From: an uncultured Methylococcaceae bacterium
Lineage (GTDB): Bacteria > Pseudomonadota > Gammaproteobacteria > Methylococcales > Methylomonadaceae
NCBI GenBank assembly: GCA_903945605.1
Contig: CAJAWH010000146.1
Coordinates: forward strand, 1 to 46,065
DNA length: 46,065 nucleotides
Direction of reading: 5' to 3'
A program made the position numbers and the translations under genes. Each line of letters begins with the position of its first letter. The first letter of the stretch is position 1. The notes beneath the pieces were generated by a model. It was given only the letters and a program-made list of their open reading frames with translations, had not been told where the DNA came from and ran no database searches. Of this stretch, positions 1 through 46,065 are shown piece by piece.

Positions 1-2
1 TG

Positions 3-575
3 TTCACCAAAACCGGCTATGTCAGCACCAACGCCAGCGGCATCCCCAACAGCCAACAACTGGGCATCGCCAAACTGGTTTACCAAAGCACCGTCACCCC
101 GCCGCCCGTGTTCACCCTTGGCCAAAGCTACCAAGGCGGCAAGATATTTTATATAGACAGCAGCAAACAGCATGGCATGATTGCCGCAACGGCTGATCAA
201 GCAGCTTACCCGCCGGGCATCCAATGGTATAACGGCAGCTTTGTCACCACCGGCGCGACCGGCACCGCCATCGGCACAGGGCAAGCCAACACCAATGCCA
301 TCATCAACGCCCAAGGGCCGGGCAGCTACGCCGCCAAGCTATGCGACGACCTGGTGCTAAACGGTTACAGCGACTGGTATTTGCCGTCCAAGGATGAGCT
401 GAACCAACTGTATCTCAATCAAACCATTGTGGGTGGTTTTGCCTATGACAGTTACTGGAGTTCTAGTGAGTTCTTCAACCTCACCGCGTGGGGCCAGTAC
501 TTTAGCTCTACCCTCCTCCAGGGTAGCGACCTTAAGAGCAACTCGCAGGCAGTGCGGTGTGTCCGGGCTTTTTAA
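3..575 (+). CDS. DUF1566/Lcl-domain protein, 5' end outside the window
   Basis: The reading frame is open from the left edge, so the gene starts outside the window; the GTG at 108 is only an internal codon. The last ~150 residues look like the DUF1566 (Lcl C-terminal) fold: a GGKIFYID opening, then WYLPSKDELNQLY, then a YWSSSE segment, ending in QAVRCVRAF. These domains occur in secreted or surface proteins and in phage or tail-associated proteins of many gammaproteobacteria, and their biochemical role is not established. The stretch before it (a Gly/Ser/Asn-rich run, then a TPPP linker) suggests a preceding repeat or fibre-like domain. A hairpin with a T run follows at 604. Confidence 0.7.
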   Translation, partial: FTKTGYVSTNASGIPNSQQLGIAKLVYQSTVTPPPVFTLGQSYQGGKIFYIDSSKQHGMIAATADQAAYPPGIQWYNGSFVTTGATGTAIGTGQANTNAIINAQGPGSYAAKLCDDLVLNGYSDWYLPSKDELNQLYLNQTIVGGFAYDSYWSSSEFFNLTAWGQYFSSTLLQGSDLKSNSQAVRCVRAF

Positions 576-603
576 CACTTTAACCCTTTAACCCTTTGCT
601 TTT

Positions 604-626
604 CCCGCGAAGCGGGCGATTTTTTT
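604..626 (+). terminator. Probable intrinsic terminator after the DUF1566 gene
   Basis: CCCGC (604-608) pairs with GCGGG (612-616) around a GAA loop, and seven T follow at 620-626. Just upstream (571-597) the motif TTTAACC repeats several times, directly after the stop codon. Confidence 0.6.
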
Positions 627-684
627 GTTATGGCACTGTGACGGCCTGCCGGTTTGCAGTCACAGCTATCCGCCTCCGGGTTAG

Positions 685-1086
685 TTACCAAATACAGCGC
701 AAGCCAGGTGTTGTGCGGAGTTTTTCATCAGCGGTGATGAGTGGGGCGCGATGGGCGATAGCGGTGGCGGCAATCAGTCTATCAGCTGGATCACCATGTC
801 CCACCATGCCGCTTTCAGCCAATGCGGCAATAGCGGGTGTGAGCGCAATGACAATTAAGCCCAATGATTCGACAATGTCTTCCATGTAGGTCTTTGGTGT
901 GTGGTGTGCAGGCAGTGCCAAACGGTTTTTGCGGAACAGCATGGCTATTTCCCAAAAACTAATGTCTGCACAAGCCAGTTGGCTAGGGTTACACGGGGCT
1001 TCTAGGGCTTGCTTGGCTGCAAGGCTCAGGCGTTGTGGTTGGTCAGCCCAAAACAGCAGGATGTGGGTATCACAGATGGTCAGCAT
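685..1086 (-). CDS. PIN-domain toxin (VapC family)
   Basis: This is a probable ribonuclease toxin of a type II toxin-antitoxin pair. The ~133-residue protein has the PIN acidic set in order: Asp6 in ICDTHILLFW, Glu46 in SFWEIAML, Asp102 in GDPADRLIAATA and Asp120 in LITADEKL. I chose the ATG at 1086 because MLTICDTH is the usual VapC beginning; an ATG at 1104 would add six residues. The gene overlaps the 3' end of the antitoxin gene upstream (1070-1315), so the two are translationally coupled. In this family the toxin cleaves RNA, often tRNA, when freed from the antitoxin. The actual target cannot be read from sequence. Confidence 0.85.
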   Translation of the reverse strand: MLTICDTHILLFWADQPQRLSLAAKQALEAPCNPSQLACADISFWEIAMLFRKNRLALPAHHTPKTYMEDIVESLGLIVIALTPAIAALAESGMVGHGDPADRLIAATAIAHRAPLITADEKLRTTPGLRCIW

Positions 1087-1315
1087 CAGCCGTCCATTGC
1101 TCATCTAATGGTGCAAGAATATCGCCGATGATAACGCTGCCGCGCAAGGCTTCCAGGCGATTTAAGGCGGCTTCGCGTTTGCTTTGTTGCTGTTCCGGCA
1201 CAATACGGGCAATGGTTTTGCCGTGATGGGTAATGGCTATTTCTTGGCCTTGTTGCACTTGTTTAAGGTAGTCCGGCAAGTGCTGGCGAAATTCGGTCAC
1301 ATTGACTGAGTTCAT
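1070..1315 (-). CDS. Phd/YefM-family antitoxin
   Basis: A small protein (~81 residues) beginning MNSVNVTEFRQHL, with ITHHGKTIARIVP following: the Phd/YefM DNA-binding fold. The C-terminal half (SVIIGDILAPLDEQW) is the part expected to wrap the toxin. An in-frame ATG at 1327 is possible, but MNSVNVTEFR is the more typical beginning. It is the first gene of the pair and overlaps the PIN toxin. Antitoxins of this family bind their own promoter, and a matching inverted repeat lies just upstream (1331-1347). Confidence 0.85.
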   Translation of the reverse strand: MNSVNVTEFRQHLPDYLKQVQQGQEIAITHHGKTIARIVPEQQQSKREAALNRLEALRGSVIIGDILAPLDEQWTADADHL

Positions 1316-1330
1316 ATTAGTTACCATTCC

Positions 1331-1353
1331 GTACAGTATTTCTGTACATTATA
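1331..1353 (-). promoter_or_regulatory. Toxin-antitoxin promoter with operator palindrome
   Basis: GTACAG (1331-1336) and CTGTAC (1342-1347) form a perfect 6-bp inverted repeat with a 5-bp spacer. On the minus strand a perfect TATAAT -10 box (1353-1348) abuts it, so the palindrome covers the likely transcription start. This is the expected geometry for autorepression by a Phd-type antitoxin. I see no good -35 box. Confidence 0.55.
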
Positions 1354-1514
1354 GGCGTTTATTGTTTTTCGTTCAGATAATTTTTAGCCCAAGGGTACGC
1401 ACCAGCAAACCCGTTTTTCGATAGACCCTATAAAAACCGCAATACTGCCCACCATTGACAAGCCGGAACGGCTTAATCCAAACCTGCGGCAGCTAAGCGG
1501 GTTGGGGCGGTAAA

Positions 1515-2423
1515 TCACCCGATTGGCAACACGCTATGAAAATGCTGGTAATCCAAATAACGGTCGCCATTTTCAGCAACTGTTAGCATGTCGACAAACC
1601 GGCAGTTCCATAGTATTTCCTGTGCGGAATAGTTTTTTCTGGCGTTTATCGTATAGGCTACGGTTTCGTCAATGCCCACCAAGGAAACAATAATACCGGC
1701 GTGCCCTTGTTCCAGCATGGTGGGTGTCAGGCCATAAAGCGGGCTATTTTCGTCAATGACATGCCTAACCGTCCAAGCCAAGTTGAAGCTGGATGTGCGC
1801 TGGCGCAAAAGCGGCAATTCATAAAAGCGGCGGGTCAATTCACCTTCACGGGTGATTTGGTCTATGGCAAAATCTACTTTTATGTGGGCTTCGACAATCA
1901 GGTTGCGCCGCTCATTGGCGGCCCGAAACGCTAAGGTTGGCAGATCATTATAAGGTGAGATAACCGCAACATCACTGAAAATCACCCGTGCCTTGGGCTT
2001 GGTGAAGCGGGCAAAGGCTAGCCCTGTGACCATTGCTATGGCCAATAGGCTAGTCACTGCTTCTATGGAAACAATAATGTTGGCGTATAGCGTTTTGGGG
2101 GAAATGGCCCCATATCCAATGGATGCCAGCGTTTGTACGCTAAAAAAGTATGCGTCGGTAAACGAACCCGCTTTTGCGCCTGCCAAGCAATCGTCGCCAA
2201 GCAAATAAAAGACGGCAAATAATACATTTATCAAAGCGCAAACAAGCGTGACAGCAGCAAAAAAACCCAGCCAAGATATGTGTAGCATCAAATGGTAAGG
2301 GTCGCGTAAATAGGAATGCCAAGCATTTTTTTCATCCAGTTCCAGCCTGCCATCCCGATTGATCATTTTGGCGTAAGGGTTTGGACGGAATATTTTATTG
2401 AGGGCATCCAGTTTTATTTTCAT
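1515..2423 (-). CDS. Inward-rectifier-type potassium channel (KirBac family)
   Basis: 302 residues, close to the length of known KirBac proteins. Two membrane helices (about 48-75 and 112-140) flank a pore loop whose selectivity filter reads SIGYG (101-105). The family normally has T(I/V)GYG, so the first residue is Ser instead of Thr. The rest is the cytoplasmic Kir beta domain: ARVIFSDVAVISPYNDLPTLAFRAAN is a good match to the Kir hallmark region, split here for brevity. The protein should be a tetrameric inner-membrane K+ channel. It stands alone, facing away from the mod operon; the start has no clear ribosome-binding site. Confidence 0.88.
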   Translation of the reverse strand: MKIKLDALNKIFRPNPYAKMINRDGRLELDEKNAWHSYLRDPYHLMLHISWLGFFAAVTLVCALINVLFAVFYLLGDDCLAGAKAGSFTDAYFFSVQTLASIGYGAISPKTLYANIIVSIEAVTSLLAIAMVTGLAFARFTKPKARVIFSDVAVISPYNDLPTLAFRAANERRNLIVEAHIKVDFAIDQITREGELTRRFYELPLLRQRTSSFNLAWTVRHVIDENSPLYGLTPTMLEQGHAGIIVSLVGIDETVAYTINARKNYSAQEILWNCRFVDMLTVAENGDRYLDYQHFHSVLPIG

Positions 2424-2431
2424 TTAAAACC

Positions 2432-2621
2432 ATTCTAACTGATGTTACGCAAAGGGATATTTGTTTGTAGCAGGGTGACCAAAATAAAACCGTGCGTTCC
2501 TTGAGCGAAGCCGAAGGGAGCGCGGCAACCAAGCACAATGGTCAGGCAAGCCATTAGACTTTAACTGGGGCTTCGGCTACGGCTACGCTCAGCCAACGTG
2601 CTGCGTAACATCAGATTCTAA
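2432..2621. mobile_element. 176-bp MITE-like element, copy 1, with 7-bp target duplication
   Basis: The element spans 2439-2614. Its ends are perfect 13-bp terminal inverted repeats, CTGATGTTACGCA (2439-2451) and TGCGTAACATCAG (2602-2614). It is flanked on both sides by ATTCTAA (2432-2438 and 2615-2621), a perfect 7-bp target-site duplication. No coding frame is inside. An inner stem is possible between GAGCGAAGCCGAAG and CTTCGGCTACGCTC-type segments. A second copy of exactly the same length lies at 21386-21561. Confidence 0.85.
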
Positions 2622-2813
2622 ATTGGGCATTGTGGATTTAGTATAATCGCATCAAGCCTACCGTGCCATTTGAACTATAGTGGCCCGCGAAATCCGGAAA
2701 GTCCAAGAGTGCCGTGTTTCCCCAGCGCACACCCTAGCTATTTTGGCATTGTGCAGAAACTGATAACATCACCAACGGGCCTATGCCTGCGGCACAGCAT
2801 AAAAGCCAAGCGC

Positions 2814-2860
2814 TTGACAATCATGGGTGATGCGACGCAATATACTAAAGGTTATAGTGG
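2814..2860 (+). promoter_or_regulatory. Probable mod operon promoter with a ModE-like box
   Basis: A perfect TTGACA (2814-2819) is followed by CAATAT (2838-2843, 18-bp spacer) or TATACT (2841-2846, 21-bp spacer). The segment CAATATAC (2838-2845), five bases, GTTATAGTG (2851-2859) is an imperfect inverted repeat with TATA half-sites, resembling ModE operators, and it overlaps the -10 region. That would let Mo-bound ModE repress modABC. The rest of 2622-2898 shows no convincing gene. Confidence 0.4.
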
Positions 2861-2898
2861 TTTTTACCTTATCTTAATTGCCCTTATCTGGAGGCTGT

Positions 2899-3654
2899 AT
2901 GTTCCGTAACACTTTGCATTGCCTGTTATTCGCCCTGCTTTGCAGCCTGTCCAACCTCGCCAGCGCCGATGTGCTGGTTTTGGCGGCGGCCAGCCTGACC
3001 AACGCACTCGGCGATATCAGCAAAACCTATCAGGCCAAAACCGGTGAAAAAGTGACGATTTCGTTTGCCTCATCATCGGCACTGGCCAAACAAATTGAAA
3101 ACGGCTTGCCCGCTGATATTTTTATTTCCGCCGATTTGAAATGGATGGACTACCTTGGTGATAAAGGCAAAATTGATCGGGCATCACGCAGTAACTTGCT
3201 CGGTAACTCGCTAGTTTTGATAGCCCCAAAAGACCACGGCTTTACCGTCACCTTGGACAACGGTGGCAATTTGCCGGAGGCATTTACCGGCAAGCTGTGC
3301 ACTGGCGAAACCGAAACCGTACCCGTGGGCAAATACGCTAAACAGGCGTTGCAAACACTTGGCTTTTGGGATGCCCTTAAAGCCAGGATTGTCGGCACGG
3401 AAGACGTGCGCGCCGCTTTGGCTTTTGTCGAACGTGGCGAATGTGCCGCCGGTATTGTTTATAAAACCGATGCTTTGATCAGCCCCAAGGTGCAAGTGCT
3501 CGGCACTTTTCCCGAAAGTAGCCACCCTCCTATTGTTTACCCGATAGCCAGGATCAGCCAGACCGAACAGGCCAAAGCATTCTTGGCTTATCTGATCCAA
3601 GCGGAAGCTGCTAAGGTGTTTGCCCAATACGGCTTTACGCCCGTGCAACCTTGA
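2899..3654 (+). CDS. modA: Molybdate ABC transporter, periplasmic binding protein
   Basis: 251 residues. The ATG at 2899 has CTGGAGG at a good distance; the ORF extends 7 codons upstream, but that start has no such site. A signal peptide ends near SNLASA, giving a mature protein starting DVLVLAAASLTNAL, the ModA opening. SFASSSALAKQIENG and PADIFISAD are oxyanion-binding regions of the family. In the periplasm it captures molybdate (and usually tungstate) and delivers it to ModB. It is the first gene of modA-modB-modC-modE. Confidence 0.95.
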   Translation: MFRNTLHCLLFALLCSLSNLASADVLVLAAASLTNALGDISKTYQAKTGEKVTISFASSSALAKQIENGLPADIFISADLKWMDYLGDKGKIDRASRSNLLGNSLVLIAPKDHGFTVTLDNGGNLPEAFTGKLCTGETETVPVGKYAKQALQTLGFWDALKARIVGTEDVRAALAFVERGECAAGIVYKTDALISPKVQVLGTFPESSHPPIVYPIARISQTEQAKAFLAYLIQAEAAKVFAQYGFTPVQP

Positions 3655-3664
3655 TACCGCCAAT

Positions 3665-4357
3665 ATGTTGGATTTGTCCGAACAGGAAATAGCGGCCTTA
3701 CTGCTGTCCTTGAAGATTGCCGCGTGGAGTTCTGTGCTCAGTTGTCCGCCCGCTATCATTATCGGCTGGGTGCTGGCCCGCTTTCAATTCGCCGGTAAGG
3801 CCTTGCTGGATGGCCTTATCCATTTGCCGTTGGTGTTGCCGCCGATTGTGCCGGGCTATTTGTTGCTGTTGCTGTTGGGCAACAACGGGTTGTTGGGGCG
3901 CTGGCTCAACCAGCACTTTGGCATCAGCGTCGCTTTTAGCTGGCGCGGTGCTGTACTGGCTTCTATGGTGATGGCGTTTCCCCTGATGGTGCGTGCGGTG
4001 CGGCTATCGGTAACCACTATTGACCCGCGCCTGGAAAATGCCGCCCGAACTTTGGGGGCGAATCCTTTGCTGGTGTTTTTTTCCATTACCTTGCCACTGG
4101 CTGCGCCGGGCATTTTGGCAGGGCTGGTGCTGGGCTTTAGCCGCAGCTTAGGGGAGTTTGGCGCAACCATCACCTTTGTCGGCAATATTGAAGGCGAAAC
4201 GCGCACCTTGCCCTTGGCCATTTATACCGCCACACAAATGCCCGGTGGCGATGACCAAGCGGCACGGCTGGTTGTGCTGTCCATGCTATTGGCGCTGGCT
4301 GCATTGGCGGGCAGTGAGCTGTTAAGCCGTAAATTGCACCCCAAAACGGCTAACTGA
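3665..4357 (+). CDS. modB: Molybdate ABC transporter, permease
   Basis: 230 residues, the normal ModB length, starting at ATG 3665, ten bases after the modA stop. An ATG at 3620 is in frame but would overlap modA and add a non-membrane leader. Several hydrophobic helices are visible, and the ABC-contact loop reads ENAARTLGANPLLVFFSITLP. The ModB-specific C-terminal region GEFGATITFVGNIEGETRTLP is intact. It forms the inner-membrane channel that works with ModA and ModC. Confidence 0.95.
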   Translation: MLDLSEQEIAALLLSLKIAAWSSVLSCPPAIIIGWVLARFQFAGKALLDGLIHLPLVLPPIVPGYLLLLLLGNNGLLGRWLNQHFGISVAFSWRGAVLASMVMAFPLMVRAVRLSVTTIDPRLENAARTLGANPLLVFFSITLPLAAPGILAGLVLGFSRSLGEFGATITFVGNIEGETRTLPLAIYTATQMPGGDDQAARLVVLSMLLALAALAGSELLSRKLHPKTAN

Positions 4358-4359
4358 CC

Positions 4360-5049
4360 ATGCTGGACATCCATATCACTTTGGACAGGGGGGATTTTAC
4401 CTTAACGGCAAAGTTGCATAGCACGGCACTGGTCACCGGATTGTTTGGCCCGTCCGGAGTCGGTAAGTCCAGCTTGCTGCAAGGCATTGCCGGTTTGGTC
4501 AAGCCCCGGCAAGGTCATATCGCTATTGCCGGCGATACTTTATTTTGTTCCGCACAAGGCATTAACCTGCCGCCGCACCGGCGGCGCATCGGCTTTGTGT
4601 TCCAAGATGCTTTGCTGTTCCCACATTTGACAGTACGCAATAATTTGCTGTATGGTTATCGCCAGTTATCGGCAACGGAGCGGCGTTTGTCGTTGGATGC
4701 AGTGGTGGCTATTTTAGAAATTGGCGCATTGCTGGACAAAAGCCCACAACACCTGTCTGGCGGCGAAAAGCAACGGGTTGGTTTGGGGCGGGCATTATTG
4801 TCCAGTCCACGTTTGTTGTTGTTGGATGAGCCGCTAGCGTCATTGGACGAACGTCTTAAGCAGCAAATTTTGCCTTTTTTGTTACGGGTTCGTGACGAAT
4901 TGCAGATACCCATGCTGTACGTCAGCCACGCACTCCCGGAAATCCGTTACCTAACCGAACATATTGTAGGCATCCAGCCGGGCTTTATCGACTCAACCAT
5001 CCCGTTTTCCAGTTATGCCGACCCCAGTGCCCCCAACTCTGACCGCTGA
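4360..5049 (+). CDS. modC: Molybdate ABC transporter, ATPase (short form without TOBE/MOP domain)
   Basis: The ATPase half is complete: Walker A GPSGVGKSS (30-38), signature LSGGEKQR (132-139), Walker B LLLLDEPLASLD, and the switch His in VSHALPEI. Most ModC proteins are about 350 residues with a C-terminal TOBE/MOP domain that senses oxyanion. This one stops at 229, so that domain is missing. The frame runs into modE with a 35-base overlap, so it may be a natural short form rather than a frameshift. MOP domains are supplied by the next gene. Confidence 0.92.
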   Translation: MLDIHITLDRGDFTLTAKLHSTALVTGLFGPSGVGKSSLLQGIAGLVKPRQGHIAIAGDTLFCSAQGINLPPHRRRIGFVFQDALLFPHLTVRNNLLYGYRQLSATERRLSLDAVVAILEIGALLDKSPQHLSGGEKQRVGLGRALLSSPRLLLLDEPLASLDERLKQQILPFLLRVRDELQIPMLYVSHALPEIRYLTEHIVGIQPGFIDSTIPFSSYADPSAPNSDR

Positions 5050-5836
5050 TGGTAACCCGTTAATCCAGGGCGAAATCAAACTGATTGGCGGCCTTAACGA
5101 AAAGCTGTTCCGGTTGCTTGATGCCATTGACCATACGGGCTCCATCAACCAAGCAGCCAAAGCTGTGGGGCTAACCTATAAAGGGGCTTGGGAAATGGTC
5201 GGGCGTGCCAATAATTTATCGCCAAAATTGCTGGTTGCCACCGCCATTGGCGGCAAACAAGGCGGCGGCACCCGCCTGACCCCAGCGGGCAAAGCGTTCC
5301 TAAATTTTTTCAACGGCTTACAAGAAGAGCATCAGCGGTTTCTGATGCAACTGAACCAGCGCATAGCCAGTGATGCAGACATTATTTTTTTACTCAAGAG
5401 GTTAATCATGAAAGCAAGTGCACGCAACCAATTTTCCGGCAAAGTTTCAGAACTCAAGCTGGGCGCAGTCAGCGCAACCATTGTCATCCGCTTAAAAGGC
5501 GGTGAAGATATTGTTGCCAGCATCACCAAAGATGCCGCAGAAAAATTAGGCATCAAGCAAGGTGCTGATGTCATTGCTTTAGTCAAAGCCCCGCAAGTGG
5601 TCATCGTCACCGATTTTGGCGGCTATCAGCTGTCAGCGCGTAACCAACTGCAAGGCACGGTCACCCATATCCAACCCGGTGCGGTCAACTCCGAAGTGGT
5701 TATCGGTCTGCAAGGGGGCGACTCAGTGGCGGCAACTGTCACCAACGAAAGTCTGGAAACATTAGGGCTAGCCATTGGCAGCACTGCAACAGCCATATTC
5801 AAAGCCAGCGCCGTCATATTAGGCATTGCCGCGTAA
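5015..5836 (+). CDS. modE: Molybdate-responsive transcriptional regulator with two MOP domains
   Basis: 273 residues, close to the 262 of E. coli ModE. Residues ~20-125 form the winged-helix DNA-binding domain (DHTGSINQAAKAVGLTYKGAW, then GGKQGGGTRLTPAG). Two MOP domains follow, each starting SARNQ: about 133-200 and 207-272. With molybdate bound, ModE dimers repress mod transport genes. It overlaps the end of modC by 35 bases and is the last gene of the operon. An internal ATG at 5408 with its own ribosome-binding site could also give a separate two-MOP protein of 142 residues. Confidence 0.92.
   Translation: MPTPVPPTLTADGNPLIQGEIKLIGGLNEKLFRLLDAIDHTGSINQAAKAVGLTYKGAWEMVGRANNLSPKLLVATAIGGKQGGGTRLTPAGKAFLNFFNGLQEEHQRFLMQLNQRIASDADIIFLLKRLIMKASARNQFSGKVSELKLGAVSATIVIRLKGGEDIVASITKDAAEKLGIKQGADVIALVKAPQVVIVTDFGGYQLSARNQLQGTVTHIQPGAVNSEVVIGLQGGDSVAATVTNESLETLGLAIGSTATAIFKASAVILGIAA
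5396..5410 (+). promoter_or_regulatory. Internal ribosome-binding site and ATG inside modE
   Basis: AAGAGG (5396-5401) sits six bases before an in-frame ATG (5408-5410), just before the first MOP domain. Translation from here would yield 142 residues containing only the two MOP domains, the size and makeup of stand-alone molbindins of the ModG type. The use of this start is an inference. Confidence 0.35.
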
Positions 5837-5861
5837 CAGCCTCTTCAGCCTAGTGCATTAG

Positions 5862-5886
5862 GGTGGACACGCTTTTTGTGTCCACC
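5862..5886. terminator. Hairpin between convergent modE and the TSUP gene
   Basis: GGTGGACAC (5862-5870) and GTGTCCACC (5878-5886) form a perfect 9-bp stem with a T-rich 7-base loop. It lies between two convergent stop codons, so it may terminate both operons, though the T tract after the stem is poor. Confidence 0.55.
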
Positions 5887-5909
5887 TGTTTGGTGTCCTT
5901 TTGGGCTAA

Positions 5910-6719
5910 TTACTGCAAAACAAACTTAAGCCCGATCAGAATCAGGATGCTTGCCAAGGTGGGGCGCAAATAACGCTCAGGAATCTTCGCGCTCAAATGG
6001 CTGCCTATCCAAATGCCCGGCACAGACCCCAGCAACAGACTGCCCAGCAATACATAATCCACGTTACCCAATAACCAATGACCAAAACCGGCCACTGCCG
6101 TTAAAGGAATCGCGTGTGCCAAATCCGTGCCGACAATTTTTAAAGTGGACATTTTAGGGAACAAGAACAGCAATGCCACCGTGCCCAATGCCCCCGCCCC
6201 GACCGATGATAGTGTCACCAATACCCCCAACACCGCCCCAGTCAAAATAGTGGCAGGAATTTGCCACTTTTTAAAACGCCCGGTATTGTCGAAATTGCTG
6301 ATTTTATCATCCATTGGTTTGGCTTCTTCTACTTTACGCATCAAGATACTGCGATAAATCAGAGACACCGCCGTCAGCAACAAAGCAATGCCCAAGGTAA
6401 AAGTGATCGCCCCAGTGGTTTCTTTGCCCACATCCATAAAGTGTTTAATGGCAAACAGCGTGGCAACCGCCAAAGGCAAACTGCCCGCCGCTAGCCAAGC
6501 CACCGTTTTCCATTCGACCGAACCGTGTTTGTTGTGGTGTACCCAAACGCCACTGGTTTTGGTGATGGCTGCAAACAGCAAATCCGTACCCACCGCCACA
6601 GCAGGCTTAAAGCCAAACAAAAACACCAGCAACGGGGTCATCAACGAGCCGCCGCCCACCCCAGTAATGCCCACCAGTATACCTACCAATAAGCCAGAAA
6701 GCGTATAACCATAATTCAT
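5910..6719 (-). CDS. TSUP (TauE/SafE) family permease
   Basis: 269 residues from the ATG at 6719, which has AAGGA seven bases upstream; the ATG at 6728 lies on that site and is less likely. The N-terminal GILVGITGVGGGSLMTPLL and the second half-repeat (LSSVGAGALGTVALL) are the duplicated TSUP motif, with about 7-8 membrane helices. Members export sulfite or sulfoacetate, or move other small organic or sulfur anions. The substrate cannot be told from sequence. Convergent with modE; no neighbour clarifies its role. Confidence 0.85.
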   Translation of the reverse strand: MNYGYTLSGLLVGILVGITGVGGGSLMTPLLVFLFGFKPAVAVGTDLLFAAITKTSGVWVHHNKHGSVEWKTVAWLAAGSLPLAVATLFAIKHFMDVGKETTGAITFTLGIALLLTAVSLIYRSILMRKVEEAKPMDDKISNFDNTGRFKKWQIPATILTGAVLGVLVTLSSVGAGALGTVALLFLFPKMSTLKIVGTDLAHAIPLTAVAGFGHWLLGNVDYVLLGSLLLGSVPGIWIGSHLSAKIPERYLRPTLASILILIGLKFVLQ

Positions 6720-6734
6720 CAGCACCATCCTTTT

Positions 6735-6757
6735 GTCAGGTCAGGTTAAGTTAAGTT
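6735..6757. repeat. Short 5-bp-period repeat upstream of the TSUP gene
   Basis: Upstream of the TSUP gene the sequence reads GTCAG, GTCAG, then GTTAA three times. This lies in its 5' untranslated or promoter region; no function is evident. Confidence 0.4.
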
Positions 6758-6862
6758 AACCCGTCACTCTACCAACAAAAGGGCAGTATTTTTAATTGCC
6801 AAAAGTTATATGATTATTCCATTTAGTTATTTCTGTGGTTTGTAAAAGCTAGCCGTAAGATA

Positions 6863-7411
6863 TTAAATTGCTCCGCTAAACAACACCCATGCCCTTGCCC
6901 ATTGCTTATCCAAACAAACCTGCCCAGCCTGATGTGTCAACACTTTTCCGGACACAAGCTTAAGCAGCCTTTTGCTGCAATGCGTACTCAACCGGGGACA
7001 CACGCTATTGGCTGAATGTAATCGCTCCCGGTTGTAAAACACTTCAATATATTCAAACACCGCCTGCCTGGCCTCTTCTCGATCCAGAAACTGCTGCTGA
7101 TGAATCAGTTCTGTTTTCAATGTATGAAAAAAGCTTTCTGAAACAGCGTTATACCCAAGGGGCAGACTCTCCCAACAGTTGCCTTTACGGCTCATGCTCT
7201 GGCGGAAGCCATATTGCTTCAATAGCCCCCTGTGGCCCTCATTTGCCGGTTTACGCTTAAATAATAGTGCATCATTCACCAGCTTGAGCGTATTGGCGTT
7301 GATGCCTAGCTCTTTAGCGACCCCGGTGATCGATTGGCTGGATCCGTTCGCTAATTTAACCGCTGACGCTCTGAATTTCGCTGTATAGGTGTTTGGCTTT
7401 TCTCTGCTCAT
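6863..7411 (-). pseudogene. Broken IS3-type transposase (OrfA start fused to OrfB end)
   Basis: The N terminus ([21 protein letters not shown]) is the helix-turn-helix start of an IS3-type OrfA. After ~40 residues it jumps into the middle of OrfB ([13 protein letters not shown], then [12 protein letters not shown] and [11 protein letters not shown]), so most of the catalytic core is deleted. Near the last catalytic acidic residue there is an extra 18-base in-frame insertion bounded by TTGGG repeats (ESLPLG in the protein). Near the end the frame shifts: the proper OrfB ending ([12 protein letters not shown]) is found in another frame, stopping near 6960. It cannot make an active transposase. 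Confidence 0.75.
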
Positions 7412-7466
7412 GTGGACCCACAGTTTTTTTACATATTGTAATTGTGTGTCCGGTTTAGTATAACCA
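6935..7466 (-). mobile_element. Decayed IS3-family insertion sequence remnant
   Basis: A ~530-bp relic of an element normally over 1.2 kb. The ends share CCGGACACA in inverted orientation (6948-6956 and 7445-7453); extended to 22 bases starting TG, 15 positions match. I found no convincing target duplication, so the outer boundaries are approximate. It contains a broken transposase and lies beside the SIR2 gene pair. Confidence 0.6.
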
Positions 7467-7483
7467 CGTCATTATGCACTATT

Positions 7484-7591
7484 ATGCGCTTGGAATCCGC
7501 GATGCAAAGTATGGCAAGGCTTGGTTTTAAAGCCGTCACAGTGCATTACCGGCAAGGTGTGAATGCACTGGTTAGTGGGCTAAATCCGTAA
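7484..7591 (+). pseudogene. Possible small gene fragment between IS remnant and SIR2 operon
   Basis: A 35-codon frame (MRLESAMQSMARLGFKAVTV...) ends in TAA at 7589. It is open further upstream into the IS end and looks like the C-terminal tail of a protein cut off by the insertion. I do not recognise the family, and it may be chance. Confidence 0.2.
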
Positions 7592-7668
7592 ACAACAATC
7601 AATATAAGTGACTGTTTTAAATTATTTTAAATAGCGGTCATCTGAAATTTTTCTCAGTATCCCATACT

Positions 7669-10350
7669 CTAGTTGCGACGGGCTGCAGTAGCCAAGCGTC
7701 GAAATTTTTTATTTTTCTCTAGCTTAGGATTTACTTCTCGAATTTGTGCCAACGCGTTTGACAAATCATAAGGGATAATGGAGCGTTCCGCTGTCCCTAT
7801 AGTTAGATTGAGAAGCCGTAAAAATGCTTCTGCTTTTTCAGGACTGTCTATAGTTGAAAGCTTATCATCACTGTGAAGCCCATAATCAGCCATTAACCAA
7901 CAATCAAATGGTATCAGAAATCTTTCTATGATATTCATAGCCTCCACAAATGCTTCTTGGGAGATCGCAGGAAGTTTTGCAAATGCCCGGCTGATTCCCT
8001 GCGTAGTAAGTGAACGCTCCTGAGGCCATACCTTGTCTAGAAACTTGGCGGCGGAATGGAAACATTGTTCAGGTGAATCTTCTACAAATTCCACTACGGT
8101 TTTCGCAGCCTCTAATCGCATCTCATCTTCAAGACATCGGATCAACTGCTGGATACTTGCCAATGGTATCAATAGCGTTGTCTTGTCTTTGAAATAGTGT
8201 AAGCAAGTAACTACAATTTTAAATACCAAGTACTGCCTAGTCTCTCTATCTAACCTTAAATCGGTTGCGCGTTGCACCATTGGTTTGCCTAAAAGCTCCA
8301 TTAGAGCCGATGTAATAAACTCTTGGCGAGCAACTGCCCGCCACAGTATTAAGGCTTCGTTGCTATCATCCAATAATGGGGCAACAAGTTTATTTTTAGC
8401 CCACTCATTGTCAGCCGCCATAAAATAAGGCATTTCTAAAACCAGCCTGTATTTTACAATCAGGACAGTGTCCGGTGATTGGTCAATAGCATCACGCATT
8501 GCACGATGCATACTTTCTCCATTAAAAAGATTGTCTCTTGACGGTGTAATTGGACAAGCTGATAGAAAAACCCCAACCAATTTTCCAACTGGTGTGTTGT
8601 GAGTGTCCAAGTCTTGTGGCTTTTTCTGACTTGAAGAGCGAACTGCCATATTCAGGATTTGTTCATCTTCAATCGATTGCTTCCTGTTAGCGGCTTCAGC
8701 GACCTCGACTGCTATAGGCCAAAGCTTTAGCCATACCTCCAGCCCTTGGGGTAAAAGCACGACTTGCTTTGCCCATGTGGATAGCCATTGGGATATGCCT
8801 TCTATGGCTAGTCGGGTAGCACCCTCTGAAAGCTTGGAGATTAGCGATAAGACACGACCGCACTCACTATCCGTCATGCTTTCAGAGGGTTTGTGCGTCC
8901 AACCGAACCAATCCCAAACGCGATTGAATGCACTTCCTCCCTCCGAGACCGATTCAAAATCGGAAAGCACTTCGGTGATATTCACTGGTAGTCCTATCCA
9001 GTTCCTTGCACGTTCTGCAGGATCGTTATCCCAGCTACCACGAGCTGCCCCCAGCGCATCTTCTAAAGCTTTTAAACGCTTTTCACCAGTCATCAAATCA
9101 TACCGGCTGTCTGGATTCGGTTTTACCCACTGAGCTTTTGGGGATGTTAGAAAACCTTCGTCAATTCGATCCGATTGAAGCAAGTTAGGGAATTGCGGTA
9201 TCATTTCAGCCAACCAAGCTTCATCATGCTGAAGAAGAGACACGCCTGAGCTTTTTATACGATGTAACTCCTGAACAGCGCAGTAGAGACGAGCTTTTGC
9301 TTTATTATCGTCATTAGCCAAGCCAGGCCATAAGCTATTAGGTGGTTTATTTTTGATACGGGTAATGATAGCCATCTGGTCTTGTAAATCAAATTCCCCA
9401 AACCGCTTTGCCCGTAATTCAGCTATCTCAGGATAATTTTGTACATCCCAAAATTGAAGATCGCTAAGCGAGTGCAAGAAAACACTAACATCAGCTACTG
9501 GCGTAATTCTATAATCCCGTGATATTGCCGCCCAAAGGCGAATATAGACTGGGGTATTTGTAACTTTCCATCGAGAAATAAATCCTTTCGCGGAAGAAAT
9601 ATCAATCTCTACGAGCCGCGATACAACTGCATACAAGAGCTTAACAGATGGGGCAATGCCTTTATGAAACCTGTCCGGATCATAGTCGCTGTTTTTAAGC
9701 TCGGCGTTTAGGACAAAATAAACACGATGCAATTGCCCTAATCGCCACATTTGAACCTCTTCACCACCCCAAAGGCGTCGGGCAAGATTTAATCCCTTAG
9801 CTACAGCTGCTTCCAAACTTGTAGCTAACTCTGACAGAAATAAGCTGTCATTCAAAGATCCCAACAAATCAAGTATATCTGAATCATTAGTTTCACCGCT
9901 TGTGACTTGTAGAGAAAACAGAGTGTCAACTGTTTTCGGTCGCTTAGGTAATTTTAGGTAGTGAACAGCCCGATCAGAAAGCGGTTCGACCTTGAGTTGT
10001 GGTGAAACAAGTTTAACTATTAACATGATGAGTGCCCCAGATCGCTCTCCGTCACTCAGTCGTTGCTTTATAATATATGCTCCCATTGCTAAATGTTCAT
10101 CAATTTGATGATGTGACCAGCTTTCTTCAATTAAACGCCAGCCACTAAGCCAAGGTTCATGTAATTTTTGTTCAACTTGAAAGCCATCGATTAGATCAAG
10201 TATTGCAAACCGTTTAGCGGTTTCATCCGGTTTTAATTGCAATGCCCAATCGATAGTTGCCCGCTCTTCCAGACGACCTTGCAGAAACTCAATTGTTACA
10301 AAGTACGCTTTCCTTTCTCGCTCATTAAGCGTTGGCCAGCGGGGTCTCAT
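7669..10350 (-). CDS. Large helical partner protein of the SIR2 gene, unknown function
   Basis: 893 residues with no motif I recognise: no Walker A, no nuclease signature, no membrane segment and no signal peptide. The sequence is rich in Leu, Ala, Glu and Trp and looks all-helical throughout, with an arrangement suggestive of HEAT/TPR-like repeats. It ends in a basic tail (KLEKNKKFRRLATAARRN). Its ATG overlaps the SIR2 gene stop by four bases (ATGA), so the pair is co-translated. By eye the DNA is more AT-rich than its neighbours, consistent with transfer. It may be a sensor or scaffold that controls the SIR2 effector, like the helical C-terminal parts of single-chain defence sirtuins; this is inference. 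Confidence 0.75.
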   Translation of the reverse strand: MRPRWPTLNERERKAYFVTIEFLQGRLEERATIDWALQLKPDETAKRFAILDLIDGFQVEQKLHEPWLSGWRLIEESWSHHQIDEHLAMGAYIIKQRLSDGERSGALIMLIVKLVSPQLKVEPLSDRAVHYLKLPKRPKTVDTLFSLQVTSGETNDSDILDLLGSLNDSLFLSELATSLEAAVAKGLNLARRLWGGEEVQMWRLGQLHRVYFVLNAELKNSDYDPDRFHKGIAPSVKLLYAVVSRLVEIDISSAKGFISRWKVTNTPVYIRLWAAISRDYRITPVADVSVFLHSLSDLQFWDVQNYPEIAELRAKRFGEFDLQDQMAIITRIKNKPPNSLWPGLANDDNKAKARLYCAVQELHRIKSSGVSLLQHDEAWLAEMIPQFPNLLQSDRIDEGFLTSPKAQWVKPNPDSRYDLMTGEKRLKALEDALGAARGSWDNDPAERARNWIGLPVNITEVLSDFESVSEGGSAFNRVWDWFGWTHKPSESMTDSECGRVLSLISKLSEGATRLAIEGISQWLSTWAKQVVLLPQGLEVWLKLWPIAVEVAEAANRKQSIEDEQILNMAVRSSSQKKPQDLDTHNTPVGKLVGVFLSACPITPSRDNLFNGESMHRAMRDAIDQSPDTVLIVKYRLVLEMPYFMAADNEWAKNKLVAPLLDDSNEALILWRAVARQEFITSALMELLGKPMVQRATDLRLDRETRQYLVFKIVVTCLHYFKDKTTLLIPLASIQQLIRCLEDEMRLEAAKTVVEFVEDSPEQCFHSAAKFLDKVWPQERSLTTQGISRAFAKLPAISQEAFVEAMNIIERFLIPFDCWLMADYGLHSDDKLSTIDSPEKAEAFLRLLNLTIGTAERSIIPYDLSNALAQIREVNPKLEKNKKFRRLATAARRN

Positions 10351-11576
10351 CGTTCACCTTCTCTATTATGTTCCATAGCAATGCTAACAATGGCATCGAG
10401 CCAATCTATGTCAGCTTTATGCTTGGATACCAACCCTGATATCCGGACTTGTTCATTGTGGTCGTTCCCATTCCGGCGAATGAAATGATCAAATAAATCC
10501 CTGTCCGCATCGCTGGCAAGACTTCGCTTTATTTTGACGATACGCTTTATTTCTGTATCTACAGCTCGCTTATTACCATTGATGACTGATAAAACAGCCC
10601 ATCGTTTTAATGTATTAAGCAGTGCTTCATGCCCATTCGCCTCACTGTAGGGTATAGGTGTTATGCCCCTTCCCCGCCAATCCTTCAAGTCAATTGGATC
10701 CTTCGAACTGGTAAAGATGAAACGTTCCTTCACATCCTCGAAGCGATTGTCATCTGCGGCAACAGCATTTAAGAGGTATCTCATTGGTGCATCGTTGGCA
10801 CTGTAACCAATAAGAACAAGGTGGAATAACCGGGCGGCATCGTAGATAAAATCAGGCACGATTCTTCGCCGTAGATAAAATTCGCCAAAATCCTGGTCCG
10901 AAACGATAATATCGGAAAGTCTTTTAGGATTACGGTCTAATGCGCCGTGGATATGAAAAACACCTGCAAAGTCATCATTGAGTGCTGGCCTTGGAATTCC
11001 TCCCAGCGTATATGTGTTAACAGCCGTGCCTGACCTTTTGGTAGCTTCCTCTAAAAGTAAATCGAAATTGGTTGTTACAATCGCTTTTGCATCGCCACGA
11101 TCGGCCAAACGTATAAGGGTATGATGAATGGGGGCAGGCTTTATTCCTGGTTTACGGAGCAGATCGACCAAAACACGCCTAACGGTACTATTGGAATCAG
11201 TTCGTCCATCCATACGCCGTTCAAGCATTCCCAAAACAACATCGTAATCTCCGCTAATGAATCTCTTCACCTCAGCGGCCTGAGCGGGACCAAGACTTGC
11301 TTTGTCGACTTCCCAAAGATTACAAGCAACTTGAGGAATTTTGGAAATAACTTCGTACACAGGCGGATCTAGCTGCTTATAGGCTGCAATGACGAGTTCT
11401 CGAAAATCAGGCAATCCTGCTGGTTTGGATATTCCTGCCCCTGTTATAAAAAGAACTTTTCCTTGTGCATGGGCAAGAAGCAGACGTTCAGGGATAGCAG
11501 CCAATCCGACACCCAATGAAATTTGACGGCTATATATATCAATTTGGCTTTCTGATTTCTGAGTAGATACTTTCAT
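10347..11576 (-). CDS. SIR2-family protein, probable NAD-consuming defence effector
   Basis: 409 residues. The N-terminal half is a SIR2 Rossmann fold with the key NAD-site residues: GAGIS (46-50) followed by PAGLPDFRE, TTNFD (168-172), the catalytic-type His210 in FHIHGALD, and GYSANDAPMRYLL near 257. There is no Zn-binding Cys cluster of classical deacetylases, as in defence SIR2 proteins that hydrolyse NAD. The C-terminal ~130 residues are helical. It is the first gene of a two-gene operon with the 893-residue protein. Related known systems include the Dsr sirtuins, Thoeris ThsA and SIR2-HerA; none has this exact pairing as far as I can tell. The start has no strong ribosome-binding site. 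Confidence 0.85.
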   Translation of the reverse strand: MKVSTQKSESQIDIYSRQISLGVGLAAIPERLLLAHAQGKVLFITGAGISKPAGLPDFRELVIAAYKQLDPPVYEVISKIPQVACNLWEVDKASLGPAQAAEVKRFISGDYDVVLGMLERRMDGRTDSNSTVRRVLVDLLRKPGIKPAPIHHTLIRLADRGDAKAIVTTNFDLLLEEATKRSGTAVNTYTLGGIPRPALNDDFAGVFHIHGALDRNPKRLSDIIVSDQDFGEFYLRRRIVPDFIYDAARLFHLVLIGYSANDAPMRYLLNAVAADDNRFEDVKERFIFTSSKDPIDLKDWRGRGITPIPYSEANGHEALLNTLKRWAVLSVINGNKRAVDTEIKRIVKIKRSLASDADRDLFDHFIRRNGNDHNEQVRISGLVSKHKADIDWLDAIVSIAMEHNREGER

Positions 11577-11792
11577 CGTTCAACAGAGCCGGTTTTTAAC
11601 AGACGTTATTCCAACAAAACCAAAATCATATTGCGGCTTCTAGAATCGACGGATTTCAATTACCCATTGATGTTATGCAGTCTGTTTTTTCGAACGCTAC
11701 AAGTACCAGAGGCTACAGGGGTAATAAATTGGCATTATCTACTGTTGGTTTTCTTTGGGCTTGACAAAGGGAGGGTATGGTTTTTTTCAAAA

Positions 11793-12419
11793 CTATCTTG
11801 TTGCAACTTTCCTTTCCAATTGCGCCAACAACTCGGCAATCACCTGGTGTTTCATTTTCATCGCGGCCTTATTCACCACCAAGCGCGAGCTGATGTGCAT
11901 AATCAGCTCGCGTGGCTCAAGGTCATTAGCGCGTAAGGTGTTGCCGGTTTCCACCAAGTCAACAATACAATCAGCCAAGCCCACTAAGGGTGCAAGTTCC
12001 ATTGAACCGTACAGTTTAATGATTTCCGCTTGCACCCCTTGGGCGGCAAAATACTGTTCGGCAATCTTCACATATTTGGTGGCGACGCGCACCCGCCCCG
12101 TAATGGGCGGCGCATTTTTATGGGCAGCGGTCATCAACCGGCAACGGGCAATTTTTAAGTCCAGCGGTTCATAAAGGTTTTCCGCACCATGTTCGATCAG
12201 CACATCTTTACCGGCAATACCCAAATCCGCCGCCCCGTACTCGACAAAAGTGGGCACATCAGTGGCACGGATAATCACCAACTGCACATCGGCACGGGTG
12301 GTGGCCAGAATCAGCTTGCGTGAGGTATTCGGGTCATCGGTGGGGATAATGCCCGCTTCAGCCAATAGCGGCAATGCTTCGTCGTAAATGCGGCCTTTCG
12401 AAACGGCAATTGTCAGCAT
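11793..12419 (-). CDS. hisG: ATP phosphoribosyltransferase, short form
   Basis: 208 residues, the short HisG type, which lacks the C-terminal regulatory domain and normally needs HisZ. It makes phosphoribosyl-ATP from ATP and PRPP, the first step of histidine synthesis. The start ATG at 12419 has AAGG eight bases upstream; an upstream TTG at 12425 is less likely. Family blocks are [28 protein letters not shown], and a PRPP-binding loop in [16 protein letters not shown]. Last gene of the mla-murA-hisG operon, 16 bases after murA. HisZ is not in this window. Confidence 0.95.
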
Positions 12420-12435
12420 AGTCAAACCTTAAACC

Positions 12436-13707
<1,272 letters not shown>

Positions 13708-13715
13708 TCAAATAG

Positions 13716-14045
13716 TTAGGTTTGGTTTGAGTCGGGCCAACAGACCTTGGCAAAGTAGGGGCTATTTTCCAAGCCACTGAGCTTTGCTAGCGTAAGCAAT
13801 TGCTGCGGGACATTTTTAAAACTTAAAGACAAGCGTTGCTCACGGGCATATTTTATCCACTCGATCATCAGTGCCAGTCCGGCACTGTCGGCACTGGAAA
13901 CGGCTTGCAAGTCCAACACAACTTCTTTGCTATGGTTGGCACAGCTAATCAGCTTGATGGTTTTGTGGTCAATAGTCGCAAAAGTGAGCGTTCCGGAGAC
14001 TAGGAAAACACCGTTGCCTTGATGGCTAATGGTCAGGCCGCTCAT
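13716..14045 (-). CDS. mlaB: STAS-domain protein of the Mla lipid transporter
   Basis: 109 residues with a STAS fold: VVLDLQAVSSADSAGLALMIEW is the signature with the conserved Asp-Ser. In the Mla system the STAS protein binds the MlaF ATPase and controls transporter assembly. It overlaps mlaD by four bases (ATGA at 14042-14045) and precedes murA. MlaC, which normally lies between mlaD and mlaB, is not here. Confidence 0.85.
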   Translation of the reverse strand: MSGLTISHQGNGVFLVSGTLTFATIDHKTIKLISCANHSKEVVLDLQAVSSADSAGLALMIEWIKYAREQRLSLSFKNVPQQLLTLAKLSGLENSPYFAKVCWPDSNQT

Positions 14046-14509
14046 TTTTTTTCTTCTGCGGCTTTAAACAAAAATTGCCCAATGGCCTTTTCAAGGATGA
14101 TTGCCGATTGGGTGATTTCAATTTTGTCTTGGTCTTTCAAAATGGTTTCGGAACCACCCGCTTCCAGATTGACATATTGTTCACCCAATAACCCCGCCGT
14201 AAAAATACTGGCGGTGGTGTCATCCGGAAAGGTGTTGTAATGGCTGTCGATATGCATTGCCACTACCGAATCATAGGTTTTAGGGTCAAAAGAGATAGCA
14301 ATGACTTGACCAATTTTGACACCGGCAGCGGATACCGGTGATTTGACTTTTAAGCCGCCGGAATTTTCAAAGCGGGCGGTGAGGGTATAGGTGTCGTGTT
14401 CAGCATAAGCACTGAGGTTACTGGCCTGAAAGGCCAAAAAAAACAAACCGGCAATGCCTGCGGCTACAAATAGCCCGACCAGCGTATCTTGAGTGGGTGA
14501 GTGCGACAT
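14042..14509 (-). CDS. mlaD: MCE-domain substrate-binding protein of the Mla transporter
   Basis: 155 residues from the ATG at 14509, which has GGAG nine bases upstream; an ATG at 14518 overlaps the mlaE stop and sits on that site. One N-terminal membrane anchor (VGLFVAAGIAGLFFLAFQ) precedes a single MCE domain (TARFENSGGLKVKSPVSAAGVKIGQV). MlaD hexamers form a ring that receives or hands over phospholipids between the MlaFE complex and the periplasmic carrier. Confidence 0.93.
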   Translation of the reverse strand: MSHSPTQDTLVGLFVAAGIAGLFFLAFQASNLSAYAEHDTYTLTARFENSGGLKVKSPVSAAGVKIGQVIAISFDPKTYDSVVAMHIDSHYNTFPDDTTASIFTAGLLGEQYVNLEAGGSETILKDQDKIEITQSAIILEKAIGQFLFKAAEEKK

Positions 14510-14510
14510 G

Positions 14511-15293
14511 TCAATCATCTCCGAACATGAGGGCGGTTAAAATAAAATCGAGTCCTAAAACGCTAAACGCCGAGTTGACCACGGTACGGGTAGTGGCCCG
14601 GCTGACACCTTCTGCGGTGGGCGTGGCATCGTAGCCTTCAAATAAGGCGATCCATGTGGTGACAAAACCAAAGGTGATGCTTTTAATGATGCCGTTGACA
14701 ATATCATCCTGAAAATCAATCTTAGCTTGCATTTGCGCCCAATACGCACCGTCATCGACCCCCAACAAGCCGGAACCGACCAGTTGCCCGCCTAAGATGC
14801 CAATGGCGCTGAACAATCCCGCCAACAGCGGCATCGCAATCAGGCCTGCCAAAAAACGCGGCGCAATAATGCGCTGGATAGGGTCAACCGCCATCATTTC
14901 CATGCCGGACAGTTGTTCGGTGGCCTTCATCAGGCCAATTTCGGCAGTCAGGGCGGAACCGGCACGACCGGCAAACAGCAGGGCGGACACCACTGGCCCC
15001 AGTTCCCTGACTAACGAGGTGGCGACCATTAACCCCAATGATGCTTCTGCACCAAAGTCAGATAAGGTGTAATAGCCCTGTAAACTGAGCACCATGCCCA
15101 CGAACAGGCCGGAAATGGTGATGATAAGAAAGGACAATACACCGACGGAATACAGTTGGTTGAGCAGCAATCGCGGACGCGGTATCACACTGCCGATACC
15201 GGACAAGGTTTGCAGCAAAAACCGTGTGCCCCGCCCTAGCTTGGCAAAACTGCCACGGGTTTGGTTGCCGAGTAGTTGCAATTGTTCGATCAT
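14511..15293 (-). CDS. mlaE: Permease of the Mla phospholipid ABC transporter
   Basis: 260 residues, the usual length for MlaE permeases. Several helices are visible; the conserved cytoplasmic segment ELGPVVSALLFAGRAGSALTAEIGLMKATEQL is the family hallmark (given here in words: GRAGSALTAEIG, then ATEQL). It acts in the inner membrane with MlaF (ATPase), MlaD and MlaB in retrograde phospholipid traffic that keeps the outer leaflet asymmetric. It lies 18 bases after mlaF and ends at the start of mlaD. Confidence 0.95.
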   Translation of the reverse strand: MIEQLQLLGNQTRGSFAKLGRGTRFLLQTLSGIGSVIPRPRLLLNQLYSVGVLSFLIITISGLFVGMVLSLQGYYTLSDFGAEASLGLMVATSLVRELGPVVSALLFAGRAGSALTAEIGLMKATEQLSGMEMMAVDPIQRIIAPRFLAGLIAMPLLAGLFSAIGILGGQLVGSGLLGVDDGAYWAQMQAKIDFQDDIVNGIIKSITFGFVTTWIALFEGYDATPTAEGVSRATTRTVVNSAFSVLGLDFILTALMFGDD

Positions 15294-15311
15294 GTTAAAC
15301 AGACAAAAGGG

Positions 15312-16139
15312 TTAATAACGTTTTCCCGACAACAACAGGTCATCAAAATAATCTTTAGCGGGGTAATGGAAATGCACGGGGCCGTCAGCTGTGCCGTTCA
15401 TAAACTGCTGTATCCATGCCGATGATGATTGGCGAATGGCTTCAGGCGTACCTTGACCAATGATTTTTCCATCAGCAAGCACATAGATATAATCGGCAAT
15501 AGCCGAGGTTTCATGGACATCATGCGACACGATAATACTGGTCAAACCCAATGCCGAATTCAGTGACTTGATCAGATGCACCAATACGCCCATGGAAATG
15601 GGGTCTTGACCGGTGAACGGTTCGTCATACAAAATCATCATCGGGTCCAAAGCAATGGCACGGGCCAAAGCAACCCGCCGTGCCATGCCCCCCGACAGCT
15701 CGTTAGGCATAAAATCTTTAACGCCGCGCAAACCGACCGCCTGCAATTTCATCAACACCAGCGAACGGATCATCGTTTCCGGTAAACGGGTGTGTTCACG
15801 CAACGGGAACGCCACATTATCATAAACGTTCATGTCGGTCAGCAAAGCCCCGCTTTGGAATAACATGCCGATGCGCTTACGCAATTGGAACAGCTGCTTG
15901 CGTGGCAATTGGTGGACATTTTCCCCATCCACCACAATTGTCCCTTGTGCGGGCGGCAATTGCCCCCCGATCAGCTTCAACAAGGTTGTTTTGCCGGTGC
16001 CGCTAGGCCCCATGATGGCGGTGATTTTGCCGCGTTCAAAATCCAAGGAAACATTATCGAAGATAACTTTAGGGCCACGGGAAAATGACAGGTTACGAAC
16101 AGAAACTAAGCTATTTTGATTGGAAACGAAGGTATCCAT
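15312..16139 (-). CDS. mlaF: ATPase of the Mla phospholipid ABC transporter
   Basis: 275 residues from ATG 16139; a TTG at 16160 adds seven residues and is less likely. Motifs in order: Walker A GPSGTGKTT, Q-loop QSGALLTDMN, signature LSGGMARRVALA, Walker B MILYDEPFTGQDP, switch His in IVSHDVHETSAI. It hydrolyses ATP to drive the MlaE permease. It is the first gene of mlaF-E-D-B-murA-hisG; no clear Shine-Dalgarno is visible. Confidence 0.95.
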   Translation of the reverse strand: MDTFVSNQNSLVSVRNLSFSRGPKVIFDNVSLDFERGKITAIMGPSGTGKTTLLKLIGGQLPPAQGTIVVDGENVHQLPRKQLFQLRKRIGMLFQSGALLTDMNVYDNVAFPLREHTRLPETMIRSLVLMKLQAVGLRGVKDFMPNELSGGMARRVALARAIALDPMMILYDEPFTGQDPISMGVLVHLIKSLNSALGLTSIIVSHDVHETSAIADYIYVLADGKIIGQGTPEAIRQSSSAWIQQFMNGTADGPVHFHYPAKDYFDDLLLSGKRY

Positions 16140-16319
16140 GCGTGGCAAGAAATAGTCCAAAACACAGTATTGTCCACGACTATGGATTCTTAAGTCAATG
16201 CATTAACTTTACAATAATGCCCGGATACTTTAACAAGCCGTTGCCGTGGGCGAAGATCATGGCGTACAGCTTGCGGTCAGGTGTTTATGAGGGGTGCTAC
16301 TGGCGCATTTTTTCCTTTA

Positions 16320-17975
16320 TTATGCAGGTTGCCGGGCGATTGATTGTTTGGCGGCAACCACCGCATCATCGACACTCCAAAACAGTGTATCCTCAAATTG
16401 CCCTGTTGCCAGATTAAGCAACAACTCCCTGATCGGGTCTTTTGCCCTGGCCAATAGTAGCCGTATATTTTGCCGGTCAAGGGTGTTGGCCAGCTCCAAC
16501 AAGCTTTCCGCTGCTGTACTGTCAAGATTGGCGCTTTGTTCCAAGCTGACGATAAGCACTTGCACCGCATGGGCTTTTTTTAAACGGCTGGCAATTTCCG
16601 ACAGCACCCCCTCAACACTGGCAAAAAACAGCGGCTCTTCAGGCCGTAAAATGAGTATTGCCTCGTGGGGCTGGGCATTAGGGTGGTTTTCCCTATCCAC
16701 ATAATCGCGGGAATCGCCCAGCTCTGCCAACTCCCTGACTTTGGGCCGGCTAAATGAACGTATCGCCGAAGCTAAAGATAGGCCAATGGCAATCAACATG
16801 CCGTGCAATACACCAAAAATCAACACTGCCAGCACTGCTGCCAAGGCCAAGTACTGGTCGCGGTTTATCCGCCAAAGATAGAGCAGGGCTTTGGGGTTGG
16901 CGGCGTGGCTTAAGGCGTTGATGACCGCAGCGGCGACAATCGGTTCTGGAATCAATGCCAGCCAAGGCCGTGCAAAAATGACCACCAACAACAGCATTCC
17001 GGCGGCAAATGCACCGGCCCATTTGCTTTGCGCCCCTGCCTGTTCGTTGGCGGAACTGGCGGAAAAACCAGCACCCACCGGCATCCCCTGCAATAACCCC
17101 GCCAGCAGATTGGCCGCACCTAAGGCAAATAGCTCCCGGTTAGGCTCCACGGTACTGCCGTGGTTCAGTGAGAGGCTACGGATGCTGCCCCAAGATTCGG
17201 CGACGATAATCACCAGCAAGCCACAAGACATTTCGCCCAGTTGCAGCCATTTTTCTAAGGGCAACACGGGTACGTTAAAATTCGGGGCGGTTAGTGCTAC
17301 TGGGCCGACCATAGCAATCGGCAAATTGGCAAAGTCCGCCGCGCCACTCAGTACAATGCCGGACACCAACACCACAAAAGCACCCGGTACGGCAGGCCAA
17401 CGCTTTAGCAAGCTTAATAAAGCCAAAGCCCCCATACCAATAACAGCGCCCCAGCCCATCCCTTGGTAGCTGCGCTGCAACAGCTCCAAGATAATTTGCC
17501 AAGGGGCGGTGGCTGCAACGGGGATGCCCAATAGGATAGGCAATTGTTTGGTGATAATGGTGACTGCCAACGCGAATGAAAAGCCATGCAGCACCGGACG
17601 GGAAACGAATGCCGATAGCCGTCCTAGCCCCGCCTTGGCAAACACCAACAAACCGGCGCCGGTCAAAATGACCAAGGCAAAGCCCAAATCAGCCGCCGCA
17701 TTGCCATCGGGCGGATGTAAAGACAGCACCACCGCTGCCATCAGAGCCGCTGCCGACGACGTGGGGGCGACAATGGCAAACTGGCTACCGCCCAGCCATG
17801 CATAACAACTTAAGCCAATCAGCAAGGCGATAATGGCATGTTGGATGCCCAGATGGGCAATGGCGGCGTAGGCAATGGCCTCTGGCAGCAAAATACTGGC
17901 AACCGACAAACCAGCCGCCATATCCGGCAACCATAACCGTTGCCCTGCCAGGCGGGCTACTGTTTTCCTCAGCAT
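16320..17975 (-). CDS. SulP-family anion transporter with C-terminal STAS domain
   Basis: 551 residues from the ATG at 17975; the longer frame to 18062 would overlap the upstream gene by 71 bases. The membrane part opens with LPDMAAGLSVASILLPEAIAYA, the SulP signature region, and has many helices to about residue 410. A STAS domain follows (EAILILRPEEPLFFASVEG, then VLIVSLEQSANLDSTAAESLLEL). Family members carry sulfate, bicarbonate or other anions, often with Na+ or H+. The substrate is not determinable here. Sixteen bases separate it from the ParB-like gene, so they are likely one operon. Confidence 0.9.
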   Translation of the reverse strand: MLRKTVARLAGQRLWLPDMAAGLSVASILLPEAIAYAAIAHLGIQHAIIALLIGLSCYAWLGGSQFAIVAPTSSAAALMAAVVLSLHPPDGNAAADLGFALVILTGAGLLVFAKAGLGRLSAFVSRPVLHGFSFALAVTIITKQLPILLGIPVAATAPWQIILELLQRSYQGMGWGAVIGMGALALLSLLKRWPAVPGAFVVLVSGIVLSGAADFANLPIAMVGPVALTAPNFNVPVLPLEKWLQLGEMSCGLLVIIVAESWGSIRSLSLNHGSTVEPNRELFALGAANLLAGLLQGMPVGAGFSASSANEQAGAQSKWAGAFAAGMLLLVVIFARPWLALIPEPIVAAAVINALSHAANPKALLYLWRINRDQYLALAAVLAVLIFGVLHGMLIAIGLSLASAIRSFSRPKVRELAELGDSRDYVDRENHPNAQPHEAILILRPEEPLFFASVEGVLSEIASRLKKAHAVQVLIVSLEQSANLDSTAAESLLELANTLDRQNIRLLLARAKDPIRELLLNLATGQFEDTLFWSVDDAVVAAKQSIARQPA

Positions 17976-17991
17976 AGCGGGTTTTGCCCTG

Positions 17992-18369
17992 TCATACGAT
18001 TTTGCACGGGATAAACGCATCCTCGTCGAACTCGTAAATGGCGCATAAGCGATGATAGCCATCCGCGATCACCACTTTGCCGTTCAGTGGGTCACGTAAT
18101 AGCAACAAGGGCGACAAGGCTTTGCCGTCCTGTATTTTGCTTCGGTCTTTTTCAACATGGTGGTTGCTGACACCCAATAACGACAGTTGTGATGCCCTAA
18201 AAATATCCTTTGCTTTAAATGCCGCAATGGGGGCCAACCTAAGTGCCGCGATTATTTCAGCAACCTGTTTCGGGCTATATAACAGCGTCAGGTAAGATAC
18301 CGCCGCTGGGTAATCGTGGTCTTCCACGTCAGAAAGCCATTGTATGGCTTGCGCCTTTGATTTGCTCAT
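17992..18369 (-). CDS. Small ParB/sulfiredoxin-like protein
   Basis: 125 residues. The C-terminal half has the ParB/Srx nucleotide-binding pattern: LSPLLLLRDPLNGKVVIADGYHRLCAIYEF, with GYHR corresponding to the GxxR box of the superfamily. The N-terminal half is helical and lacks a DNA-binding HTH, so it is not a chromosome-partition ParB. Its function is unknown. It is the first gene of a likely two-gene unit with the SulP transporter, facing away from the ntrBC control region. Confidence 0.6.
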   Translation of the reverse strand: MSKSKAQAIQWLSDVEDHDYPAAVSYLTLLYSPKQVAEIIAALRLAPIAAFKAKDIFRASQLSLLGVSNHHVEKDRSKIQDGKALSPLLLLRDPLNGKVVIADGYHRLCAIYEFDEDAFIPCKIV

Positions 18370-18548
18370 GGTGAGTTTGAACTGTCCGTTAGTTAAGCTT
18401 ATTGCCAGCCAGGCCCAGATAATCCAGATAATAAGGTGGCAGTGCCGCGCTGTTGTTTACCCTTTGCCCGGGATTGCTTGGCAGCATTAATGTTTTGCCC
18501 CCGGTATCTTGTTGATTTGACTTTTTATGGTGCATACAACAACCTATT

Positions 18549-18565
18549 TGCACCAATATAATGCG
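18549..18565 (+). promoter_or_regulatory. Distal NtrC-like site
   Basis: TGCACCAATATAATGCG has a perfect left half of the TGCACC-N4-TGGTGCA consensus and a weak right half. A further opposite-strand half-site (TGGTGCA at 18528-18534) is 20 bases upstream. They are about 310 bases before the predicted start of transcription. Confidence 0.4.
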
Positions 18566-18753
18566 TTTATTTGGGTGAATGCCAAACAGCCAGCGGGTAT
18601 GGCCCAGCTCCGGGGCAGGACGGTCATTAGTGCATTGGTATCATAAAATACAGTTTAATTTTAATTGGTTGTAAAAAATAGCCTGGATGAATAATCGGTC
18701 ATTGGGCGAATGCTGGACAATCTGGCAGATGCCGTACCTGTCCTGCCATAAAT

Positions 18754-18770
18754 TGCACCAATAATGTGCA
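18754..18770 (+). promoter_or_regulatory. Strong NtrC-binding site
   Basis: TGCACCAATAATGTGCA matches the 17-bp consensus TGCACC-N4-TGGTGCA at eleven of thirteen fixed positions. Its centre is about 111 bases before the predicted start of transcription, the same distance as the strong NtrC enhancer of E. coli glnA. Confidence 0.7.
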
Positions 18771-18787
18771 TACAATAGGATTGTGGT

Positions 18788-18804
18788 TGCACCATTTGTG
18801 TCTG
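18788..18804 (+). promoter_or_regulatory. Second NtrC-like site
   Basis: TGCACCATTTGTGTCTG keeps a perfect left half-site. It is 34 bases (about three helical turns) from the strong site, a spacing suited to cooperative NtrC binding. Confidence 0.5.
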
Positions 18805-18846
18805 TCCAAATGCTTAGGCATTGTTTTCTAATCGGCTATCATAAAA

Positions 18847-18862
18847 TGGTATATAAATTGCT
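18847..18862 (+). promoter_or_regulatory. Sigma-54 promoter of ntrBC
   Basis: TGGTATATAAATTGCT fits every position of the TGGYRYRNNNNTTGCW consensus, with the -24 GG and -12 GC exactly ten bases apart. Transcription would begin near 18873, 36 bases before the ntrB ATG. Confidence 0.75.
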
Positions 18863-18908
18863 ATTTGTATTGTAGAGCCAATTATTTCATCGTAGTCTAC
18901 GCATCCGA

Positions 18909-19964
18909 ATGTACAAGCGCATACTGGAACATCTCAATACGGCAATATTGCTCTTTAGCAGGGATTTAAAGCTGCTTTACATCAACAGTACTGGCGAAAT
19001 GATGCTGGCCGACAGTGCCAAGCATCTCAGGCGGCAAGCGGCTCGGGAATTGTTCAAAACGTCTGATCCGGCTTTGCTGATGAATATCAACCAATGCCTA
19101 AAAACAGGTGAACCCTTGGTCGACCGCGAGCTGGGCCTGAACCGGATGAGCCAGTCCTTGACCATCAACATCAGTGTCACACCCCTGTTCGAAAACGATA
19201 TTGTCAACGAGGTGTTGGTGGAAATGCAACAAGTCGACAACCATTTGCGTATTTCAAAGGAAGAGCAGCAATTAAGCCAGCAGAACACGGCGCGGCTATT
19301 GGTGCGGGGCTTGGCGCACGAAATAAAAAACCCTTTAGGCGGTTTGCGCGGTGCCGCGCAGCTATTGGACTTGGAGCTGCATGACCCGGAACTGAAAGAA
19401 TACACCCAGATTATTATTGCCGAGTCAGACCGCTTGCAAGGCTTGCTGGATAAGATGCTGGGGCCGAACAAATTGCCCCATAAGGCATCCTTGAACATCC
19501 ATGAGGTGTTGGAACGGGTGCGCCAGCTGGTGCAGGTGGAAGCCAGCAGCAGTTTACGCATCAAATGTGATTACGACCCCAGCATCCCCACTGTCCATGC
19601 CGACAAAGACCAGCTTATCCAAGCCATTTTAAACATCACCCGTAATGCCGTGCAGGCGGTGGAAGGCAAAGGCTGCATTACCCTAAGGACACGCGTCCAC
19701 CGCAATCTGGCCATAGGCCGCAAGCAATACAAATTGGCGGCAAAAATAGATATTATCGACGATGGCCCGGGCATTGACAACGACATGATCAACCAAATCT
19801 TTTACCCCATGGTCACCGGACGTGCGGAAGGCACGGGGCTGGGGCTGTCCATTGCCCAAGCATTGGTCAACCAGCATAGCGGTATGATTGAGTGCAACAG
19901 CGAACCGGGGCATACCGTTTTTTCAGTTTATCTGCCTGTGGAGACCCACAATGAAAAGACCTGA
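18909..19964 (+). CDS. glnL: Nitrogen-regulation sensor kinase NtrB
   Basis: 351 residues, cytoplasmic. An N-terminal PAS-like region (residues 1-110) precedes the histidine kinase core: phospho-acceptor His137 in GLAHEIKNPLGGLRGAAQLL, N-box ILNITRNAVQAV, G1 IIDDGPGID and G2 GTGLGLSIAQAL. NtrB phosphorylates or dephosphorylates NtrC according to PII status, that is, to glutamine supply. glnA is not upstream, as it is in enterics. Control appears to come from the NtrC sites and sigma-54 promoter just upstream, which implies autoregulation. ntrC overlaps its end by 14 bases. Confidence 0.95.
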   Translation: MYKRILEHLNTAILLFSRDLKLLYINSTGEMMLADSAKHLRRQAARELFKTSDPALLMNINQCLKTGEPLVDRELGLNRMSQSLTINISVTPLFENDIVNEVLVEMQQVDNHLRISKEEQQLSQQNTARLLVRGLAHEIKNPLGGLRGAAQLLDLELHDPELKEYTQIIIAESDRLQGLLDKMLGPNKLPHKASLNIHEVLERVRQLVQVEASSSLRIKCDYDPSIPTVHADKDQLIQAILNITRNAVQAVEGKGCITLRTRVHRNLAIGRKQYKLAAKIDIIDDGPGIDNDMINQIFYPMVTGRAEGTGLGLSIAQALVNQHSGMIECNSEPGHTVFSVYLPVETHNEKT

Positions 19965-21366
19965 AACGGTCTGGATCGTCGACGACGACAAGTCCATCCG
20001 CTGGGTGGTCGAGAAGGCTTTACAGAAAGCCGACATCACCACGCGCAGTTTTGCCAATGCCAAAGATTTGTTGGCTGCATTAGTAGACACCTTGCCCGAT
20101 GCCTTGCTGACCGATATCCGTATGCCCGGTATGGATGGTTTAGAGTTGCTGGATAGTATCCAGCGTGATTACCCACATTTGCCGGTGATCATCATGACCG
20201 CACATTCTGATTTGGAGAGCGCGGTATCGGCATTCCACGGCGGTGCGTTTGAATATTTGCCCAAACCTTTTGACATCAAAGAAGTAGTGGAGTTGGCGCA
20301 CCGTGCTTGTATCCACGGCAGGCAGCAGCTTGCCGCACAGACAGAAACCTTGCAGTTAGGCACGGAAAGCTCGCCCGAGATTATTGGTGAAGCGCCCGCC
20401 ATGCAAGAAGTGTTTCGGGCCATAGGGCGGCTGGCGCGTTCGCACATTACGGTGTTGATCAACGGCGAATCCGGCACCGGCAAGGAGCTGGTCGCTAAAG
20501 CCCTGCACCGCCATAGCCCACGCGCAAAAAATCCGTTTATTGCCCTGAACATGGCGGCAATCCCTAAAGATTTAATGGAATCAGAATTGTTCGGTCATGA
20601 AAAAGGCGCGTTCACCGGAGCGCAAGCACGCCGCTCAGGACGTTTTGAGCAAGCCAACGGCGGCACCCTGTTCCTGGATGAAATCGGCGATATGCCCGCC
20701 GAGCTGCAGACCCGCTTGCTGCGCGTTTTGGCGGATGGCGAATTTTATCCGGTGGGCGCCCATACCTCCGTAAAAGTGGATGTGCGGATTATTGCCGCCA
20801 CCCACCAAAACTTGGAAACACTAGTGGAGCAAGGGCGTTTCCGTGAGGACTTGTTCCATCGCCTTAATGTGATTCGTATCCATATCCCGCCCTTGCGTGA
20901 CCGCAGACAAGACATCCCCTTGTTGTTGAAGCATTTTCTAGGTCAGGCAGCGAAGGAGCTGAGTGCTGAAACAAAACTGCTGAAAGCCGAGGCAGAGGCG
21001 TTTTTAAGCACCTTGGACTGGCCCGGCAACGTCCGGCAATTGGAAAACACTTGCCGTTGGCTGACCGTCATGGCCTCAGGGCGCGAAGTGCATTTGCATG
21101 ACTTGCCACCAGAACTGCTGCATGGCCCGACAGAAAAAAGCGCCTACGGCGATGATTGGGAATCCTTATTAAGGGGATGGATTGACCAACAACTGCTGAA
21201 AAAAGAAAACGATGTTGCCAAGCAGACCATTCCAGCCGTGGAGACAATCCTGATTAGAGCCGCGCTAAAATTCACCCACGGCAAACGCCACGAAGCAGCT
21301 ATCGTGTTGGGTTATGGCAGAAATACCTTGACCCGCAAGATTAAAGAGTTGGGCATAGACGATTAG
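19951..21366 (+). CDS. glnG: Nitrogen-regulation response regulator NtrC
   Basis: 471 residues from the ATG at 19951; the longer frame from 19888 would lie deep in ntrB. The receiver domain has acidic DDD (11-13) and the phospho-acceptor Asp55 in [12 protein letters not shown]. The AAA+ sigma-54-activation domain has Walker A GESGTGKE, the sigma-54 loop GAFTGA, and Walker B FLDEIGD. The C terminus is a Fis-type HTH ([22 protein letters not shown]). Phosphorylated NtrC binds enhancers such as those upstream of ntrB and opens sigma-54 promoters. Confidence 0.96.
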
Positions 21367-21378
21367 CTCTGGGCAGTG

Positions 21379-21568
21379 TTATGAACTGATGTTATGCAAA
21401 AAGCTGCCTGTGTAGGCGCGTGACTATTGCCCGCGACTCGCCATAACAGTTGTGCGTTCCCGGAGCATAGTCGAACGGGAGCGCAATCAAACCACTAGGC
21501 AAAAACAAGCCGTAGGCGGGGCTTCGGCTACGCTCAGCCAACGTGTTCTGCCTATCATCAGTTATGAA
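21379..21568. mobile_element. 176-bp MITE-like element, copy 2, with 7-bp target duplication
   Basis: The element spans 21386-21561, exactly the length of copy 1. The ends are CTGATGTTATGCA (21386-21398) and TGCCTATCATCAG (21549-21561), inverted with three mismatches. TTATGAA flanks it on both sides (21379-21385 and 21562-21568), a perfect 7-bp duplication that differs from copy 1. The block GGGGCTTCGGCTACGCTCAG near the right end is shared with copy 1, which carries an extra CTACGG; the middle has diverged. It lies between ntrC and lplT. Confidence 0.85.
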
Positions 21569-22734
21569 TGGGCGGGCAATTTTGCCGATACCCAAAACAT
21601 CGCCATAAACACCATACCGCCCAAGCCCCATAATGCGTGTACCGGACTGACCTGTTGCGCGGCGGCAATGGTATAGCCACCCACTGCCAATAACATGGCC
21701 AGATTTTGAAAAAAGCCCTGTAAAGCCACTGCACTGCCACTGCCAATGCTCTGCTGGCCTTGTTCCTGTAATGCGGCATTGATTGGCACAATAAACAACC
21801 CGCCCAGCATCCCTATCGACAGCAATACCCCGCGTGCCGGCCATAGCGAGCCAGTGAAGCCCAATGCCACAATAGCCAGCGCCATCAAATAAGCAGGAAT
21901 ACGGGCGCGGCGCAAATGTTCCAAAGGTATCAACCCCGGCACAATAGCCGAACCGATAATGATGCCTATTGCCAAAAACAGCGTTAACTCTGCTATTTCG
22001 CTGGTGTTTTTTAGCAGCAACACTGACGGTGCCCACGCCACCAAGATAACCCGCAAGGTAGCAGCCGAAGCCCAAAACAAAGAACCGCCCAAAATGGCAA
22101 AAAATGATCGCGGGGTGGTGAAGAACAGCCCCATTTGTTGTATAAACCGCTTGGCTTTCGAGCCGATAGGGCTAATCTTCACCTGTTGCGCGGGCAATGC
22201 CAAGGTTGCCAAAGCGGAGATAACAAACAATGCCAAGCTGCCCACCAGTGCCCAGTCGGTGGAATAATCAGCGACTTTAGCCCCCACCAACATCCCCAAC
22301 AGAATCGCCGCAATAGTCGAACCTTCAACCCAGCTATTGGCTTTCACCAAAAAAGCGTGTCCGGCCAGCTCCGGCAAAATGCCGTATTTGGCAGGGCTGT
22401 ACAATGCCGCCCCCACGCCAACAATACAATAAGCCACTAACGGCTCCACGTTTAACAGCAGCAAGCCTGCCCCCAGTGCCTTAATCAGATTGGCCACCAG
22501 TAAAACCCGTGCTTTAGGGTAATGGTCGGCAAAACCGCCCGCCCACGGTGCGATAACCACAAAAGACACCAGAAACACGCTTTGTAACGCAGGCACATAC
22601 CAACTGGCAAGCTGTGCCGTGTGCATGACAATAGCGATAACAGTAAACAAAATGGCATTGTCGCCAAATGCAGATAAGAATTGTGCGATCAGTAGCGGGT
22701 AGATTTGTTTGTTCATTGGGTAAAGATTGTCCAT
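21562..22734 (-). CDS. lplT: Lysophospholipid transporter LplT (MFS)
   Basis: 390 residues, MFS fold of about 12 helices. The start region QIYPLLIAQFLSAFGDNAILFT matches LplT proteins of enterics. It flips lysophospholipids across the inner membrane for reacylation by Aas, encoded just upstream in the same direction. The ATG at 22734 is used here; a second ATG at 22716 is equally possible as neither has a clear ribosome-binding site. The stop codon lies in the 7-bp target duplication of the adjacent 176-bp element, so the insertion left the protein intact. Confidence 0.92.
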   Translation of the reverse strand: MDNLYPMNKQIYPLLIAQFLSAFGDNAILFTVIAIVMHTAQLASWYVPALQSVFLVSFVVIAPWAGGFADHYPKARVLLVANLIKALGAGLLLLNVEPLVAYCIVGVGAALYSPAKYGILPELAGHAFLVKANSWVEGSTIAAILLGMLVGAKVADYSTDWALVGSLALFVISALATLALPAQQVKISPIGSKAKRFIQQMGLFFTTPRSFFAILGGSLFWASAATLRVILVAWAPSVLLLKNTSEIAELTLFLAIGIIIGSAIVPGLIPLEHLRRARIPAYLMALAIVALGFTGSLWPARGVLLSIGMLGGLFIVPINAALQEQGQQSIGSGSAVALQGFFQNLAMLLAVGGYTIAAAQQVSPVHALWGLGGMVFMAMFWVSAKLPAHS

Positions 22735-22785
22735 TTAGGTAATCTAGCGTGGTTTCGCGGAAACAAACCATCATCATAATAAGCA

Positions 22786-24924
22786 TTACAGGCCATTAAC
22801 CAGCTCAACCACAGCAGCATAATTAGTTTTGCCGGTAGCCATGACCGGAATGCTGTCCACGCAAATGATTTTTTTGGGCAAGGCAATAGCCGACACACCT
22901 TGGCACACGGCTGACAAGTCCGCCAGTTTGGCTTGTTTTTGGGTGGTCACTAAAATGATCTGTTCGCCCTTTTTGGGGTCGGGCAAGCTGATGGCGGCAT
23001 GGTGGGCGTCGGGCCAGGCACTGACTGCGTAAGACTCCACTGCGCTCAGCGAGACCATTTCACCACCCACTTTGGCAAAACGCTTGCTGCGCCCTCGGAT
23101 ACTGACAAAGCCCTCTTCATCAATATGGACAATATCGCCGGTGTCATACCAACCTTTGCCGAACAGTGATTCGGTGGCAATCAATGTGCCGGGGCGGTCA
23201 GCGTGCAGATAACCTTGCATGATATTGGGGCCAGCCACATGCAGCTTGCCGCCTTCGGCAATGCCCGGCACTGCTTCCAATTGATACTGCATGGCGGGCA
23301 ATAGGCGGCCTACAGTGCCTGCCTTAAAATCCATCGGTGTGTTGACCGCCGCAACCGGTGCGGTTTCGGTCGCGCCATAGCCTTCTAAAATGCGGATGCC
23401 AAATTTGTCCGCCCACAATGCCCGTGTGCTGTCCTGCAATTTTTCGGCACCCGCCACTACATAACGCAAGGTATAAAAATCATACGCATGGGCTTTTTTG
23501 GCATACGCCGCTAAAAAGGTATTAGTGCCAAACAGGATGGTGGCATTAATCTCGTAAGCAATTTCTGGGATCACCGCATAATGCAAAGGGGAGGGATAAA
23601 AGAACGTGGACATGCCATTCAGCACTGGCAGTAATGTGCCGACGGTAAAGCCAAAAGAATGGAACATCGGCAAAAAATTGAGTATCACATCTTGCGGGTT
23701 AAGGCTGATACGGGCAGCCACTTGTTTGTGGTTGGCAAGGATGTTGGCATGGGACAATACCACACCTTTCGGTGTGCCTTCTGAGCCGGATGTGAACATC
23801 ACAACGGCTGGGCCATCAGGATTGAACTGTTGGTTTTTATACCAAAAATCGGTGGTGTGGCTTTGTAGCAGGGCTTTAAGTTTGTCGCTAGCAGAAATGC
23901 CCGCCGCCAAATCTTCCAAGTAAACCAGATTGACTTGCTGGCTAAGCAATTGGGCTTCTTCGGTAAATTTGCCCAGTTCAATGAATTTTCGTGAGGTCAG
24001 CACCGTGTTAACACTGGCCGCTTGACAAGCTGCTAACATCCCCGCATAACCAGTTGAGTAATTGAGCATGGCTGGCACCCGACCGTGCAATTGCAAACCC
24101 AGCACCACATACAAAGTTTTGGTGGAATTGGGCAGGAACACCCCGACATTTTCGCCTGTCCCAGTCAGTTTAAGCAGTGCATTGCCCAAGGCAATGCTGC
24201 GGGTGATTAAGGTGTTGTAAGCCAGCGGCACGCGTTCCAAATCTTCGGCAACGGTATGTTTGCCGCCGTGGATATGACGGGCTTCCAGTAAAGCAGAAAA
24301 AATGGTCTGGCGGTAATGGCTGGTTGCAAACATCATTTCGGTCATAATGTCCGCCAAAATATGCCCGCTTGCCTTACGGCGGTTTTTACCGTTTTGCTCC
24401 AAGTGTTTTTTGATATGGGTGTGCGGCAAAATATGCAACGTAATTTTTGGGAATAAGCGCAGCCGAAAAATGCCCTGCATCTTGGAAAAATGCGTAAATT
24501 CCGTGCCGTGCACGCGAATAGGCAAAATAGCCGCACCTGATTTGTCGGCAACCATCCCCGTGCCATCGTAAATTTTCATTAACGAACCGGTGGCGGTGAT
24601 GCGGCCTTCGGGGAAAATTACCGTAACGCTGTCTTTTTGCAAATGATGGACGAGGTTTTTTAGTGACAACGGATGGGTGGGGTCCATTGGAAAAACCGTG
24701 GCAAAGCGCAAAAAAGGCTGTAGCCACCAACGTTGGGAGATATGGGTGTTAATGGCAAAAGTAATGTCGTCCGGCAGAAATGCCCACAACAACAACGGAT
24801 CAAGAAAAGACAAATGGTTGGCGATAATCAATACCCGTTTACCGGCTTTGTGGTAATTGTCCAAGCCTTTAACAGAGACCCTGAACACCAGGGTCAAAAT
24901 CCAACGTACTATTTTTTTCAGCAT
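22786..24924 (-). CDS. aas: Bifunctional acyl-ACP synthetase / lysophospholipid acyltransferase Aas
   Basis: 712 residues, close to the 719 of E. coli Aas. The first ~190 residues are a PlsC-type acyltransferase with the HX4D motif His37-Asp42 in NHLSFLD and a FPEGRITATG block. The rest is an AMP-binding synthetase: P-loop VMFTSGSEGTPKGVVLSHANI (beginning near 345), GYGATETAPV, and the YDTGDIVHIDEEGF hinge region. It reacylates 2-acyl lysophosphatidylethanolamine at the inner membrane and activates acyl-ACP. It is 51 bases before lplT, its transport partner. Confidence 0.95.
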   Translation of the reverse strand: MLKKIVRWILTLVFRVSVKGLDNYHKAGKRVLIIANHLSFLDPLLLWAFLPDDITFAINTHISQRWWLQPFLRFATVFPMDPTHPLSLKNLVHHLQKDSVTVIFPEGRITATGSLMKIYDGTGMVADKSGAAILPIRVHGTEFTHFSKMQGIFRLRLFPKITLHILPHTHIKKHLEQNGKNRRKASGHILADIMTEMMFATSHYRQTIFSALLEARHIHGGKHTVAEDLERVPLAYNTLITRSIALGNALLKLTGTGENVGVFLPNSTKTLYVVLGLQLHGRVPAMLNYSTGYAGMLAACQAASVNTVLTSRKFIELGKFTEEAQLLSQQVNLVYLEDLAAGISASDKLKALLQSHTTDFWYKNQQFNPDGPAVVMFTSGSEGTPKGVVLSHANILANHKQVAARISLNPQDVILNFLPMFHSFGFTVGTLLPVLNGMSTFFYPSPLHYAVIPEIAYEINATILFGTNTFLAAYAKKAHAYDFYTLRYVVAGAEKLQDSTRALWADKFGIRILEGYGATETAPVAAVNTPMDFKAGTVGRLLPAMQYQLEAVPGIAEGGKLHVAGPNIMQGYLHADRPGTLIATESLFGKGWYDTGDIVHIDEEGFVSIRGRSKRFAKVGGEMVSLSAVESYAVSAWPDAHHAAISLPDPKKGEQIILVTTQKQAKLADLSAVCQGVSAIALPKKIICVDSIPVMATGKTNYAAVVELVNGL

Positions 24925-25131
24925 CTTAGTGTCCAGGCGCAGTGGTGATGGAAGGGTTCTAATTTTTTGGTCTAACTATAGCCAATAATAGCCGCCGGTT
25001 CGATGGAAATTTTAGGTGGCTATCGGTGATGGGGCAATAACCCCCAGTCCTGCCTGTAAAAGCCCCCGCCCGTATCCAATGCGCAACGGACAATAACCGC
25101 TAAATTAACCCGTTGTGCAGATAAAGGTTGT

Positions 25132-25137
25132 TATAAT
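25132..25137 (+). promoter_or_regulatory. Possible -10 box upstream of yajR
   Basis: A perfect TATAAT (25132-25137) lies 114 bases before the chosen yajR start. The sequence at the -35 distance (around CGTTGT) is poor, so only the -10 supports a promoter here. Confidence 0.35.
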
Positions 25138-25251
25138 GCACCTATAACTTAAGGTTGCCGCACACTATTGGATGTGGTGGCCGCAAACGCTGACAACTTG
25201 GGTTTGTGGGTTGTTCACGTTGATATTGCTGAGGTAAAGGGGAAACAGCTT

Positions 25252-26646
25252 GTGACAAATATTCAGGATATTACCAGCGTAATGAGTCCGGCTGAAAAGC
25301 GGGCGACCTACTCATTGGCGGCAGTTTATGCATTACGGATGCTGGGCTTATTTATCATCTTACCGGTGCTGTCCTTGTTTGCCACGCAACTGGAGGATGC
25401 CACCCCCGCCCTGATTGGCCTGGCTATGGGCATTTACGGATTGCCGCAAGTGTTGCTGCAAATACCGTTTGGCCTGATGTCAGACCGCTTTGGACGCAAA
25501 AAAATAATCATCATCGGCTTGCTGATGTTTTTTGTCGGTAGCGTAGTGGCGGCGCTGTCAATCTCCATTTATGGCGTACTGGCAGGCAGGGCGTTACAAG
25601 GTGCAGGCGCGGTGTCTTCCGCAATCATGGCTTTGGTGGCTGATTTGACCCAAGAAGCGCACCGCACCAAAGCAATGGCCGCCATTGGTGCCAGCATCGG
25701 CGCATCGTTTGGCATTGGCATTACTGCCGGGCCAGTGATTGCCGAATGGGGCGGTGTCCATAGCGTGTTTGCCTTAACCGCCGTGCTGACCTTACTGGCT
25801 ATCGCCACGGTTGTTTTTGTTGTGCCCAATGCCACCAAAACCAAACTGCACAGGGATGCTGAATTTGTCCCTACACAGATGTCCGAGGCCTTAAAAAATG
25901 CCGATTTGTTGCGCCTGAATTACGGCATATTCACCCTGCACATGATTTTGATGGCCCTGTTCGTGGTCGTGCCCACCCTTATGCGTAGCGCGGGCTTACC
26001 GGCAGGACACGATTGGCAAGTCTATTTGCCAGTGTTCGCCACCTCAATGGCGGTGGCTATTCCGTTCATCATCATCGCCGAAAAGAAACGCAAAATGAAA
26101 CCCGTGTTTCTGGGCGCCATTGCCCTGTTGGCGATTGCCGAACTGGGTTTGCAGCAATTCCACCAAAACCTGATAGAAATCATTGCCTTTTTGTGGCTGT
26201 TTTTTTGCGGCTTCAATCTGCTGGAAGCCACTTTACCCTCGTTAGTGTCTAAAACAGCGCCAGCCGACCTTAAAGGCACCGCTATGGGCGCCTATTCCAG
26301 CTCCCAATTCATGGGGCTGTTTCTGGGTGGTTTTTTGGGCGGCTGGTTCAATGGCCAATACGGCGAATCAGCCGTGTTTATTTTCTGTGCTTGTGCTGCG
26401 TTAAGCTGGCTAGTGGTGGCATTTGCCATGCGTCCGCCGCGTTATTGGTCGAACCTGTTAATCTCATTGGATGAACTCGCCCAGCAAGATGCCCAGCCAT
26501 TCATCGACGAGCTATTGGGCGTGACCGGTGTGCAAGAAGTCCGCCCCCATTTTGAAGAAGCCGTTGCCTATCTAAAAGTGGACAACCAACAGCTCGATAA
26601 CCAGCGATTGCAACAGCTGATAGCACAATATACCCGCCCAAATTAA
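25252..26646 (+). CDS. yajR: MFS transporter of the YajR type with C-terminal ferredoxin-like domain
   Basis: 464 residues from GTG 25252, which has AAGGGG nine bases upstream; an ATG at 25282 has none and the upstream TTG at 25168 is unlikely. It aligns end to end with E. coli YajR from memory: RATYSLAAVYALRMLGLFIILPVLS at the start, the loop FGLMSDRFGRKK, and a C-terminal YAM-like domain (LLGVTGVQEVRPHF, then EAVAYLKVD). About twelve helices. The physiological substrate of YajR is unknown. Divergent from aas. Confidence 0.88.
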   Translation: MTNIQDITSVMSPAEKRATYSLAAVYALRMLGLFIILPVLSLFATQLEDATPALIGLAMGIYGLPQVLLQIPFGLMSDRFGRKKIIIIGLLMFFVGSVVAALSISIYGVLAGRALQGAGAVSSAIMALVADLTQEAHRTKAMAAIGASIGASFGIGITAGPVIAEWGGVHSVFALTAVLTLLAIATVVFVVPNATKTKLHRDAEFVPTQMSEALKNADLLRLNYGIFTLHMILMALFVVVPTLMRSAGLPAGHDWQVYLPVFATSMAVAIPFIIIAEKKRKMKPVFLGAIALLAIAELGLQQFHQNLIEIIAFLWLFFCGFNLLEATLPSLVSKTAPADLKGTAMGAYSSSQFMGLFLGGFLGGWFNGQYGESAVFIFCACAALSWLVVAFAMRPPRYWSNLLISLDELAQQDAQPFIDELLGVTGVQEVRPHFEEAVAYLKVDNQQLDNQRLQQLIAQYTRPN

Positions 26647-26694
26647 AATTATCCGTTGCTTACCGATGGATAGCCAATTATTTATTCATGTAGG

Positions 26695-26710
26695 TGCGGA
26701 TTCATCCGCA
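26695..26710. repeat. Short perfect inverted repeat between yajR and glgP
   Basis: TGCGGAT, TC, ATCCGCA: a perfect 7-bp inverted repeat, foldable as GCGGA-TTCA-TCCGC. It is preceded by GTAGG and resembles short palindromic repeats scattered in many gammaproteobacterial genomes. It lies just after yajR and before glgP. Confidence 0.5.
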
Positions 26711-26744
26711 TAATACCCTTGCTTATTTCCAGAGAGATGCCCTC

Positions 26745-29258
26745 ATGCCACATAGACGATTCAAATCCAGCAAACCCGCCGCCAGCATCGCCACATTAAA
26801 AACACTGGGACTCACCAGCACCGCGCTGACCACAGACTTTAAACATTATTACGGTTATCGGCTAGGTAGGGACGAAACCTGCCAGTCCTTGCATTATGCT
26901 TATGAGGCATTGGCGCTGACCATCAGTGACCGCCTAACTGAAAGGGGCAAGCGTACCTATAATGCCTACAAACAAGCTGACTGCAAACGCGCCTATTACC
27001 TGTCCATGGAATTCCTGATGGGGCGTACACTTAGCAATGCCATGCTTAACTTGGGCATCAATGATGAAACCACTTACGCCTTATATTCACTCGGTTTGGA
27101 TTTGGAAGAACTGACCGAAAACGAACCCGATGCCGGTTTAGGCAATGGTGGTCTGGGGCGTTTGGCGGCTTGCTTTATTGACAGCTGTGCCACCTTGCAA
27201 CTGCCTGTGGTGGGTTACGGTTTGCGTTATGAATACGGCATGTTCACCCAATCCATTGTCAATGGCGAACAAGTGGAAGACCCCGACCATTGGCTGCGCA
27301 ACGGCAACGCCTGGGAAATTGAACGGCTGGAATATACCCAACGCATAAAATTTGGCGGCCACACCGAAATCCATACCGATGAACATGGGCATGCCCACGT
27401 CAGTTGGGTCGGCACTCAAGATGTATTGGCCGTGCCTTTCGACGTGCCCATTCCGGGCTACCGCAACGGTACGGTCAATAATCTGCGCCTATGGAAAGCG
27501 ACTGCCACCGAAGAATTCAACTTACAGGAATTCAATGCCGGTGATTATGTGGAATCGGTGGCATCAAAAAATACCGCCGAAAATATCACCATGGTGTTAT
27601 ACCCTAATGACGCCAGCGAAAACGGCAAAGCCCTGCGCTTGCGCCAACAGTACCTATTGGCCTCAGCCAGCTTGCAAGATGTGATCGCCACTTGGATAGG
27701 CCGCCACGGCGAAGACTTTTCCGAATTTGCCGCCAAAAACACTTTTCAGCTCAACGACACCCACCCCAGCATTGCCGTTGCTGAGCTGATGCGCTTGCTG
27801 GTGGACAAGCATGGCCTAGGCTGGGAACAAGCCTGGCGCATCACCAGCCAGACCATGGCCTACACCAACCACACCCTGTTGCCGGAAGCCTTGGAGCGTT
27901 GGTCAGTCAGTTTGTTCAAGCAATTATTGCCAAGATTGCTGGAAATCATTTATGAAATCAATGCCCGCTTCTTGGCTAAAGTATCGGCACGTTGGCCCGG
28001 CGACGTGGCCCGTCTGGCGCGCATGTCATTGATTGAAGAAGGGCATGAACAACATATCAGAATGGCCTATTTGGCCATTGTCGGCAGCTATTCCGTCAAT
28101 GGCGTGGCGGCCTTGCATTCCAAGCTGTTGCAGCAAGGGTTGTTCCGCGATTTTTATGAACTGTGGCCTAATAAATTCAACAACAAAACCAACGGTGTCA
28201 CCCCCAGGCGCTGGCTCGCTTCCTGTAATCCCGACTTGGCGGAATTGATCACAGAAACGATTGGAGAAGGCTGGCTGACCGACCTGAAATTATTGAAAAA
28301 GCTCGAGCCCTACGCCGAAGACAGTGCCTTCCGCAAGCGTTGGCATGACATCAAACAGCAAGCGAAACAGCAACTGATTGACTACAAACGCAGCGAAGTG
28401 GGCTTGGACTTTGAAATCAACATCAATGCCCTGTTTGATGTGCAGGTCAAACGCATCCATGAATACAAACGGCAATTGCTCAACATATTGCATGTCATCC
28501 ATCTTTACGACCGTATCAAACGCGGCGACACCGCCAACATGGTTGACCGTTGCGTCATTATTGGCGGTAAGGCGGCCCCAGGCTATTTCATGGCGAAAAA
28601 GATTGTCAAGTTAGCTAACAACGTTGCCAATGTCATCAATCAAGACCCCGACATAGGTACGCGCCTCAAACTGATTTTTCTGCCTAATTACCGGGTGTCC
28701 GCCATGGAGAAAATTTGCCCCGGCACCGACCTGTCCGAACAAATCTCCACCGCCGGAAAAGAAGCTTCGGGTACTGGCAATATGAAATTCATGATGAACG
28801 GCGCCCTGACCATCGGTACGCTGGACGGCGCCAATATTGAAATCCGCGAAGAAGTGGGCGATGACAACTTCTTCTTGTTTGGATTGACAGAAGACCAAGT
28901 CGAGGCGTTGCGCAGCAATTACGACCCACTAGCCATCATTGCCCAAGACGATGAGTTGCAGCGTGTGCTTAACTTAATAGAATGCGGGCATTTTAGCCAA
29001 TTCGAACCCGGTATATTCGATGCTGTGCTAGCCTCCATTAAAAGCCCCCAAGACCCTTGGATGACCATAGCCGATTTCCGTAGCTTCGTGGACACCCAAA
29101 AACGCGTCGAAGAAGCCTATCAAGACCAAGAACGCTGGACTAAAATGAGCATATTAAACACTGCCAACAGCGGTAAATTCTCCACCGACCGTACCATTGC
29201 CGAATATAACCAAGAAATATGGAAACTGACGCCGGTGGTGGTCGATAATAAATTCTAA
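26745..29258 (+). CDS. glgP: Glycogen/alpha-glucan phosphorylase
   Basis: 837 residues from ATG 26745 (AGAGAG upstream); the GTG at 26694 lies in the inverted repeat and is unlikely. It splits alpha-1,4-glucan with phosphate to glucose-1-phosphate, in the cytoplasm. Family blocks are DAGLGNGGLGRLAACF, NDTHPSIAV, KRIHEYKRQLLN and the PLP lysine Lys681 in GTGNMKFMMNGALTIGT. Full length. The gene is followed two bases later by trmL; no other glycogen gene is in the window. Confidence 0.96.
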   Translation: MPHRRFKSSKPAASIATLKTLGLTSTALTTDFKHYYGYRLGRDETCQSLHYAYEALALTISDRLTERGKRTYNAYKQADCKRAYYLSMEFLMGRTLSNAMLNLGINDETTYALYSLGLDLEELTENEPDAGLGNGGLGRLAACFIDSCATLQLPVVGYGLRYEYGMFTQSIVNGEQVEDPDHWLRNGNAWEIERLEYTQRIKFGGHTEIHTDEHGHAHVSWVGTQDVLAVPFDVPIPGYRNGTVNNLRLWKATATEEFNLQEFNAGDYVESVASKNTAENITMVLYPNDASENGKALRLRQQYLLASASLQDVIATWIGRHGEDFSEFAAKNTFQLNDTHPSIAVAELMRLLVDKHGLGWEQAWRITSQTMAYTNHTLLPEALERWSVSLFKQLLPRLLEIIYEINARFLAKVSARWPGDVARLARMSLIEEGHEQHIRMAYLAIVGSYSVNGVAALHSKLLQQGLFRDFYELWPNKFNNKTNGVTPRRWLASCNPDLAELITETIGEGWLTDLKLLKKLEPYAEDSAFRKRWHDIKQQAKQQLIDYKRSEVGLDFEININALFDVQVKRIHEYKRQLLNILHVIHLYDRIKRGDTANMVDRCVIIGGKAAPGYFMAKKIVKLANNVANVINQDPDIGTRLKLIFLPNYRVSAMEKICPGTDLSEQISTAGKEASGTGNMKFMMNGALTIGTLDGANIEIREEVGDDNFFLFGLTEDQVEALRSNYDPLAIIAQDDELQRVLNLIECGHFSQFEPGIFDAVLASIKSPQDPWMTIADFRSFVDTQKRVEEAYQDQERWTKMSILNTANSGKFSTDRTIAEYNQEIWKLTPVVVDNKF

Positions 29259-29260
29259 AC

Positions 29261-29734
29261 GTGTTTAATATAGTCCTGTACGAGCCGGAGATACCCGCCA
29301 ATACCGGCAACATCATCCGGCTGTGCGCCAACGTCGGGGCGCAACTGCATCTTATCGAGCCCTTAGGTTTTGAACTGGACGACAAAAGATTGCGCCGTGC
29401 TGGCTTGGATTACCACGAATGGGTGACTGTTAAAACCCATCCCAACTGGCCGGCGTTTTTGTCAAACCTGTCGCCTGTCAAACTGTACGCCCTCTCGACC
29501 AAGGGCGGGCAAGCCTACAGCGATACAACCTACCAACCGGGCGACACGTTTCTGTTTGGCCCGGAAACACGCGGCTTGCCCGCCGAAATATTGCAATATA
29601 TTGGGTTGCAGCAGTGCCTGTATCTGCCCATGCAAGCCGAAAGCCGCAGCCTTAACCTATCCAACAGCGTGGCCATTGTGTTATATGACGCTTGGCGACA
29701 AACAAGTTTTGCAGGGGCATTGTTAAAAAAATAG
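29261..29734 (+). CDS. trmL: tRNA (cytidine/uridine-34-2'-O)-methyltransferase TrmL
   Basis: 157 residues, a complete SPOUT (knotted) methyltransferase: MFNIVLYEPEIPANTGNIIRLC, a GPETRGLP loop, LPMQAESRSLNLSNSVAIVLYD at the C terminus, with the knot motif. TrmL methylates the ribose of the wobble base in tRNA-Leu. It starts with GTG two bases after the glgP stop, so translation is probably coupled. The pair is convergent with the pqi cluster. Confidence 0.94.
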   Translation: MFNIVLYEPEIPANTGNIIRLCANVGAQLHLIEPLGFELDDKRLRRAGLDYHEWVTVKTHPNWPAFLSNLSPVKLYALSTKGGQAYSDTTYQPGDTFLFGPETRGLPAEILQYIGLQQCLYLPMQAESRSLNLSNSVAIVLYDAWRQTSFAGALLKK

Positions 29735-29740
29735 GTGGGG

Positions 29741-30328
29741 CTATCGGGCGTTAGTAGCCTTTATGGCGGTGGCCAGTTCAGTGCCCATTCGCTGTAGCGC
29801 TTGGCTAAAAGCAAGGGCGGCGGCGGCGTAAGAGGCGTCGGGCAGGGCTAGGCTAATAAGGGTGTGTCCACTTTTCAACAGTTGCCGGGTGGCATCATCC
29901 ATTACAGCCCAGTTAGCTTCTAGGGTCACTGTGTTACCAAGTAAGGCATCAAAGCGGATAATTTCTATAACTATATGCTGGTCAACGTCGCCGAACGCAC
30001 TCCACGGATAGCTGCGTAGCAAGTCATTAGGCAATTGCCGCGCCATGTTTTGCTGCAACACTTGTACGATGTTGGCTTTTAACGGGGCCGCCCAGCGCTG
30101 GAACGGGGCAATGTCCACTGTGTTGCCGGTGCCTAAAGTCACCATTTCTTCCCTATCGGATAAGCTAGGCAAGGTCACTGGGCCAACACCTATGCTGAGC
30201 GGCTTGGCTGTGGTCGGTACGGCAGGGGTGGCGGGGCTTAAAGCCACCAACTGATAAAAATGCGGTGTTGGGGTTTGTGCACAGGCGCTCAACAGCCAAG
30301 CCAGGATTAGGGCAGATAATTGGGTCAT
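29741..30328 (-). CDS. pqiC: PqiC-type lipoprotein
   Basis: 195 residues with an N-terminal signal and lipobox LLSAC (Cys16), then the ABC-auxiliary lipoprotein fold (FYQLVAL, IGVGPVTLPSLSDREEMVTL, RWAAPLKANI). PqiC anchors at the inner face of the outer membrane and interacts with the PqiB tunnel. It overlaps pqiB by four bases and ends the pqi operon. The name is based on order and fold, not close identity. Confidence 0.85.
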   Translation of the reverse strand: MTQLSALILAWLLSACAQTPTPHFYQLVALSPATPAVPTTAKPLSIGVGPVTLPSLSDREEMVTLGTGNTVDIAPFQRWAAPLKANIVQVLQQNMARQLPNDLLRSYPWSAFGDVDQHIVIEIIRFDALLGNTVTLEANWAVMDDATRQLLKSGHTLISLALPDASYAAAALAFSQALQRMGTELATAIKATNAR

Positions 30329-31923
30329 GGGCTTTCTTCCTGTTTTTTGCCGCGCAGCAGGGCATCTGGATGTTGCTCAAGAAAATCGGTCAGTTGTTTG
30401 ACCGACTTGGCGGATTCGGTCAGTTCTTGGATGAGTTTATCCAATTCATAATGGCGGGTGCTGCCCGGCTCAAAAGTGCCCAACACTTTTTGGGCGGAAT
30501 GGAAAGTCTTGTCCGCTGTCCCTAAAGTGTTGTTGGCGGTGTCGAGCATTTTGCTGGTGGCTTTGGCGGTGCTTTGCAGCCCTTGTAGGGTTTGGTTGGC
30601 CTGCTCGGTCAGCTCTTGTAGCGGCAGTTTGGCAATTTTAGCCATAATCGCTTGGCTGGATTGGCTAAATTCGTCCAAGGTGCTGGGCGTGGTGGGGAAT
30701 TCTGGATAGCCAGTGCTGTTGATGTTTGGCGTGGGCGGAAACTTGCCTTGGACATGGAAAGCCAAGTCCACCAGCAATTGCCCGGTCAGTAAGCTGCCGG
30801 TTTGCAACTGTGCCCGCAAACCTTGCCCGATCAGCTGTTGCAGGATAGCCGTGTCGGACAGGTTATGCCGCCGGTGAATTTGTTTGATGCGGGCCATTTC
30901 CAATTCAACCACCACAGGGGTGCGGATGTCGTTGTTTTTTTCGTCTATCTCCAAGCCAATTTCAACCACCTTGCCAATGGTGATGCCGCGCATTTGCACC
31001 GGCGCACCTTCGGTCAGGCCGCGCAAAGAGCCGGTAAAAAACATCACATATTTTAACGGGTTGCTATAAATGACTTGGGTGGATTTTTCATACGTTTCGT
31101 ACAGCTTAAAAACGCTGTTTTCCGGTTGTATATCGGTCAAGGTGTCTGTGTCCGAGGCGTGGAAGGCAATGCCACCGCCCAATAGTGAAATCAGCGGCCC
31201 CGTCCTGACCTTAACACCGTCGGCTCCGGCAGACAGGTCAATACCGCTGTCAATCCAAAAGCGGCTGTGTTTGCGGACAAATTTGTCAAACGGCGCATTA
31301 ACGAATACTGTCAACTGGATGGCGTTGCCTTGCCCGTTCAGTTTGTGGCTAATGACTTCACCGGCGTTGATACCATGAAAATTAATCGGCGTGCCATCAT
31401 GTAATGATGCCAAGTCTTCCGTTTCTAGAATGAACTGGGTACCGTCATTATTGGTTTTTAGCAACGGGGCGGCGGGAAGGCCAATAAAATGTTGTTGCAG
31501 GTTGCCTGCACCCGGTTTGATGGCAATGTAAGCGCCGGACAATAACGTGCCCAAGCCGGACACACCAGCAAGGCCCACTTGCGGCTTGACCACCCAAAAG
31601 CGGGTGTTTTCTTTTAGATAATTTTCTGCATCGCGGTTCAGCCTTGCACTGACACGGATGGTTTTTTGGTCTTCGTTAATGGCAATGGCGGTGACGTTAC
31701 CGATCTCCACATCCAAATACTTGATCTTGGTTTTGTCCACTTCCAAGCCTTCAGCGGTCGGAAAGTCAATGGTGATTTCCGGGCCTTTTTCTGAAACGGC
31801 TTTATAGACCAGCCAGCCACTGACCAAAAAGGCGATCACCGGTAACAACCAGATCAACGGCAGTTCAGTTTTTTTGTTCAGGGTGGCTTCTTCGGCTTCT
31901 AAAGGGTCGTTAAAATTATTCAT
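30325..31923 (-). CDS. pqiB: MCE-repeat lipid-transport protein PqiB
   Basis: 532 residues from the ATG at 31923, which overlaps the second pqiA gene stop by four bases; a TTG at 31944 is less likely. One N-terminal membrane helix (LPLIWLLPVIAFLVSGWLVY) precedes three MCE domains, each with a G-hydrophobic-V block (GLEVDKTKIKYLDVEIGNV, GTPINFHGINAGEV, GAPVQMRGITIGKV), then a long C-terminal coiled-coil rich in Ala, Thr, Gln. PqiB forms a tunnel across the periplasm for lipids. It is the third gene of the operon. Confidence 0.92.
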   Translation of the reverse strand: MNNFNDPLEAEEATLNKKTELPLIWLLPVIAFLVSGWLVYKAVSEKGPEITIDFPTAEGLEVDKTKIKYLDVEIGNVTAIAINEDQKTIRVSARLNRDAENYLKENTRFWVVKPQVGLAGVSGLGTLLSGAYIAIKPGAGNLQQHFIGLPAAPLLKTNNDGTQFILETEDLASLHDGTPINFHGINAGEVISHKLNGQGNAIQLTVFVNAPFDKFVRKHSRFWIDSGIDLSAGADGVKVRTGPLISLLGGGIAFHASDTDTLTDIQPENSVFKLYETYEKSTQVIYSNPLKYVMFFTGSLRGLTEGAPVQMRGITIGKVVEIGLEIDEKNNDIRTPVVVELEMARIKQIHRRHNLSDTAILQQLIGQGLRAQLQTGSLLTGQLLVDLAFHVQGKFPPTPNINSTGYPEFPTTPSTLDEFSQSSQAIMAKIAKLPLQELTEQANQTLQGLQSTAKATSKMLDTANNTLGTADKTFHSAQKVLGTFEPGSTRHYELDKLIQELTESAKSVKQLTDFLEQHPDALLRGKKQEESP

Positions 31924-32534
31924 GGTTTGTTTTGGTTGTCCCAAATTAGGCGCGGATCAAAGCTTTTTGCCGCCAACATGGTCAGCACCACCACCGCCCC
32001 AAATGCGGTGGCGGCAGGGCCGGCCAACACTTCCGAAATGCTGCCCATATCGACCAGTGCCACCAAGATGGAAATCATGAAAATGTCTAACATGGACCAA
32101 CGTCCGACAAAGCTGATAATACGGTACATCACAGTCCAACGATAAGCATCACCTGTCCAACCACGTTGCACATAAAGCAACAGCAAGCTGATGCCGATCA
32201 GTTTCAGGAGCGGCACGAGGATGCTGGCAACCAACACCAGCAGGGCAATGGGCAGCATGTCGCTATTGATTAAGGCTATGATGCCGCCAATGATGGTGTG
32301 TGGCTCGCCCGCACCCAACTTGGTGACGGTCATAATGGGAAAGATGTTGGCCGGTATATAGAGCAAATAGGCACTGAGCAAATAAGCCAGGGTTTTTTGT
32401 ACGCTGTGCGGTTGCCGACCGTGCAATGGGCTGGCGCATAGCGGGCATTTTGTTAGGCGGATGTCCCGTTTGCCCAAAAAGCCGCAGCTATGGCAACGCA
32501 CCAATCCCTGTGCCAAGGCCGTGTTAATTTTCAT
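31920..32534 (-). CDS. pqiA: PqiA-type membrane protein, second half
   Basis: 204 residues with a zinc-ribbon-like CHSCG...CPLC pair at the N terminus, then about four helices (PANIFPIMTVTKLGAG, then VPLLKLIGISLLLLY). E. coli PqiA is one protein with two such halves; here each half is its own gene. This is the C-terminal half type. It overlaps the first half by 11 bases upstream and pqiB by four bases downstream. Confidence 0.88.
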   Translation of the reverse strand: MKINTALAQGLVRCHSCGFLGKRDIRLTKCPLCASPLHGRQPHSVQKTLAYLLSAYLLYIPANIFPIMTVTKLGAGEPHTIIGGIIALINSDMLPIALLVLVASILVPLLKLIGISLLLLYVQRGWTGDAYRWTVMYRIISFVGRWSMLDIFMISILVALVDMGSISEVLAGPAATAFGAVVVLTMLAAKSFDPRLIWDNQNKP

Positions 32535-33150
32535 AGTGTTGCCCGTTTAACTGTGCGATACGTTGCCAAAACAGGTGACCGTCCAAGTTGCTGGTGAGCA
32601 AGGCATTGGTGAACAACAACCCGACAAAGGCATACAGACCCAAGCCAAACTGCAATTCTGCCATTGCCGACAGTTTAACACAGGCGACGATGATGCCTAA
32701 GCAGTAGACCTCCAGCATAGCCCATTCTTCAAGGTGTTGTAACCAGTATAGCCAATGCGTCAAATAGCGGTGTCGGCGATTATGGTGCAAATGGCCGCTG
32801 ACCAGCAAACACAAAACGATATTGATGAACGGTAACAGAATGCTGGACAAAAACACCAGTATCGCCACAGCCCATTGGTGTTCATTAAATAAAGTCATGA
32901 CCCCCGTCCATAAAGTGCCGTCTTTTTCGTGCCCCAACACCTTAATGCCAACCAAGGGCAGAAAATTGGCCGGGAACAGCAGCAGCAAACCGGCGATTGA
33001 CAAGGCTAGGGTGCGTTCCACGCTATCGGTGCGGGGGCGGTGCAACAGGCAACCGCAACGGGGGCAATGGGCGGTGCTGCCTATTTGGGGCAGGGCGCGG
33101 TTAAGCAGCAAATCACAGTCAGGGCAGGCGGAAAAGTGGGCGGCGGGCAT
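32524..33150 (-). CDS. pqiA: PqiA-type membrane protein, first half
   Basis: 208 residues starting with two CxxC pairs (CPDC and CPRC), a zinc-ribbon-like knob, then helices including LFPANFLPLVGIKVLG and LPFINIVLCLLV. It corresponds to the N-terminal half of PqiA. It is the first gene of this four-gene lipid-transport operon; no clear promoter upstream. PqiA is an inner-membrane partner of PqiB. Confidence 0.88.
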   Translation of the reverse strand: MPAAHFSACPDCDLLLNRALPQIGSTAHCPRCGCLLHRPRTDSVERTLALSIAGLLLLFPANFLPLVGIKVLGHEKDGTLWTGVMTLFNEHQWAVAILVFLSSILLPFINIVLCLLVSGHLHHNRRHRYLTHWLYWLQHLEEWAMLEVYCLGIIVACVKLSAMAELQFGLGLYAFVGLLFTNALLTSNLDGHLFWQRIAQLNGQHYEN

Positions 33151-33782
33151 AATGTGGGTGGGGAAGGGATTACCGGCTTAAAAACTGCCAGGTCATGCTA
33201 TGTTCTGAAGATAGTGGATATCTATAAATCCCGCACAGGTTTCCAACCTGAACTACCAGTACAATAAACAGACATTTTGAAAAATGAATTTTTATGGGAT
33301 TTCAGCAAAACCTGGTCTATTTTGGATAGTTCGAGCCAAAAAGAACACGCCAAGCCGCATTGAAAAAACCTTAAACCGCACTGTACACTATATGTGCAGA
33401 GTTTCAAGCTGTTTTAATATCGCTTAAATTTACCGGGCTAAAGTTTGCTTGTCGCACCTCAATTTACGCCTCGTTTTCAGCTGAAAATATCCCTGCCAAC
33501 AGTTGTTGGCCTTAGTTTGAATACGCCACCTAATAAAAGTCATAACCACAATCCCCCCATTCAGGAGAATCCGCTCTAAATTTATTTTACAGCGCGTTAT
33601 GGCAATCCGTCATTAAATCGTTCTGCAAAACTCGCGGACATGCCACACCATCAGATTACAATCGGTGTGGATACAAGCTGCTTGGGTGCGGGTGTAAAGT
33701 TTGGATCACGGGGAATCGCGGGCGTGGGGTTTGCTGCTGTTAGCCAATTGACCGCCCCATTGGGGTGGTCAATTGCGGCCAT
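33151..33782. other. 632-bp intergenic region with small hairpins, no gene seen
   Basis: It separates the pqi operon start (minus) from the end of the alpha-E gene (minus). Hairpins: CAGGTT-TCC-AACCTG (33236-33250), GCCAACAGTTGTTGGC (33495-33510) and the long stem at 33745-33775. A plus-strand frame starting at 33640 is open but runs antisense through the alpha-E gene, so I do not call it. Confidence 0.5.
33745..33775. terminator. Long hairpin just after the alpha-E gene
   Basis: CAATTGACCGCCCCA (33745-33759) and TGGGGTGGTCAATTG (33761-33775) form a 15-bp stem with one mismatch (G opposite T, a wobble pair in one strand). It lies eight bases after the alpha-E stop codon, so it may terminate that operon or protect its 3' end. 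No T run follows it. Confidence 0.5.
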
Positions 33783-34724
33783 TTATATTTCGGGGGCGGA
33801 CAAAAACCAGTTATCAGCAATCTGTCCATGCAAATCGCCCAGTTTGTTTTGCAAATCGTCCAAAATGCCGCGCAATTGCAATTGCGTCACTTGCTGGATG
33901 TCAATGGATTGCACATCAGCCTTTAACTGGACAATTTTTTCCGGCAGGCTTTCATGGTTGGGCAACAACTGGATGCTTTGGGATATTTCCTCTACGCAAC
34001 AACCGATTGATCGCGGGAAGTCATTGTTTAGTAACAAGAAATACAGCACATCATCACCATTGATACGGCTACGGACATTTTGCCGGTACATCAATAGGCC
34101 ATTCAGGGCTTTTAAGATATTCATCCATAAAATGGTCTCGTACTGGCGCACTTCATCACTGCGTGATTCCGATAACAACAGCGAGGCCAAATCGAGAATC
34201 CTGCTGGTCATGTCCGCCCGTTCCAAATTTCTGCCTATGCGGATAAAACGGTAAGGGTTATTGTGGCTCATATAACCGGACAACAGACCGGTGAAGCGCT
34301 GGCAGCCCTTCAGAATTTCGTTCAGGAACAAAGACCGCCCGTGACGGCTAGAGACCGTGTCCAAATTGGTTTTGGTGTGCAGATACATTTCATTGACATG
34401 CTCCCACGCCTCATCCGGCAACAAGTCGCGCGAAGTGCGGATATTTTCCCTTGCCGCACTGAGCGACGAAAATAACGAACCGGCATAATTGGCATCTACC
34501 AATAAAAATCGGGTCACGTTACGCTCATTAACGACATTGTATTTTTTGAAAAATTCTTGTTCGGCACCATTAATGCTGATTAACTGCTGCCAGCCCATTT
34601 CCACGCCTTTGGGCAAGTCCATCAACAAGTTCATGTGGACGCTCACCAAGCGGGCGATATTTTCCGTACGCTCCAAGTAACGGGCCAACCAATATAAGCG
34701 TTCCGCTGAACGGGATAACATCAA
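33783..34724 (-). CDS. Alpha-E domain protein
   Basis: 313 residues, all-helical. The start MLSRSAERLYWLARYLERTENIAR is the alpha-E (DUF403) hallmark, given here as residues 2-24 in outline. It overlaps the ATP-grasp gene by four bases, so the two are translated together, as this family usually is. Known clusters pair alpha-E with a circularly permuted ATP-grasp and often with a transglutaminase and an Anbu protease. The role may be peptide or protein-tail ligation, but this is not established. No protease is in this window. Confidence 0.88.
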   Translation of the reverse strand: MMLSRSAERLYWLARYLERTENIARLVSVHMNLLMDLPKGVEMGWQQLISINGAEQEFFKKYNVVNERNVTRFLLVDANYAGSLFSSLSAARENIRTSRDLLPDEAWEHVNEMYLHTKTNLDTVSSRHGRSLFLNEILKGCQRFTGLLSGYMSHNNPYRFIRIGRNLERADMTSRILDLASLLLSESRSDEVRQYETILWMNILKALNGLLMYRQNVRSRINGDDVLYFLLLNNDFPRSIGCCVEEISQSIQLLPNHESLPEKIVQLKADVQSIDIQQVTQLQLRGILDDLQNKLGDLHGQIADNWFLSAPEI

Positions 34725-36172
34725 CCCTCCTCCATACTAATGATCCAAGTGTCTTTACTGCCGCCGCCTTGTGATGAATTCACCACTAGCGAGCCTTTTT
34801 TGAGCGCCACACGGGTCAGGCCACCGGCCGTCACAAACGTGTTTTCCCCCTGAAGAATGAATGGCCTAAGGTCAATATGCCGAGGCTCCAGCTTATCATT
34901 GCACAATGTTGGTGCCGTTGAAATGGACAACGTCGGCTGGGCAATATAATTGCGGGGATTTTCCTGGATGATATGCCGGAACGTCTCCACTTCTTCAGCA
35001 GTGGCATGGGGGCCGACCAACATGCCATACCCCCCCGACTCATTGGCGGGCTTAACGACCAGCTCCGCCAGATGCGCCAACACATACGCCAAATGCTCAG
35101 GGTCACTGCATAAATAGGTCGGTACATTCGGTAAGATAGGTTCTTCATTCAGGAAGTAACGGATCATTTCCGGCACATAGGCATAAACCACCTTATCATC
35201 GGCAACACCGGCGCCGGGGGCATTGGCCAACCCGACATTACCGGCTTTCCAAGCACGCATCAGGCCGGACACGCCCAGTGCAGAATCTTTGCGGAACACT
35301 TCGGGGTCAAGAAAATCATCATCAATGCGGCGATAAATGACATCCACCTTAGTCAGTCCCTCAATGGTGCGCATATACACACAATCGTCATCATCGACCA
35401 GCAAATCACTGCCTTCGACCAATTGCGCCCCCATTTGCTGGGCAAGGAAAGCATGTTCAAAATAAGCCGAGTTATAGATGCCCGGTGTCAACACCACGAT
35501 TTGTGGCTTGCCAATTGGGTGCGGGGCAATCGATGACAACATTTCCAACAGTTGCGTCGGGTAGTCGTCAATAGGCAAGATATTAATATCCTGAAACAGT
35601 TCGGGAAATACACGTTTGGTGATGACACGGTTTTCCAGCATATAAGACACGCCGGAGGGTACCCGCAAGTTGTCTTCCAACACATACATGATGCCGTCTT
35701 TATCGCGCACCAAATCTGTGCCGCAAATATTGGCCCACACCCCATGGCGGGGCTTCATGCCGACACATTCTTTGCGGAAGTTTTTGGAGCTGTTGACAAT
35801 CTCGCCCGGCATCTTACCTTCTTTAATAAAGGTCTGTTCGCCGTAAACATCGCTAATAAAGCAATTGAGCGCGGTCAACCGCTGCCTGAGCCCCTTCTCG
35901 ATAATTTTCCATTCCCTGGCATCTAAAATGCGCGGAATGATATCAAAAGGCCAAGCGCGGTCGATGTTGCCTTCATCGCTGTATACCGTAAAGCTAATGC
36001 CCATTTCCATAATGGCCAGCTCTGCCGCGATCTTACGCTTGTCGATGTTTTCTTTGTTGAGAGAGTTCAGGTACTGGCATAAGCTGTGGCTGACCGGACG
36101 CGGCTGGTATTCGGAATACATCAGCTCATCATAAGCCACATCGGTTTTATAATTTTCCCAGATAGAGTTCAT
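34721..36172 (-). CDS. Circularly permuted ATP-grasp type 2 protein
   Basis: 483 residues. Blocks typical for the family are RPWPFDIIPRI-type (here RAWPFDIIPRILDAREW), KDGIMYVLEDNLRVPSGVSYMLENR, and KPANESGGYGMLVG near residue 370, part of the ATP site. The enzyme is predicted to join an amino acid or peptide using ATP; the substrates are unknown. It is the first gene of a two-gene operon with alpha-E. A sigma-54-type promoter lies 25-50 bases upstream, pointing to nitrogen or stress control. Confidence 0.88.
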   Translation of the reverse strand: MNSIWENYKTDVAYDELMYSEYQPRPVSHSLCQYLNSLNKENIDKRKIAAELAIMEMGISFTVYSDEGNIDRAWPFDIIPRILDAREWKIIEKGLRQRLTALNCFISDVYGEQTFIKEGKMPGEIVNSSKNFRKECVGMKPRHGVWANICGTDLVRDKDGIMYVLEDNLRVPSGVSYMLENRVITKRVFPELFQDINILPIDDYPTQLLEMLSSIAPHPIGKPQIVVLTPGIYNSAYFEHAFLAQQMGAQLVEGSDLLVDDDDCVYMRTIEGLTKVDVIYRRIDDDFLDPEVFRKDSALGVSGLMRAWKAGNVGLANAPGAGVADDKVVYAYVPEMIRYFLNEEPILPNVPTYLCSDPEHLAYVLAHLAELVVKPANESGGYGMLVGPHATAEEVETFRHIIQENPRNYIAQPTLSISTAPTLCNDKLEPRHIDLRPFILQGENTFVTAGGLTRVALKKGSLVVNSSQGGGSKDTWIISMEEG

Positions 36173-36207
36173 CGCATTTCACTATTGATTGAATACACAT
36201 TAATAAC

Positions 36208-36223
36208 AGCAGGAAACATGCCA
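36208..36223 (-). promoter_or_regulatory. Sigma-54-like promoter of the ATP-grasp/alpha-E operon
   Basis: On the minus strand TGGCATGTTTCCTGCT matches TGGYRYRNNNNTTGCW at all but one fixed position (C for the first T of TTGC), with GG and GC ten bases apart. Transcription would begin near 36197, 25 bases before the ATG at 36172. Confidence 0.55.
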
Positions 36224-36423
36224 TTTAGAAAATCTTAAATGGGAAGCGAAGGTTATGACTTACCTGTAAAAATATCACAGAAACCTTTAGTTATGCGAGG
36301 AATAATTGAAAAGGTATGGGCAACCACTACTTAAGGGCATCCCTTAGGGAAATGGGCGGGCATTTGATGGGCGGGGCAAAGCAGGCCAACCACCCAGCAA
36401 GCGAACCATTTTGGCAATACATA

Positions 36424-36439
36424 TGCCCATATTGGTGCA
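36424..36439. promoter_or_regulatory. NtrC-like palindrome, one base short
   Basis: TGCCCATATTGGTGCA has a perfect TGGTGCA half and a left half lacking one base of TGCACC. It is about 230 bases upstream of the predicted sigma-54 start for the ATP-grasp operon. This could be an enhancer but is weaker than the ntrB sites. The rest of 36173-36585 has no gene I can support. Confidence 0.3.
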
Positions 36440-36534
36440 TTTGTTGGGTGTGCGTTAAGAACGGCGCAAACAGCGCCACGCTGCTGGACACGGGCATGAC
36501 CCGCCTAAAGAAAGCATTTGCCCTTATGGCAAAA

Positions 36535-36548
36535 CCACAGCCCTGTGG
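36535..36548 (-). terminator. Weak hairpin after rpmG
   Basis: CCACAG and CTGTGG pair around two bases. On the minus strand, the direction of rpmG, TTTT follows. It lies about 40 bases past the rpmG stop and is a modest terminator candidate. Confidence 0.35.
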
Positions 36549-36585
36549 CTGCGGCCTAGGCTGTCATGCGTAAGACGGGCAAAAA

Positions 36586-36741
36586 TTATTTTATTTTGGC
36601 TTCTTTGTACATCACATGCTTACGGACAACGGGGTCAAATTTTTTGATCTCCATTTTTTCCGGCATAGTGCGTTTGTTTTTGGTGGTGGTGTAAAAATGG
36701 CCAGTGCCTTCGCTGGAAACCAATTTTATTTTATCGCGCAT
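36586..36741 (-). CDS. rpmG: 50S ribosomal protein L33
   Basis: 51 residues ([20 protein letters not shown]..., ending [13 protein letters not shown]), the full length of L33. It lacks the paired Cys motifs, so this is the zinc-independent form. AAGGAGATAAGG gives a strong ribosome-binding site. It follows rpmB by 12 bases, the standard rpmB-rpmG pair. Confidence 0.95.
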
Positions 36742-36753
36742 GACCTTATCTCC

Positions 36754-36990
36754 TTAAGCTTGTAAGCCATTTTTACGCAAATCGACCAATACTGCGTCGA
36801 TGCCTTTTTTATCGATGATACGCATCCCTTTAGCGGAAACGCGAAGACGGACCCAACGGTTTTCGCTTTCCACCCAAAAACGATGATGTTGCAAATTAGG
36901 AAGAAAACGTCTTTTGGTTTTGTTGTTGGCGTGTGATACGTTATTACCCGTAATCGGGCGCTTACCGGTGACTTGACAGACTCTGGACAT
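36754..36990 (-). CDS. rpmB: 50S ribosomal protein L28
   Basis: 78 residues, matching E. coli L28 ([24 protein letters not shown], split: opening with CQVTGKRP and [11 protein letters not shown]). GAGGT lies six bases before the ATG. It is the first gene of the L28-L33 pair; a TATAAA-like -10 is found about 60 bases upstream without a clear -35. Part of the large ribosomal subunit. Confidence 0.96.
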
Positions 36991-37207
36991 GATTGACCTC
37001 TACAATGTGCCTAAATTTAAAAGCTAGCCGAACTTTATACCAAAAAATCTTTTCTAGGTAAATAACAATCTATAAAATGAACCTTATCATAGCCATTGAA
37101 GCCACCCGCCCGGATTATTAAACAGGGCAAGCAGCCGCCCGTTTTATTGCAAAACCAGCGCCGCTTGCTGCACCCAGACCCGCCACCCAACCTTAAAGTG
37201 AACCATT

Positions 37208-38179
37208 ATGCGTGTTAAATTAGGCATGGTTATGGACCCCATCCGCCATATCAATATAAAAAAAGACACCAGCTTTGCCATGTTACTTGAAGCCCAACGC
37301 CGCGATTGGGAATTGCACTACATGGAACTGAATGACCTGTTCATGCGCAACGGTATTGCTTACGCCCGCACCCGCACCCTAAAAGTCACCCGTGACACCC
37401 AATGCTGGCATGAGTTTGGCAGCGAGCAAGAATTGCCGCTGCACACATTGGATGCCATTATTATGCGCAAAGACCCGCCGGTCAATGCCGAGTATATTTA
37501 CGCCACCTACCTTTTGGAACGCGCCGAAAGCCTAGGGGCTTATGTGGCCAACAAACCGCAATCCTTGCGCGATGCCAATGAAAAGCTGTTCACCGCGTGG
37601 TTTCCACAATGTTGCACCGAAACCTTAGTGACCCGTGAAGCACAACGCATCAGAAATTTTCTGGACGAACACCAAGACATCATCTTGAAGCCCTTGGACG
37701 GCATGGGCGGGGCATCAATCTTCCGCGTCAAACAGGGCGACCCTAATTTCAGCGTTATCCTTGAAACCATGACCGCATTCAATAGCCGCCAGGTGATGGC
37801 GCAAAAATACTTGCCCGCTATTAAAGATGGGGACAAGCGCATTCTGATGGTCAATGGCGAAGCGGTGCCTTATGCCTTGGCCCGCATTCCTGCCCAAGGC
37901 GAATCACGCGGCAATTTGGCGGCGGGTGGACGCGCCGAAGGCCGCCCGCTCTCCGAACGCGACCACTGGATAGCCCAACAAGTGGGCCCCACGCTAAAAG
38001 ACAAAGGCCTGGTTTTTGTCGGACTGGATGTTATCGGCGACACCTTGACAGAAATCAATGTCACCAGCCCTACTTGCGTACAAGAATTGGACAAGCAATT
38101 TGGCCTGAACATCAGCGGCCTTTTAATGGATCATATTGCCGACACACTGACACAATATGGCAAAAACCGTCCCTCTTAA
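37208..38179 (+). CDS. gshB: Glutathione synthetase
   Basis: 323 residues, ATP-grasp fold, joining gamma-glutamylcysteine and glycine in the cytoplasm. Family blocks are MDPIRHINIKKDTSFAML, the ATP-site DIILKPLDGMGGASIF, and the C-terminal GLVFVGLDVIGDTLTEINVTSPT with the Mg-binding Glu and Asn. It begins the run gshB-tonB-algH-ruvX-pyrR-pyrB-pyrC', the same order as in Pseudomonas. It overlaps the tonB start by 23 bases. Confidence 0.97.
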   Translation: MRVKLGMVMDPIRHINIKKDTSFAMLLEAQRRDWELHYMELNDLFMRNGIAYARTRTLKVTRDTQCWHEFGSEQELPLHTLDAIIMRKDPPVNAEYIYATYLLERAESLGAYVANKPQSLRDANEKLFTAWFPQCCTETLVTREAQRIRNFLDEHQDIILKPLDGMGGASIFRVKQGDPNFSVILETMTAFNSRQVMAQKYLPAIKDGDKRILMVNGEAVPYALARIPAQGESRGNLAAGGRAEGRPLSERDHWIAQQVGPTLKDKGLVFVGLDVIGDTLTEINVTSPTCVQELDKQFGLNISGLLMDHIADTLTQYGKNRPS

Positions 38180-39035
38180 CAGCAACCGCTATTTTTCCGA
38201 CATCGAAGGGTGGCTGATCGCGCTATTTATCATGGTGTTGATTCATGGTGCCACCCTACTATCGGTCAGCCTGCGTGTGCCGCACACAACAAAAACTGAC
38301 CACCCGGCACGCATCACCACCATTGCATGGCTAACCCAAAAAGCGCCAGTAAAGCCGTTGCCTCTGCCTTTGCCAACGCCACAACAAAACCCGCAACAAC
38401 CTTCCAAGGCACAATTGGCGTTGGCCAAACCAAGCCCTATCGTAAAACCGCCTGCCCACAGCCAACCGACCACGGATAAAATCCGCCCAGCCAATCCTAA
38501 AAAAAACTCCCCCAGCCAACAAACCCCAGAAAAGGCAATTGCAACCCCTGCCAAGTCAGCTATACTGAAAGCCACAGCAACGGAATCAAAGCCACGCATC
38601 ACCGCCGAAACCTTACAGCAACAAATAGCCCAACTTGGCAGCGAAATCCGCCTTAACCAACAAAGCCCGGAGCAAGCGAAAATTAAATTTGCCGACCAGC
38701 TCAGCAACCATAAATTTGTTGCCGCCCAATATGCAACTGAATTGAAAAATAAAGTGAAACAAGCGGCTGAAAACAGCTCGCTCAAAGAAATAGCCAAGCA
38801 ACAATCGTCTGCAACCCTTTCTTTGGATGTTGGCATTAATACCGATGGCGGCATTTACAGCATCCGTATCAGCAAATCATCCGGCAACCCGGCACTGGAC
38901 GATGCCGCAAAACGGATTGTAAAAATAAGCGCACCGTTCCCGCCACTGCCGTTGGAACTGTCTAAAGAAATCAGGGTGCTGGTCATTCCCATCACTTGGT
39001 ACTTTACAGGACAATCCGGCATGACAGCGCGGTGA
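38157..39035 (+). CDS. TonB-family energy transducer
   Basis: 292 residues. A single N-terminal membrane helix (WLIALFIMVLIHGATLL) is followed by a long Pro, Lys and Gln-rich linker across the periplasm and a TonB C-terminal domain (SATLSLDVGINTDGGIYSIRI, then GNPALDDAAKRIVK). Its place after gshB matches the tonB3 gene of Pseudomonas, a TonB paralogue linked there to surface motility rather than iron uptake; the equivalence is inferred from order. No exbB or exbD is nearby. Confidence 0.85.
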   Translation: MAKTVPLNSNRYFSDIEGWLIALFIMVLIHGATLLSVSLRVPHTTKTDHPARITTIAWLTQKAPVKPLPLPLPTPQQNPQQPSKAQLALAKPSPIVKPPAHSQPTTDKIRPANPKKNSPSQQTPEKAIATPAKSAILKATATESKPRITAETLQQQIAQLGSEIRLNQQSPEQAKIKFADQLSNHKFVAAQYATELKNKVKQAAENSSLKEIAKQQSSATLSLDVGINTDGGIYSIRISKSSGNPALDDAAKRIVKISAPFPPLPLELSKEIRVLVIPITWYFTGQSGMTAR

Positions 39036-39061
39036 CCCCACGTTATCAAGGAGAAATCGTA

Positions 39062-39625
39062 ATGAAACAGGCCAACTACTTAAACAACCAGTTTATAATT
39101 GCTATGCCCAACCTGACCGACCCGATCTTCTCCCATACGGTCACTTACTTGTGCCAACACAACAAAGAAGGGGCCTTGGGCATCGTCATCAACCGCCCCA
39201 CCGGCATGAAACTGGATGAAATTTTCAAACAGATGGATATTCAAGTCACCTCATTGGCGGCCACTGAAGCCATTGTTTTCGCTGGAGGGCCGGTGCAACA
39301 AGACCGTGGTTTTGTATTGCACACCCCGGCAGGCAACTGGAATGCTTCCATGGTCATTTCCGATAACATTTGCCTCACCACTTCACGGGATGTGCTGGAG
39401 GCCATTGCCGTTGACCAAGGCCCCGAGCAATACTTGGTCGCACTGGGTTACGCCGGTTGGGGCGAAGGCCAACTGGAAAAGGAAATCAGGGAAAACGCTT
39501 GGTTAAACACGCCTTATGAAAAACAAGTGTTGTTTGATGTGCCCATTAACCAACGCTGGAGTGCAGCGGCTGACCATATCGGCATCGACATCAACAAGCT
39601 CACAGCACCCGCCGGACACAGCTAA
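39062..39625 (+). CDS. YqgE/AlgH family protein
   Basis: 187 residues from ATG 39062 with AAGGAG just upstream; the frame extends 22 codons further but without support. It starts YLNNQFIIAMPNLTDPIF and has HNKEGALGIVINRPTG, FAGGPVQQDRGFVLH and the C-terminal GYAGWGEGQLEKEI, all hallmark YqgE blocks. The function is unknown; the name AlgH comes from an alginate link in Pseudomonas. It precedes ruvX by eight bases, as in most gammaproteobacteria. Confidence 0.93.
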   Translation: MKQANYLNNQFIIAMPNLTDPIFSHTVTYLCQHNKEGALGIVINRPTGMKLDEIFKQMDIQVTSLAATEAIVFAGGPVQQDRGFVLHTPAGNWNASMVISDNICLTTSRDVLEAIAVDQGPEQYLVALGYAGWGEGQLEKEIRENAWLNTPYEKQVLFDVPINQRWSAAADHIGIDINKLTAPAGHS

Positions 39626-39633
39626 ACCCCACT

Positions 39634-40134
39634 ATGGCAAAAAACCGCTTTGGCAAACCTGATCCTTTACAAGGTAAAGCCACTGCCGACACTTACCTCG
39701 GCTTTGACTTTGGCGTAAAAAAAATTGGCGCGGCGGTTGGACAGACCGCCACCGCCAGCGCCAGCCCGTTGCAGACTATCCGTGCCGTCAACCAACAACC
39801 GGATTGGCTGGCTATAGGTAAACTGATACAAGAGTGGCAACCAGCCGGACTTGTTGTGGGCATTTCCAGGCAGCAAGATGGCACCGACAACCCCGTGACA
39901 CCCTTGATGTTAAAATTTTGCCGCCAACTGGAAGGCCGCTTTAGACTGCCCGTCCATCAGCAAGACGAAACGCTGACAACCTTTGAGGCCAAGCAATTGC
40001 TGTTCGACGACATGCAGACCAGCGCCACCAAACTCTGGGCCGTACAAGACCAACTTGCTGCCCAACTGATATTACAAAGCTGGCTGAACGGTGTCAGCCA
40101 CAGGAAAGAGCATGATGAACCCCTTAGCCATTGA
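39634..40134 (+). CDS. ruvX: Putative Holliday junction resolvase / pre-16S rRNA nuclease YqgF
   Basis: 166 residues, RNase H-like fold. The first catalytic Asp lies in YLGFDFGVKKIGAAVG and the second acidic cluster in VHQQDETLTT. The C-terminal SATKLWAVQDQLAAQLIL fits too, although the family usually has DxxAAxxIL. Now thought to act mainly in 16S rRNA 5' maturation. It overlaps pyrR by 23 bases and follows the YqgE gene. Confidence 0.9.
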   Translation: MAKNRFGKPDPLQGKATADTYLGFDFGVKKIGAAVGQTATASASPLQTIRAVNQQPDWLAIGKLIQEWQPAGLVVGISRQQDGTDNPVTPLMLKFCRQLEGRFRLPVHQQDETLTTFEAKQLLFDDMQTSATKLWAVQDQLAAQLILQSWLNGVSHRKEHDEPLSH

Positions 40135-40627
40135 CACCCTACTGACCGACTTGGAAACCGACTTGAAACAGAAGGTTAGCCAACGCGGACTCAACAACCC
40201 CTTAATGATCGGTATCCGCACTGGCGGCATTTGGATTGCCGAACACCTGCACCGCCAGCTAGCCATCAGCGAACCGTTAGGCTTATTGGACATCACCTTT
40301 TACCGCGATGATTTTTCGCAAATGGGTGTCCATCCCAATGTCAAACCCAGCCAATTGCCGCCCCATATTGAAGGCCGCGACATTATTCTGGTTGACGATG
40401 TTTTTTATACCGGTCGCACCATCCGCGCCGCACTCAATGAAATCTTTGATTACGGGCGCCCCAAACAAGTGCTTTTGGCGGTGCTGATCCAGCGCAACGG
40501 CAAGCAAATCCCCATCCAACCGGATTGTTACGGCACTTGCATTAATTTAGATGCCAACCAGCGGCTTAAGATTTCCGGCCCGGACCCTCTGGCCATCCAC
40601 ATTGAAACGTCCAGCCCAGCCCCCTAA
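40112..40627 (+). CDS. pyrR: Pyrimidine operon regulator / uracil phosphoribosyltransferase-like PyrR
   Basis: 171 residues from the ATG at 40112 (AGGAAAGAG upstream); the frame extends to 40091. The PRPP-binding loop IILVDDVFYTGRTIRAAL is complete. In Gram-positive bacteria PyrR binds mRNA to control pyr genes; in gammaproteobacteria such as Pseudomonas its role beside pyrB is less clear. It precedes pyrB by three bases and overlaps ruvX. Confidence 0.92.
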   Translation: MMNPLAIDTLLTDLETDLKQKVSQRGLNNPLMIGIRTGGIWIAEHLHRQLAISEPLGLLDITFYRDDFSQMGVHPNVKPSQLPPHIEGRDIILVDDVFYTGRTIRAALNEIFDYGRPKQVLLAVLIQRNGKQIPIQPDCYGTCINLDANQRLKISGPDPLAIHIETSSPAP

Positions 40628-40630
40628 ATC

Positions 40631-41596
40631 ATGTCCACAAATTTACAACTGAATGCGGAAGGCAAGCTTAAACACTTTCTGAGCATTGAAGGATTGGATA
40701 AAACCTTATTGACGGAAATTCTCGACACTGCCGAATCGTTTATTGGCATGAATGACCAACAAATAAAGAAAGTGCCGCTGCTACGCGGCAAAACCATCGT
40801 CAACCTATTCTTTGAAAACAGCACCCGTACCCGCACCACCTTTGAACTCGCCGCCAAGCGGCTATCAGCCGACGTGTTGAGCATGAGCATTGCCACTTCT
40901 TCAACCTCCAAGGGTGAAAGCCTGCTCGACACCATCCGCAACCTTGAAGCCATGTACGTCGATATGTTCGTTGTCCGCCACGGCATCAGCGGTGCGGCGC
41001 ATTTTATTGCCCAACAGACCGCCCCGCATATCAGCGTCATTAATGCGGGCGACGGGCAGCACGCACATCCTACCCAAGCGATGCTGGACATGTTCACCAT
41101 CCGGCAAGTCAAACGCGACTTTGCCGCACTGCGCGTTGCCATCATTGGCGATATATTGCATTCCCGGGTGGCCCGCTCACAAATCCAAGCGCTGAACACC
41201 TTGGGGGTCGCCGAAATCAGGGTGATTGCCCCGAAAACCCTATTGCCCGCCCATGTTGAAAAACTGGGCGTCACGGTCTGCCATGACTTGCCCAATGGCT
41301 TACAAGATATTGATGTGATCATCATGCTACGGCTGCAAAAAGAGCGCATGACTTCGGCGCTGCTGCCCAGTGAAAGCGAGTATTTCAGGTGCTTTGGCCT
41401 CACCGAACAAAAACTAAAAATCGCCAAGCCCGATGCTATGGTCATGCACCCTGGCCCCATTAACCGAGGCGTGGAAATTGACTCCAAAGTGGCTGATGGC
41501 GCCCAATCGGTGATACTCAAACAAGTCAGCAACGGCATAGCCGTGCGTATGGCAATCATGGCTATGGCCATGCAAAAACAAGGGAGGGTGGCCTAA
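40631..41596 (+). CDS. pyrB: Aspartate carbamoyltransferase, catalytic chain
   Basis: 321 residues. The carbamoyl-phosphate loop [19 protein letters not shown] is intact, and [14 protein letters not shown] and [13 protein letters not shown] are the other family blocks. It makes carbamoyl aspartate in pyrimidine synthesis. No pyrI regulatory gene is present; instead an inactive dihydroorotase homologue follows, overlapping the stop by one base. That is the Pseudomonas-type ATCase arrangement, in which PyrB and PyrC' form a dodecamer. Confidence 0.96.
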
Positions 41597-42882
41597 TGCA
41601 TGTCATTATTGAAAATGGCCGGATTATCGACCCTGCCAACCAACTGGATTGCGTGGCTAATCTGTACTTGGCGGATGGCAAAATTGCCGCCGTCACTAAC
41701 CCGCCCGACGGTTTCCAAGCCGATATGCGTTTAGATGCCAGCGGGCAAATTGTCTGCCCCGGTTTTATAGACCTGAGCACCCGCCTGCGTGAACCTGGAC
41801 AAAGCCGCAAGGCCACCTTTAAAAGCGAAGTCATTGCCGCTGCCAGCAGCGGGGTCACCAGCTTGTGCCTGCAACCCGACACCAGTCCGGTTATAGACAC
41901 GCCCGCCGTTGCCGAACTGATTAAAGAACTGGCGAATAAGGCCGGTTATCGGCAAATCTTGCCCATAGCCGCGCTGACCCGAAAACTGGAAGGCAATGAA
42001 CTCAGTTCCATGCTGGCCCTAAAACAGGCAGGCTGCATTGCCGTCAGTAATGCCGGTGCGCCAGTCACCAACTTGCTGATCTTACGCCGCGCCATGGAAT
42101 ATGCCGCCAGCCACGATTTGCTGCTTATTTTCCGGCCTAACGACTATTGGCTAGGCAATAAAGGCTGTGCCCATGAAGGGGCTATTGCCACGCGCTATGG
42201 TTTGCCCGGCATCCCCGATGCGGCGGAAACCATTGCCTTGGCGCATTGCTTGGAATTGGCGGAACTGACCGGCTGCCGTGTCCATTTTGGGCAACTCAGT
42301 TGCAAACGTTCCGTGATAAAAATACAACAAGCGCAAAAATACGGCTTGGCGGTCAGTGCCGATGTGGCTATCCACCAACTGCACTTGACCGAGAACGATA
42401 TGATCCCGTTTGACAGTGCCTACCATGTGCTGCCGCCGTTACGCACCGAAGCCGACAAACAATTCCTGCGCCAAGGGCTAGCCAGCGGCACGATCAACTG
42501 CATTTGCTCCGACCACCAGCCGCACGATGTCGATGCCAAACTGGGCGCATTTCCAGAAACCGAGCCGGGCATCTCGTCATTGGAAACCCTGCTGCCACTA
42601 ACCCTAAAACTGGTCGAACAACACGCCATAGACCTGCAACAAGCCATTGCCGCACTCAGCCAACACCCTGCCGACATCCTGCGCCTCAACAAAGGTGCAT
42701 TAACCCCAGGCTTGCCCGCCGACATTTGCGTGTTTGACCCTGAACGGGAATGGCAAGTCAACCCTAGCACATGGAAAAGCCAAGGCTGCAACACCCCCTA
42801 CTGGCAACACACCTTAAAAGGCCGCGTCACCCATACCCTACAAGCGGGCAAACTCATTTATCGCCTGCATGAACCCGCCTAA
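41596..42882 (+). CDS. Dihydroorotase-like PyrC' without the HxH metal motif
   Basis: 428 residues, amidohydrolase fold. Active dihydroorotases read GFIDLHxHLREPG; here it is GFIDLSTRLREPG, with Ser61 and Arg63 in place of the two metal-binding histidines. The segment that normally has HAED reads RPNDYW. CSDHQPHDVDAK is retained. It should therefore be catalytically dead and serve as a structural subunit of the PyrB complex, as PyrC' does in Pseudomonas. A working pyrC must exist elsewhere. It overlaps pyrB by one base. Confidence 0.88.
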   Translation: MHVIIENGRIIDPANQLDCVANLYLADGKIAAVTNPPDGFQADMRLDASGQIVCPGFIDLSTRLREPGQSRKATFKSEVIAAASSGVTSLCLQPDTSPVIDTPAVAELIKELANKAGYRQILPIAALTRKLEGNELSSMLALKQAGCIAVSNAGAPVTNLLILRRAMEYAASHDLLLIFRPNDYWLGNKGCAHEGAIATRYGLPGIPDAAETIALAHCLELAELTGCRVHFGQLSCKRSVIKIQQAQKYGLAVSADVAIHQLHLTENDMIPFDSAYHVLPPLRTEADKQFLRQGLASGTINCICSDHQPHDVDAKLGAFPETEPGISSLETLLPLTLKLVEQHAIDLQQAIAALSQHPADILRLNKGALTPGLPADICVFDPEREWQVNPSTWKSQGCNTPYWQHTLKGRVTHTLQAGKLIYRLHEPA

Positions 42883-43420
42883 ACCAGCCAAGGTAAATGC
42901 CGAGGACGCGCTCGCCCAACTCGACCACGATATTGAAATGCGTGTCAGTGCCATTCGGGCCAACCATCCCGATTGGTTATGCCGTATGGGCTGCGATAGC
43001 TGTTGCCGACGACTGGCTGAAATACCCACCTTGACTGCGGCAGAATGGCAACGCCTGAAAACAGGGCTGGAGGCGCTGCCCGCAAGCCTGTTTGCCACAG
43101 TCAGCCAAAATATCTCCAGCATGGCCCGGCAAACCGCCCGCCCGCTGGTCTGCCCATTGCTCGACCAAGGTGCAGGCGCTTGCCTCGTGTATGACCACCG
43201 CCCCACCGCTTGCCGCACTTACGGCTTCTATGTGCAGCGTGATAAAGGCCTGTACTGTCAGACTATTGAGGCTCATGTGGCGGCTGGCGATTGGCACACA
43301 GTGGTCTGGGGCAACCAAGACAGCATCGACCGACGCTTGGCTGGCCTAGGCAAAACTGAGGCATTGACCGAATGGTTCGCTGCCCTCGTTACACATGATG
43401 TGCCTGATGAACTGGGCTAA
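42869..43420 (+). CDS. YkgJ-family cysteine cluster protein
   Basis: 183 residues with a cysteine pattern typical for this family: CRMGCDSCCRRL near residue 38, then CPLLDQGAGACLVYDHRPTACRTYGF, plus a final Cys in LYCQT. A metal (zinc or Fe-S) cluster is likely but unproven. It overlaps the end of pyrC' by 14 bases, so it is the last gene of the operon. Function unknown. Confidence 0.85.
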   Translation: MNPPKPAKVNAEDALAQLDHDIEMRVSAIRANHPDWLCRMGCDSCCRRLAEIPTLTAAEWQRLKTGLEALPASLFATVSQNISSMARQTARPLVCPLLDQGAGACLVYDHRPTACRTYGFYVQRDKGLYCQTIEAHVAAGDWHTVVWGNQDSIDRRLAGLGKTEALTEWFAALVTHDVPDELG

Positions 43421-43644
43421 AGCGAAGCTTGCCCCGTAAACTACCCAGCGTTAGCGTTAATGATAGCTATAGAATTGCTTGCTGATGCGGGTGCTGGACG
43501 GGATTAAACCTTGTCTGGACAAGCCACCGCCACCATAATAGTGCAAATTTTGCCAGTCTGCCCGATCGCTTGATATTGCCTATTGCGGGCTATAACAAAC
43601 CACCAGCCATTTAAACAATCCAACACTTAAGGATAATCCATACC

Positions 43645-44673
43645 ATGAAACGTTTCCCCGCCGAATGGGAACAGCAATCTGCTGTTTTGATCGCCTGGCC
43701 GCACTACAGTGGCGACTTTAGCAACCGGCTGGCAGCGGTCGAGCAATCCTATGGCTTTATTGCCCAAACTATTAGCCGCCACCAAGCACTGATTATTGTT
43801 TGCAAAGACGATAGCCACCAGCAACACATTTTGGCCATAGTGGGTGACAATGCCGCCATTACTTATATCCAAGCGGATGTCAACGATATATGGGTGCGCG
43901 ACACGGTTTTTATCAGTGTTGAAAATGATGGCAAAGCGCAATTGCTCAACTTCACCTTTAACGGCTGGGGCGAGAAATACCCACATGAGGCGGACAATGC
44001 CTTAAACGACAAGCTATTGCAAAGCCCGTCTTTCCAAGGCTTGCCTAGCCAGACGGTTGATTTTATTTTGGAAGGCGGCAGCGTGGAGAGTGATGGCTCA
44101 GGTACGCTGATGACCACTCAGCAATGCTTGCTCAACCCCAACCGTAACAGCCAGTTGGATCAAGCTGCTATTGAACACGCCTTGCAGCAGCATCTCGGTG
44201 CGGAGCGGATATTCTGGATTGACCAGCCTAATTTGAGCGGTGACGACACCGATGCACATATCGACACACTGGCGCGGTTTTGTTCCGCCAACACCCTTGC
44301 TTACACCAGTTGCGACGACACCACAGACCCGCACTACAGCAGCCTGAAAAACATGGCGGCACAATTGCAGGCCTTACGCACCGCAGCGGGCGAGCCTTAC
44401 CAACTGGTGCCGTTACCCATGCCCAAACCGATATTTGATGAACACGGCCGGCAATTGCCCGCCAATTACGCCAATTTTCTGATTATCAACGGTGCTGTGA
44501 TGGTGCCGGTTTATGAAGATGAGCATGACGCAGTGGCGTTAGCACGCTTGGCGGCTTGTTTCCCCGACCATGAGATTATCGCCACCCCTTGCCGCCCTTT
44601 GGTGCATCAATACGGCAGCTTGCATTGCATGACCATGCAGTTTCCTGTTGGGGTGGGGTTGGTGTTTGGGTAG
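43645..44673 (+). CDS. aguA: Agmatine deiminase
   Basis: 342 residues, guanidino-group-modifying fold. The catalytic Cys328 lies in GSLHCMTMQFP near the C terminus; NDIWVRDT, EGGSVESDGSGT and DDTDAHIDTLARF carry the acidic and His residues. It converts agmatine to N-carbamoylputrescine and ammonia, in the putrescine pathway from arginine. The usual partner, N-carbamoylputrescine amidase (aguB), is not in this window. The 224 bases upstream of it have no gene. Confidence 0.93.
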   Translation: MKRFPAEWEQQSAVLIAWPHYSGDFSNRLAAVEQSYGFIAQTISRHQALIIVCKDDSHQQHILAIVGDNAAITYIQADVNDIWVRDTVFISVENDGKAQLLNFTFNGWGEKYPHEADNALNDKLLQSPSFQGLPSQTVDFILEGGSVESDGSGTLMTTQQCLLNPNRNSQLDQAAIEHALQQHLGAERIFWIDQPNLSGDDTDAHIDTLARFCSANTLAYTSCDDTTDPHYSSLKNMAAQLQALRTAAGEPYQLVPLPMPKPIFDEHGRQLPANYANFLIINGAVMVPVYEDEHDAVALARLAACFPDHEIIATPCRPLVHQYGSLHCMTMQFPVGVGLVFG

Positions 44674-44688
44674 TAGTTGGGCTTAGAG

Positions 44689-44715
44689 GGCTGGCTTGGC
44701 GACGGCAAGCCAGCC
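44689..44715 (+). terminator. Hairpin after aguA
   Basis: GGCTGGCTTG (44689-44698) and CAAGCCAGCC (44706-44715) form a perfect 10-bp stem with a 7-base loop, 15 bases after the stop codon. The T tract is weak, so it may be a factor-independent terminator of modest strength. Confidence 0.6.
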
Positions 44716-44760
44716 TTGTGCCGATTGCCCTTAATAAAGCGCAATAACCCAAGCCTACTG

Positions 44761-44918
44761 GGCTTGGTTGGGGGTGGATTGCCTAGCGGCGCGTCCACCT
44801 TAACCATTTGGAGAGGATGTTAGTTCGTTGTGGTGCGGCGGCGTTCGGCGAGCAGGAACAGGATGCCGGACAACAAGCCGATGCTGAGGCCAGCAAGGTT
44901 GGCATCGATTTCGGGGGC
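44761..44918. repeat. 3' end and downstream block duplicated at 45690-45836
   Basis: This block carries the sorting-signal coding part and the 3' flank of the gene at 44820. The same order is found at 45690-45836, with a GGTGGA...TCCACC hairpin (44773-44778 with 44794-44799; 45702-45707 with 45723-45728) in both. That points to an old tandem duplication. Confidence 0.65.
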
Positions 44919-45545
44919 TTCTTTCAGCTGTATTTTTTCGTTGGCGCTAGTGGCGGTGAAAGTGACTGAACCAGCACCTGCACCAAATATTTGCCCTGAA
45001 GCGGCACTGGCAACAACGCTACCGGTGGTTAGGTCAGTTATAACTGACCTACCGCCTATGTAATCAGGGACGTTTGTTACAGCATTGTAGGTTGTTGTGG
45101 TTGTTCCATCTGCGTTGGCAGTAGTGCTTACTGAAGTATCAACGGGAACACCTTTTGTTTCAGTGCCGAATACTGTTGATTTTATTGTTCCATCAGGGTT
45201 GGTGATGGTACTCACCGATTGATAGAAAGGCGTAGAGAGTTGTTTTCCACCAGATTCGGTTATTGTATATTGGTCACCCTTAACAAGATTAGTGGCACTA
45301 AAATCATAGACATTCGTTTGCCCCCATCCCCATTTTTCAGATGTGATACTTTTACCATCAGCAGATTTGACAATGTCATAAGCGTAATCATTGCCTTTGA
45401 TATACGAATCCACCAGCGATATTGAAGGTGAAACACCTGTTTGGGCATCACCCGGCAATGCCGTTTCAGATATAACCCAACCACTAGTACCCGCCTGTGC
45501 AGCTTGTGCGGACAGCAAGGCTGCTATCATTAATAATTTTTTCAT
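44820..45545 (-). CDS. Secreted protein with PEID-type C-terminal sorting signal
   Basis: 241 residues from ATG 45545 (the frame runs 12 codons further upstream). A signal peptide (MKKLLMIAALLSAQAAQA) precedes a Thr, Ser and Gly-rich body with repeated short segments (TTANADGTTTTT, TNPDGT). The end has PEIDA, a hydrophobic helix (LAGLSIGLLSGILFLLA) and ERRR: the layout of PEP-CTERM-like signals, closest in my memory to the VPEID type handled by exosortase E. The sorting enzyme is not in this window. Function unknown, likely a surface or matrix protein. Confidence 0.8.
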   Translation of the reverse strand: MKKLLMIAALLSAQAAQAGTSGWVISETALPGDAQTGVSPSISLVDSYIKGNDYAYDIVKSADGKSITSEKWGWGQTNVYDFSATNLVKGDQYTITESGGKQLSTPFYQSVSTITNPDGTIKSTVFGTETKGVPVDTSVSTTANADGTTTTTYNAVTNVPDYIGGRSVITDLTTGSVVASAASGQIFGAGAGSVTFTATSANEKIQLKEAPEIDANLAGLSIGLLSGILFLLAERRRTTTN

Positions 45546-45689
45546 TTTGTCACCCCAACCTGAGTTGATTATAAAAACCACAAATTATTTATACCATTTG
45601 TGGCCGTCCGTTACCAGTTATTTTTTCTGTCGAACGAAACAGCCGAGCAGCCTTGCTGTTTTTGTGGCTGTGATAGCCTTTACCGCATG

Positions 45690-45836
45690 GGTTTGGTTGA
45701 TGGTGGACTGCCTGGCGGCGCATCCACCCTAGCCGATTTAGATTTTTGTGGCGCGGCGACGTTCGGCGAGCAGGAACAGGATGCCGGATAACAGGCCGAT
45801 GCTAAGGCCAGCAAGGTTGGCGTCGATTTCGGGGGC
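45690..45836. repeat. Second copy of the 3' duplicated block
   Basis: Paralogous to 44761-44918: GGTTTGGTTG, the GGTGGA...TCCACC hairpin, then the sorting-signal codons read on the minus strand. Differences are scattered single bases and a shorter link of about ten bases between hairpin and stop codon. Confidence 0.65.
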
Positions 45837-45941
45837 ATCTGTATATTCAGATACTTGATAGTAGTAATCAGCTATTATTCCAATAACTTCAGTTGAGCTA
45901 ACCGCATTAAAAGTCTTACCATCGACCTGAATCCGTGACAT
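45738..45941 (-). CDS. Stub protein with the same PEID-type sorting signal
   Basis: 67 residues: about 36 of ordinary sequence (MSRIQVDGKTFNAVSSTEV...) and then the same C-terminal signal (APEIDANLAGLSIGLLSG...). No signal peptide is present and the only GAGG upstream lies too far (about 15 bases) to be a good ribosome-binding site. It reads as a broken copy of its neighbour, although a short functional gene cannot be excluded. Confidence 0.5.
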   Translation of the reverse strand: MSRIQVDGKTFNAVSSTEVIGIIADYYYQVSEYTDAPEIDANLAGLSIGLLSGILFLLAERRRATKI

Positions 45942-46029
45942 TAAATCACAAGAATGCCTCTATACGCATGATTTAAAAGGCATAATTTAGTAAAATAGGC
46001 TCAATATCTTTTCACCCATTGAGTGAGCC

Positions 46030-46065
46030 ATGAAACATTTTATCCTTGGACAATCCGAAACGGAA
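46030..46065 (+). CDS. Start of a gene cut by the window edge
   Basis: ATG at 46030 opens twelve codons (MKHFILGQSETE) to the edge. GAGTGAG precedes it and could be a weak ribosome-binding site. Too short to identify. Confidence 0.4.
   Translation, partial: MKHFILGQSETE

Follow-up and report, generated by a model that had tools for sequence, protein, structure and literature searches.

The reverse strand of positions 7669–11576 most plausibly (probability about 0.76) carries a horizontally acquired two-gene phage-defence cassette, in which a Dsr1-type sirtuin would be made as two translationally coupled proteins. The window, i.e. the whole stretch of 46,065 nucleotides analysed (contig CAJAWH010000146.1), comes from an uncultured Methylococcaceae bacterium, probably a methane-oxidising one, and contains the following features.

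10347–11576, reverse strand: SIR2 subunit gene, 409 aa, predicted NADase effector
7669–10350, reverse strand: large helical subunit gene, 893 aa, predicted sensor
10347–10350, reverse strand: ATGA stop-start overlap of the SIR2 gene and the large gene, four bases common to both ORFs
11067–11069, reverse strand: codon of Asn170 (TTNFD), equivalent of DSR2 N133 by HMMER alignment
10947–10949, reverse strand: codon of His210 (HIHG), equivalent of DSR2 H171 by HMMER alignment
6863–7411, reverse strand: IS3-family transposase fragment, 182 aa (NF033516, E 3.3e-26), one border of the pair
11793–12425, reverse strand: hisG, a core gene (Pfam HisG, E 2e-55), the other border of the pair

Organization of the gene pair

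An earlier note on this DNA had described a SIR2 reading frame overlapping an 893-residue frame by four bases, and both the coordinates and the overlap, whose letters are ATGA, were confirmed; the NAD-site motifs that it had listed are all present in the SIR2 protein, as GAGIS, TTNFD, HIHG and GYSAND. The borders named there were also recovered, with the IS3-family fragment matching best over positions 293–360 of the 369-position NF033516 model (NCBIfam) and hisG lying upstream of the SIR2 gene across a gap of 216 nt. The two ORFs are not a chance pair, as they recurred together at all 27 other loci checked.

The large protein corresponds to the C-terminal part of Dsr1

The two proteins match two parts of Dsr1 in order, in NCBIfam, PADLOC and hhalign comparisons alike, and this alignment evidence shows homology and colinearity of both with Dsr1, bearing out the earlier suggestion of a Dsr-type protein split over two genes. 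The large protein aligned with positions 638–1262 of the NCBIfam Dsr1 model (E 1.5e-26, 92.5 bits), its two PADLOC matches were both Dsr1 (E 8e-15), and in hhalign its positions 20–895 corresponded to 430–1278 of fused Dsr1 (probability 99.7, E 1.1e-26). Nearly all-helical, it runs colinear to the last two thirds of the Dsr1 chain. No Pfam family matched it at E 1, in keeping with the earlier note, which had recognized none. That note had also proposed comparison with both Dsr1 and Dsr2, as well as DUF4020-type proteins; the relation is to Dsr1, as a PDB sequence search with the large protein gave no match at E 1, DSR2 included, and DSR2 was absent among the best 50 Foldseek rows listed. Its predicted structure (pLDDT 81, pTM 0.51) had only weak Foldseek matches in the PDB (E ~1e-4, TM ~0.2), mostly of importin and CAND1 types. 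All five plasmid loci with annotation list it as a ‘hypothetical protein’, divided into two pieces on L037.

The large subunit is probably the sensor of the pair. It is improbable that the two genes instead form a toxin–antitoxin-like pair, in which the large protein would only restrain the SIR2 NADase and release would follow from its loss and not from direct sensing. The adjoining, presumably coupled genes with a small enzymatic partner would suit such an arrangement, as would the faster change of the large protein relative to the SIR2 subunit; the large protein is, however, a homologue of the C-terminal portion of an established single-chain system, and the SIR2 domain of DSR2 is inactive alone according to the available portion of PMC10973363.

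The SIR2 subunit keeps the catalytic residues of SIR2 NADases

The SIR2 subunit matched positions 10–328 of the NCBIfam Dsr1 model (NF041818; E 2.7e-53, 181.1 bits) and Pfam SIR2_2 (E 1.8e-19), and hhalign aligned it with the N-terminal SIR2 region of Dsr1 (E 2e-48). Both proteins of the pair score far under the NCBIfam Dsr1 cut-off (181.1 and 92.5 versus 1400 bits). The predicted structure of the SIR2 subunit (pLDDT 80, pTM 0.81) had KomC, DSR2 and ThsA as its top Foldseek rows, KomC being the first match both by Foldseek and by sequence. Alignment of 21 SIR2 sequences, the window's included, revealed G46-A47-G48, S50, T168-D172, H208-G211 and G257-Y258 as invariant. N170 and H210, both within these blocks, align with N133 and H171 of DSR2, the DSR2 numbers having been counted by hand along the HMMER alignment to the DSR2 chain. 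Judged by this alignment, the SIR2 subunit retains the Asn and His that serve catalysis in SIR2 NADases, and we infer that it is itself an NADase.

SIR2 folds support several chemistries, and KomC and ThsA are also among the structures that the model of the subunit resembles. A Dsr1-like defence by two proteins, with a SIR2 subunit that acts through protein modification or signal synthesis and does not deplete NAD+, is nevertheless a still slimmer prospect than the toxin–antitoxin arrangement, as Dsr1, the homologous system closest in sequence, is listed as an NADase in the accessible text of a review (PMC10952713).

The split is conserved among relatives

The search for other genomes with the pair, which the earlier note had suggested, yielded the same two-gene split at 27/27 other loci checked (21 genome and 6 plasmid loci), in Pseudomonadota, Nitrospirota and Thermodesulfobacteriota. 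Across the 28 junctions, window included, the distance from the SIR2 stop to the restart of the large gene ranged from −4 to +1 nt, with a 4-nt overlap at 15 of them and −1 to +1 nt at the other 13 (−4, −1, 0 and +1 being the values seen); the large-gene starts were picked by hand among candidate start codons, and several loci have more in-frame starts nearby. The relative frames of the two genes differ between lineages, and L055 is the only locus with stop and restart in one frame. Genome G316 shares this layout too, with homology to the large gene beginning 57 nt past the stop of a 403-aa SIR2 ORF. The large gene is damaged in two of the 27 relatives (L037 and L060).

As the frames at the junction differ between lineages, a conserved programmed frameshift or readthrough is disfavoured. 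For the same reason, and because the split recurs at one position in all 27 other loci checked, we reject the explanation that a single-chain Dsr1 gene was broken by a frameshift or an assembly error in the window genome, which we regard as very unlikely. Single-chain Dsr1-type genes were commoner than the split form among the loci opened (of 44 genomes matched in a search, 23 were opened in addition to the window genome; G325 and the genome carrying L053 are one and the same, and so not independent), and Dsr1 genes divided in odd ways also exist (L080 and L083). Against such breakage stand the descent of the split SIR2 proteins and the selection acting on close relatives, as follows.

In a first tree, all split SIR2 proteins lay on one side of one branch with a support of 100/100. 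Its 27 split rows comprised 21 genome loci, four of the six plasmid loci, L068 and the window, and its 24 fused-type rows included L006 as the 301-aa piece before the first stop, L079, which duplicates L011, and L080 (an 876-aa ORF), counted as fused. A further tree omitted L006, L079 and L080 and drew its outgroup from eight loci, where four ORFs qualified, two of them encoding identical proteins. These outgroup SIR2s, meant to root fission against fusion, were too distant for this (end branches 3–8) and did not fall together on one side of a branch. Alignments A2 and A3 were made without L060 and the plasmid loci. Of the 13 chosen pairs for which dN/dS was computed, the seven close ones whose dS was not saturated gave ratios of 0.06–0.41 (dS was saturated for the window's own pair), indicating that both genes are under purifying selection in close pairs of relatives. 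SIR2 and large-protein distances correlated with r 0.97 across 24 split loci, and none of 2000 permutations gave a value as high.

Horizontal acquisition and defence context

The AT-rich look noted earlier by eye was confirmed by counting, with a GC content of 44.0% for 7669–11576 versus 51.0% on either side and a GC3 of 0.36–0.37 in the pair versus 0.51–0.67 in the nine further ORFs for which it was counted, among them the IS fragment. The pair was missing from all 18 same-genus genomes with hisG, and searching with the large protein yielded nothing in 19 genomes of the genus and, in 60 related genomes, a single weak partial match, in another family. These observations agree with the inserted island that the earlier note had suspected, answer its question whether related genomes have hisG without the pair, and support a foreign, horizontal origin. 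murA and hisG adjoin in 18/18 of the same-genus genomes with hisG; the hisG–hisD gap is filled by other cassettes in eight of these 18 and is thus a variable insertion spot within the genus.

A scan of the borders for attachment-site repeats revealed only short, unconvincing ones, and a 271-base stretch spanning the hisG–SIR2 gap occurs once in the genome. Within positions 1–20000 no RNA element reached the gathering threshold. Promoter-like sites numbered 12 (8.7 expected) and terminator-like sites one (4.1 expected); neither count was used as evidence. Carriage as phage or prophage cargo was rejected, there being no relative among viral contigs or phage records.

PADLOC defence matches lay near six of the 21 genome loci, namely Zorya (L046), Gabija (L054 and L057), type I restriction (L043), Aga_TIR (L055) and mads (L059); in the neighbour test behind these matches, ten neighbours were chosen by eye, without a control set, and nine matched. 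A metabolic or regulatory SIR2 operon outside defence is very improbable in view of the patchy distribution, the low GC, the variable insertion spot, and the plasmid carriage and defence-gene neighbours of some relatives.

Discussion

We propose that the pair is a split Dsr1-type defence system. Translational coupling would yield the two Dsr1-type proteins, and the large, HEAT-like helical subunit would bind the SIR2 subunit and hold this effector inactive until it recognises a phage component, which by analogy with DSR2 may be one of the structural proteins, for example that of the tail tube. Once this has been recognised, the SIR2 subunits would rearrange or assemble, NAD+ would be cleaved, and the infection would be stopped. 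A plain abortive-suicide reading is disfavoured, since the part of the review available (PMC10952713) sets DSR1 apart from the other SIR2 systems as stopping phage while the cell does not die.

We found no solved Dsr1 structure in our searches, and in the literature looked at no account of Dsr1 phage sensing. A natural two-subunit form offers an effector and a sensor that can be separately expressed, mutated and swapped, and therefore the sensor role of the helical part and the switching of SIR2 become directly testable. Counts based on full-length Dsr1 may miss the split branch because of an annotation gap, in that nothing in Pfam matches the large protein, its score falls under the NCBIfam cut-off and it is ‘hypothetical’ on the annotated plasmid loci. 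More tentatively, and with some doubt, the pair might represent a separate class of two-component defence sirtuins, in which a rapidly changing sensor protein would act in trans to arm a stand-alone SIR2 NADase; if so, stoichiometry could be uneven and one sensor could switch on many effectors, which is impossible for single-chain Dsr1.

Comparison with known systems

Dsr1 resembles the pair in having a SIR2 domain with shared motifs and, after it, a long stretch of homology to the large subunit, but it is one chain (the PADLOC and NCBIfam models have 1248–1275 positions) and is termed a single-gene system in the accessible portion of PMC10973363. In place of a single polypeptide of ~1250 aa, the window and the 27 other loci have two ORFs, those of the window scoring far under the curated cut-off, and a two-gene Dsr1 was not found described in the open-access literature searched. 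DSR2 of B. subtilis, with solved structures, likewise combines a SIR2 effector, whose N133 and H171 have equivalents in the SIR2 subunit, with a long helical sensor region, which in DSR2 contains HEAT repeats (PMC11263360 and PMC10973363, as far as their available text goes); unlike the pair, it is one chain, and it did not come up for the large subunit among PDB sequences at E 1 or in the 50 Foldseek rows listed. KomC, of the KomBC system, is a stand-alone SIR2 protein like the SIR2 subunit, but has 264 aa versus 409 aa, and the SIR2 subunit is paired with a Dsr1-type protein. Sir2-HerA (Nezha) and SPARSA are, in the portions available of PMC10952713 and PMC11514479, two-gene systems that join a SIR2 protein with a separate partner, as the present pair does; their partners are a HerA ATPase and a prokaryotic Argonaute, respectively, whereas the partner here, without a Pfam match and with Dsr1 as both of its PADLOC matches, is a helical Dsr1-type protein.

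Identity of the gene pair

Both genes of the pair lie on the reverse strand of the window and have the four bases ATGA in common; hisG is located 216 nt upstream of them and an IS3-family transposase fragment downstream.

10347-11576 (-): SIR2 gene, 409 aa
7669-10350 (-): large-protein gene, 893 aa
685-1104 (-): ORF of 139 aa, PIN-domain (VapC-like) in appearance, by eye only

The GC content of the pair is 44.0% versus 51.0% in both flanks, and its GC3 is 0.36-0.37 versus 0.51-0.67 in the nine other window ORFs counted (the IS fragment among them), which bears out the AT-richness noted by eye in the earlier note. The host is probably a methanotroph, since an AMO/pMMO-family gene (Pfam PF02461, E 6e-130) is present in its genome.

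The SIR2 protein matched SIR2_2 in Pfam (E 1.8e-19) and the large protein had no Pfam match. Each of the two proteins matched Dsr1, a single-chain defence sirtuin, in both PADLOC and NCBIfam, the SIR2 protein aligning with positions 10-328 of NCBIfam model NF041818 (E 2.7e-53, 181 bits) and the large protein with positions 638-1262 (E 1.5e-26, 92.5 bits); the cut-off of the model, 1400 bits, is far above either score. When a profile of 21 split large proteins was compared with nine single-chain Dsr1 proteins, its columns 20-895 aligned with Dsr1 430-1278 (probability 99.7, E 1.1e-26), and columns 8-345 of the SIR2 profile aligned with Dsr1 6-320 (E 2e-48). As the alignments of the two sets end and begin there, the gene break is placed near Dsr1 residues 320-430, just past the SIR2 domain. 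The earlier proposal of a Dsr-type protein divided over two genes was thus supported, both parts matching Dsr1 in order. The pair has Dsr1-like content in Dsr1 order, but because it lacks the single-chain form and misses the curated cut-off, we name it, from its sequence, a two-gene variant of Dsr1 and do not file it as Dsr1 itself. A literature search within a collection of open-access papers found no earlier description of a two-gene Dsr1.

The first matches of the SIR2 model (pLDDT 80, pTM 0.81) among solved folds were KomC, DSR2 and ThsA. Upon alignment to the DSR2 chain, N170 paired with N133 and H210 with H171, the DSR2 residue pair mutated in PMC10973363. Both N170 and H210 are invariant in 21 sequences. 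The large protein was modelled as nearly all helix (pLDDT 81 but pTM 0.51). With E about 1e-4 and TM about 0.2, its top Foldseek rows were the HEAT-repeat proteins transportin-3, importin-13 and CAND1; the model reads as a HEAT-like superhelix, no family assignment being meant. No solved Dsr1 was found in the PDB using the large protein and the Dsr1 profile as queries.

Recurrence and conservation of the split form

By tblastn, the large protein was detected on nine plasmid records, six of which cover at least 80% of the query at 29.5-43.0% identity (hosts Bradyrhizobium, Agrobacterium, Sinorhizobium and Rhizobium). Five aligned split proteins served as query for a non-exhaustive scan of genome contigs by short peptide patterns, which recovered 21 genome loci with the split form; their hosts include Desulfuromonas, Candidatus Nitrospira defluvii, Pseudomonas, Xanthomonas, Stenotrophomonas, Bradyrhizobium, Bosea, Rhizobium, Mesorhizobium, Agrobacterium, Devosia, Brevundimonas, Caulobacter and others. 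At all 28 junctions compared (21 genome loci, six plasmid loci and the window), the distance from the SIR2 stop to the large-gene start, as assigned by us, was between -4 and +1 nt (-4 nt in 15, +1 in ten, -1 in two and 0 in one). Identity to the window among 20 relatives was 38-64% for SIR2 and 26-50% for the large protein. The large gene is annotated as two pieces in plasmid pTiAg57 (L037) and is shortened at locus L060, with 758 of 893 query residues matched. At one of the 28 junctions (L055, 6950-6955) the SIR2 stop TAG directly adjoins the large-gene ATG in one frame, and readthrough of this stop would yield a fused protein.

In a phylum sample, the Dsr1 model was matched at E 0.001 by 44 of 398 genomes, nine of which exceed its cut-off, and the split form was present in two (G316 and G325, the latter being the genome of locus L053) of the 23 genomes opened, the window's own not counted. 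The split profile was matched in four of 369 genomes of a class sample, namely the window's own and three weak matches that proved to be other Dsr1-type genes.

In the SIR2 tree, 27 split rows are located on one side of a branch versus 24 fused-type rows (support 100/100), and they remain together in a second tree; as the root could not be placed, either fission or fusion may have given rise to the two forms. The distances of the SIR2 and large proteins correlate with r 0.97 (276 pairs, 24 loci), a value reached in none of 2000 permutations. The large protein was more diverged than SIR2 in all 13 pairs chosen for dN/dS, and in the seven with unsaturated dS, the window's own pair being too distant from its kin, dN/dS ranged over 0.06-0.41 in the SIR2 gene and 0.11-0.23 in the large one. 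The last 253 residues and residues 281-320 of the large protein are best conserved and residues 321-640 vary most. To judge from these comparisons, the two-gene split is old and kept.

Other Dsr1-type genes were also found divided. Locus L083 (genome G500) carries at 3495-12976 (-) two tandem genes, each in two ORFs with differing break points (645 + 618 aa and 705 + 492 aa), and a C-terminal portion (248 aa) of another such gene; these are either decaying genes or additional cases in which Dsr1 was split independently. At locus L080 (genome G322), 2097-5922 (-), the division is closer to the C-terminus (876 + 400 aa, 8-nt overlap).

Genomic surroundings

None of 19 same-genus genomes matched the large protein, and 60 related genomes yielded one weak partial match only. 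hisG was present in 18 of the 19, and its site was fetched from these and from one genome of the same family. murA and hisG were adjacent in all 19 fetched genomes and the pair was absent from the hisG site in every one, in keeping with the inserted island suggested previously. In 17 of the 18 same-genus genomes hisD lies downstream of hisG within the fetched stretch, directly after it in nine and beyond a cassette of about 1.7-2.6 kb in eight (L087-L091, L093, L098 and L104); in the other one (G007) hisD was not found within that stretch. Seven of the eight cassettes contain an AAA ATPase and a small partner (three of the seven by eye, from the first residues) and the eighth contains a PIN-domain gene and a 403-aa gene. 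The L091 cassette genes correspond to A and B of the PADLOC candidate system PDC-M38 (E 9.3e-140 and 4.5e-76). The three other cassette ATPases tested gave weaker PADLOC matches (best E 8e-21 to 1e-26). At E 0.01 the small partners of L087 (172 aa) and L089 (160 aa) were matched by neither Pfam nor PADLOC, and no convincing PADLOC match was obtained for the two genes of the PIN cassette. In the window's genome, hisD is placed on another contig, C87 (L107, 5593-6897), well inside it and beside other genes, and therefore hisG-hisD is broken there. As eight of 18 same-genus gaps are filled, the pair is absent from them and hisG-hisD is broken in the window's genome, the pair probably arrived in a spot that repeatedly takes up cassettes, and we infer a rearrangement near the IS fragment.

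The flanks of the 21 genome loci hold 191 ORFs, of which ten were picked by eye, with no control. Nine of the ten had PADLOC matches with E values of 1e-10 or lower, namely to type I restriction (L043), Zorya A and B (L046), Gabija A and B (L054 and L057), Aga_TIR (L055) and mads (L059). The neighbour picked at L045 had no PADLOC match at this threshold. Defence genes are co-located with the pair in six of the 21 loci, which shows co-location and not enrichment. On three Agrobacterium plasmids (L034, L036 and L037, of which two bear the name pTi), the pair lies between tartrate-use genes and a DNA methylase/methyltransferase gene.

Comparison with known systems

DSR1 is listed in a review as a phage-inhibiting SIR2 NADase system which, unlike the others, inhibits phage without cell death (PMC10952713). 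According to PMC10973363, the isolated SIR2 domain of DSR2 has no activity and is not retained by the phage tail tube protein in pull-downs, the C-terminal region binds this protein on its own, and full-length DSR2 together with the tail tube protein cleaves NAD+; the binding cavity is formed by the HEAT and C-terminal regions (PMC11263360). Since the C-terminal similarity of DSR1 and DSR2 is limited (PMC10973363), a tail tube trigger for the pair is suggested by analogy only. The two-gene variant of Dsr1 maps onto the DSR2 division of effector and sensor, the SIR2 protein being the putative effector and the large protein the putative sensor.
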